Of a stretch of DNA of 64,000 nt, positions 1 to 64,000 are shown in pieces (the stretch's first letter is position 1; the number at the start of each line of letters is the position of its first letter). The position numbers were made by a program, and so were the translations under genes. Source of the stretch: Wuchereria bancrofti (Eukaryota; Nematoda; Chromadorea; Rhabditida; Onchocercidae); contig SSBO01000012.1 in NCBI GenBank assembly GCA_005281725.1, forward strand, positions 20,473,060-20,537,059, read 5' to 3'. A model generated the notes under the pieces. That model worked only from the letters and a program-made list of their open reading frames with translations, was not told the origin of the DNA and did not search any database.

Positions 1-438
1 CTGTAAAGTGAGATGAAAATTACACCCAATTTTTCCTGGAAAATTTTTTATACGAATCAATATTACATGAATAATAGGTTACATTTATAATTATGAAAGT
101 AAAAAAGATAGAAATTTGGAAGTTTATGAGCTTTTGTAGAATAAATAATAATAAACGGTAATTTGAAGCAATTAGTATATAATATGACGATACGAGGAGC
201 AAGCAAGAATGAAAAGTGAAAAGCAAGAGTTGAAACAGTAAAGTGCATTATCATATCAATTTATCAGTGAACAAAAAAAAAAAAAAAAACGATTTTGGTG
301 AAATGAACTTCAATAAAACATTTAATAAAGCCTGAATGTAAAACGAATAAATTTGCACTTGTTTTAACACTGGAAAATTTTCATGAAAATCATTGAAACA
401 ACAAAATTTAAAAAAAAAAAAAAGAGAAAAAAAGAAAC

Positions 439-1306
439 CTCGTATATTCTTCAACAAGATCAGCTGGATTTGGTGTGTAAAATTTGACGATAAAATAGAA
501 ACGAGCATCGCTATGAGTTGTCGTGATTTGTCGTAAGATAGGCTTATCTTTATCTAACCAACACTAAAAGTTCAATCACAAATAGCATGGACATTTAATA
601 ATTAATAGAAGAAGGAAAACGAGAAGAAATCTTCATTTAGCTTGTGTAAACTTAATTTCAGTTGTTTTAAATCCAATTTAATTGAAATAATTTAATTTTA
701 TTATCAATACTCAAGTGTTGTAGGCTATAAAATGCAGTATTCAAGTGCTCGAAGAAATGAAAACGCATGAAATAAAGCATACGTGATTGCCGTAGCAGTC
801 GGTAAATTCAAGACCGAAATAATCACATTCCAGTAGATTTAAATGACGACATACTTCATCGAATAATGCCTGTCCAAGTGCTTTATGCTGTAGCATTAAT
901 TTATTTCAGTGTGTTTCATTTCAAATTAATTTTATTTAATATAAACACAGTTTAAATCTGAACTCAGATATTATCTTTTTGCTGATTAAATGAAACTAAC
1001 TAATCGCATTTTCGATTTGATAGCAAATTTCGGTAATTTTATTTAATTTCATTTTTTTTTTTTGCAAATTAATTTTATTCAGTTTAAATTTAAAAACCAA
1101 TAAATAACGATGCTATCTTACGTTTACATAAGTTAATTTAAATGGGAAGCAGTATACTTACCCCTAAATGAAATACACCAACAGAATCATCAAGCATGCG
1201 AACTTTGATGCACATCAATTTTCCACGACGATGATCCATTCCAGGTGGCGGGGGAGCACCAACTCCTTTTGGTATCATTCCGCTTCCCGGTCCACCCATA
1301 TTTGAT
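439..1306 (-). CDS. FERM-domain protein, FARP/FRMD7-like (N-terminal exons, partial)
   Basis: Three minus-strand exons are seen: 1306-1162, 887-783 and 563-439. All have AG acceptors and GT donors and one open frame. The protein runs from a Gly/Pro-rich leader ([18 protein letters not shown]) into FERM lobe F1: [14 protein letters not shown], then [20 protein letters not shown], then [13 protein letters not shown] and [18 protein letters not shown]. The DYFGLEF and WLD..KPI blocks are FERM F1 hallmarks, and the LDD and KF..P signatures resemble FARP1/2 and FRMD7 more than ezrin or 4.1. Such proteins link membranes to cytoskeleton, and FARPs also carry RhoGEF domains, which would lie outside this window. 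The first in-frame Met in the exon is at 1299, but the exon opens in phase, so an upstream coding exon is possible. A 3' splice site at positions 1-6 shows that the next exon lies off the left edge. Confidence is high for FERM and moderate for the FARP subfamily. Confidence 0.82.
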
Positions 1307-1392
1307 CTGCAATGGTCACATTTAAACTGAATTCAAATTCAAATTTATTAAATTTATTTATCCTTTTGACTATTTTCTTATTTTAGACATAC

Positions 1393-1427
1393 AATTAACC
1401 TGAAATACATTGTATTTCAGGTTAATT
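1393..1427. repeat. Perfect 17-bp-arm hairpin
   Basis: AATTAACCTGAAATACA at 1393-1409 is followed by one base and its exact reverse complement at 1411-1427. It lies about 90 bases upstream of the first seen FERM exon, on that gene's transcribed side. No function is known. Confidence 0.7.
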
Positions 1428-3109
1428 CAATTTTATGAACAAAACAGGGATTCAATAATGTTACAAAATGCAATTTATAGCAAGATAGAACATGGAGAAA
1501 GTAAGGTTAAGGATAAAAGAGAAAGCACTACTATTCAATTATATTCAGTTCAGGTCACGAGGTCAGGATAAATTCTTGTCTGGCGATTATTGTAAAGGAA
1601 AATGAATAATCATCACGCGTGTTACTTTAACTAAACTTTTTATTTGACTTCTTTTTTTGTTAGTATTATCTGTTCCTGTTCTGGCTGGTTCTTTATTGTT
1701 TGATTGTATGTTTAATACTTCATTTTATAAAAACGGTGGTAACGCTTTATTGTATCAACATTTGTTTTAATTTTTTGATCATCCAAATGTGTATGCAATT
1801 ATTCTACCTGTTTTTGGTAAAAAAAAAAGGTTATAATTTTTGTAGTTTTGCCTTTCAGTATATTTGTTTAAATAATAAAAGTTTTACAACATTGCCAGTT
1901 GAAGCGCATTCTGTGAAGCGCATCTTTTACATCTGGCGCAAAAAAAAAAAAGAATAATATAGAAAGATGAATATCAAAAGCATACGTAAAAGAAAATGGC
2001 ATAAAAATGTTCAAAATTGGTCAAAATATTTTGGTTATTAGCTTTAGAAAATCAAATGTAATAAATTAACAATTCATTGTTTCCTTTCTGCATAAATGTC
2101 AAATTTCAAAATTAAATTCCTATATGACAAAGGAAACAGAAAATTTTGCAAGGAATATAAAGTTTTCGGGAAAAAATTCCCAACTTCTTTTAAAAAATGT
2201 TGCTTAACCAAATACTGCAATTTGCACTTTTGGGGATTTTAAGAAATCTCAAGGGGTGAAAAATTTTTTGCGCATATTAATTAGAGAAATATAATCCAAA
2301 CTTCGTCGTTTGTCATTGCAAATCAGAGAATTCAAATTGACAAGTAAAAAATTAAATGTGAAAAAAATGATAGACATTTTCGTAGAATAACCAAAATTAT
2401 TTGAATATGTATTTTCTGGAAGAAAAATAAAAATATAGCAGAAAACAAAAAAATAATTCGAAGCTTTGCTAAGATTAAATAAGTACATTTAAGCTCAGAC
2501 GAATTTCATTAAATGCTATTGAAACTAAATATATCCTTGAATTTAAGAAAGATACCTTAATGAAGTGATATTCCAACTGAAGTTCAGTATTCGTTTCTAT
2601 ATCAGTGTTTGATGTTATCAGTATCTTATTTGTTTTGATAAGTAGAAAGAAGTTTTTTTTAATAATCACTCACTATGCAGCTAAACCTTTCCATCATTTC
2701 CTTTAAATATATTTTAAATATTTTTTTTAAACATATTTTTAAATATGATCAATTTTCACTTTTTTCAGACGAGAGCAATATAGTCACATTTTAAAAGATA
2801 AAATTTCCTACTTTCAACAATTTCAAAATTTGCAAAATTAATGGTTTAAAAAAATTAAACTTATTTAAAACCTTATTGTAATAAAGTTTTCTAGCAAGAA
2901 ATATAATAAGATCAATGCTTAACCTAAACCTTTGACCTCAGTTTGATGCAATAATCCCAAAACTTTCAGACAGATTGTTAGATAGAGATGCTATTAAAGT
3001 AAAAACAAAAAAAAAAAAAGCACTAATAGTAAATAAGAAAGCAAAATCTACCAAAATGGAACAATAAATAAGAATGTAGTCTTTAATATTAATAGAGTGA
3101 CAGAGAAAG

Positions 3110-3127
3110 GGAGAGAGAGAGAGAGAG
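3110..3127. repeat. (GA)n microsatellite
   Basis: An uninterrupted GA dinucleotide run with purine-rich flanks. Confidence 0.85.
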
Positions 3128-6100
3128 CAACGGATATCCTAGATCTTTTAAATGATAACTGGACTTCGAATAAAAATTTTTTAAAAAAAAGAGAAAAAAA
3201 AACACAGGATGATAAGATACAAGCGATTTCTCTATCAATGTTAATCAAATTGTAGATAAGAAAATTGGAAAGATGAACTAACAGCTGCTAACATCAGGTT
3301 TGCCCACTCTCGAATATCATCATATCATCAACATCTACACTATCGAGTTTGTCAGTGATATGGAACCAGCCGAAATAACATTGAGCTAAGAATGAATGTA
3401 CCTCTTCAATTTACGAAATGCTTTCAAAATTATTATCACACACTCAACTCCTCTACCATTCTTTCTCTCTCCCTCATTCTATCTCTCTCATTTATTTTTC
3501 ATCATTCCTTTACTTATATTTCTTGCTCAATTTCATTTCCTGAACTACTTACATCAAATTGAAAACTCAGACTAGTCTCCCTGGTGAGATCACTTTACAG
3601 CAGTAAACAATTGACACCACTGCTAGCATTATTATTTAGTTTTAAAATGCCGGATAAAACAATACAGGCTATTTATTATTTAACCGCGCTTTAAAATTTA
3701 ATGATATCAATAACCACAAAAAACAAACAAAGAAATTCCGATAGATAATATAAAACGATAGATTGATTATGTAATTAGACTGAAAAATCTTTATGCATTT
3801 TATTTTAAATTTATATTTGATTCTTTTTCAGAGAGAAAAAAAAAAGTGATTGAAAGTACAACAATGTACGAAGAAGATGAAAAGCGCAAAAAAAACTGTA
3901 CCGTATTTGACGAGGCGCAACTCGTCGTAAACTCATTTTGTGGCTGTAACATCTGTTCCAGTCTTTTTCATTCCTGCAAAATGTGTATATATTACTACTT
4001 TTGTGGATAATCAAAGAATGAGCGAAACTAGTTATGTTGTTAACATCATTTGATAACAAATTATTATTTATCTCTAACTCCTTATCATCATTACTATTTT
4101 ATTATCAATACTTTCATTCTGTAAAAAATTTATCACTCTGCTTAACCTTCATACCTGTATAATATGTGGAATTTAATAGAATAGAAGTAGTGTTGACAAA
4201 ATAGTAATGATAAGAAAGTAAAGAGTAAAGATAAGTAGTGATAAGGAAATGTAATTATATAACTTCTTCCTTTCCTTTCTTTTTTAAGGATGAAACTTAA
4301 GCAGAAAGATTTGAAAAAAAAATCTCAGCGCAAATAGCTATGACAAGAAACTTGAAGTACCATAAATAATCCTTTTTATTCTTCTCTTTCCTTCCTGTCC
4401 CTTTCTTTTTCTTCTATCTCTCTCTTTTACTCTCTTGTTATTCAATGCTCCGTTAGATAATCTTATTGACTTTCAAATTAAAAGAAAGTGAACAAAGGAA
4501 GAAAGAGAGCGAGAGAGAGAGGCTCTAAAATCGTTATCAAAAGATGATAACACTGATAAAATATTGTCTTAAGATAGGTTAATTTCAAGAAGTTTTGAAA
4601 ATCTCATAAAAGAATTATCAGTGATAAAAAAGGTTACTTTATTATTACTATTATTATTCAGTCTATCATTTATCAAAAAATCAATTTATTATCGGCATGA
4701 ATTCTAACGGATATGTCCAAATACCTCATTAATCTTGTTGAAGGGTAAATAGATGCTCGTATGATTGTGTGATAACAACAGTTATAATAATGATAATCAG
4801 TAATAATCCATTTTACTTACTAAGACGATAAAAGATTTTAATGAAAAAAAAAATTGGAAACTATGATTAATATTCAAACATAGATAGAGTAAAAACTAAA
4901 ACTAAAATATAAAGTCAACTAAAATATAAAGTTTATCATCATATCAGACTAATAAGGTATTTTTGTTATATTGGCAATATATGAGAAGTCATTTCAGCAT
5001 TTGCGATCATAGAATATAAATTTAATTCATAATTGATATTTGCAAGTGATTTTTTAAATTTTGAGAAAAAAATACTATAATAGAGCTAAACTGAGTGGAA
5101 ATTTTAACTGTAGCTATTTATGGCGTTATGTGATGATTGATGCGCAAATTAGTTAATTTTCAATTTAATAGTTGCAAAATAAATTTTATTCGTACTGGTA
5201 AAGATTGCTTTCCATTGCATATAATTCTAATTCGACAAATATTATAAACAACCCAATAAAAAAGACAATTACCCGTTCACTGGGAGATATTTAGTGATAA
5301 ATAAGGATAAGAATAAAGTACGAAACACTTAGAAAGTACTATATAAGTAAGTAAAGAGAATTGGAGACGAAAGAAAGAAAAGTGGAGGAAAGATAAGAGA
5401 AAGAAAGGTTTGTTGTCAGTAATTTACAGATGAGCGATCTGTCACCGATTGATGATGACCTTGGACATAAGGTATGAGTAGTTTAATGTCAATTAATAGC
5501 AATTCTTCCCATTTTTTTTTTCTTTTTTGTTCTCATCATGCAACAGTTTTAATAAGATTTTCTTTTTTAATTTATTTTCGCGACTTTTTTCCTTCATTTT
5601 TTTTTTCGGAGTAAAATAACCATTTTCATCAATTTGTTTTTTCTCATGAAACATTTTTCAGTTGATGACTTCTTTTTAATGATTTCCTGTTAAAATAAAT
5701 TGCTTTTTTTCTTGAATGTTCAAATTAGAAGGAAAAAAAAAATAAGTATACATGACGAGGATAAAATGTGTAGCAAAATTTCATTGCTTAAAAAAATTCC
5801 ACTAATCTAATTAATTACTCTCTCTGGCTATTTCTAAGTAATTCATAAAATTGTCTGTCTAAAGTTTAAATTTACCTAACATTGCATTCATTCGATTAAT
5901 TAGTCATTTAAATTTATTTAACGTTGCATTAATTCATTCACTCATTCTTTAATATTTGTCGTCTGAAGTCTGAACTTCAAACGAATGCATACAAAAATCA
6001 ATTAATTTATAGATATCAAATATCTCATTTTGTTTTCTTTCCATAATCAAATATTTCAATAATTAAAAATGTTTAAATTTAAGATATTTAGGAAGCTTTT

Positions 6101-9100
6101 TTTTCTCTCTCTCAAAAACAATTAGTCAAATTGAAAAATGTACGACTATATGAAACGGATGATTTCTTATCCAGTAAGTTAGTAAATTATATGCCGCTAG
6201 GCTAGTAGGAAATGCAAAATTTTTATTGTTTCAAAATTTCTTTTTAATAATGATGCATAAATTTTAGAAGGAAAAGAACTAAGAAACTATTCTAAGAATG
6301 AAAGTTAACTTCAAAAATCAAATTAACACTGAATTTTTCTATTTGGATGAAATGAAAAATTAGATTAAATTAGTAATTGCAAATAAGTGAAAGAAAATAT
6401 AAGAACGAAGGGAAAAAAACGTAAAAGAATGGAAGAAATTTAAGGAGTGAAGATAATTACAGAGAAAAACAAACAGATATTTCAAATGATGAGATATGAG
6501 AAATTCCAAAATGATGATTGAAATGCTTCAATTTTTCAAGAAAGACTTGGAAAATATTTAATTACTTAGGAATCGACTATTTAAATTTAGTGGAAGCAGC
6601 AAATTATTGATGATCTTTTTTTTTTGCATTTGTTTATAGCCAAAGCATTTCTTTGTGGCCAAAAAAGAAAACCCAATATTTGCAGCAGTTTTTCTTTTTT
6701 TTTATTTTGAAGATCAAATGATACCGAAAAGATTATAGTAGTGAAAAATGAGGAATTTTAATACTTATCAGATTTAAATTTAGAGTGGAATAAATGCAAG
6801 TCAGGATGAGGAATGGAATACTATTGCTCCAAATTTATGGCATTAAATTTCGTTTTGATTAAAGACATAATTCCATGCTTTAAAAGGAATAGTTAAATTC
6901 GGTGTAATAGGGAAACGGAAGGAAGACGTAAAGGAAAGGAAACAAAATGACCGAATTGCTGTAATTATATTTGAATTCTCAGATATTACCTGAATATTTT
7001 TTTATCTTGTGATTGATGTTGAAATGTAAACACGAAATATTTGTAATCAAAGCCATTTAAATTGATAACTTACTTAAAGTTACTCATTTATTTATTTGCA
7101 GTTAAAATCGCTTCGCTTTGTCATAGTTAACATAAATCAACAATGATCAATGCAATTCATTCATGCTAACAAAGCTATAAGACCGACACAACAAATGTTT
7201 ACACAACGAAAGTAAAGCTTAGAAAGTAAAAAGTTAAAAAAAAATATGATTATCGGTTGATTGAATAAATTCTTAAATCTCACTAGAAGTTGTTGGATAA
7301 GAATGTTTATCTTATGTTCAAGAACTTCAGTTCTTGAGGGAAAAAAAAAAGAAAAAGTGAAGATATTATTATTATTCAAAATTGAATTAATTCCGATATA
7401 CATAATCTAGATAAAAGCATTTTCCCGAAAGTAATTAATCAATAAGATTGATTAAGGTTGATAAACTTCAGGCATAAGATTTGATCAGTTTTAACAATAT
7501 CTTCATGCTAACACGTCATTTCGGGAACACATGGCACATTTATCAAATAATTGGTATTGTCTCTGGAAATTACTAAATAATTCACAGTACACAAATATTT
7601 TCTTTTTTTTTTATCGATTACATTGTAGATGTTATGAAAGAATGAAATTTAAAGATAAATAATTGAAAATTTATGTAGTTATTATCATTTTGCTACTTTC
7701 AATTTGTGATCTTTTGAAAATGGGCGCTCATCATGGTTACATTCGGGAATTTATTCGTTCAATAATTGAACAGAAATTTTTCCAACAAGAATTCCCAAGA
7801 TCTGGAAAAGTAAATTGAATTTAGCTGAAGGAAAGGAAAGTTGATGCTTGACCAATGTAGGAAATACGTCTTGCAATGAACATGTCAGAAAAAAATGTCA
7901 AAATAAATTAACATTTCAGAGAAAAAAAAAGGAAAAAAGAATGACAAACCAAAAATTTTGAAGATAATCAGTAAAAATTACATTTAAAGAAAATTCTGAT
8001 AATCTATTTTAGCATATGAAAATCCAAATCTTAAAACTTATTCTTATTTCGATTTCATTCAATCAATGAATAGGAGAAATGAATTGGTACTTATTATGGA
8101 AAGATGTAAATTTGTAAGCATTTGTAAGCACCATGAAAACCATTTCAATTCATTTCAATAAAATTAGCAAGCAGCGAGGACAATTCCAAGTGATGCAATT
8201 AGCGCGCGTTGAAGAAAATGCTAAGTAACATGATCAACTCTATAGATTTTATTTCAATGAAAACTTTTATGAAAAACTTATCGGATATAAACAGGTATAT
8301 TTGAATGATTTGCGGGAAAATTTCTTCTAGAAGTATTCAAAGCGAAAGAAAAAAGAGCTAAAAAACTAATATCACAAGGAAAGAATTAAATTGAAAAAAA
8401 ATTATAAAAAAACTTTATTGTTAAAAACTTAAAATGATATTAAAAAATTAAAAAATGTTAGTATGGAAAATATAAAACGTAATATAAAAACACAAATCGA
8501 TCAGTCTCGAAATCAATAACAGACTGTCACTAATAAAGCTATTACTACTGTAATAGTCAACTGAAAAAATTATTCCTAAAATCTAAATTAAAATTGAGAA
8601 GTATTTTAGATAGCTAAAATTACATGCAACATTGTTAGCGCATGTCACATCAATTAGTTGTAACCATCAATTCTTTGGGGAATTTCATGAAACACTCATA
8701 AAACTTTGAATAATTTCAGCTAAAATATAAAATCAATATTGATCTATGATCATTGTTGAAAACTTGAGAACTCAAAGTGAGTTCTATTTGACCATGATTA
8801 TTTGATCTTAAGCATCAATAATTTAAACTGTTGAGACATTCAAGATTTGCATTATATTTTAAGTTGACATTTTAGTATACTGCAAATGGAATTCTGCAAA
8901 TGTCGTAGTAGTTTGTGCTACTTTTAGAGAAAATTATAATATTTTTTAATAAGTTAAATTTGATACTTGTGAGATACTTGTCGCATCTATATTGCAAATC
9001 ACATCGTTACAGCAAACTAATGCATAAATGCGCTAAATTATACTGATGCGCTTTTCAACATGTTCCGTTTTCAGTAGCAAACTTTATTATAAACAAAAAC

Positions 9101-10381
9101 AAAGTAATAAACAACAAAATACATTTATCTGAACGCATACGGATCATTAAACTGATGCAGTCAGGAAGAGTAAGCGTTCAATGACTTAGAAAAATAACTT
9201 TAAGACAGAGGAGTAAGCACACTTCACTAATTTACGCTTGTCTGGCCTAGGCTCTATTTGCCTCTCTATATGTCATAAAATACTAGGATACTTAACAAGT
9301 TAAAGCCAACTAAATCACTGTATCAATGAAAAAAATTCTTCCGGAACATTCTTTTACTTCTACTAGCCTAGGACTATAAGTCCCATTTCACCACTTACTT
9401 TATTGAAATTATTGTCAGCTTCGTTTTTTCTGAAAAAAAAAAAAAGTTTGCAAAGAAGAAAAAAAAAACTTTATAACATTAAGCATGCATTTTTTCAGAT
9501 CTATTGGATGATAAGAAGTGCATGACATCGAGAAAAGATTAGACCAAAGGTCGAGGCTTATTGGTAAGACAAGATTTCCTCTACATAGCAAAAGCATATT
9601 TGCGCTGATCGATGCATAATGCCGCACATGTCCACACAAATGATTTGTGTAATTATATAGCAATTAGATATTTGTACAGATGCATCTATTTATTCATAAT
9701 CAATCAATTTTCACAACAGCTAATCTCTAAGGTGGCAGTAATCAGCAATTTTTAAATATTGCATGGCATAGAACAGTAATAGGAGAGTTACAGTATACTA
9801 AGCTAATTAGCATATACTGACCGATTAACTAGCAGCTTGAAATGAAATTTGGATGGGCATCAATAATTGACAAAAGGGATAATTTCAGCACTTCATCCTC
9901 ATTATCATCGTCTTCTCAACAACGTTAGTCATGTGTGTCCCTTTTAACTTTCAATGTGCTTTCAAACAAGAATTACTCTCCCAATTTTGGCCTGATTGGC
10001 ATCCATTTATGGTTTAAATAAACAAATTTCAAAAGATGGAAATTTCGCAACATTTTCCACATTGAACAAAACAACAGAATAATGTAAACATTAATAGCTC
10101 AATGATGCGATCTTTGGATTAATTTTAAGAATTTCATTTACTTTTATCACTATTTCAGACCTGAAATTCTTTCCAGGTGTATAAGCTTAGGAAGATCTGA
10201 TTTCATCGTCCAATTAAAATAACCAACAAGACTTTCATTTTAAACTTAAAATAAAGATCCCTTTTTTTTTCCTGCTGTTCAACCAAATTTGCAATAAACA
10301 TTATTTAATGATAAAATTTCGAAATAACGAAAGCAAAGGATTCATGCAGCAATAATTTAAATCCATTACAAATTCATTTAA

Positions 10382-10446
10382 TATTATTATTATTATTGTT
10401 ATTATTATTCATATTATTATTATCGTTATTATTATTATTTATTATT
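10382..10446. repeat. (ATT)n microsatellite, imperfect
   Basis: ATT trinucleotides repeat with scattered interruptions (GTT, CAT, CGT) over about 65 bases. Confidence 0.85.
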
Positions 10447-13400
10447 AATTATGAAAAATTAATGAATCTATATGACTTTCAACTAATAATCATAAACTTC
10501 TGGATGATAGTTTTGAACATTAAAGCTTTTGTGATGAAAATTCAGTAATGAACATATAATATTCATTAACTAACTGCAGCTAGGCTACTAACTACTTAAC
10601 GATCTTCGAGCTAACAAATAAATTTTTCATAATATTCTCCATCAATTCTTTCTCATACCATATATATATACTCTTAAAAGCTAAAAGATTGTAGTATTTT
10701 CTCGGCTCAATAAACCCTAAAACAAAGCAAAATAATGTGATGACCAAAAATAATTTGAAAAAGAAGAAAGAATGTATGATTCTTCTTTTTCGTCCTACTA
10801 ATTTAATTATATTTGTTAGCTTTTGTCACCAATGTTAGCACAAGCTAAGAAGAGAAATTAACACATCAATTCACAATAAATTTTAGTCTGTTGAAAAGGA
10901 AGAGGACAGAAGCGAGCTCGAGAAATTGAAGATTACAATGGGAATAGCATAAAATTGAGTAATTTCAAGTAAACTAAAAAATTTGTCATCTGTCGTCTAC
11001 TTCTGAAGAGGTTAAGAGTGAATGGGTGGAGAGAGGAAGGTGGGAGTGAAACAAAAATGAAATTTTATACAATCCTTCAATTACTTTGCTTATTGGTTTC
11101 TATGTATGTGAAAAAAAGTGAAAGGATATAATGCTTACGAGTAAATAGCATTGAGGAAGCGGAACTAGTAGATGGCGGTAATAGTTCTTCTGCTTAAGGA
11201 GAGAAGTAAAAGGTTATTATATGAGAATATAGGAGGAAATTTGCAAGTAAATGAGCGAAGAGAGTAATATTATCATGCTTAAGGGTAACTAACTACCCTT
11301 ATGATTTTAGCCTAGGCTGATAAAGGCTTTTAAAGGCTTTTTACCACGCACCACCACCATCACCGCCACCGCCACCACATACACTCACTTCTTACATACA
11401 ATTGAAATGGACGAGCAAAGAGTTGTCATTCATTTGGCCGATCAATAGAGGCTAAGATGTGGCAAAGAATTGAACGCCGGTAGCAGCAATATAAACCTTG
11501 AAATCGGTTTAGGATGAAAATAACGGAAAATGAAAAGAGGCAAAGGAGGAAGACAGGAAAAAGGATGTGTGAATAGGTTGGAATAATGAATTGTACTTCT
11601 GAATATAAATCCAATGTCGGATGAGAGAATGCCTTTAATGGAATGAAATTTAAGATATTTATGATTTCTTCGGATTAAAATTTGAAAGCTTCAAAAACAA
11701 CCAAGCGCATCCCAAAATAGCTAAATGTTTATTACATGAAAGGAGAAAAGATTTCAATTTCATGAAAATTCAATATGATCAGAATAAATTCAAAAATAAC
11801 AGTTGCGAAAACAATAACTAAAGAATCTCGCAATAATCACAATCGTTGAACAACAGCTGGCACTACAATCTGTAAAGAGGAAGAAGAGTAGAGAGTAAGA
11901 TAGATGCTTATGAATTTTTGCAATTATTTTTAACCTTTCTTTAATTTTAGAAAAAAAAAAAATTTCATTAAACAAATTTTGCTCATTCATTTTTGCTTTT
12001 AAATTTGGTATGAGATAATGGAAAAAATAATGAAATTTATTAATTATTTATGGAAATAAACATTTATTTTATCTTACTGTCAAATTGATTGAAATACTAT
12101 ATTATAAAGTGTTGTATGTAAAGTGAAGTAGTCAATTGAACTAAGTTTAAATATCTTCTATGCTAGAGCAAATAGTACCAAACAATAGTTTGATAATAAA
12201 TGCGGCATTTGGTAAATACAAATTATTGCTAATTATAATGGCAGCACCTATTATATAAATATTAGGGAGCAATAAATGATAAATATTAGGAAACATACCA
12301 CATCATATTGGACGATTTGCTTCCGTAAATAAATAAAAGCCGCCTATCAAACTCCATTTCAACCATATCCTCCTGGTTTTCTCATTCTAACAATTAATTG
12401 ATACTTAAGTATTCTAATTCATCTATCAGTTGATCTGATCTAATAAAGGCCTTAGATTAAACATTAATATTATTCTTTCATTTTAGATTAATACTAATTT
12501 CAGACAACATTTTTGATTGTTCTAATTTATTCCTACCTTTTTATTTTTTTTTCCATTTTTCCCTTTTATTTTTTTTATTTTTTGTTCAATGCATTTATTT
12601 TTAGTTGAAAGTTTAATAAGTTTTAGTGTGAATTAATAATATATAAAATTTATTACAGCAAAAAACAAAAAAAAAATGTTAGTGGAAATGCAAACTTGTT
12701 GCTTTGTTTGATGATTCAATGATTTGTCGATTTGAAATTGGTTCTATTTCAGTATAAATGCACTTGTTGAATGAAAATTAAAATTTGAAAGAAAGTGAGA
12801 AAGGGAAGAATTTATTTCTATGCCACCATTGCTTTAATTGGTAAAAATGTTTAATTTTTTTTTTGTTTATTGTTATTTCTTTTAAATGATAAATTTCCTT
12901 TGCCTTTTCACTTATAATAATAATTTTTCTTGAAAATTCCATATTAGTAAGTAATAATCCTTTCTACTTCTGACCCACTTTCTATAAATAATAAAAGCAA
13001 ATCTGAAGAAAAATTAGGTAAATTTTAATTTAAAATTTCTTAGCAGAAAATTTAGTCATATATTTGAATGTATAAATGTTACATAGTACATACAAATAAC
13101 AATGCACAACTTATTTCCTTTGAATGATTATCACAAACTAACAGAATTTTTGAATGAAATAGAATTCTCGAAATGTTGGAAAAGGTAATTAATTTCCTGA
13201 TGTTAAATTAATCTCACATTCTTTTATCTCTTCAGGATAATCAATCCGTAACTGTCATTGTTGACATTGTCACTGTTGTTACTAATTTTATTTAGACAAA
13301 ACAGTCAAATTTTGAGTTGTGCTGTTGTTGTAAGTATTAATGTTAATAAACAAATTTTAAAAATTTGTAGAATTTAATCATTTTTTTGAAAATTTTATAA

Positions 13401-16400
13401 AGTTTTAATTTTGAAATGATTAAAAATCTACTGCAAATGGTAATGAGCAGATGGATGAGACAGATGTACAATTAGCAATCTCAATATGCTTATCAATTAA
13501 AATCATGTCATATCTTCTTGAAAGTACTCAATATATGCTTGAAGATATAAGTGCTGTTGCACTTTTTTTTGGCGCAAATTGATCACAGTGATTTCATCTT
13601 TAGATCGGTCTATGAAATATTCTGAAAGCTTCGGTGATTATTTTGTATGCTTTTCTTATCATCTTATCAGTTATTGGAAACAAACTCAGGCACTGCTGAT
13701 TTATCATCTTTTTCTTTCGCTCAATCAAAAAAATTTTCCAACCTTTTATCGTCACAATTATTTGCAGCTATTTTAGTTTTATGCAATTTTCCTGGAAAGT
13801 ACTGAATCGTATCATCTCATTTTCATCCTGTAGCGTCTTTTCAATTATTTCTAGTTAAGTTATTTGTAGTTGAATTTAAATTTTCAAGGAAGCCAACAAA
13901 ATATTACGTTCTATATTTATGATTAAAAAAGTACAAAGTGGTGAGTCTAAAAAAAAAAAAGAATTTTTTGGATGCTTTTAGTCTTTCAATTTTAGAAGTT
14001 ATTGACCTTTCGATTCATATAAGTGCATTAGATTACAAATAAATAAGTCGGTTATATTGGTGTTTTTAATTTATGATTCCATAGAGACACAAGAATTGAA
14101 TGATTTCTGCCGAAAGAAAAATTATTTAGTGCAGTCAGTCAGTTTCTGAACTTTCTTATCACCTAAACCTTATCAGTGTGATGTTAATAACCGCTCCCCT
14201 ACATTATCTATCTCTATTATTAGCTGATGTGCACATTTCTGTGAACCGAACCGGTTCCTCTTTGTCCTTATCACTATCACTTAATGTTTCATCATCTATA
14301 AACACCAATTTTGCGCATATTTCACTATTTTCAATCCTATATACATGATAAAATGGTGTTGTTTCGCTTCTATATTTAATTTTTGCAATTTGTTTCAGTC
14401 TTTTCTTACCTTTTTAAAAACCTTCAGCTTATTGTTTTCTTTTTCATAAATAAAAAAATTTGAATGCGAATCTAATTAAGAAATTAAAAAAATCGTCATG
14501 GAAAATTTAGAATTAAATCAAATTTATAAGTAAATAAAATATTGATAATAAGTCTTTCAATTAAAAAAAATTAAACCAATATTAAAATTCACATCTAATT
14601 GATGATGATTTGCTGATAAATTAGCGCAGCACATGAAATCTTTCATATTCATCATAAAATCATCTTTTTTCAGCGAATATTCTTTCAATTTTTATAAAAA
14701 TTTGAAAAACATTCGAATTTCACATGAAAATTCATGTTATTCATTAAATTATTGCCTATTTTTTTGAATAAAGTCTACATAATCTTTCAGATTATAAGCA
14801 TTTGTAACAAATGATTTACTTAAATCCGATACTCGAAATTGATAATCTAATTTCATTTCATTTCAATAGTGTTGTTTTAACGCAAATTTTTTATTGACAT
14901 ATGTTTTCTAAACTGTTACATTGCTTGGTATTGGAGATAAAACCAAAAAAGTAAATGGTAAAGCACAGTTTTTTCAGAATAAAATATGAAAAGATAAGGG
15001 TAAACCTTAGTATACATAGGCATTTGTCAACTGTTAAAACGTTTCTGAATAACATTTCCGGAAGTGCAATTTGTTTATCAGATTGTATCATTTTTCTTTT
15101 GCACAAGAAGGTAGTAATGAAGAAAAAGATGATTGTTTACCTAAATTGCGGAAAATTTTTTGTCGGCAAATAATCCAAACTATCCAACATTTATTTTACA
15201 CAGCTGTGTTAACCTAAACTATATTACTTAAATCTAGCCATCATATTTTACCATAAAAACTTATTTAGTATGTCTGAAATTGAATGCATTACTTGCACAA
15301 CTCATTTTACTCCTTTGATCTTGTATTCTATCAATTTAACATTTCTAAATTGCTATCCAAAGCAAGCAGTAGACAACAGTAAAATACAATAGTTTTGAAG
15401 AAAATGTATGAATATTTTGAAATTTGCAAATTGAATTATTTCATGTATCTAAGACATTTGAATGAGTAGTAATTGAAATGATATTCGTTTGATAAATTTA
15501 AACATTTCTGGATCATTTCAAAATGTTTCAATATATGTTGTTTATTTCATTAATCAAACGTTGCAAATTTGCCGGAAGATATATTGCTATCGATATTCAT
15601 TTATTTGGTAGTAAGTCAAGCTGCAGATAATTAATGACACTGTTTCGATGAAGAACGAACAGCAATCACTTCTTGACCTTTCACAGTTTGTTTTTCTGTT
15701 AATTTAATAAATTTGAAGTTTGTCACTTTGATTTTTGACCGTTAAAGTTTAGATGATTTAAATGAAATTTTTTTTTTTCCCACAAGCTATCGAAAAACTG
15801 AATAGATCACACTTGAATAATTCTTAACATTAACGGTCAAATGTGATTGTGATAAAAAAGACAAGCTACATTAGTTTTCTAATCTTTTTTTTTAATCAGT
15901 AGCTAATTCTTATTTACTCTTCTTCCTAGGTAATATTAAACAAACAACCATTTGAATTGATATCGATAACAAACAAATGTCGAAGAATACCTTTTAATGT
16001 CAAACATTACACTGATATTGAATAATAATCGAACAAAACGATACTTTCTGATTATTTCGAAATTATTTCACTGAATTGTAATCTAAGCTCAATTTTAGCA
16101 TAATTGCAAGTAATGAGTTGCACGATGATGGCTCTGTAACAAATATAGAAGGAACAAGAAATGGCGATTATCAGAGAAAAAGGAAAAATAACAGTAGGAA
16201 AAATTTTTCAAAAACTCAAATATTTTGGTAAGTTAAAAGAAATTTGATAGTATCTGTTAGAGGTTTTTTGATAAGCTTCGGCAAATTTAGAAGATTTATC
16301 TCTGTCTTCTATCTTCTGAGATAATGGCTTGATATTAACGAAGGGTAAGATTGTTTAGATCAAGAGGTCATTACAAATATTATAAGTAACAAAAATTTTA

Positions 16401-17427
16401 GCTTCTTAGGATGAATGAATCATTCCTAAATGCTGGTAATAAAAATTGCAAATTCGATTCCATAAAAACTCGACTCTTTAGATCTTACTAAAATATTTTA
16501 GTGGAAAAATTGAAAAAATTCCTCTTATTGAAATCCAAAATTTACGAAAATTCAGAATGATTTTAAAAAAATTTTTAATTTTACCAATAATTTATAACCA
16601 TGGAAAGTATCATCCAATTAGAATAATGAACGCAACAAAAAATAGCTCCATGTCTATCTATTAATCATGATATTCTGACATAAAGTAGGAATATAATTTT
16701 TGTCAAAAAGCGCTGAACATTGCTAATTGCGCTCGAAAAACTTTCAGTCAATTTTAACTCATAGTTACTGAACAAAATTTTACGAGTTGTTTTCCACTGT
16801 ATGCAATATTTCAAGCTTATTTTTACACAACCATAATTGAAATTTGGAGAAATTCTCTCTTCGATTTCATATTTAAACCAACAATTATAATTTTGATACG
16901 CTCGTAAATAACGATTATTGCTTTTTTTTTTGATCATTTCTCTCTTCAATTTTGTGTTTTATTGACTAATAGCTTTGCTTTCGATTTTAAAATGAAAAGA
17001 ACTGTAGGTATTTTGATCAAAACTGATAGCATTCGCACTTCGATAATATTTTCAATGATTTGTTTTTTTTTTCTATTAGTTTTTTTTTTTTTGCCATAGT
17101 ATTTTGAAGCAGCTATAGGAATAAATATATCGATGTAGCGCTCAACAGCGATAATAAATAAAATCAGCAATATTAAAAATAAAATAACTGCGATAATAAA
17201 AAACGATGGCAACGATAATAATAACAAAAAAAAAAAAATATTATCCTTACAAAGTATGAGAGAATAATCGTAAAGAATCAATAAACAACTGCTTACGGCG
17301 ATCACTTAGTCTAATATCGGCCATTAAATGATTTATAAGAATAATTATTATCACTGTCCTTTCATTTTTTTTTATTATCGCTGTTTCATTTTATAGTCAT
17401 ATTAATATGCTAATCACATCTGTTAGG

Positions 17428-17556
17428 TTAATATTGATTCCTTTTAAATAATACTTCTTATGGTAATATTGATTCCACCAAAGCCATATCTCTTGCAATA
17501 ATATTGATCCCTTCAAAATCATATCTTTTATAATAATATTGATTCCTTGAAAAGTT
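17428..17556. repeat. Degenerate tandem repeat built on TAATATTGATTCC
   Basis: The core TAATATTGATTCC (one copy reads GATCCC) recurs four times, about every 35 bases, each followed by a variable CTT/AAA/CATATCT segment. It lies just outside the left end of the segmental duplication. Confidence 0.7.
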
Positions 17557-17899
17557 TTGACTTTTATTATATTTTATTAGCAGTAGGCAACGAACGATCT
17601 TCTAAAAATCATTCGAGTTTTTTCGTCAAAAAAAGATCTCAGTAGATGTTCTTTATTCAAAAATAATATACCGCAATAATTAATATTTACATATAAACAG
17701 AAAATTGAAAAAAAAATCTTTGATCTAAATTAAGTAACTTATTTTCATATAGTTCGGCCACTATAGGATAACTAATCTTTCCTGAATATCACCTTACTTA
17801 TAAAATGTTGATAAAAAAGTGCTTCACAATGATAACATACTCGTTGAAACGTGAAGTAAATCACAGAAATAGCAAAAAAAAAAAATTTGCTTCGTTGTG

Positions 17900-20800
17900 A
17901 TTTTCGTTGGATCCTATACGTTGGGCCTCTTTCTCCGGTATATGCGGTATCATATAATATGCAAATTTCAAAGATGTTTGAAATTTTCTTGGATTAAAAG
18001 TGAATTTTGATGGATCTTTGGTGTAAAAGTGATTGATTCATTCAACTAGCGCATTCTTCACAATTGTCATGCATAATTTACAACAAGAAATGTCGCAAGT
18101 GCGTCATCTGCGCCATTTTTCAGATACTTTTCTTAATTTCCATTGTGTCTTAATAAACTATCATTTTAGAAACAATTATCACTGTCTTTCACATGTAGAA
18201 TTGACTTTCAGAAATATCTGGTAAGGTGCAGTCAGTGTCTTGTTACTCTGCTAAATGGTTCTTGTCTAAAATTAAAAAGTTGCTCTGTAGCTAAGAGCAA
18301 AGGTCAGTTTTTGTATTTCATATACTCTTTATATTAAATATATCGATCATTCATCGTTATCACAAATTCCTCACCCGATTATCTAATAATATTGTGCACA
18401 ACTACTTATTTATCATTCATTAAAATCAATGTGATTTGAAAACAAAAGTTTATTAATTTTGTTATGCACCACAAACGGCTTTTTAATTGAACCAGCAAGA
18501 ATTTCATCTTTTAAAAATGTAAGTCTTGACAAATGCACCAAGTTTGAGTTTTAAGATCTCCGTTTGTGATATTAATCTGGTAAAAATTTGATGATATTAA
18601 AGTTTCTACTAGTTTTTGTCACTTTTTAAACTAATGTATTAGCAATGTCGTTCATTTGGATGAAAATTAATCTATAGTGGACAGTTATTTTTGTCACTTT
18701 AAATCAAGAACTTCAATTTAATTTCTATTTCTTTTTCTTTGCACACTATTTTCGCAAAAGCAATATTTCTCTGAAAATTTTTTCGTAGTAAAATGTCTTC
18801 CAGAAATGATCACATGTATATTGAGCATATCTATTTGGGATAAAAGAAATAGAAATTTAATGAAATAAATTAGCAGTCAATGAGTTAAATTTATCCCTCA
18901 CACATGTGCAGAAAAACTTACAAAATATCAAAAAAAAAAAAAAAAATGAAAAAAATTGTCCTTGTGAAGCTTGTTTCCCTCTTCTGTTGTGGTTTGATCT
19001 TCAGTTATCCCACTTCTAATTATTTTCGTACGCGACTAACGTTTCTATAATATCTTTTTCTTTTTTAAAAATTTCACGGATTCATGCTAATTACCAATTC
19101 TCCCCACCTTAATTTAATTTGTGAAATCACTAGGAATGAATAATTGATAATTAAAATGCTTGCTCCATAAATTTGTATAACGTTATATCGCCTTTTTTTA
19201 GCATACTTATTTTTTGTGAGTGGTAAATATCCAGTTTGCAGTTTGCTTCTTACTGTATTTATTACTGTAAGCCTTCTTACTGTATGTTATAAAAAATTAA
19301 AGGATACGATAAACATGCGAATCGTAATGTAAGTAGTTTTTTGCTGTGCTATTTTCATGACAAGTTATTTGCTATCGGTGTTATTTAACATATAATCATA
19401 CAGTATCTTCTCTTTTGCTGTATTATTCTATCATATAAGCATTTTGCTGTCAACTTATCCTTGAGCGTTGGAAGTATGTTACTTTGTTACTGGAAACATG
19501 AACATTCGAACATTTGTTGGTAAGATATAATTTTAAAGTTCTCTGATAAATTTAATATATATGATTCTCATGACACTTAGCATTTTAATGATATAATGAT
19601 TTAATGGTGAAATATTTTGATAGATAGCTACCGTAGTGAAGCAAAAACTTCAGGAAATATTTTCTTACGCAATAATAAGTATAAATTTGCATTTGGAAAA
19701 AGTGTCGCTGATACGTAATATTTGAAATTAAATTTCTTTTTTCCTTTTTTAAATCGTTGAGAATTTTAAATCTTTATCAATAATTTTTCATAACCTTGGA
19801 AGCTAGTTGTTGTTTTGTGGAACATAAAATAATGGTTAAAACTTACATTTGCCTTTTGTAAAACCACTTTTTTATATGAATAGTTTTTTGTGCGGAAAAT
19901 TTGAAGTTTTTTTTTACATGAAACTCCACATTTTTATTAAGCTTTGAAAGATATAATGGCTTTAAATAAATTTAGCAAAAACTCATAAAATTTCACTAAT
20001 TTTTCTATAACTTAATAGCAAAATAAGGACCATCCCTTCCTTATTCTACTAATGACTCCTTAGTTCCTGTGGCTTATAAATCAGCTATAAATACATGTCA
20101 TTTTTATACAAAATTTTCATATTGCCTATTTCGTTACTTACATATTTTTTGAATCATATGAAAATTCATGTTAATTTTGTTATAGCATGGCCCAAAGTAC
20201 ATTTTGAACTATAGCGAGACAGCTTAAGACCTACATCATCAGATCACTGAAAATATTTGAAATACGACGGATGAAGAAATTTTTGTACTTTCCAACTGAC
20301 ATCATCAACTGGTACCACAGTAAGGGTTGAAATAGTAAGATAGCAGCAGCAACAGTAAATACGCTCTTGATATCGAAACATATGCTGATATATACACAAA
20401 TGAATGAATCCTTCATTGGCTATGGATCCTAGACAACTGTCAAATGATATCAATGAAAAATTCTGCAGCATCGATGAAGAGCGACAAGTTGTAGCAACAA
20501 CGACGGATAGTTTCAGTAAAAGTGTAGTGCCGAAAGTTCTATCGAGAAGTTACGAAAATCTGCAATGGATTATTGAAAAAACGCAATTTGCACCTCACAG
20601 TCTTCGAGTTAGAAATGATCGGTATTTATTTCTTTGCATCGCTGTTTTTGAATAAAATTAAATAATTTCATTTGATGTGATAAGATTATTGTTAAATAGA
20701 TTAGCACATTTTATTACTAATTTCATTTCATACCTATTCATAAATAGGTAACTAATGGGAATAATCGTAGAAGTTTGTATAATTTTCCATTCTGATCTTA

Positions 20801-23800
20801 ATCAGTACTATCAATTTTATCTGTTTGATATTCAATATCAAAGATATGTTAGTACTACTTTGCATAATTACTTCATTGATTCTCACAATCTTTTTCTCTC
20901 TCTCTCTGTGTTGCACTTCTTTTGTTCAGCCTTACTAATACACCACAGTAAAACATTTGAATCTTAAATGAGCAATCATTTAATTCAAAATAATATTAGA
21001 AATATAATGCATAAACAAACAAATAGATTATTAAAAACTTGTCGATGAAATCTATTCTAATTTTTGTTTTATCGTTATTGATTTGATCTCTACATTGATT
21101 ATAATTTGAAATACGAAATACGACTGTATTTTGAAGTGTGTCAAATATAAATTAACAAAAGGACGATAACATTCAGAATACTGCTGATGTCGTGGCATCA
21201 GAATGAAACTTTACAAAATGAATTATTGAGAATTCAAGAGATTCAAAAGATACAATTTCAAAAGAACTAAGGTTTATATTTACATTCATTTTTAATAAAA
21301 AAAATTTTTTATTTAAAAGCGAAAATGATTTTTCACTTGTTTTTTCAATCATTTCTTCGACATTTATGAATCGCACAAAAATTTCCACTCCAAAAAGGTT
21401 TTCATAAAATTTAGCTTTTTTTTTCTCTGCGCATGTTTTTCAAACCAACAGTATAAGGAAAGAGTAAAGAATAGTTATGGGCAATGACAAGTTTATAACA
21501 AGTATACCGGTCGTTTTTTCTTTTTCGCTCTTCGTTTCCGGACCATCAAACAGTTTCATGAACACCTATCAATTCTTTCATCGGTGTTTTATAGGAACCG
21601 GGAAGCCATGACCATTGTAATATTTCTCACTGTCAACTTTTATTATAAAAAGTCTATTGTTATGTTTATTTTATGAATATTGCAAAAAATCAACAAAAAT
21701 AAAAAAGCAATCGGAATCGAGTTTGCAATTTTCAATTGATTATTGGAATATTTTATGTTGACAGAAATAAATACAAAAACTTCTTGACACCAACAGATTA
21801 TGTGATAGTGACAGAGCTTTAAGGGAATTTCAAATGATAATGTTTCAGGCCAGCTGTAGCACCGTCGTTTATGCCAATTACTGGACAAATACCAATTGAA
21901 TTCAGCAAATTGGCTATTCCACATGTCAGTCATGCTACGTCTAAATCTCACGGAGGTTATGGAAGTATGCGTGTGATGCTAAAAGATGAAAAATTACAAG
22001 AAAAATCAAGTGATAGTGGAAAAGAGAGGTTTAAATTCAGTCGAACTTTTTAATTGAAATAAAGTGATAAGAATTTCAGAATAAAGCTATCGAAAACATC
22101 TAATACCATGTTGGTAATATCAAGCTAAATTAGAACTGAATTTTAAAACCAAAAATAAGATAAATTGTGAAAGAGAAAAGTTATTTAAAGTGATTTTCAG
22201 AAAAACTTCCTATGTTTTTTTTCTTAAAATTCTTATATATATATTTTTTTCAAAAACCTGAATTCCTATAAATTCACTTCCGCTTCTAATTGAAATTAAC
22301 TCTAAATGTACAAGTCCAACTTAAGTTTTAAGCATTTAAAATAATTACTTTCAGCTTGGAAAAAGGGATTAATAAACGTAAAAGCTTTAGCAATAGTAAA
22401 AACAATAGTTATAAAACTATAGCTGCCAAATCATCATCATTTACCACCAAAGAATGGATAACAATTTGTATACTGTCAATTGCAAATCTTGGTAGTACCA
22501 GTGCATACAGCTGTATTGCACCATTTTATTCAAATGAGGTTGGTTCTATGCTGTTCAAAGATGATTTTTTTAATTAGGAGAAGAAAAAATAATTGCTCCT
22601 TTACATATCATCAACCTGACTTTTTATTTTCATAGTAGATAATTCAACTAGGTCACTTTAAAAAAAGTTGAAAAATCACAAATCGATAATCCGAATTTCA
22701 GGCGAAAATTAAAGGTTTAAGAAGTTTCGAGATAGGTGTAGTATTTGGTGTTTTCGAGCTAATAATGTTTTTTATTGCACCTCTATTCGGCAAATATGTT
22801 CGTTTAATTTAAATTTTTAATTTAGAGCCATTTTGCAAGAAGATGTGCTGACCGTAGCTTAGCTAGTAATTCAGTTTTACAGATAGAAAAAATCTTTCTG
22901 AAGACTTTTTCCAAATGGAAGTATTAATGGCAACTTAGCTAATAAACCCTTTAGCAAATTCTTTTTTCACAAGCGGGTGAAAAATATGAAAATTTTAGAT
23001 GGTTTCAATCGGTTCAAAAAAGATGTTTGTTTCTGGGATCGGAGTTACTGGTATCACTGTTGTGCTCTTCGGGTACGTTCATCTATTTTAAGTATTACTC
23101 TTTTAAAAAAAGTGCAAAGTAATGATTTAAATCATTAGAGCGTTTATTATGTCATTTCCAGATTCTTGAATTACATTGAATCGTCGTCTTTATTTTTCTG
23201 GTCCTCGATCGGTCTTCGAATATTGGAAGCTATTGGTGACGCAGCTTTTGTCACTTCATCATTTGTAATCGGTGTTAAATGCTTCCCAGGACGAATTGCA
23301 ATTGTTGTAGTACGAATTTCATTGTTTGGTTTATTTTGAAATTAGCATCTCTGACACTTAAATTTTGAAACACCAAAGAAAAAACGTGACTTTTGATAAT
23401 TTGTTATACATTTTCAACAATTTGGCAGAATTGATCGCTTTCTAAATAGTAGCCACTCCAATTATAAATGGATAGTAGAATAAAATAGTCGTAAATAAAT
23501 AAAAATCAAATATATGATTTATCGATATCTTATATGATATGACTGATATGTCAAGCACTCATTCATTCGACCAGCGGAGTTTTCCGATTTAAAATGATTG
23601 AATTGATCCAACTTTCGTAAATATCCATAGAAATTTCGCTTAATTTTTAAGGGTGTGTTGGAAACATTCGTTGGTCTTGGCAGTACCGCAGGTCCTTTAC
23701 TTGGTGGTATACTGTATGAAATTGGTGGTTTCAAGTTGCCATTCATTGTTCTGGGAATTATTTTACTCTTTCTTGGATTACTAGCATATTTTTTGGTTGA

Positions 23801-25685
23801 AAATATGGATGGTATAACATTTTTTTGCTATCATTCAATTAAAATTTATAGTTAAATAAATTAAAATTGAATGAATGTATTCCATTAATAGAGCCATCAT
23901 ATTTTATAGATGACATAGTAATGGACGGTAAAGGTATGTTAGGTATGTTGAAGATACCACTATTATGGATTATGATTCATGCAGTGGTTATGTGCGCAAT
24001 ATCATTGTCTTTTCTCGATCCAACTTTAGCAGATCATTTAGCATCGGTATGTCTTTCTTCAGAATTGTTGAAAGACAAATACAAATTCATTACTTTCTTT
24101 TGTAATATCTGAATTCTTCTAATTGTCTGTCATATTTTTTCAATTAGATAACTTATCAGTTTTTTCTATCAAAGATCAGTCTAATATATGTACGTCTTTG
24201 AGTAGCACATATGAACTTGACAAAACTAATACTTTTTCTTTTCAAATTACAGTTCAAACTTTCGCCATCCATTATTGGCCTAATGTTCTTACTATCTGGT
24301 GGAATTTATACGATAACAGCACCTTTCTGGAGCATAATTATCGATAAATTTAACTGCAGCAAGGCAATTATAATGTTTGGCATTATGACAGTAGTGATTA
24401 GTATGATAATCATTGGTCCATCACCTTTTCTGAATGCCGAGAAGTAAGTGTTCACTATAAATAATGCATTTTCTTGAAGTTCGAGACATGGGCAGGTAAA
24501 CATCAATTAGATTACAATTTTATTATATCTCTAATTCTAAGACTAATTTGATGCTTGAAATAACGATTTATTCAAATTATTGCTCTTATATTCATTTAGT
24601 AATTGCTTTATTTACAAATAATAAATGTCTTTCTACGTCATTTTGCCATTATTACAAGCTAACTCGGATATCTTTTATTTGAAAATTCTGAAAATGGGGA
24701 AATTGCTATATATCATAAAATGTTTTGTTTTCTTTCAAAAGATTTGGCTTATTTCATATTAGTACAATTTTATGTCTTGCAGAAACTTAGGATGGATAGA
24801 AGTTGCATTAGGTATACTTGGTCTTGCTACTAGTGCTTTATATATTCCGACTTTTCAAATATCCATTGATACACTATGGTAATTTATCATTTCAATTAAA
24901 GAAAGTTTGAATGAACTTTACAAATTTTAGTTCTATCGTCAAATTAACATATTAATAAATAGGAACAAAGTTTTTCAAATTTATTCTGATTGTCGAATTT
25001 TTTGGATCAGTTATAGCTTGAGTGCTAAATACACGCATATTTCGGCTTTAAGGATATTTTCGATTTCTAATTTAAATTTCAAAAATGTTTTCAGTGTAAA
25101 AACTTCATTACAGCGAATACGGGTACGGTAAATCGTTGCAAACGTATGGCTGTATATCAGGTTTATTTCAGTCTGCCTATTCCTTCGGGTAGGTAAATTG
25201 TACTACATATTTTTGATAAGAAATGATGAAAATGTCTCTTCTTAACTAAACCTCCTTTTCAGATCATTTTTTGGACCAACAGTTGGCGGTCTTTGTGTCC
25301 AGTGGATTGGTTTTCCGTGGACAACAACTATCATAGCTTTATTAAATATTGTCTTTGTTAGTTTTTCTTTAAATTTCTACATAATGAAGATGACTTTTAA
25401 CAGGAATTGGTTATCAAATAACGAAGTGTGTTACTTAGTGATTTGACCTTTTCTAATTTCAAAAATTCAAACTTTACAATTCCAGATGATTGCAATTCTA
25501 TGTTTCTATGCACTATATGGTTGGTTCGGGTTTTGCAGTCAACAGAAGTCCAAGCACAATCACTAATTTCATCTTTCCGTTTGTCACAAATTTTACCATA
25601 TATTTTAACAAAATGTTTATGTTTTTGTCAATTTATAACTCCACAATCTTTCTTTCATTTTGCCTTCTTATAAATGAATTAACTA
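17900..25685. repeat. Segmental duplication, copy A
   Basis: This unit aligns to 36959-43655 in the same orientation. It has four parts. 17900-18504 is similar to 36959-37915 with small changes and two insertions in copy B. 18505-20390 is much longer than its copy-B counterpart and only patchily similar. 20391-21270 is near identical (offset 17918). About 21275-22634 is clearly diverged. 22635-25685 is near identical at a constant offset of 17970, with one substitution noticed (22783 C against 40753 A). Similarity ends abruptly after AACTA at 25685 and 43655. The unit carries a whole transporter gene. Confidence 0.9.
20404..25566 (+). CDS. SLC18B1-like MFS transporter, copy A
   Basis: Thirteen exons join in frame: 20404-20621, 21849-22028, 22355-22538, 22702-22797, 22999-23072, 23162-23309, 23652-23811, 23892-24046, 24253-24443, 24783-24878, 25114-25188, 25263-25356 and 25486-25566. 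They give 583 residues. TGA sits directly before the chosen ATG, which fixes the start. Residues 1-165 form a polar, probably cytosolic leader. TM1 is about 167-189. TM2 leads into the MFS motif-A-like loop PLFGKYMVSIGSKKM (about 220-234). SLEIF-like GVLETFVGLG, SFLDPTLADHL and SFFGPTVGG match SLC18B1, the mammalian vesicular polyamine transporter related to VMAT/VAChT. The family exchanges amines for protons at vesicle membranes; the substrate here is unknown. The leader is far longer than in human SLC18B1 (456 residues overall). A closely similar paralogue lies 18 kb downstream. Splice joins are by eye; exon 6 could end 3 bases earlier. Confidence 0.88.
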
Positions 25686-28600
25686 AGAGAAGGAAATCAC
25701 AGTCATCAGGAAAAGGAACAAAATATTAGACTAGCAATAAATAGTACATTCGTCGTTCAAATTACTAATGAAGTGAAACTAGTGACCATCAATTGGAAAC
25801 ATTAGGAAGTAGTAAACATAAGGTAACAACAATAAGTAGGATCATTCTATATTTTCTTTTTCAATCTTCATAATTTCACAAAAGTCATAAAGATGTTAAG
25901 AAATTTTTTTAAAAATGAAAAAACCAGCAAAGACAGCTGAATGAAATTTTTCAAAGTTCAAAATAATTTTCTGTGGCAATGATAGCAATTGTACAATAAC
26001 TGTTATTGCTGGCGGTGTCTGTATTATTAGTAGTGGCAATTCATGCTAATTTGTTCAATATCCTCTGAAATTTAAATTGATTGTGTACATTGCATTGTTT
26101 TGGATCGGTGTACGTTTTGGACCATAAGTTATTTTAACAGATAAGTTATTTTAATTGAATGACGCGCAAAAAATATATTTGATAATAAAAGCCTGCTCAA
26201 TATGAACCGAATTGAATTTATATTTTGAAATCAAATATTCAATTAAATTAAAGTAATAATGAAGAAATGCGCACAAGTTTTATACTCTTGCTAACAAAAA
26301 CGCCTTTTCCGGTGTTCTTTTATCACGAACGCTGGAGTTTTTGCATATGCTTCAATGTCGTCTGATACTACGATTACAGCGAATTGTCTCTAAAGCCAAT
26401 AAAAAACTGAAAGCTAATAGTAATACTAATACTAAATTGAATCCTTCAAAACTTACTTTCAGTTACAGAAACATTTACTCTTCTATTCAAATTTTATACT
26501 TTGTGTGATGTACCGTTTGTGGAAAGAGTATTCAAATGACACCTTTATACTCAAGAAAATGTATATTTTGGTCAGGAAAACTTTCTTAGTTGTAGTGAAC
26601 ATCATAGCTATTCGGAAGCTATTTTATTTTAGATACAATTGCTATTTATTTGCCAATTTATTACTCTGTATCAGAAAAGCTGAAAAATGCAATTAGTTGC
26701 ATATAGGAATGTTAACAAGGTCAAGTAAGGGGGTAGATAGTTATGAAAGGCCGAAAGGATAAATATGTACAGCACGTACACCTCAATTCACGTATAAACA
26801 AATAGGATTAATCAATCATGAAATGAAGCACGCAAGGATAAAAGTGCAGTGCTGATCGAAAGGCCGTATTCACACTAACAAAACATGGATCACAAGAGGC
26901 CAACCTGGTGACGGAATTATCGCCAGAAGAGGAGCAATCATTGGAGAATTTAAAAGAGTGGATGAAAATAATGAGAATAAATTAGATTCGATAATTCAAT
27001 TTGAGTTGATTGGTACAATGCAGCAGCAGTTCGACTCTTCAACAACACAGTGAGAGAAAGTCTCAAAGTGGATAGTGATGTGGAAGTAGAAGCAACAGTC
27101 AGTAATGGTAGTGAAATTACAATATGGTGAAGATTGAGTTGGCTGTTGACATCTTTTAATATCACTGTATTTACTTCTTTCCCACTATTGTATAGGCACG
27201 AAATTGTAATAAAGTACAAAACCAATAAATTTGATTTAAATTTATTTAATTTATTGCTGTGGAGTTGCTACAACAACAAGGATATAAATAGTATTAATCT
27301 TTCCCCTACAAATTTCTAAAGGAAAAATCTCGTAATATCATGTTCATATCGTGAATGCAAAAAAGTAATCCTTTTCGTTGAGAGCCTAACATCTTTTTTT
27401 ATCGTTTTACATTTGCGCTAGCGGAAAGTGCTATATTAATGTGGGCGCCATAAAGGCGCACACGACTCTCACTCTATAAAATGTATGGTCCTAACCATCA
27501 AGTTCATTTGTATAATAAATTTGTATGAGAGGTTGGGTCTGTTAGTTGGAATGTCCGGCATAGTCTGTACTCTCCTTTTTTTTTGTTGTTGACATCACCA
27601 TTAAATTTGTGTTATTGAAATTCTAACTGCTGGATTCATTGTTGCAGTAACTATTTTATCACAATTAATTACCCAAGTTTGAGAAGTCGAGAAAAAAAAA
27701 ACAAAGAGGTAGACTGTCTCAGTTTTTGTGGTCAGAAAGAAATTGTCGACGCATGGGAAAATCAGTAGAAATTCGACATATTAAGAGTGTAAGGTCAAAA
27801 ACAGTCAAAAAAAGTAGCCAATGCCAATTTAGTCTTGATAGTCCCATGTTTCATTCAAATATTCTTATTCCACTTTTCTGCTCAAGTGTCTAGCCACAGG
27901 AATATCTTTAACAGATTAATCAGATTTCACATGTAGTTGTGCATCACTTACCGCCAATTTCTTGAAGAAAATTTAGATCAAAGTAACATTTGCATCAATT
28001 TACTCGTTAGATAACTTGTCGATGGATCTTTTTGTAAGTAATAAATCAAAATTGCCTTATTAATGCAAAATAAAACTGCGAATGTTGAATCAGAGAAAGA
28101 ATCGATGGTCGCATAAAAGCTTATTTTTTATTGTGTTTTCTTTATTCGCCGTCGAACAGTAAATCACTTTTTCTAAGTTGAACAATTTAAGATTGATAAT
28201 AATAAACGGAAAACTGCTGATACCAGTAGTTAATTGAAATTACAAAACAGTTTTTAAATTTCGTTAATATTATAGATTACTATTTCATCTTATATGTCGA
28301 AGTATTGTAAAGACATCACTTGGCCTTAAAAAACCGGCAATTTACCCTTATTAGTTGTCCAGCCAAGTTGTTAGACGATCTTTTAAATTTCATTCACATA
28401 TAATAGAATCAAAATTTAAGCTACAAAATTTTTGTTTTTGAAATGTTATGAAAATATTAAATTGAATTAATGAAAATCATTGGAGACAAATTTAAATTCT
28501 TTTTATGCTATAATATAACAGCGATATTTCCTTCAAAATTTTCGCATCTCGATATGAAGTGTACAGCGACAACCCCTGGTGATTACGGTATCGAAGCCGT

Positions 28601-28756
28601 ATATTTAGAAATATTGTCATAGACATCAGTTTCGCATCATGAAACATTCCCATGGGAGTGTCACATAACCAAACAGATTAGTACGCTCTTCCGATATGCC
28701 ACTAAACATCGTAGGTGCAAATATTTTATAAAATAATATATCGAAATATATATATA
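25686..28756. other. Non-coding interval with degenerate fragments
   Basis: No intact gene is seen. Near 26880-27120 there are short protein-like pieces in different frames, such as LVTELSPEEEQSLENLKEWM and VDSDVEVEATVSNGSEITIW, broken by stops. They could be a decayed gene or chance. A less AT-rich block at 27440-27590 holds GGGCGCC, a TATAAAA and an AATAAA and resembles part of an LTR or promoter, but I cannot place it. The SL1 trace is described separately. Confidence 0.4.
27665..27683 (+). pseudogene. SL1 spliced-leader sequence embedded in the genome (retrocopy trace)
   Basis: TTAATTACCCAAGTTTGAG is identical to the last 19 of the 22 bases of nematode SL1. A real SL RNA gene would continue with a GT splice donor. 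Here the next bases are AAGTCGAG and a poly-A-rich leader, so this looks like the 5' end of a trans-spliced mRNA that was reverse transcribed and inserted. A 46-codon open frame (27753-27893, MGKSVEIRHIKSVRSKTVKK...) follows, but I do not recognise it and no 3' poly-A tract is evident. The source mRNA is unknown. Confidence 0.7.
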
Positions 28757-29268
28757 TGTTGTGGAAGCAAAATTTCTCTTGGTAGATTGTTAATTTATTA
28801 TTTCGGGAAAGGTTGTTGATTGCAGGGAGATTCTTTGTATGAAGATGTAAGTATGTGGGGTAACAGAGGAAGAGAATAATGCTTTATTAACAGAAGCAAC
28901 CGTACAATCTTGATAGATCCAACAAAACTGATGCATTACATATGTTAAGATGTGGGAGTGGTTTATAATCAGACATTTTTACAAAGAATAAATCGTTTAG
29001 ACATGATAATGAGTTACTTGAACAATAGGTTACAATGAACAATAGTTACAATGCAAGGGATTGCATGGATATCACAAAGAACTTACATTGGGTGGCAACT
29101 ATAATTGGTTACAATAGACATTAAATGGTGGATGCTCATAGCATAGGATTGTTATAAGATCAAAAGTCAGTTAAACGAGTGCAATGCATTGCAAAGGAAA
29201 TTATAATGGATTGCTATATTAAGCAGTATTAACATTTATTTAGCTTCGCGATATGGAAATTCGCGACA
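28757..29268 (-). mobile_element. BEL/Pao-type LTR, complete, minus orientation
   Basis: About 512 bases begin TGTTGTGGAAGC on the plus strand and end TTCGCGACA. Read on the minus strand it is TGTCGCGAA...CTTCCACAACA, the usual TG..CA LTR form. It closely matches 34505-35004. The five bases to its left (28752-28756) are ATATA, the same as those right of the other minus-strand LTR, so the two could be the 3' and 5' LTRs of one insertion. The flanks are AT-rich, so that match is weak evidence. Confidence 0.75.
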
Positions 29269-30061
29269 GTTCTTGGATTATTTCACTGCGTCGACTAAAC
29301 AGCTCAGAATGGTTTGAAGTCGTTTGATTTACTATTTAATCTACTGAAACAAGGACCACGATTGTCGTTTAATTTAACCTTTGACTCTTTGCATGGCTGG
29401 AGATTTTATATCTCTTTGCTTATTAATGATATTTTATTTTAATTTGTCTCAATATTTTCGTGTCATCATGATCATTGAGTTGTTTTTGAATGCTATCAAT
29501 TCTAATTGTAAGAACTGATAAGTATCTGGAGTGTTTCTGCATTAGTGACACCGATGGGATCTACGGACATTGCATTATAGTAATCACTTGCATATCTCAT
29601 TCCAACTACCACTGGTCTAATCTTTGGTTGCAGTAGTAAGAATTTAACTTTCAAATTTCAATCCTTTTTCGGTTATTGAATTTGTTATTGTAGTGAAATC
29701 TATTTTTTCTATATTTGAATCCACTGTTTTGTTGATTTTTTATATTTGGTAGGACACAGTGTCATATTGTGAAGGCCGTTGTAGTAGATACACGAAAGTT
29801 TTCCTTTGTTGCAATCATTTGTTTGGAAACATTTGATCATGCCTTGACTTTTCTCAAATGTTCCATTCGGTGTCTGAGCGTGAGATAATTATAGCTTTGA
29901 TTATTCCAAAGGTCCTTTTGCAATACGTGCATGATCTTCTAATTTTATTACCCATAGCAATTTGGACCATTTTTTAATCTGACTAATGTCAATATTTCTC
30001 TCTGGTCTTGATGCAATATGAAGCTAGTTTTGTTTCAGGTTCTGTTATTTCATGAGTCTGA
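29269..30061. other. Spacer between two LTR copies of opposite orientation
   Basis: About 790 bases have no clear gene. On the minus strand an open stretch at about 29500-29637 reads VVVGMRYASDYYNAMSVDPI then GVTNAETLQILISSYN and stop. It looks protein-like but I do not recognise it. It may be the 3' end of a retroelement internal region or an unrelated host exon. Confidence 0.35.
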
Positions 30062-30559
30062 AAGCTAAATAAATGTTAATACTGCTTAATATAGCAATCC
30101 ATTATAATTTCCTTTGCAATGCATCGCACTCGTTTAGCTGACCTTTGATCTTATAACAATCCTATGCTATGAGCATCCACCATTTAATGTCTATTGTAAC
30201 CAATTATAGTTGCCACCCAATGTAAGTTCTTTGTGATATCCATGTAATCCTTGCATTGTAACTATTGTCCATTGTAACCTATTGTTCAAGTAACTCCTTA
30301 TCATCTAACTACAAACGATTTCTTCTTTGTAAAAATGTCTGATTATAAACCACTCCCACATCTTAATATATATAATGCATCAGTTTTGTTGGATTTATCA
30401 AGATTGTACGGTTGCTTCTGTTAATAAAGGATTATTCTCTTCCTCTCTTACCCCACATACTTACATCTACATTCAACGAATCTCCCTGCAATCAACAACC
30501 TTTCCCGAAATAATAAATTAACTTAACAATCTACCACGAGAAATTTTGCTTCCACAACA
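30062..30559 (+). mobile_element. BEL/Pao-type LTR, 5'-truncated, plus orientation
   Basis: This is the reverse complement of the 28757-29268 LTR, starting inside it at GCTAAATAAATG and running to the CTTCCACAACA end. The first 20 or so bases (TGTCGCGAA...) are absent. A single undetermined base (N at 30561) follows directly. Confidence 0.75.
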
Positions 30560-30561
30560 AN

Positions 30562-30994
30562 CGCACTCGTTTAGCTGACCTTTGATCTTATAACAATCCT
30601 ATGCTATGAGCATCCACCATTTAATGTCAATTGTAACCAACTATAGTTGCCACCCAATGTAAGTTCTTTGTGATATCCATGCAATCCTTGCATTGTAACT
30701 ATTGTCCATTGTAACCTATTGTTCAAGTAACTCCTTATCATCTAACTAAGCGATTTCTTCTTTGTAAAAATGTCTGATTATAAACCACTCCCACATCTTA
30801 ATATATATAATGCATCAGTTTTGTTGGATTTATCAAGATTGTACGGTTGCTTCTGTTAATAAAGGATTATTCTCTTCCTCTCTTACCCCACATACTTACA
30901 TCTACATTCAACGAATCTCCCTGCAATCAACAACCTTTCCCGAAATAATAAATTAACTTAACAATCTACCAAGAGAAATTTTGCTTCCACAACA
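30562..30994 (+). mobile_element. BEL/Pao-type LTR fragment repeated in tandem after an N
   Basis: This repeats the final 435 bases of the preceding LTR (30125-30559) with a few differences, for example CAACTATAG for CAATTATAG and a short deletion in the TCTAACTACAAACGA stretch. The start coincides with the N at 30561, so the junction may be an assembly join and not a biological one. Confidence 0.7.
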
Positions 30995-31329
30995 CTGATT
31001 TCCTTTGCAGCATGTTCGTTCCTTATGCGCCTTATTATGTTAATGCTTACTATAGAAAGAACCATATTCTCGTCCATTCATTTAAATCCAAATTTGTTTC
31101 TTCCTCTTCACTTTATATTCAGATAAATTCTAAAAAAAAAAACTAAAAAAAATATATTGTTGGCATAGATTAACAATTATGTATCGTAGTTGTTAGCAAA
31201 TAAAAGTATCTTTTTCCAACCCCAAACTACAAACAAGAAAGGCTCCTCAAGAATGAAATACGATTTTGGCTAATACTACCATAGCAAGTATCTAGCCGGC
31301 TAACGAAAGTTAAAGAAATAAAAATGACA
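30995..31329. other. AT-rich interval between LTR fragment and gag relic
   Basis: No primer-binding site like that at 34481-34498 follows the LTR end, and I see no gene. It ends in the start of the degenerate gag-like frame. Confidence 0.4.
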
Positions 31330-32140
31330 CAAACAACGCCTCCGGATCAAACTTCGATAACGGAGCAGTAACAAGAGTTTTACCAAGGAAACGAATAATT
31401 GAAGATAAAGTTCAAAGATTTCAACTTTGTATCAATCAATACGCTGCAATCTGCAAACGAGAAGTGGCTCAATTACATCCCGAAATCTACCACCACAACA
31501 AAAAGAAGGGAGAAAGGAGACGTGGATTATTTTGAATATTCCTTGAAGGTAAAGAAGCACTAACTACCTACAAAAACGAAAACTATGAACTAGTGTGAGT
31601 CTCACAAGAATTACTGCAACCAAAGAAGCAGTCAAAACCCATATCCATCTCGCATACCCATTTCACAGTCAATCTTCTCAACTATTGTTACCCACTTTTA
31701 GTGGGAACCTAGACAATGGCAACAATTTTGGAGTAGTTTCATTGCTATAGTCCATTCATAAGCAATCGCGGAAATTCAAAAGTTGGATTATCTGCATTCA
31801 TGTTTAAGTAGAAAAGCTTTGCAAGTAGTAAGATACTTCAGAAAACTACGAAGTCATAAGAAGACGGCTAAGAGAGGAACACTCTAGTATTGAAAAGTCA
31901 AAAAACATACTTCACGTTGGATACTAGATAAGATGTATCATCAAAAGAAAATAGGTTGGTTTCGAAGCTTAGAAATTTCCTATCGGCCTTGGTCAATGCG
32001 AATGACCAGGTTAAAAATAGCCAACTCTAATCAATAACGCGTAGGCCGAAGCAACTTGGGCATTCGCAACAGTGATATATCTTAGACTGCAACAAAGAAT
32101 GGACAGATGACCACGTCACGTATTCTTTGCGCCAAAGATC
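31330..32140 (+). pseudogene. BEL/Pao gag relic (DUF1759-like), broken
   Basis: The plus-strand translation contains retroelement gag pieces such as WEPRQWQQFWSSFIAIVHS and IAEIQKLDYLHSCLSRKALQ, matching the Pao/BEL gag pattern (P.W..FW.SF...VH, Q.LNYL.SCL.G.A...V). Several in-frame stops and frame changes interrupt it, so it is dead. Positions 31572-31982 are nearly the reverse complement of 33829-34243. The upstream gag part (TTKRREKGDVDYF region) differs from the other copy, so the two fragments come from related but distinct elements or a chimera. An N lies at 32141. Confidence 0.7.
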
Positions 32141-32141
32141 N

Positions 32142-32887
32142 ATCAGCAAAAGTTTGTTGACATTTTGCAGACTATAACCTTTGAATAGAAAGAATAATTA
32201 TCATCAATAAAAACGAAAAAAGGAAAAGAAAATGGTATGATATACTTAGTGAAAGTAACCAAAATGTGTTGCATTTACAAATAGATCTCACATTGAACAG
32301 TTAGTAAAAATGCTCGTTTTAAGAGAATTGGAAAAGTAAGCAAATAAAAAAGAATAAAAAAGTACTAAAAATTACTAATGACTGTGCTTAAACTAATTGT
32401 ACATGAAATAATTGGAAAAAGAAGAAATTACTGAGAATCGGTAATAAAAAAGTCAAACATGTTGAAATTGAATCAATAAAGATCTATTGACATTTTGGCA
32501 AACTACGATCTTTGAATAGAAGGAATTTTTGAAGCATTAAAATTGCAAGCACATTTTTAGAGCAATTTGGAAACATAAAGGCAGGTAATATGCTTAAATA
32601 AAATTAAACTATATTTTATCTGAAATATACAAAAGAATGCAACATTTGCAAGCATTAGTAACCGATTGCAAATCATTGATATTTTAACAAATAATATTCA
32701 TCCATTCTTATAAATAAAGTCAAAGACCACCACAAGAGAATGAATAGTACCACTATAAATTCCCATTCTCAAATAATCCTAAGCCTTGAAAACGCCAATT
32801 TTTGCTGCAGAAAATTCGATGATAGGTTCTGTCTATAATATTGTATTATTTCGTGTTCAGATGTTTATTTCGGCACTTCATTGATAT
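32142..32887. other. AT-rich interval with degenerate direct repeats
   Basis: TTGACATTTTGCAGACTATA near 32158 recurs as a similar TTGACATTTTGGCAAACTAC near 32487, each followed by CTTTGAATAGAA. A loose repeat period of about 325 bases is suggested. No coding sequence is seen. Confidence 0.4.
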
Positions 32888-32892
32888 TTCAG
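32888..32892 (+). promoter_or_regulatory. Likely trans-splice acceptor of the serpin gene
   Basis: TTTCAG ends at 32892, one base before the serpin ATG at 32894. That spacing is typical of SL-trans-spliced nematode messages. Trans-splicing itself is inferred. Confidence 0.5.
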
Positions 32893-32893
32893 G

Positions 32894-33661
32894 ATGATCA
32901 ATCAAACAATCACAGCCGCACTGCTTCTTTTTGCGAGTTTTCAATTTGTACTGATATTTGGAGAAATGTACGTTGGAGAACTAAAAATTTCTGAATAACT
33001 AATATTTTTCGACTATTCAAATAGCTACGGCTAATGATGTCATTGCTAGCATCTTACCATCAACAATAACACTTTTTTTTTTGTTATATTTTTAATCTTA
33101 ACGCTCTTAAATTTTTTCTTCAATAGACTTTTCTAGTTCTTCGACGGACACTGCGCAATTCGACTTCGCTGTTAGTTTGATAAAAGAAATAGCGCAGGGC
33201 GGTCAATCAACGATTTCATCTCCTGCTTCAATATCAACCGCACTTTTTATGCTTTATCTCGCAGCTAATGGCGAAACCAAACAAAAATTGTCGGAAATTC
33301 TTCGAAGAAGTAATTGCAGTTTGAAAAAATGCTTTAATTGAGCAGTTTAATCTATTTTTAGTCCGTTGAAAACTTTCTGCTTGTCGCTAAAAATACCATA
33401 TTGATCAGATTTCGTAAATGATAGAATGATATTTAACTGATTCTTTTAGATGCAAGGAAAACACAAATTCAACAATATTATGGTAAATTATTGGCAAGTA
33501 GCGATGGTAAAAAGAAAAAAAGTTATATACTAAATATAGCAAATCGTTTATATGTACCAAAAGAATTTTCAATAAAGCCGAGCATTCCCCATATATTTCA
33601 ATTTTATTTTGGCGAATCGTTACATAGATTCAATGGTAAACGAAGTGGTCAACTTATTAAG
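32894..33661 (+). pseudogene. Serpin, 5' fragment (three intact exons, C-terminal part missing)
   Basis: The exons are 32894-32967, 33137-33309 and 33450-33661. They join in frame to 153 residues with a good donor (GTATGA) at the end. A signal peptide (MINQTITAALLLFASFQFVL) precedes the serpin start: FDFAVSLIKEIAQG, then TISSPASISTALFMLYLAAN (the conserved S.S.A..L.ML..GA block), then LNIANRLYVPKEF. Serpins are serine or cysteine protease inhibitors of about 370-400 residues; filarial ones are secreted. About 60 per cent of the protein, including the hinge and reactive-centre loop, is absent. The intron is cut at 33829 by a minus-strand BEL/Pao gag fragment, and I find no later serpin exon in the window. 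Acceptor choice for exon 2 (CTTTTCTAG) avoids a stop. As it stands it cannot make an inhibitor; whether a transcript is made is unknown. Confidence 0.8.
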
Positions 33662-33828
33662 GTATGATGACCAATGATAAAAAGTAAAAATGAGCATGGA
33701 AAATGGATTAGTTGTTGTTATTGTTCTTCTTCAAACTTATTTATTCCTATTGCTATTTCCGGAAAATTCAGTTTTGTTCATTTGACTTGCGATTTGCGAC
33801 CAAGTACTGCAACATAATTCTTTTTTCC

Positions 33829-34480
33829 AGGAAATTTCTAATGTGCTTCGAAACCAACCTATTTTCTTTTGATGATACATCTTATCTAGTATCCAACGTG
33901 AAGTATGTTTTTTGACTTTTCAATACTAGAGTGTTCCTCTCTTAGCCGTCTTCTTATGACTTCGTAGTTTTCTGAAGTATCTTACTACTTGCAAAGCTTT
34001 TCTACTTAAACATGAATGCAGATAATCCAACTTTTGAATTTCCGCGATTGCTTATGAATGGACTATAGCAATGAAACTACTCCAAAATTGTTGCCATTGT
34101 CTAGGTTCCCACTAAAAGTGGGTAACAATAGTTGAGAAGATTGACTGTGAAATGGGTATGCGAGATGGATATGGGTTTTGACTGCTTCTTTGGTTGCAGT
34201 AATTCTTGTGAGACTCACACTAGTTCATAGTTTTCGTTTTTGTCGTTGCTGGAACCTGTTGTATGTATTGGATCCAGTTAGTATTAATTGTCTCAAGTGT
34301 GCTAATATGCAGCTTGAGATGCATTGTTCTTTCTTCAATAATTTTTTTTCGAGCCTCGTGCTGTTCTTCTCTGATCAACATTTGCTCCAAAGGCGTTAGA
34401 TCCATTTCTTGGACTTCTTTGAGAAGAGCTTCCAATTTTTCTTTTGTCGGTCGTGCGCTTAATATTATAGTTGCAGACAT
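33829..34480 (-). mobile_element. BEL/Pao gag fragment, 5' end
   Basis: On the minus strand an ATG at 34480 opens an 86-codon frame (SATIILSARPTKEKLEALLK, then a Glu/Lys-rich helix-like stretch) that ends at 34220. The following part (34243-33829) is the near-exact inverted copy of the gag relic at 31572-31982. The start lies immediately after a primer-binding site and LTR, as expected for a Pao gag. The stop codons show that the element is non-functional, and the fragment ends at the junction with the serpin intron. Confidence 0.7.
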
Positions 34481-34498
34481 GCCCGGCTCGTGGTACCA
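34481..34498 (-). promoter_or_regulatory. Retroelement primer-binding site
   Basis: On the minus strand TGGTACCACGAGCCGGGC lies six bases after the LTR end and begins with TGG, complementary to a tRNA 3' CCA. The gag ATG follows directly. The tRNA species was not identified. Confidence 0.6.
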
Positions 34499-34504
34499 AA
34501 TAGA

Positions 34505-35004
34505 TGTTGTGGAAGCAAAATTTCTCTTGGAAAATTTGATAATTTAATTTATTATTTCGGAAGAGGTTGTTGATTGCAGGGAGATTCGTTGAATGTAGAT
34601 GTATGTGGGGTAACAGAGGAAGAGAATAATTCTTTATTAACAGAAGCAACTGTACAATCTTGATAAATCCAACAAAAACTGATGCATTATATAAGATGTG
34701 GGAGTGGTTTATAATCAGACAAAGAAAAAATCGTTTAGATGATAATGAGTTACTTGAACAATAGGTTACAATGGACAATAGTTACAATGCAAGGGATTAC
34801 ATGGGTATCACAAAGAACTTACATTGGGTGGCAACTATAATTGGTTACAATAGACATTAAATGGTGGATGCTCATAGCATAGGATTGTTATAAGATCAAA
34901 GGTCAGCTAAACGAGTGCGATGCATTGCAAAGGAAATTATAATGGATTGCTATATTAAGCAGTATTAACATTTATTTAGCTTCGCGATATTGAAATTCGC
35001 GACA
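34505..35004 (-). mobile_element. BEL/Pao-type 5' LTR, complete, minus orientation
   Basis: About 500 bases read TGTCGCGAATTTC...CTTCCACAACA on the minus strand, followed by a primer-binding site and gag, which fixes it as a 5' LTR. The five bases after it on the plus strand (35005-35009) are ATATA, as also seen left of the LTR at 28757. Confidence 0.8.
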
Positions 35005-35308
35005 ATATATGAATGACTAATATAGTTTTTTGAACTTTTCGTCGTGAAGTGATTAGAAAATAATTCTCAAAGTTAGTGAACTTGTGTCTGATACTTGAAC
35101 CGTCTGAATTTCGCATTATTCACTCATTGTCATATATCATCAATCAGCATTCGATCAACTAACCAATTTCTTTACACGTCTTTTTTTTAATTGCTTAGGT
35201 ACAGTTTTTAGCTTAATGTAATATCAATTGATTTTCTTTCTTCTTTTTCGCAATATTTCGTTATCGTTTGCTTTTTTATTTATATTTCAATCGTATATAC
35301 TTTTTTTA
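35005..35308. other. Short AT-rich interval
   Basis: Nothing recognisable is seen between the LTR and the fold-back element. Confidence 0.4.
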
Positions 35309-36650
35309 TCACGTGAACTTACTGCCGTTGTCCTCTTCCGAATGACATGGTCGCATGAAGTTATTGCTATAATCTTCTTTCAAATTTCAAGATTGCATCA
35401 TCACTTCAGTTTTTAAATTGTTAATTGAAAATGAGTTTATACCTTAATTGCAATTTCCACAAAATTTTGGCCTGATAGGCGCACATGTGAAGAGGCAAAT
35501 GCGAATCATTTATATCAACATTATCCATTAACTAGCACTGTTTATCACCTAATGTTATTTATTAGTTGAATATTAGTCATTATCTAATCATTATTCAAAA
35601 CCTGAATATTACTTAGTTTTCGTAACAGCAACAAAGTTATTTGGTAATGGATAAAAAACAGAACTGCGTGTTGACATGGCGAACGTCAAATGGATAATGT
35701 CGAATCGGAAATGACTTAACAGTGATGTGACTATAGATCAAATTGTGAAATGGTTCGATGTGTCAACTGTTGGACTCTCCTATGAATTTGTAAAATGGTA
35801 AGCCTAATCCTAAGTCGCCTATAAATTTGGATTTGGAATTTGGAAAAGAACATGTTATTTGGAAGAGAATAACAAAAGCAAGTTCACGCAATCCACATCA
35901 TTTGGAAGAGTGTAACAACAGTAAGTTATTGAAAAGCAAAAAATTCAGAGATTATGTAAATCATAACATTATTACCATCTACGAAGTGCCCAAATTGCCA
36001 AAAGGAAGAAAGGCAAACACTACAAAATATTAAATACACAATTCCAACAAAATAAATCGAGCTTAATTTAGGAGGCTTAACGACAGGGCTTAGGCTTAGG
36101 CTTGGGCTTACCATTCCACAAATTCATAGGTGGCTCAGGCTTAGGCTTAAGCTTACCATTCTACAAATTCATAGGAGAGTCCAACAGTTGACACATCGAA
36201 CCATTTCACAATTTGATCTATAGTCATATCACTGTTAAGTCATTTCCGATTCGACATTATCCATTTGACGTTCGCCATGTCAACACGCAGTTCTGTTTTT
36301 TATCCATTACCAAATAACTTTGTTGCTGTTACGAAAACTAAGTAATATTCAGGTTTTGAATAATGATTAGATAATGACTAATATTCAACTAATAAATAAC
36401 ATTAGGTGATAAACAGTGCTAGTTAATGGATAATGTTGATATAAATGATTCGCATTTGTCCCTTCACATGTGCGCCCATCAGGCCAAATTTCGTGAAAAT
36501 TGCAATTAAGATAAATGCATAAACTCATTTTCAATTAACAATTTAAAAACTGAAGTGATGATGTAATCATGAAATTTGGAAAAAGATTATAGCAATAACT
36601 TCACGCAATCATGTCATTCGAAAGAGAACAACGGCAGTAAGTTCATGTGG
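35309..36650. mobile_element. Long inverted-repeat (fold-back) element
   Basis: The left arm is about 35309-35830 and the right arm about 36068-36650. They are near-perfect reverse complements for roughly 500 bases, with a spacer of about 240. Matching landmarks are GTCAACTGTTGGACTCTCC (left) against its complement GGAGAGTCCAACAGTTGAC (right), and GTGTTGACATGGCGAACGTC against GACGTTCGCCATGTCAACAC. The outer ends and spacer carry copies of a 40-46 base unit built on TTTGGAAGAGAATAACA...AGTAAGTT. No transposase is encoded, so it is a non-autonomous fold-back or long-TIR DNA element. The exact ends and target duplication are unresolved. Confidence 0.8.
36086..36154 (+). repeat. Telomere-like TTAGGC units inside the fold-back element
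   Basis: GGCTTAGGCTTAGGCTTGGG at about 36087 and GGCTTAGGCTTAAGC at about 36137 are short runs of the nematode telomere hexamer. They lie in two copies of a unit of about 46 bases that ends CTTACCATTC.ACAAATTCATAGG. The other arm holds only one degenerate unit (near 35798-35825). Confidence 0.6.
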
Positions 36651-36689
36651 CCATGTCAATTGGAAGAGGACAACAACAAAAGGCTTACG

Positions 36690-36907
36690 TGGTCACGGCA
36701 TTTGGAAGAGATTGTTGAATTGCTAGAGCCTTTAACTGAGCGATGGGCATTGGAAAGGAATTGGGAATGTTCGGACCATCGGCTGAGGATGGAGGATTTA
36801 TCAGTGAGGCCATCTATGCTTAAAGGCTGTGAGCCTAATCTGTTGTTGATCCATAAGCTACTTCCAAAGCTTCGTTGAATCGTCTGTAGTTGCTGGTATC
36901 TGCGCAT
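36690..36907 (-). pseudogene. LINE-like reverse transcriptase relic
   Basis: The minus-strand frame contains LSIDGLTDKSSILSRWSEHS followed by QFLSN. It resembles the segment just before the RT palm in many endonuclease/RT retrotransposons (LL..DG..LTDK..IL.RW.EHF..LLN). Only this short piece is visible and the frame is lost towards the fold-back arm. Assignment to a particular LINE clade is not possible. Confidence 0.5.
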
Positions 36908-36958
36908 GATTGGATCTTTTTTTTTTGCTAGATTGTTCTAACCACTTGCCCTGTTATC

Positions 36959-39900
36959 ATTTTCGTTGGATCCTATACGTTGGGCCTCTTTCTCCGGTTA
37001 TGCGGTATCATATAATATGCAAATTTCAAAGATGTTTGAAATTTTCTTGGATTAAAAATGAATTTTGATGGATCTTTGATGTAAAAGTGATGGATCCATT
37101 TAACTGGCGCATTCTTCACAGTTGTCATGCATAATTTGTTACAACAAGAAATGTCGTAAGTGCGTCATTTACGTGTTTTCAACAGAAGTGCGTCATTTAC
37201 GTGTTTAGATGAAAAAGATACTACCAAAAAACAGAAAACGATATGCAATGCATATAGAAAGGGCGAACTGACGATGCATTCGACATTATACTAAGCAATC
37301 AGTCCTTCTGTTCTATTTCAAACTGTTTGTTCTTGAATTTTTTAGAAAACTATTTCTTCTTCAAATTTCTTTTTTGCAGATACTTTTCTTAATTTCAATT
37401 GTGTTTTAATAAATTATCATTTTAAAAACCATCAATTACCACTGTCTTTCACATGTAGAATTGACTTTAGAAATATCTGATAAGGTGCAGTCAGTGTCTT
37501 GTTACTCTGTGTGACTGATATCGTATGTGTTATCATCAGTAATACTCATTAGATATTTCTTTCCTTCTGTTTCTTTTTTCATCGCTTCTATTTGTCATTT
37601 TAATTTGTATTAACTTTTTACAAACTTTTAAGTAAATATGTTTTTTACTTTTGTCTGCTAAATGGTTCTTGTCTAAAATTAAAAAGTTGCTCTGTAGCTA
37701 AGAGCAAAGGTCAGTTTTTGTATTTCATATACTCTTTATATTAAATATATCGATCATTCATCGTTATCACAAATTCCTCACACGATTATCTAATAATATC
37801 GTGCACAACCACTTATTTATCATTCATTAAAATCAATGTGATTTGAAAATAAAGGTTTATTAATTTTGTTATGCACCATAAATGGCTTTTTAATTGAACC
37901 AGCAAGAATTTCAACCCTTCCTGAAAAGACATCACACTTTTATTTTTTTGCGATCATCCCCTTAGCATTTTTGACGTAACATCGCCTCTTTTTTATTATT
38001 TTATTTTGTGGGCATTGTAAATATATAGTCTGTAACATATGGGTAATTTCCTCCTTACTTTATTTCTTACTGTAAGCTCTTTTTTCCAATATATAAAAAT
38101 GAAACTTTAAATACGATAAACCTGTAAATCATAATGCAAACCGCGTCATTTGCTGTTCTATTTTCATCAGATACTGTTTATTTACAGACTTATTTCACAT
38201 ATAATCATCTTACAGTCCCTTCTCTTCTGCCGTGTCATTTAGTATATTTAGCATTTTGTCGCAGCAATAAACTGAAATACATTTCTAACGTCCAAATATT
38301 TTCTGGTTTATACACAAATGAATGAATCCTTCATTGGCTATGGATCCTAGACAACTGTCAAATGATATCAATGAAAAATTCTGCAGCATCGATGAAGAGC
38401 GACAAGTTGTAGCAACAACGACGGATAGTTTCAGTAAAAGTGTAGTGCCGAAAGTTCTATCGAGAAGTTACGAAAATCTGCAATGGATTATTGAGAAAAC
38501 GCAATTTGCACCTCACAGTCTTCGAGTTAGAAATGATCGGTATTTATTTCTTTGCATCGCTGTTTTTGAAAAAAATTAAATAATTTCATTTGATGTGATA
38601 AGATTATTGTTAAATAGATTAGCACATTTTATTACTAATTTCATTTCATACCTATTCATAAATAGGTAACTAATGGGAATAATCGTAGAAGTTTGTATAA
38701 TTTTCCATTCTGATCTTAATCAGTACTATCAATTTTATCTGTTTGATATTCAATATCAAAGATATGTTAGTACTACTTTGCATAATTACTTCATTGATTC
38801 TCACAATCTTTTTCTCTCTCTCTCTGTGTTGCACTTCTTTTGTTCAGCCTTACTAATACACCACAGTAAAACATTTGAATCTTAAATGAGCAATCATTTA
38901 ATTCAAAATAATATCAGAAATATAATGCATAAACAAACAAATAGATTATTAAAAACTTGTCGATGAAATCTATTCTAATTTTTGTTTTATCGTTATTGAT
39001 TTGATCTCTACATTGATTATAATTTGAAATACGAAATACGACTGTATTTTGAAGTGTGTCAAATATAAATTAACAAAAGGACGATAACATTCAGAATACT
39101 GCTGATGTCGTCGTGGCATCAGAATGAAACTTTACAAAATGAATTATTGAGAATTCAAGAGATTCAAAAGATGCAATTTCAAAAGAACTAAAATTCATAT
39201 TTACATTCATTAATGATAAGAAGGAAGTTTTTCAATTAGAAACGAAAATTATTTTTCATTTGTTTTCTCAATGCTTAGACATTTATGATTTGCAAAAAAA
39301 TTTTCACTCCAGAAAGGTTTTCATAAAATATAATTTTTGCTTATGCACTGTTTTTCAAAACAGCAACATAGGGAAAGAGTAAAGGAATAGTTATGAGCAA
39401 TAGGGAAAAGTAGCAGGTTATGGGCAATAACAAGTTTATAACAAGTATACCGGTCGTTTTTTCTTTTGCACTCTTCGTTTCTGGACTATTTCATACCTTT
39501 ATAAATACCTGGCGTCCTTCCTCATCGATGTACTCATAATCCTCATAGAGGTATGCACACCTGTTGTCAACTATGAAATGTATATTGTTATTTCTTCAAT
39601 TATTGTTACAAATCATCAAGAAAAACCTTTCAGTTGATTATTAGAATTGTGATTATTAAAATATTTCATGCTGATAAAATAAATTCAAAAACATTTGAAA
39701 ACTGATAAATTATATGATAGTGGCAGTACTTCAAGGAAATACTGGATATAAATTCAAATCATAATGTTTCAGGCCAACTACAGCACCACCGTTTATGCCA
39801 GCTGAACAAATAGCAAGTGAATTCGGTAAATTAACTATCCCACATGTTACTCGTGCTTCATTCAAATCTCACGGAAATTATGGAAGTATCCGTGTGATAT

Positions 39901-42900
39901 TACAAGATGAAAAACTACAAGAAAAATCAGTTGATAATGAAAATGAGAGGTTTAAATCCATTCGGATTTTTCATTTTGGAACTTATAGCAGGGAAAGACT
40001 AGTAAACTAACTCAAATTTCCAAGGCAGACGTTATTCAAAATATATAATACTATATTAATCATCGAATTAAATGTAAACTTAAAACCAAACTGAAAATAG
40101 AACATGAAAGAGAAATATATTTTCTATCGTTTAAAGTGATTTTTAAAGGCAAAATATCAAAAACATGAATTTTGGCAAATTTATTTTCAAATATATTTGA
40201 CTTCTAACTAAAAAAAAAGACACTGAGAAGACATAAATTCAATTTAAGATCTACGTTTCAAATCATCATTTTCAGTTTGGATGAAGGAATTACTAAATGC
40301 AAAGACTATAGCAATAGCAATGACAATAATTATCTACCGAATTGCCAAATTGCTACATCTGCCAAATTACTGTCACTTACCGCCAAAGAGTGGGTGACAA
40401 TTTGTACGCTGTCAATTGCAAATCTCGCTGGTACCAGTGCATACAGCTGCATTGCACCTTTTTATTCATATGAAGTCGACTATATGTTTCTTAAAGATGA
40501 AAACATTAAAATAATTAGATATCATTATAGGTTTATGTAAACTATAAAGTTTTTATTTTTGTAAAGATAAGTCTTTATTGTAAATAAAATCTGTTATTTT
40601 CATGGTAGATAATTCAACTAGGTCACTTTAAAAAAAGTTGAAAAATCACAAATCGATAATCCGAATTTCAGGCGAAAATTAAAGGTTTAAGAAGTTTCGA
40701 GATAGGTGTAGTATTTGGTGTTTTCGAGCTAATAATGTTTTTTATTGCACCTATATTCGGCAAATATGTTCGTTTAATTTAAATTTTTAATTTAGAGCCA
40801 TTTTGCAAGAAGATGTGCTGACCGTAGCTTAGCTAGTAATTCAGTTTTACAGATAGAAAAAATCTTTCTGAAGACTTTTTCCAAATGGAAGTATTAATGG
40901 CAACTTAGCTAATAAACCCTTTAGCAAATTCTTTTTTCACAAGCGGGTGAAAAATATGAAAATTTTAGATGGTTTCAATCGGTTCAAAAAAGATGTTTGT
41001 TTCTGGGATCGGAGTTACTGGTATCACTGTTGTGCTCTTCGGGTACGTTCATCTATTTTAAGTATTACTCTTTTAAAAAAAGTGCAAAGTAATGATTTAA
41101 ATCATTAGAGCGTTTATTATGTCATTTCCAGATTCTTGAATTACATTGAATCGTCGTCTTTATTTTTCTGGTCCTCGATCGGTCTTCGAATATTGGAAGC
41201 TATTGGTGACGCAGCTTTTGTCACTTCATCATTTGTAATCGGTGTTAAATGCTTCCCAGGACGAATTGCAATTGTTGTAGTACGAATTTCATTGTTTGGT
41301 TTATTTTGAAATTAGCATCTCTGACACTTAAATTTTGAAACACCAAAGAAAAAACGTGACTTTTGATAATTTGTTATACATTTTCAACAATTTGGCAGAA
41401 TTGATCGCTTTCTAAATAGTAGCCACTCCAATTATAAATGGATAGTAGAATAAAATAGTCGTAAATAAATAAAAATCAAATATATGATTTATCGATATCT
41501 TATATGATATGACTGATATGTCAAGCACTCATTCATTCGACCAGCGGAGTTTTCCGATTTAAAATGATTGAATTGATCCAACTTTCGTAAATATCCATAG
41601 AAATTTCGCTTAATTTTTAAGGGTGTGTTGGAAACATTCGTTGGTCTTGGCAGTACCGCAGGTCCTTTACTTGGTGGTATACTGTATGAAATTGGTGGTT
41701 TCAAGTTGCCATTCATTGTTCTGGGAATTATTTTACTCTTTCTTGGATTACTAGCATATTTTTTGGTTGAAAATATGGATGGTATAACATTTTTTTGCTA
41801 TCATTCAATTAAAATTTATAGTTAAATAAATTAAAATTGAATGAATGTATTCCATTAATAGAGCCATCATATTTTATAGATGACATAGTAATGGACGGTA
41901 AAGGTATGTTAGGTATGTTGAAGATACCACTATTATGGATTATGATTCATGCAGTGGTTATGTGCGCAATATCATTGTCTTTTCTCGATCCAACTTTAGC
42001 AGATCATTTAGCATCGGTATGTCTTTCTTCAGAATTGTTGAAAGACAAATACAAATTCATTACTTTCTTTTGTAATATCTGAATTCTTCTAATTGTCTGT
42101 CATATTTTTTCAATTAGATAACTTATCAGTTTTTTCTATCAAAGATCAGTCTAATATATGTACGTCTTTGAGTAGCACATATGAACTTGACAAAACTAAT
42201 ACTTTTTCTTTTCAAATTACAGTTCAAACTTTCGCCATCCATTATTGGCCTAATGTTCTTACTATCTGGTGGAATTTATACGATAACAGCACCTTTCTGG
42301 AGCATAATTATCGATAAATTTAACTGCAGCAAGGCAATTATAATGTTTGGCATTATGACAGTAGTGATTAGTATGATAATCATTGGTCCATCACCTTTTC
42401 TGAATGCCGAGAAGTAAGTGTTCACTATAAATAATGCATTTTCTTGAAGTTCGAGACATGGGCAGGTAAACATCAATTAGATTACAATTTTATTATATCT
42501 CTAATTCTAAGACTAATTTGATGCTTGAAATAACGATTTATTCAAATTATTGCTCTTATATTCATTTAGTAATTGCTTTATTTACAAATAATAAATGTCT
42601 TTCTACGTCATTTTGCCATTATTACAAGCTAACTCGGATATCTTTTATTTGAAAATTCTGAAAATGGGGAAATTGCTATATATCATAAAATGTTTTGTTT
42701 TCTTTCAAAAGATTTGGCTTATTTCATATTAGTACAATTTTATGTCTTGCAGAAACTTAGGATGGATAGAAGTTGCATTAGGTATACTTGGTCTTGCTAC
42801 TAGTGCTTTATATATTCCGACTTTTCAAATATCCATTGATACACTATGGTAATTTATCATTTCAATTAAAGAAAGTTTGAATGAACTTTACAAATTTTAG

Positions 42901-43655
42901 TTCTATCGTCAAATTAACATATTAATAAATAGGAACAAAGTTTTTCAAATTTATTCTGATTGTCGAATTTTTTGGATCAGTTATAGCTTGAGTGCTAAAT
43001 ACACGCATATTTCGGCTTTAAGGATATTTTCGATTTCTAATTTAAATTTCAAAAATGTTTTCAGTGTAAAAACTTCATTACAGCGAATACGGGTACGGTA
43101 AATCGTTGCAAACGTATGGCTGTATATCAGGTTTATTTCAGTCTGCCTATTCCTTCGGGTAGGTAAATTGTACTACATATTTTTGATAAGAAATGATGAA
43201 AATGTCTCTTCTTAACTAAACCTCCTTTTCAGATCATTTTTTGGACCAACAGTTGGCGGTCTTTGTGTCCAGTGGATTGGTTTTCCGTGGACAACAACTA
43301 TCATAGCTTTATTAAATATTGTCTTTGTTAGTTTTTCTTTAAATTTCTACATAATGAAGATGACTTTTAACAGGAATTGGTTATCAAATAACGAAGTGTG
43401 TTACTTAGTGATTTGACCTTTTCTAATTTCAAAAATTCAAACTTTACAATTCCAGATGATTGCAATTCTATGTTTCTATGCACTATATGGTTGGTTCGGG
43501 TTTTGCAGTCAACAGAAGTCCAAGCACAATCACTAATTTCATCTTTCCGTTTGTCACAAATTTTACCATATATTTTAACAAAATGTTTATGTTTTTGTCA
43601 ATTTATAACTCCACAATCTTTCTTTCATTTTGCCTTCTTATAAATGAATTAACTA
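36959..43655. repeat. Segmental duplication, copy B
   Basis: This unit pairs with 17900-25685. Compared with copy A it has extra segments at about 37150-37376 (including two copies of GTGCGTCATTTACGTG) and 37519-37657, and it lacks much of the sequence before the gene. High identity resumes at 38309, a dozen bases before the transporter ATG, and ends at 43655. The region upstream of 38309 is only loosely similar to its counterpart, so the two genes have different promoters. Confidence 0.9.
38322..43536 (+). CDS. SLC18B1-like MFS transporter, copy B
   Basis: The thirteen exons are 38322-38539, 39773-39949, 40276-40474, 40672-40767, 40969-41042, 41132-41279, 41622-41781, 41862-42016, 42223-42413, 42753-42848, 43084-43158, 43233-43326 and 43456-43536. 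They give 587 residues. Exon 1 encodes the same protein as copy A. In exon 2, 38 of 59 aligned residues match. Exon 3 is longer by five codons and diverged in its polar part, although TM1 (WVTICTLSIANLAGTSAYSC) is close. Exons 4-13 are identical except for one Leu to Ile change in the TM2/motif-A region. The frame is open throughout, so both copies could make a protein. The leader before TM1 is about 170 residues and differs most between copies, so any difference in sorting or regulation would lie there. Role as for copy A: a proton-coupled vesicular amine-type carrier by family; substrate unknown. Confidence 0.88.
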
Positions 43656-46509
43656 ATAATATTGACAAAACATAGTGCTACATCCTAAAGTCACATAAAT
43701 TTAGCCATGCGAACAAATGCGAAGTATATTTTGTATATACAAGTAAACCTGAAAAATATCAATGTTTTGGTAACCGAGGGGGAATGGAAAAGTAGTCTAT
43801 TTCAATTTTTGATTAGAATTATTTAATTGCCCAAGCATCTATGTTTATTAACAAACATAAAAACGTATAGAAACAAATGTAAATGTTAACGATAAACTTT
43901 GAAGTACGAATAAAAAACGAAGTAGAAGATACCCAATTCAAAAAATCAAAAAAAGAATAACGTAACCGCCAAGAAACATGCATGCAATATTGAAGACAAA
44001 TGCGTAACTACGGTTTTATTAATCTTAAAATCAAATAAGAAAAAATTTCTCACAGTAATAATGGAAGCATTTGAGGATGTATGGAAAACGACGGATTAAT
44101 TATGAACTGATAAAGTGATATAATCTGGTATTCAAATTTTCCTTTTTTTTAAATTCAAATAAAGTGAAGGAATATTTGCTCAAACAAAATTTTATCTTGA
44201 ATCTACTAGATATGGTCATTGCTAGTACTAGTTGCAATTTTACAAATGTAACACGCAATTTTAGATTTTATAATTTAATTTACCGGTTTAAGCTGATGCA
44301 AAGAGACAATTGTAATATCAGTATAATCCGGCAATGAAATCAAATTCATCCATTTCCGTGTCGTGTTTCAAACGAAATAGAAACAATTGCATATAGAAAC
44401 TAATCTGGGAAATTTGTTATCAGCTTCTTTCTGATTTTGTTAAGCAGTTGCCATAGACATTGACTTCTTTTAGAAATTGCCTTCTTTTGGAAATGAAGAT
44501 CATATATCTTTTAGATAATTGAAGTGATCTTTGATAAGTGAGGAGGAAATTAAATCGGTTGGCGAACGATTATGCCAGCTGCTGTTGAATTATAATTCAA
44601 AAATGAGTCTTCAACTAAATATTTGAAACTGATGTGTTAATACAAATGCTTGAATGAAGGATTTCCATAATTTAGAATTTTCGCGTTTTTTTCTTTTTCT
44701 TTGTATTTAAAAAGAAAAAAGATTCCATAAAATTTACAAATAGTATTTTTATTAATTTTCTACACCTAATTATTTTTTTCTGCGTAAATTGGAATAAGAA
44801 AAAACACAAATATATTCGATAGATAAAAAATAACCGATCAACTTATTAGTATTCGAATTTGGTACTAATCGAAAAATTTTTTTGTTAATAGAAGTAATAC
44901 ACTTTTTTTCTTCGTTGTACGATTTTGAAAACTTTTGAATTCATAGAAGTGGACAGTACTAAAATTGAAATTAACATGCAAGTATTTGATCAATACAAAT
45001 AAAAGAAGTATTTTGAACTTCTGAAAACTTCCAAAGGTGACAGAAAGTTATTGGTCTCTTTTTGCTCACTAATGCGGACTAGCAATGAGCGCTCCTGGAT
45101 TAATCTCCGGAAATCTAAGAATGATGCTAATAAAATCAGATAAATCATTTCAACTTAATCTTCCTAATAAATCATAGCTAACATTTTTCTTTCTTTTTTT
45201 TTTCCAGTCATCATATGTACCATTTTCATGAAATTGAAGATAATGTGTAGATATTTGTAAGTATAAGTAGAAGCTAACATTTAAAATTAACTAGAACAAA
45301 CGTTCACCTCATTTAATTCACAGTTTTTTTCCGTCAGGAAAATTGTTATTAATAAGACTCATTAAATTTTAACTGTTTTGAATAAAAGTGAAATATGATT
45401 ACATTCTGCCCTTCATTTAGAACAGTTTAAGCTTCAGCGGATCTTATCAGTACCCATTATCACTACTACATTTTCATTGTCTTAACATCCTCTATAGTAT
45501 ATCTTTCACTCTTGTCGATCATATGCTTCTTAAACAGAGCAGATAAACAGGCGTAACAATTAAGAATAATTAAATCTCATCATCAATAGTATCGATTACA
45601 ACTTTTTAGTGAATTAATTCTTCATTTGATATTTTGTGTTGTGTTGTACTTTTTTATGTGCGCTGTAAAACTTTTTATAATAGTTTGCCACAGATAATTA
45701 AGATAATTAGAAAACTATCCGAGAAATTATTATGTTAAATAGCCGAACAAAGTGGATATAGGCTGAACGTATTTTAAAATTAAATGAAAGTTTAAAATTG
45801 AATAAAATCTTCAAGCTCATTCTAAACATTAAAGCAATAGTTTTTCGGTATAACATTTTATAAAAAGTAATTTTTCTTAACTACTTCTGTAAAGCTGAGC
45901 GATAGCTATTACTTCATCACTGCTAGTCGAATTCAGTGATTATTGCAGCCTCTTTTATTAATTCCAATGGTATTGTTACTCTCGAATTTGATATGTTAAT
46001 TAAATTAATTTATCAGCAATGTCATAATTATGAGTATGATGAAAGGAAGAAGTAATAAGTATTCGAAATGTCATCTGCTCATAAGTGACATTTCTTTTTT
46101 GTTTGTTTCTTTGCTTATCAATCTTCTTCAAATTTTCACACCAATTCATTGATAAAACTAGCAAGGAAAAGTTTACTTGTTGTATGATTACTACAAAGTA
46201 ATGTATAAAAAGAAAAAAATCGTTTTATTCTCAAATGCTTGAAAACTTAAAAATTTTGAGCAAAATAATTCTGCAATGTTCACTTTCAGCTTCTTTTTCA
46301 TTGTTGAATTTTAACAGAATGCCTAAGATTGTTGTCCTCCTCATTGCGCTTAGTGAGATGGAACAGTTGCAATACAAGATTTTCGAGCAGATGCTTACAA
46401 GGAGGTGTAAGTAGTTAGCAGTTCAGAAGAAGAAGAAGAAGAGGAAGAGGAAGAGGAAAAAGTTTGTAGAAATATTTGTAGCATTTGATTGACCCGATCG
46501 TTCATTCTT

Positions 46510-46512
<3 letters not shown>

Positions 46513-46542
<30 letters not shown>
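46513..46542. repeat. (CT)n microsatellite
   Basis: About 15 CT dinucleotides, preceded about 55 bases earlier by a GAA/GGA purine tract. Confidence 0.9.
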
Positions 46543-46547
<5 letters not shown>

Positions 46548-47891
46548 ATTCCCTTAAAACTTTCTCCTACAAATGAGCTATCACAAAAAGTTAGTCGTTT
46601 CCACTTCCATCATTTTATCCATCATCAATCCCTTCCCAATAATCGATTATCCACATCACATAAGTTCCTAATTTCCTGTCCTTTCAAGTGTTTATTCTCT
46701 TTAAATATTACCAGTGATAATGCTACTATCTATATATCTATTTTAAACTAAAATTCAACAATCAACAGATACTATTTGAACTTATTAACTGAAAATTACT
46801 GTTTATTTGATTTTGGTCAAAGTTTAAATTCAAAAAACAGTGTTAAATGAAAAAGCGAATATGGAAGAACAATATTTTCAGTTTATGTTGATTACTGTGT
46901 CTTGTTTAACAGTCTTCAAAATGTTATCACATTTAATTGTTTTCTAAACTATCATTCATTGAATCCTTTTAACAGTATTTTTTGAAAAAGATTGAAATTT
47001 TTCATAAATTTCTGACAACTAGTTAGAAAGCAGAAATGCAGGGACAGAAACAAAAATTAATTTAAGTGAAGAAAGATTGCACAAAATGGAATTTATTACG
47101 AATCATTCGCAAAACATCTAGTCCCGAATGATCGAACATATTAGTCTATTTGAATTTATATTTTTCTCTCATTTGATAGAATTTTATTTATGCAAAAATA
47201 TTTTATAATTGGGTAAGTCATAAGTAACATTTTATTGTTCAAACATTTAACATTTGATCATACTTGAAAGTGTTTAACGATATTTTATGTAGATTACTGA
47301 TTTTAATTATGAGAAATTTTGATTATCTTATTTCAATTTCTTATGCCTTAAGAGCGGCTTTTTTTACAATAAAGATATTGGGCAAAGAGTTAGATTAGCT
47401 ATACCTTAAATTCTTTCCACTTTTTTTCTTTTTGCAAACTTTTAAGTTAATTTTAACAAAGTCAACATAATTCAATTTATTCTCTAATTTCTTTTTTTCT
47501 CTTTTCTTTTGTAACTATTTCTTCTTTCAATGCTAAAAAACAAATTACACTTACAAGAGAAATTATACCCAACACCTCTTCGTTCCAGGTGAGAAATGTT
47601 TGACAATTTCATAACTATCATTTAATTATCTTTCAATCATCAATTCCGTCTTCATTCTTCGAGTATGAAATTAAATGTCAAGATTTCATCCTCCCTTCTT
47701 GTACTATTTGTCAGGAGGGAAACAAAGAAGCTTTAATTATCATAGTGAATTAACAATCTGTCAATCGTTAGAAAAGCAAACTGAGTGATAAAATATTATG
47801 TGCAACAAATTCAGTTGGCAAAAATTGTTTCAAATTTCATGAGATGGAATTTACAAAATTTTAGAAATTTTTTAGTTTTCCTCTTAAGAGG

Positions 47892-47931
47892 AAACAAAAT
47901 TAAGAGGAAAAATTTCCTCTTAATTTTGTTT
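47892..47931. repeat. Perfect 19-bp-arm hairpin with nested palindrome
   Basis: AAACAAAATTAAGAGGAAA (47892-47910), a two-base spacer and its exact complement (47913-47931). The palindrome CCTCTTAAGAGG directly upstream overlaps the left arm in sequence theme. Confidence 0.7.
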
Positions 47932-49566
47932 TCTTTTTTAAAATAAAATATTATGAAAAAAACATAGCTTCAAAGTCTTTTTTTCATTTCTTATAATCTT
48001 TTTTGAATTTTCCAGAAGTAAAGAGAGATTACAGGATCAGTATCAGTAAACTCATGTAAACAACTGCAGCAAGCCGCTAATTTTTAACGTGCACAACCGA
48101 GCACAATTTTTAAACAAAATTTTAAGAGTGCAAAAAAATTTTTTCCATCTAAAAATCTCCAGTACTACTTGTTTTTTCTTTCTTTTTCTCTCTCTCCCTC
48201 TCTCTCTCTCTCTTATCTCACAATTATTTAGATGCTAGAAATTTACTTTTTACTTACATAAAAATGCTAAATATAAATATATCATTGCTAAAAGCAAAAC
48301 TAGGATAAATGATTTATCATTTTAGAAATTTTTAAGAAATTAAAAAAAACACGAAAAAATTAAGTTTTCTTTTTTATCAATCCGTAATAACAAGTACTTC
48401 ATTTTAGCCTTGTTGAAACAAATAAAATTACTCAAATTTGATATTAAGTAGTGAGATGTTTTGCTGATTGCTATTGGAGTTGATGAAAGTGCAAAGTGTT
48501 TAAATTAAGCGTTAAAAGTCTCCTTTTTTGTTTTTTTTTTTGTTTTCTGTTTTTTTCCTTTTTTTTTTGTTTTTTGTATAAATATTTACTTTGAGTGAAT
48601 GCAGAGAATAGTATCATGTAAAATATACTAAGCATATGGATGGATCTTAGGAAAGGTAGCATCTGTTGCTATTCTGTCAAACACATGTGCCTCTTGAGTT
48701 CCTCTTCAATACTTCATTCATTCATTCAACAATGTTGGATACAGTCTGATCGTTTAGGATTACCTTTTTGTATGATTTTAAGAAATTTGAAACTAGGAAA
48801 GGTCATTATCTTTTATAACTTTTTTATTAAATTTTTGATAGAATTTTTGCCTTTTTTTTTCTTTTTTGACACAGTATTTAATGAATTTGTGAAGTCAATG
48901 AATATTCTAATTCAAAAGATTTAATTAATTGTTTAATGATTTGTTGTTGAAATTTTGATGAGAAATTAATTTCTGATTTAAAGTAACCTTTTTTAAATTA
49001 AATGATTGAATCGTTTACGATGATTAGAAACCATAGATTTGATTGAGAAGAGTCTATCTATGTGAGCACTTTACTGCGAGGCAATTACTCTTAAAGAAAG
49101 GTTTACCGAAATGCTTGTTTGATTGTTTGTTGCTTACCAAGCGGATGGGTAAAGTTGGCACAGATTAGATGAAGTGATTATCGCGGATGTGAGGTTATCT
49201 TAATCATTTGATTGTTTATTCTGACCCATTTAGCAATAGTGAACTGTCAAATTTTGTTTATTTATTGTAATGCACTGAAATTTCTTAATGAAATTAGCGC
49301 TTTTTCAAATAGCATCGATTTAATTTTATTGGAAAGTTTGAATTGAATTTGAAAGTGTTTTTTTCGTAAAAAATTATGTAAATCACAATGAAATTTGATC
49401 ATCATTTTAATTTTTACCTGTTTATTGATTATTTCAAAAAATCTTATTTGAATTTTGATTATCAGATAAAACAATAGATAAAACAATAGACAATCATTTT
49501 TTATAATTTTTCATAGTTCCCGATCATTAAATTTATATTTAATTTTTTTCAAATATTGTTTTATTT

Positions 49567-49572
49567 GTGCAG
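49567..49572 (+). promoter_or_regulatory. Candidate trans-splice acceptor
   Basis: A T-rich tract ending TTGTGCAG is followed by 15 bases and an ATG at 49588. TAA occurs in frame at the first codon after the acceptor, so this can only be a first (leader-accepting) exon. Confidence 0.3.
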
Positions 49573-49587
49573 TAAGTTTTACAACTT

Positions 49588-49695
49588 ATGTTAATATTGA
49601 ATTGGAAAGTATTTAAAGATGTTGCACGAAAAATTCCATATGCTTTTCTTCCTTATTTTGAAAATGGCATAGAAAAAAAAGTTTTATTAGTAGAA
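49588..49695 (+). CDS. Candidate first coding exon, unrecognised protein
   Basis: Thirty-six codons (MLILNWKVFKDVARKIPYAF, then LPYFENGIEKKVLLVE) lie between a candidate trans-splice acceptor and a consensus donor GAA|GTAAGT. The composition looks protein-like, but I do not recognise the family and could not identify a convincing second exon between here and 53.7 kb. It could be a real small or fast-evolving gene, or a chance pairing of splice-like sites in AT-rich DNA. Confidence 0.25.
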
Positions 49696-51188
49696 GTAAG
49701 TCTTTACTTTCCCGCATATGATGGCACTGATATTTCAATTCTGAAAAGTGAACAAATATCCGAAATTCATATCTCATAGGTCAGAGTTTAAAGTTAATAA
49801 ATTTGATTAATCATTAAGGCACTATTTCATTAATTCTAATGAGAAAATGAAAAATATGATAATGCTATGCTCCTGAAAATGCTTTTAATGAGATCATTCT
49901 TCAATGATAGTTTTGGCTTATTTCTCAACCATTATTAGCCTAAAGTATTAATATATTAAATGGGTCCTAGTCTAATTATTTTACACGACATTGTCATCAA
50001 CAAATAATCTAATCAGAATTGAAGATGTACAACACAAATTAACAAATCTAAGCTTTCCCCATCATTTCCTATCATTAATAACAATATTGACCAATTAAGG
50101 AGATTGATCAATTGTCATTGCTTTCATTGCAAAGATTTTAATCAGTGAACAATTTTATTGTTGTTAAAGGTGCACTGAATATGCAAATATTAACAAAGTA
50201 AAAGATAAAATTTTCTTTTTTTACTGACTAACAAATAGAAAAGTAATCTGTGTATTCAATAATGAATTAAATTTAGATTATCAACAATTTGAGTTATTTT
50301 CTCTTTTATAATTTTTGAAATTTCGGATTATACTTAAAAGGAGCAGAAATTTTCGGACTGACATCTATTTATTGCTATTTTCTGAATTAAACATTGGATA
50401 CTTTTGAAATTTGTTTTTGATTTTTGTATTTTCGAATGTATGAATTCTATTGTATAGATGGTCAAATTGCTCGTTTAATTGACGTTTTGAACGAATTTCA
50501 ATAAAATTAATTATATAGTGGATCCGATTCAGTATATGAAGGAACTTCATACTTATTAAGTTTTCATGAGATAAAATTCGGTTCTGCTAACAGATTAAGA
50601 TAAAAATAATATTGCTCAGTGGATTTTTTGACTTCATCGAAAAATAAGCACTGATTATTTTTAACAATTGAGAAACTTTCAAATTGAAACAGATAAAAAG
50701 GTTTCGAAAATATGTTAAATTCCACTTGTACCCTTCTTTTTATTGCTTTATGTTCAAATCTTTCAAAATTATTTTAGGATGCTCTTTTTTGTTCTATGAA
50801 TTTCATAAATGATCACAGTTTTTTGGAAATTTAAATCTGCAAAAGCACTAACAAAACATTTAAGATTAGATATAATTGATTGATGTAATTGATCGGGTGA
50901 TCTTCGTATAATCAAGTATTTAAATATTCAAGTATCTTTTAGTTATTAATTTTGTTTTATTCCTAAAAAGTTTGAAAGTATCAATTCTAATGACTCTAAC
51001 TTTCATTTTAAGATTTCTTTGCATAATTTCACAAGGTTTCCTAAAAGAATAAAGAAACTTTATGTTGTATAGAACGAACTTTTTTTTTGTTGTGATTTTC
51101 CTAATACAATCACGAAATTTTTTATCTTACTTAGATATCTAATCACTTTGTGATTCAGCATTTAAAAGTGATTAGATCATTGTTACTC

Positions 51189-51267
51189 AATATAGTTCAG
51201 ACTAATTCAGTATAGTTCAGACTAATTCAATATAGTTTAGACTAATTCAATATAGTTCAAACTAATT
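51189..51267. repeat. 20-bp tandem repeat, four copies
   Basis: TATAGTTCAGACTAATTCAA repeats at 51191, 51211, 51231 and 51251 with single-base variants; the last copy is partial. Confidence 0.9.
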
Positions 51268-52458
51268 TCCAATAAATTTTGATTCTGTTTTTAACATAAC
51301 TAATGCAATTACTGAATTAGATTAATGAAATAATAGAGGAGATAATCATAAAAAGTAATAATAATTTGCTCAAAAATTAGTGTCACCTTAGCAATTTTTT
51401 TGCTACATTTCTGTCTTTAAAAGTAAAGTTTAAATTATAACAAAAGCAGGTAATAATTAGCTTTATCGTTATAATTTTTCTTAAATGATTGAAAATTTTT
51501 CCTTGAGTTAATGTAGATTTTGATAATTTCTCCTGCTGAATCAATAATTTGTTCTATTTTTTCCTTTTTTGAGAAGTTTTAAAGATTTTACTATTCTATG
51601 TGAAATATGAATGCAATAATTGAAATTTATGAAATTAATATAAATTGGCTATGATTTGAAACAAAATAAATAATATTTACCACCCACCTCATTTAGGTTG
51701 CCATAATATTCATTTATTCTTTTTTGCTATTTAAATTTTTACAATTTGGCGGAATTTATATTCTCTCTGAAACTATCAATGTGATAGGAAAATGATTCGC
51801 TAGTAGTTGTACAATGTGTTTCAAATCATTTTTGAATGGAAAATTTCTTTTTTCACGATTACTTTTCTTATTACGAAACATTTTAATGTAAACTTTGTTT
51901 AAAATAAATTTTGCTAAAGAACGATATTATGCAACAAATGCTTTGGCGCACAATTTAAACAACAAAACTTTCATTCTCACTTTTTTTTGTCAGCAATTAC
52001 TTTGATTCTGTTCTAAATTTGTAACAATGCTACCATTGGAAAGAAAATAAATGCTTGCTTATGATTAAGCAAATTCAAACTCTTTTAACAAACATTTAAA
52101 ATTTTTTCAATTTTATTTATGATGAATCACTACATAATTTCAAGAATTAATTTCTCTCGTAATTTCTAAATGTGTAATATTTAATAAATTATTGTTTATG
52201 ATAAAGTATAAATGATTATAAAATGATTTTTTTGTATTATCAGTAGAAGAAGCAATCAATGAACAAATAAGTATTACTTTTGAGTGATAAATAATCGTTA
52301 AGAGTGAAACTGAACGAATTTTCTTTTTTTTTTTTGTGTGTTTTATAATATACTAATGGAATAATATTATCGAAAAGAAAGTTTTAAAAGTGAATTTCAT
52401 ATTTTACGTTCTTTTTTTTTTTTTTTTAAAACTAACAAATCATAACGAAGATATTTAC

Positions 52459-52503
52459 GAGAGAGAGATCGAGAGGGGGAGAGAGAGGGAGGGAGAAAGA
52501 GGA
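52459..52503. repeat. GA-rich low-complexity tract
   Basis: A purine-only stretch of GAGA and GGGA interrupted by one ATC. Confidence 0.8.
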
Positions 52504-53708
52504 GGATTGTTCATATAAATTGTTTATTTCTTTGGATTATCGGATAGTTATGTTGCACAGCCATTTCTTTTAAAATTACGCATTATTTTACGCTTTATGT
52601 TTATTGGTTCATTTATGCCATACTTTATGCTTTTTTATTCAAATAAATCACTTAGGTCTTATTTTCTTTTCTCTCTTTTTTTTTTATAAAATGTATTCTT
52701 TTAAAAAACAAATTTTTATTAATTTTTATTCTTTGCATAATTTTTTCCAGTGTTAAAGTTTATTTCAAATTATAATAAATGTAAACAAATAGATGAATGA
52801 ATAAGTAAATAAATAAATGAAATAAATATATATGTAGTCGTTTTACAAGTGTTCTCTTGGTATATTTCAAAAATTAAAATAACAGTGAAGGCGCATTTAT
52901 TCCAGCAGATGTCCTGTTGGAATCGAATAGAATTCTTGCTATTCTCTGGTGCTATTTGGTTACTATTTCTTTTTTTTTTTGTTCTTTTTTAAAGCATATC
53001 TTATCAATCTTTTGACTCAGAATGCACCAGTAATCCATCATATCAAATCAGAAGCAAACACAATCAAAGGATCCGTTAAATATGTTATCTTGACAGCTTA
53101 TAATATTTCAAGGCTTGATAATTTCATTTCTTACCTGTGTAAATACCTGTCCAATGCACAGAAATTAATCATAATCAATTATTATTAAATCATAGAATGA
53201 ACAGAGAAGAAAAAGAAAAAAGTTACATAAAGAATTAAGAGGTAGAAAGTGAAGAAAAAAGTGGAAATATGAGAATAAAGAAGGAAAAATCAGTCCCTTT
53301 AAACTATTAAATCTTAAATCTTTCCAAATTATAATTGCAACAATCAGCTTTTCATCATTGATAATAGATTGATTAAAATGAATGGAATTGACAGTCGATG
53401 ATGTTATACTTTCAAGTTGGCTAACATACCGCCAGATATATAACAATGTATAAATTTTGATAAGCAGCTTAATCATTTCAATAGAGATTCATTCAAAAGT
53501 AGGGCAATCAAAATCATTATTCATACTTTTAATTTTTTTACAAATTTCGTAATCAACAAGTAACGTTCAAATTATACAGCAATGAAAATGTGTATTGTTT
53601 CAAAACATCTTTTAATTACTTGTAAATTGGATATTAATTTCAACAGTACTAAGGCGGCGCATTTGGTTTGATACTTCAGTGTATTGTTCAAATTATGAAT
53701 ATAAGTTA

Positions 53709-53715
53709 TTTACAG
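53709..53715 (+). promoter_or_regulatory. Likely trans-splice acceptor of the integrin beta-like gene
   Basis: TTTACAG ends at 53715 and leaves a 25-base leader before the ATG at 53741. This arrangement is typical of SL-trans-spliced nematode genes; trans-splicing is inferred. Confidence 0.5.
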
Positions 53716-53740
53716 ATATTTCGAAGTTAATTTTCGTCTA

Positions 53741-56700
53741 ATGAAATCTCACATATACTCGCTATTTGCACTATTTATTGTTATTGCTGATGGTGAGTAA
53801 CTTTTGGATGAATTTCATTCCATAAGTTGTGCTAATTAGAAATTAGTCAACATTATTTAATTTCAGTATTTGCAAAGGATGTCAGGAAATTATGTACCAA
53901 TACATTGGGTAGCAGAAGTTGTGGCCAATGTATTAAACAACATCCAGATTGTGCATGGTGTCTTGATCCGGTTAGCTTATTGCTCATCAATCATTTGTAA
54001 ATTAAAAATAAAACAATTTTGAAGGAATTAAAAAAAAACAATTTGAAAAAAACTTTGAAGGAATTAATATATTTAGGATTTTGTCAATTAAAATATATTC
54101 AATACATATTGGAATCTTCAACTGCTGCAAAATTATGTATTGTTAGCTCAAAATGATAAGTATAAATATGTTAAAAATTATACTATTGCTTTTTATTTGC
54201 TTATTTAATATGATTTGACTTTCTGACAAATTTATTTTTGACAAACTAAATCCCAAAGTTGAGTTTATTTTATATTTCAATTAATTTTTCTCACTGATGC
54301 CTTAGTTCTGTGTGAAAATTAATTATTTGAAAAAAAAAGTGAAATTAAGGAAATTTCGAATTATATTAAACTATTCTAAATATGAATGAGATTAGAGCTC
54401 AGAAATGCAATAAGTTTGACCATCCAGGTTTAAGCCAATAAAACTTACTGTCAATTAGCATGACAGAATGGAATTTAAATTAACAAAAAACACTTTCAAA
54501 AAAAAAAAAAACCTTAAGAGAATATTAAGATTAATGTAATCGTTGTGCATAAATATTTTTCTGTGGATTTTTTTTTTTTTTTTTCGAATTGATAATAAAT
54601 TATGAGGAAGAAAATTTTTGAAATATTACAGCATTTGGTAGGTCCATCACGATGCGATTTAAAATCTGAATTTCAAGGCAAATGTGCTCCATCGCTTATC
54701 TATTCACCAACTACAGAAGTTCGAATTGTACCTCAAAATGTAATATTTATTTTTGAATAATAAATCGAATCTTTTTCGTTTAATCTAAATTAGTTTTAGA
54801 ACAATTTAACAAGTTCAGAAGTTTCCAGGTATGTAACCTTTATTGATCATAGCAATTTAGTTGTCCTTTTAAGTAAGGACAACTAAATTGCATTTTATAG
54901 CTGAAAATTCCGTTACTGCAAAATTTAAAGACACTATAAAATATTATTTAATTTTTCCAGCTTATTTTTCTTGAAATTTCCAAAACTAATTAATTATTGT
55001 TTTAGAATTTGCCATTAGGAAGTAAACAGGCAGATGGTGCAACGATTGTACAACTCGAACCACAGCAAGTTGTTTTGAGAATGAAACCTGGTAACCATAA
55101 ATTTTATAATTACTTCATCCTATCTCATATCTCATTCAAATTTTGTCACTTCTATGAAATAGCAAAAAAAAAAACATTAGGTCTTCTCACGTACTACTGG
55201 TAAAAGTGATGTATTTGAAATTACTATAAAATGCTAGAATTTGCATTTTCAAATTTATTTTCACTATCGGCTAAAAGAAATTACTGCTATAATTATTTCT
55301 TTCAAATTTTCATTATTATTTAAATGCATATAACAAAATGAACTTGATTATTTTAAAATGTCAGTAACTTGACATACTTTTTTTTCTTTCATTCTTTGTT
55401 AGTTAGTAAATATCTTTTGTTTGTTTGGTGAGATCTGAAAAAAAAAAGAAGCAAATCATCCGACCATTTAGTCTTTTTCTTTGTTTTCCTCTTTCTTTGT
55501 CATGCTCAAATTTTATAATTCAATCCAAAAACAACAATATATTTAGTTAGCAATAAACTGTCTATTATTATGTTCAAATCTGATGACTCAATTCAAATGT
55601 TAGTGATAGGTAGTTGAACAGTACAAACTTCACGTCGGCAAATATTGCTAATTTAAAAAGCAGAAAACATTGCTTAATAAACTAAGTTGAAAAAAAAAAA
55701 AAAAGAAAACAAAGTGTGTGTGTTGTTTTTGTAATTAAATGCACTTTTTAACATATAAACAGCAAAATAGTGCTGAAGAAGAAGCATATAAACAAAATAG
55801 CAGCCAATTATCATTGCTGTGTAAAAGTAAAGTTAAACAAAATTTCCGAGAAGAATGAAAAAATTTTAGTAGCTTTGAAAGCAATGTTAAATTCAAATTC
55901 CATGTTACAACTATAATCACCATTTTATCATTGCTTGGTCAGGTTATCTTATCAAATAAACATATGTTTTTGTAATTATATGCACTTTTTGAAAAATTCT
56001 TATCACAACAAAATGAATCATCTTAGGAAATGATTTAAATTTTTGCTGCTTTACAATTATATATGAGAAGAATTAAGGAAAATTAAAAAGAATTTTATCG
56101 ATGAAAATTTGAAAATTTTTATTTCTTAATGTTAAATGCGACAAGTAATTAAGCAATTAGAAATAATTGTTAAATTAGAAAACAACAAACGAATGTCTGC
56201 CTTATCATTTTCTTATAGTTTATGCTAATCAAATAATAAAATACTACAAGTTACTCTGCTAATTATAATCACTTAATCATCTCTTCCCCTTTCATCTTTC
56301 CAATTAATTTTTTACCTAGATTATTTGCATGTATCGCAAAAGTGTTGAAAATCTTCATAAATTTCACTTTTAATCCATGGTATTACATTTCTTCACTTTC
56401 GTCTAGTTTTTTCCTTTTGCCATCCAATCACAGCCAAATACTATAAAATATGATTTCATGACACTTTTCACGATTCATTGTTGTGAATTTTCGTAAATGT
56501 TTGAAATAAAATATTTCATTTTTTTTTAAACTATCGCCTTATTTTCACTCGCCTATTTCTCTATTAATGCCTTATTAAATTCATCAAACTCACAATTGTC
56601 TTAATTTTTTGATCCAAAACTTAGCAAAATTGCACTGTTTGATTCCTTTCTCTATCAATGTCTTATTTTATGCTTTCAATTTAAGTTAGTACTAAAATAA

Positions 56701-59700
56701 AAATTGTACACATATTAAATGATATTTGCAGATGAAATATTTCATTTGAGAAGTGAAATTTGAAAAGTTAAATATTAGTTTAAATCAAAAAATAGTTGGA
56801 AGATATTTATGTATACCTTATTTGCATGAATTTACTTTATTTAAGTGATTTTTTTATTTCCAGGTGATATAATGGAAGTACCATTCAAATACCTGCACAG
56901 GCCACAGCAACCAAGTCAGCGTGATTTTGTCATACAAACCAGCGAGTTTCGATCATTGGGTGTTGGTATCGATTTTTCCATTCTTTGCGGAGGGTATATT
57001 TTATTAAATTTGAAATTTATCAAATATTTAATTGTTGAACATCTTCATTTAATAATAATGCTTAAAATATTAGTTTACATTTACACCTCATTTGTGCATT
57101 TATTCGAAATGAAACTACTTTGCTTTTTTACAATAAAAATAAATGAGATTTTTGTTCAAATTAAATTCCCAACAAATTCTATTGTTTTTGCATAACTTAT
57201 ATTTTAATAATCTGAATTAAATGAAAATTGATAAAACACATCAATATATTACTTTTTCTCTTTGAAAGTTACATTTACACTTTCTCATTTGTGCATTTAT
57301 TCGAAATGAAACTACTTTGCCTTTTTTTTGCAAACTATTAATTGATTCAAATTTCGAACTTAAAAAAAAAAGAAGTTAAAAATATATTTTACAGAAAGCG
57401 AGTGCAAGGACGGCAATGTCCAAATGTTGCAATAGGTGATCAAATCGAATTTTTCGCGAAAGTATCCTTAAACGAGTGCAAATTAGGAGGCGATATTGCG
57501 GTTTCTATTGGCGCATATGGTTATCAAACCGTTTCTGCTATGTATATCACACCATCATGTGGTTGTGAATGTGAAAAAGTGCAAAATCAGGTTTATACAT
57601 CATATCTTTTCCAGATGTATAAAGCAGTTTTAATGTTTTATAATTAAAAGAGATATAAAATGCTCAGTAAAATTCTCTGGTGTTATTTAAACGAATTATT
57701 TCTAGGAAAAGCTATCACCATTATGTTATGGTGCAGGCGATTTAATTTGTGGTGTATGTGAATGTCAACCAGGTAAAGGTGGAAATCACTGTGAATGTGA
57801 TTTAAAGCAGCATGGTGCTTTATCAGCTCAGGAATTGGAAAATAGATGTAGAAAGTAAGAATTGATAATTATCATGATTAACTTTTAATTTAAATAATTA
57901 AAATTCAAAAGAATTAAAAGTGATATTATAATATTATGCATTTCATACTTTAAAAGATTCGACTCATATTTTTATTCATAGAAATTCGTTTAATTTAATT
58001 CATAATTCATTCCATAGCACAATAAACCTCACCCAAATAGCTCAATAAGATATACATTCTAACAAATTAAATTGGAAAAGATTAAAGCAAACGTTTGTTA
58101 TCATTTTAGAACTCCGAAAGATTTAGTTTGTAGCGGTAATGGTCAGTGCAAATGCGGTAGCTGTCTTTGCAACGTCGAACACGTAAGTGTATTTAGCGTT
58201 CTGCTGACTCAATTTTACCTCAGTACTAACTTTAAAATTATGTTTAAAAACTAATGTTTAAAAAAACGTTGAGATGCATCGAAGTTCCGTTATATACGCT
58301 GAATACGTAGGCATGGACAACTGATTGACTTTTTTTTTTTCGAATGTTTATTTATTTGTTAAAATGACAAAATTTTCCTTTGGGTGAAGTGTTTTGGTTG
58401 GATTCGAGATTTAAAGAGATTTAAATTCGAAATTTGACTTTACCAACAATCATTATTGATCTACACGTCAATACGATTGTTATTGCTATCTTTTGAAATT
58501 AAAATCTGGTCAATTAAACTTAATAGTTTTGATCGCACTATGAGGAAACCCTTGTAGAATTCAATTGTTATAGGTTCGTGGAAATTATTGCGAATGTGAA
58601 AATATGTCATGTCCAAGTTCTAATAACAGAATGTGTGCAGGCCAAGGTGAGTGCAAATGTGGCAAATGTCATTGTGAAGAAGGTTATACAGGTGATGATT
58701 GCTCGTGCACTCTCGATACTTCTTCATGTTTAGAAGGCGGAGTAAGTTTCAAGAAGATTTGTGAAAATTTTTTATTTTATATTAAAAATTTTGCATATGC
58801 GTTTTCTTTCAAAAATATTTATATGAAAAAAAAAGAAGTATATTTTTGCGCAAATGTTTTATTTTCTATGGTATGAGCGTATGCGAACCAAATTTTCTAC
58901 TTATTTCTTTATTGTATCTGTGTTTAACTTTTTTTCTGTAGATTTTTTTAAATTTTAAGATATAAACTTTATTATCAGCATTTCACTCTTTAACTTTTCA
59001 ATGCAGTTTATTGGAATTTTTGTTTTCTTTTTTTTTCAGAAAATTTGCAGTGGACAAGGTAGATGTGAATGTGGAAAATGCGTTTGTTATGAGGGTTTCA
59101 CAGGGTTAACTTGTGGAGTAGTGGCTGAAAATGAGGCCTTAGATGATGAAATGCCTGAATCACCTGATTTTGGTGAACATGGTGAGATGGATGGATCCTC
59201 AAAAGATAGTGTAAACAAAGTTGGATATGATCAATTTCAAGAAGAGAATTTAGATGAGATTACTGAAAATAAAGTGAAAGAGGGCGAAGAATATGCTGAA
59301 GTAACAGAAGGATATGAAATGAATGGTCAAGAAGGTATGAAAAGTGAACATAATTCAAAAATTTAATTGTTATCTATTTCTATTCCATTTGTATTGATTA
59401 ATATATGAAGTTTTGTTTTTTTTTAATCAGAAATAAAAAAATTATACGTGAAAATAATCAGCAATTTCAGAAAAAAAAGAAAAAAGAAAGAAAAACAAAT
59501 GAAATTATTATTATTATAAGATTGAGGTTAAGATTTTAAAGCATAATAAAAGGATGGTTTTTTAAATGTTACAAAAATTTCATGAACCATTTTTTTTTTA
59601 TAGCTGGTGAAATATTGCCATCAGTGGATGATGATGATATTGGTAGTAAATCAGCTGAATTAACTGAGACAAGAGCTGAAGCTGGTGATAGCGGTAATGA

Positions 59701-59803
59701 TGGTGATATGATGACACATGAAGGACAAACTGCTGGTTGCTTACGGATAAAAATTCATTCATTCTTTTTATTAATATCATTAATGATACTTTTTTGGCCT
59801 TAA
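53741..59803 (+). CDS. Integrin beta-like protein lacking the beta-I domain, with acidic stalk and hydrophobic C-terminus
   Basis: Eleven exons join in frame: 53741-53792, 53867-53970, 54632-54739, 55006-55090, 56864-56993, 57395-57590, 57706-57854, 58110-58182, 58574-58741, 59040-59334 and 59604-59803. They give 519 residues. Signal peptide about 1-20; PSI domain about 25-75 (SCGQCIKQHPDCAWC). The first half of the hybrid domain follows (TIVQLEPQQVVLRMKPG, ending FKYLHRP), then directly its second half (GVGIDFSILCGGKRV, then CPNVAIGDQIEFFAKV). Four cysteine-rich I-EGF modules run from about 205 to 388 (CSGNGQCKCGSCLC, CAGQGECKCGKCHCEEGYTG, CSGQGRCECGKCVC). The roughly 240-residue beta-I domain that should interrupt the hybrid domain is absent. 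After I-EGF4 come about 110 residues rich in Glu and Asp, then HSFFLLISLMILFWP and stop: no beta tail, no NPxY tail. The end suits a GPI signal or a tail-less membrane segment. Ligand binding by the usual MIDAS site is impossible; the role is unknown. Confidence 0.88.
54852..54891. repeat. Perfect 17-bp-stem hairpin in intron 3 of the integrin-like gene
   Basis: GCAATTTAGTTGTCCTT (54852-54868), a 6-base loop TTAAGT, then the exact complement (54875-54891). It lies in the intron between exons 3 and 4. Confidence 0.75.
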
Positions 59804-62800
59804 ATTCCCATCGCTGTATTATCAAATGAGCAATTTCTATTTGAAATTGATTCTCAACTCAACGATCTTTCAATATCCTAGTCTGAATTTCCTTACATTT
59901 ATTGTTAATTTAAATTTTCAAAACTAAATGCTTTATTTATTTCATTCCATCAGCATTAATTAGTTAAATAATATAAATGAGGAAGGAAAGGTCAATCATA
60001 AACATTTCGATTTTTTTTTTTTGAAAAATAATGCATGAATGTCTCGCTTTCATTGCCATATTATTTTACATTGATTTGAGATCTTTCTCACATATACAAA
60101 TGTTTAGTGTGATTTTGTCTTTTGTTTTTTAATTTTTCCTTTTTTTTTTTTATTAAATATACGGTGAAAAATTCGTCGTTTTTCATTTTATTGAAATATA
60201 ATTCGTTGGAAAACATTTGCTTTCATTAAAAGCAATTTCTGTTTTCTAAAGCAAATAAATGAAAACAGTTTATGTAATAGCTAGGAAAATGGTTGGTTAT
60301 CAAAAAGGATTGGAAATTTGGTTCATTTTTTACTTTTTCACAAATTTGATCAATTCCAAATTAGCATTAGCCGCTTGAATCTCAGAGTAATCCTATAAAA
60401 ACTGCCGTTCAGAATTATAATTTTCAATTGGCATTTCTTGATATTAGCTTATTCCTTCTGCTTTTTTCTCATACTTCATTGTTGTTTCGGAAAAATTTGA
60501 GGACAAATATGGCCCATCTTAGATTATATTTCGAAATTTTTTAAATAATATAAAATAAGCTATTTGAATTGGATGTTTCATATTTGTCATCTTGAATTTT
60601 TTCGTTCTTGATGATAGCTGCAATATTTTAATGATTATCAGCTGTATTTCTAATTTCTGTAATTTTTGAATTCTATTTACAATTTGACATTTTTTCTTTC
60701 ATCAATAATTATGCTTTTTGTGCAATGTTTGCTAAATTCTGATGGATTTTCCAATAAGTAAAAGTGTTAAAATGAATATAGGATGCGAAATTCCTTATTT
60801 GTGATTAAATATTTACAATTAATTTTTTCGAACTGTCACAAAACCACAATTATTTGTCATTCTTAACTTATCAAATAATCATCAAATTCATCAAATAGCT
60901 ATTTAGTATATAATCGCTTTATAATTTGACTTTGGCATACAAATAGTATTGGACTTAGATAATTACTGTGCGTATAATTTCTCATGTGCCTTTCTTGCTT
61001 TATCTTATTTTTTTTTTTTTTGAAAAATAAAAAAATGAAAATTCAAATTTCTTTCATTGAAATTTTTGTAAAGATTCGATTTTTTTTTACAGTAATGAAT
61101 TGCTATTCTTTTTTTTAAGTTTTAAAAGTCATTTATTTCTGTCCAATTTCACATGAGACATTTTCGATTTATGTCTCGTTTCAAATGCTGTTTAATTTGG
61201 AAATCATTATGATTCTTTTAAATTATTTTTAAAAGCCAAGATTGAAAATACAATGAAGATTTCTAGCAGTTCATAAATTGGAGAATGTTATGTTTGCAAT
61301 GAAGTGTTTATACTTAAAAATGAAACATCATGCCATTCTATTGATAATGGAATTTTGTCTTAGATTACCCATTTTTCTATCAACAAATTACCACTTAAAG
61401 TTCGATTTGATGGTTATTTACTTTCTTAGGGTATCAATTTATAGTGTATAATAGTTTTTGATTAAAATACTCAAATATTGAAAATTTGTTTCTCACTCAC
61501 TTCAAAATTTTTACAATACCGATTGAAAATTTCTAATTAATACCATTTTCCTTCACTCAATGGGACATTTTAATTATTTCAATGAAAATCATATGTGATT
61601 TAAGATGCCAGGCCTCATTTTACATTTTAACATATGTCGCGTAAAGTTTTCTTGTTTTGTTCCAGCGCTATGAGTAACACACAAAACGATGAATCAATGC
61701 TCATAAAATTGACATCAATTCTAATTTCAGTTAATTAATTAATTAAGATGAAAACTTTTAAAAACTAATTCTACTTGAAAAATTCTAAAAGAAACTTCTG
61801 ATATTTTGATAACCTTGCCTTATATATAAACATAATTTTTTTGCATATATCTCAAATAGGGTCAAGGATTTTATTGTGTTGTCTAAAAGAGAGAAAGAGA
61901 GATAAAAAAGCAGAGGTGGGACTTTTAATGCTGAGAAGATTAAAGTCATTGTTCACTAAGGAAAAGAATAATTCAACATTATGAAATATAATTATGAAAT
62001 ATGACAGCGATGGATGGAAATGCGTAGAGGAAGAAATTCAGGATTGAAACTATAAATGTGAAAAGGACAATATTCCATCATCTTCTCTTTAATAATCTAA
62101 CCTTTAAATTGCAACAATTTGAAGTCATTTCATATACATATTATCTTTTAGCAGTATAATTTCGTAAATTTGATATATAAATAACTAATCACTAAATGGG
62201 CATTAAAATTTCTCACTGATATTCCTGTAATACTCTGTCTCCCAAATCTTCGTTCCTTTGTAACATTCAATTTAAAATTAAGTCAAAACTTTATGATATA
62301 GATCAAGCTGATATTTTCATATCAGTGATCAATTTTGATCCATTCCTACGATTACGCTGACTGAAATTTTTTAATATTGAAAGATTCTTTCATTCATACA
62401 AGAGACAGCACAAGGCTAATTTCCTTGTCACATTTTCTTCATCATATCATATCACAGTTTAACTATTATATGCTACATTTTATGGCAAAGTATGTGACTT
62501 CATTAAATAAAATGATAAAATTGTATACTTTTGAACATAATGCAAATATCTTCAATTTTCTTATCTGAAACATTGATTTTTATTTTTGTTGAAAATGTAA
62601 CAAAAATTATTCTTAATATTTTTAAGTTATTAGGCTTAACTCTTTTTGCCACTCTTAAAATTTTGCAAGTTCATCATCGCTTCTAATCATTGGTGAAATT
62701 TTTTCCTCACTTAAAAAGTTAATTATTTGAGAGAAATGTCTTTATCTAACCATTTTACAAATTTAATTACTTGTGAAATTTTTTTTGTCGCTGCTTAATG

Positions 62801-64000
62801 AAAATTTTTTTGCCGCTGCTTACTTTATCCAATTTCAGAACTTTAAAATTAAAAAATTTCAAAGCAAATTTTGATAGAGTAAAACTAAAGTTTGAAGTTT
62901 TAAATGCTTACAAAGTGCAAAGCAGTTATGTAGTGATCGAATCACTCTAACATGAAATAAAGTGTAGAAGTTTTGTTGAATCAATAAATGCAACTAAGCA
63001 ACCAATCCAAAGGTTTGTCAACATTGAATTGATTACATATCCATTTATTGTCACACAATGTTTTTCGGTTTTATTTTACTTCACTAACTTATTGTTTGTG
63101 TCAGTTAAAGTTAGATAGAAAGAAGTGAACAGAAAAGTTTTAGTTCAGATCAAAAAGGAACAATAAATTCAGACATTTTCTTTTATAATGGAATTGTTGC
63201 TGAAACTATCGTCAACTATAAAATAGGTTTTTTAAGCCTTTCATTTACAATAACTATAGTCGTTCCATTCAAACAAATTTCATTTAAAATATTAATATAA
63301 CTAATTGAATGTCACATATGATATTTAAAAGTTTTCATTAGAAACATCAAAGATTGCTTTTCTTTTGCTGTTGCAGCAAAAAAAATGAAATTAAAACGTC
63401 AAATAAACCTTTCCTGATATAAATTCCAACTTTAAGAATAATTAAAATAGGATGAAAATCTTGTAACCATTCTATTGTTTTTATATATAAGTAATAAATA
63501 AGTAAGCTCTTAATTACCAGTTTAAAATTAATTTCATGAATTGATAACTTTGAGGATGAATTAAGATACGTTAATATATGACATAATGTGAATTAGGAAA
63601 AATGTTGGAAAGGCAATTTTGAAATAATAATCAATATGTTTGAGCATTTGTATTATTTAAATGATGCTTGTGATGATTGGCTGGTTGGTTGGTTGGTTGG
63701 TAACGAATTGTGTTATTTACAAAAGCACAGAGTTTGGTCTCGAATGAAATGATTCAATTTTGCATTGAACGGAGTGCTTGTCCTTTGTTATCTTCTACTC
63801 ATCCTCAATTCTTTGTTATTTAGAAATTTATCAAAAATTTATGAATTTTTCAATTTTTTCTCTTTAAATGCTAACAGTCATCATCGCTTGGAACGATTCC
63901 ACTTCAAAATTCCCTTTCCTATCATCCATTTCACTATATTTGTATAATTAAACTTTCAAAAATATTAAAAGAATTTTTATTTTGTGCAGTTTTTGCAGAA
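59804..64000. other. AT-rich 3' flank without a recognised gene
   Basis: No conserved frame is seen. AATAAA-type words occur near 60252, but which one ends the integrin-like transcript is unclear. GGTT repeats lie at 63678-63701. Confidence 0.5.
63678..63701. repeat. (GGTT)n microsatellite
   Basis: Five to six tandem GGTT units. Confidence 0.85.

Follow-up and report, generated by a model that had tools for sequence, protein, structure and literature searches.

A divergent integrin beta-derived gene without the ligand-binding beta-I domain in Wuchereria bancrofti

The locus and its gene model

The window analysed in this study is a stretch of 64,000 nucleotides of the W. bancrofti genome, situated on a contig of 24.1 Mb (C12), and the genome searched comprised 86.5 Mb in 108 contigs. 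The gene of interest occupies positions 53741-59803 of the window. Predicted splicing joins its 11 exons, all on the forward strand, into 1560 coding bases (519 residues, no inner stop). All 10 introns have GT...AG borders, and the frame stays open up to the stop codon at 59803. The modules of the encoded protein are, in order, a signal peptide, a PSI domain, both halves of the hybrid domain, I-EGF1 to I-EGF4, an acidic linker and a hydrophobic C-terminus.

Exon 1 (53741-53792) contains the start codon and the hydrophobic signal peptide (hydrophobic residues 4-20). The first half of the PSI domain is encoded by exon 2 (53867-53970). Exon 3 (54632-54739) holds the end of this domain and the start of the N-terminal half of the hybrid domain, and is covered by a phmmer match to an integrin beta-3 chain (protein residues 26-120 against chain positions 4-98). 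The hybrid N-half continues in exon 4 (55006-55090; QLEPQQVVLRMKP), which is followed by an intron corresponding to intron 4 of the PAT-3 gene of the same genome in phase (phase 1) and in position. Exon 5 (56864-56993), flanked by introns of phase 1 and phase 2, encodes the last strand of the N-half, a short turn that replaces the beta-I domain, and the first strands of the hybrid C-half, so that the two halves are joined within it. A preliminary description of this DNA had placed the join in a single exon of 130 bases, which proved exact to the base, with the frame open through the join.

The remainder of the hybrid C-half, recognised by phmmer, lies in exon 6 (57395-57590). I-EGF1 and the start of I-EGF2 were found by Pfam in exon 7 (57706-57854), and I-EGF2 continues in exon 8 (58110-58182), whose 73 bases equal the length of PAT-3 exon 14. 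Exon 9 (58574-58741) covers the end of I-EGF2, I-EGF3 and the start of I-EGF4 (Pfam), exon 10 (59040-59334) covers I-EGF4 and part of the acidic linker, and exon 11 (59604-59803) encodes further linker and the C-terminal hydrophobic stretch, followed by one residue and the stop codon, an end of the GPI-signal type.

A possible trans-splice acceptor, TTTACAG, was seen by eye to end 25 bases 5' of the ATG, and the genome contains at least nine matches to SL1 RNA, seven of them over the cut-off (best 50 of 30033 candidates scored). A primer pattern for the HhaI repeat of Brugia had no exact match in this genome. Where intron 10 is left unspliced, positions 59335-59366 add about 10 residues and lead to a stop at 59366; this form, without the hydrophobic C-terminus, is possibly secreted.

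Elsewhere in the window, a block of 3063 bases occurs twice (22624-25686 and 40594-43656, 17,970 bases apart) with 99.9% identity, and more diverged pairs lie upstream of it (20373-21485 with 38291-39401, 94.8%; 18247-18506 with 37654-37913, 97.3%). This arrangement reflects a recent segmental duplication, gene conversion or an assembly artefact. An inverted repeat of about 410 bases (31570-31981 and 33829-34243, 99.3% identical, arms about 1.85 kb apart) is possibly a young mobile element or a palindrome. Between 28752 and 36649, repeats of about 420-520 bases lie clustered in both orientations and share about 91-98% identity (e.g. 35310-35814 and 36140-36649). An open frame on the reverse strand at 34220-34543 had DGCR6 as its sole listed Pfam match, at 15.8 bits, below the cut-off of 29.6.

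Domains kept and domains lost

The N-terminal piece of the protein matched the PSI_integrin family (PF17205) with 36.3 bits, the Pfam cut-off being 27, and the exon-level genome search gave 30.2 bits for the window gene; the family did not appear in the Pfam list for the full-length protein. EGF_integrin and I-EGF_1 passed their Pfam cut-offs, and the alignment spans all four I-EGF modules. No Pfam family was assigned to the hybrid region, and both of its halves were matched by phmmer to the human beta-1, beta-2 and beta-3 chains. Against the human beta-1 chain (9b9j_B), residues 12-134 of the window protein align with positions 12-143 for the N-half, and residues 147-382 with positions 390-632 for the C-half.

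Six-frame profile searches of the genome were carried out exon by exon, and the numbers of genomic places given below are therefore lower bounds. The I-EGF_1 profile was found in at least two places, one in the PAT-3 gene and one in the window gene. The window protein itself matched at least 12 places, which correspond to its own exons 2-11 (10 places) and to PAT-3 (two places). A further PSI_integrin match, at C12:2090921, lies in a gene that by eye resembles attractin or MEGF8 (C12:2086000-2095999; kelch, PSI, EGF and CUB-like parts).

Two other families with EGF modules were considered for the window protein and rejected. Attractin/MEGF8-like proteins have kelch repeats in addition to PSI and laminin-type EGF modules, and no kelch family was present among the five Pfam families listed for the window protein. 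On the EGF part only, the teneurin EGF profile PF25024 reached 34.9 bits (cut-off 65), and PF23106 reached 24.4 bits (cut-off 24.3).

The beta-I domain is absent. Its profile (Integrin_beta, PF00362) gave no match on the contig of the window and was found in at least five places in the genome, all of them in the PAT-3 gene, within C1:1084635-1086347 (all seven candidates scored). When the beta-I domain of PAT-3 was compared with the whole window by tblastn, only two chance matches were obtained (E 3.5 and 6.4), both of them outside the window gene. The profile search and the tblastn comparison together rule out a missed beta-I exon.

The loss is not confined to this domain. The beta-tail domain (PF07965) was found in at least two places in the genome, both of which are PAT-3 exons, each below the cut-off as a single exon; none was found in the window gene. 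The C-terminal piece of the window protein belongs to no Pfam family, and neither the integrin transmembrane segment nor a cytoplasmic NPxY tail is present, the chain ending one residue past the hydrophobic stretch. Beta-tail, transmembrane and NPxY parts have thus been lost in addition to beta-I, which the preliminary description had not noted.

Comparison with PAT-3 and the origin of the gene

A complete PAT-3-type gene is located on the minus strand of contig C1 at about 1081-1088 kb (hand-spliced model). Its product scores 357 bits for the beta-I domain (residues 155-400), 69 bits for the beta-tail and 71 bits for the cytoplasmic domain in Pfam, and contains the motif DLSYS in beta-I and the motifs NPIY and NPVY in the tail. 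The integrin alpha profile (PF08441) was found in at least one place, also on C1. The window gene shares with PAT-3 the PSI domain, both hybrid halves, I-EGF1-4, the cysteine frame and the counterparts of PAT-3 introns 2-4 and 11-14, whereas the beta-I domain with DLSYS, the beta-tail domain, the transmembrane segment and the NPIY/NPVY tail are found in PAT-3 only.

In a mafft alignment from which the beta-I domain of PAT-3 was left out, 41 of 42 cysteine columns were common to both proteins, one cysteine pair of the PSI domain being left unaligned by the program. Identity in the same alignment was 34% (125 of 368 aligned residues). The modules that the preliminary description had listed, i.e. 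PSI, both hybrid halves and four I-EGF modules in this order, are borne out by Pfam for the PSI and EGF parts, by phmmer for the hybrid domain and by the alignment with PAT-3.

Over the hybrid C-half and the EGF part, the window protein scored 149 bits with PAT-3 and 130 bits with human beta-1, while PAT-3 scored 192 bits with human beta-1. Since the same human chain is matched with 130 bits by one protein and with 192 bits by the other, the window gene has changed faster than PAT-3. Faster divergence over about the same part would also be expected of a decaying pseudogene, or could point to a wrong gene model, but 519 open codons, 10 GT...AG pairs, 41 of 42 cysteine columns kept and a contig free of beta-I matches make this explanation highly improbable.

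The introns of the two genes correspond closely. Window introns 2, 3, 4, 5, 6, 7 and 8 have the phases 0, 0, 1, 2, 0, 2 and 0, the same as PAT-3 introns 2, 3, 4, 11, 12, 13 and 14. Measured from the preceding cysteine, they lie 0, 2, 0, 0, 3, 0 and 0 residues from their PAT-3 partners; measured from the following cysteine, the offsets of introns 2, 5, 6, 7 and 8 are 3, 2, 2, 0 and 5 residues. In mafft columns, introns 3, 5, 6 and 8 are displaced by 2, 2, 6 and 5. Seven of the eight core introns thus have the PAT-3 phase and lie at most 3 residues away (from the preceding cysteine). Among 200000 random placements of eight introns, with the PAT-3 positions entered by hand as approximate distances, the maximum was five of eight, reached once. 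Intron 1 also has the PAT-3 phase, at a distance of 8 columns, and was left uncounted because the signal-peptide region aligns poorly. In the comparison of the two genes, no partner was found for window intron 9 or for PAT-3 intron 15.

PAT-3 introns 5-10, which lie inside beta-I, have no counterpart in the window gene. Because introns 2-8 match while these six have no partner, the window gene descends from a complete integrin beta gene. Its exon 5 starts where PAT-3 exon 5 starts and stops where PAT-3 exon 11 ends, with equal phases, and about 240 residues of PAT-3 are replaced in it by a turn of about ten (near RPQQPSQRD). The loss is in frame and extends from the middle of exon 5 to the middle of exon 11, near the borders of beta-I. 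When the loss occurred, the beta-I part of the ancestor may have contained fewer introns, with the same outcome.

This structure also bears on technical explanations. An assembly gap is ruled out because the join lies in frame inside one exon between introns common to PAT-3, and a processed copy is ruled out by the retained introns. The claims that beta-I is missing, that its loss is fixed in the gene and due neither to exon skipping nor to a gap, and that the product is not a canonical integrin subunit had all been made before; each has held, and the intron phases, which the preliminary description had not used, support them further.

The gene is best explained as a diverged copy of a complete integrin beta gene. 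Beta-I was lost from it in frame, and an acidic linker and a GPI-type signal would have taken the place of the beta-tail, transmembrane and cytoplasmic parts, either simultaneously or afterwards. A search of bacterial and archaeal genomes for close relatives gave 21 pattern matches, none of which was confirmed.

Whether the hybrid domain can close in the absence of beta-I, a question raised in the preliminary description, has an experimental parallel in the solved structures of human beta-2 chains that lack beta-I. With these structures and with the cysteines kept in the window protein, such a closed domain is plausible. Like the window protein, the human beta-2 chains 2p26, 5e6v, 5e6w and 5e6x have PSI, hybrid and I-EGF parts in one chain without beta-I; these chains are presumably engineered and not natural genes. 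For the PSI/hybrid/I-EGF1 segment of beta-2, a crystal structure has reportedly been determined (Shi 2005). By phmmer, 5e6w, 5e6v and 2p26 matched the window protein in one stretch, which for 5e6w runs from position 8 to 313 of 317 against residues 33-343 of the window protein. The absence of beta-I from 5e6w is evident from the start of the hybrid C-half match, at position 117 compared with 356 in the complete chain 3k6s. A query of 120 residues around the join matched the beta-I-less beta-2 chains in one stretch, weakly (22.9-24.6 bits), and with a query of 105 residues ending earlier these chains were not listed, even at E 10.

Predicted cell surface location and possible function

The hydrophobic C-terminal stretch covers residues 502-518 of 519 and has a mean hydropathy of 1.99, compared with 3.22 for the corresponding stretch of PAT-3, and it contains K and H near its start. 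It is followed by one residue in the window protein and by 56 in PAT-3. The last 139 residues, starting with GVVAENEA, are acidic (36 D+E, 8 K+R). By hydropathy, the protein thus has the N-terminal signal peptide of GPI-anchored proteins, with hydrophobic residues 4-20, as well as a C-terminal hydrophobic signal of the GPI type and no cytoplasmic tail. The end is assigned to the GPI type because a single residue follows the hydrophobic stretch and neither a beta-tail nor an NPxY tail is present.

The window gene is probably the ortholog of C. elegans C05D9.3, which is presumably itself a beta-I-less integrin relative, and of Bm1972a of Brugia malayi. The two proteins have been described as EGF-like and as GPI-anchored or located at the cell membrane (PMC6742230; PMC3096668), as predicted for the window protein, a likeness of descriptions and not of sequences.

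Bm1972a was reported as an 'EGF-like domain containing protein' orthologous to C05D9.3 (PMC6742230). It was represented by four unique peptides in one sample, PI-PLC-treated membranes, the other four samples being blank, and was recognised by two of three GPI predictors (PMC6742230). It is described there as GPI-anchored, and its C. elegans ortholog is listed as detected in a study of GPI proteins (Murata 2012, cited in PMC6742230). The word 'integrin' does not occur in the main text of this report on Brugia (PMC6742230). In C. elegans, C05D9.3-GFP expressed from a muscle promoter was among 30 cell-membrane proteins, and the gene was marked with an RNAi phenotype from an earlier study (PMC3096668). 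Since the promoter was foreign, natural expression is not demonstrated by the GFP study. Neither an origin from integrins nor a missing beta-I domain comes up in the passages on these two proteins (PMC6742230; PMC3096668).

From the sequence and the reports on the likely orthologs, the window protein appears to be held on the outer leaflet by a lipid anchor. The preliminary description had offered a decoy, a structural spacer, or a surface or secreted regulator as possible roles; the GPI-type end and the lost tail parts narrow these ideas towards a lipid-anchored surface protein. The preliminary interpretation stood in so far as it saw the scaffold of an integrin beta chain whose beta-I is missing from the gene itself, and hence no canonical subunit. 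What it had missed were the GPI-type C-terminus, the lost beta-tail, transmembrane and NPxY parts, and the published likely orthologs.

In integrins, beta-I carries the MIDAS and the contact to the alpha propeller, and the cytoplasmic tail is the site of talin and kindlin binding. The window protein cannot be an integrin receptor, because it has neither beta-I nor a cytoplasmic tail; metal-dependent ligand binding through a MIDAS, the usual pairing with an alpha propeller, and recruitment of talin or kindlin would all be impossible for it. It would instead be a disulfide-rich rod on the outer leaflet, made up of PSI, a closed hybrid domain and four I-EGF modules.

With descent, missing parts and gene structure established, we read the gene, with moderate confidence in the reading as a whole, as a divergent beta-I-less duplicate of an integrin beta gene that encodes a GPI-anchored rod with an accessory role beside PAT-3 integrins or their matrix. 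The rod might act through its hybrid or I-EGF surfaces next to true PAT-3 integrins or their matrix, e.g. in body-wall muscle. Taken by itself, this accessory role on the outer leaflet is tentative, possible but short of probable. During integrin activation the hybrid domain swings out and the molecule opens at I-EGF1/I-EGF2 (PMC9688440), and the window protein has kept some of the parts that take part in this movement.

It seems rather unlikely that the protein is a surface rod unconnected with integrins, which serves as a spacer, is bound by an unrelated receptor as its ligand, or contributes to the structure of the glycocalyx or matrix. The integrin-specific working parts are gone, the identity of 34% to PAT-3 is low although the cysteine frame is kept, and conserved cysteines would fit a plain spacer as well. 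For mere spacing, however, a PSI domain and a closed hybrid domain would presumably be unneeded, and the RNAi mark of C05D9.3 in the muscle study hints at an adhesion-related role, if this gene is the ortholog (PMC3096668).

Capture of alpha chains or of beta-chain regulators by a decoy or dominant-negative partner, which would lower PAT-3 function, is improbable. The leg modules, which in integrins run alongside the legs of the alpha chain, are kept, but the main contact between alpha and beta chains needs beta-I, which is absent here. Truncated beta-1 paralogs of zebrafish would, if they pair, form non-signalling receptors (PMC1538996), a precedent that favours such a role. These paralogs (beta1tr-1 to -3) resemble the window gene in being integrin beta duplicates without transmembrane and cytoplasmic parts and in ending just after EGF-4, but they keep the beta-I (A) domain with changed metal sites (PMC1538996). 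The term GPI is absent from the main text of the zebrafish paper, which also refers to spliced integrin beta forms in sponge and man that are cut within the hybrid domain (PMC1538996).

ITGBL1 of vertebrates consists of integrin-type EGF modules only, without beta-I, PSI, hybrid domain or GPI signal. Both proteins are without beta-I, but the window protein has PSI and hybrid parts (PSI_integrin score, phmmer matches) and so is not EGF-only, a distinction that had been drawn earlier and is upheld. In a literature search mainly outside subscription papers and with some narrow terms, no paper was found to describe an integrin beta relative that lacks beta-I and has a GPI-type end. A curated annotation of C05D9.3 may exist. 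Probably the gene family is already present in nematode proteome lists, and its descent by loss of beta-I between introns common to PAT-3 is the new contribution.

Nematodes are generally credited with a single beta integrin, and the beta-I and beta-tail profiles identified one gene only, PAT-3, in the genome searched. A bolder proposal, which we regard as speculative and rather doubtful, is that nematodes conserve a second integrin-beta-derived gene whose product changed from a receptor into a GPI-anchored partner on the outer leaflet, where it would tune the single PAT-3 integrin from outside, e.g. at muscle attachment membranes, as a naturally occurring equivalent of the human chains engineered without beta-I. 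If true, a second beta-derived surface protein that has shed beta-I, beta-tail and cytoplasmic parts would mean that the scaffold of integrins had been cleanly separated in nature from their signalling, and C05D9.3, if orthologous, would offer a genetic handle on PSI, hybrid and I-EGF surfaces acting alone.
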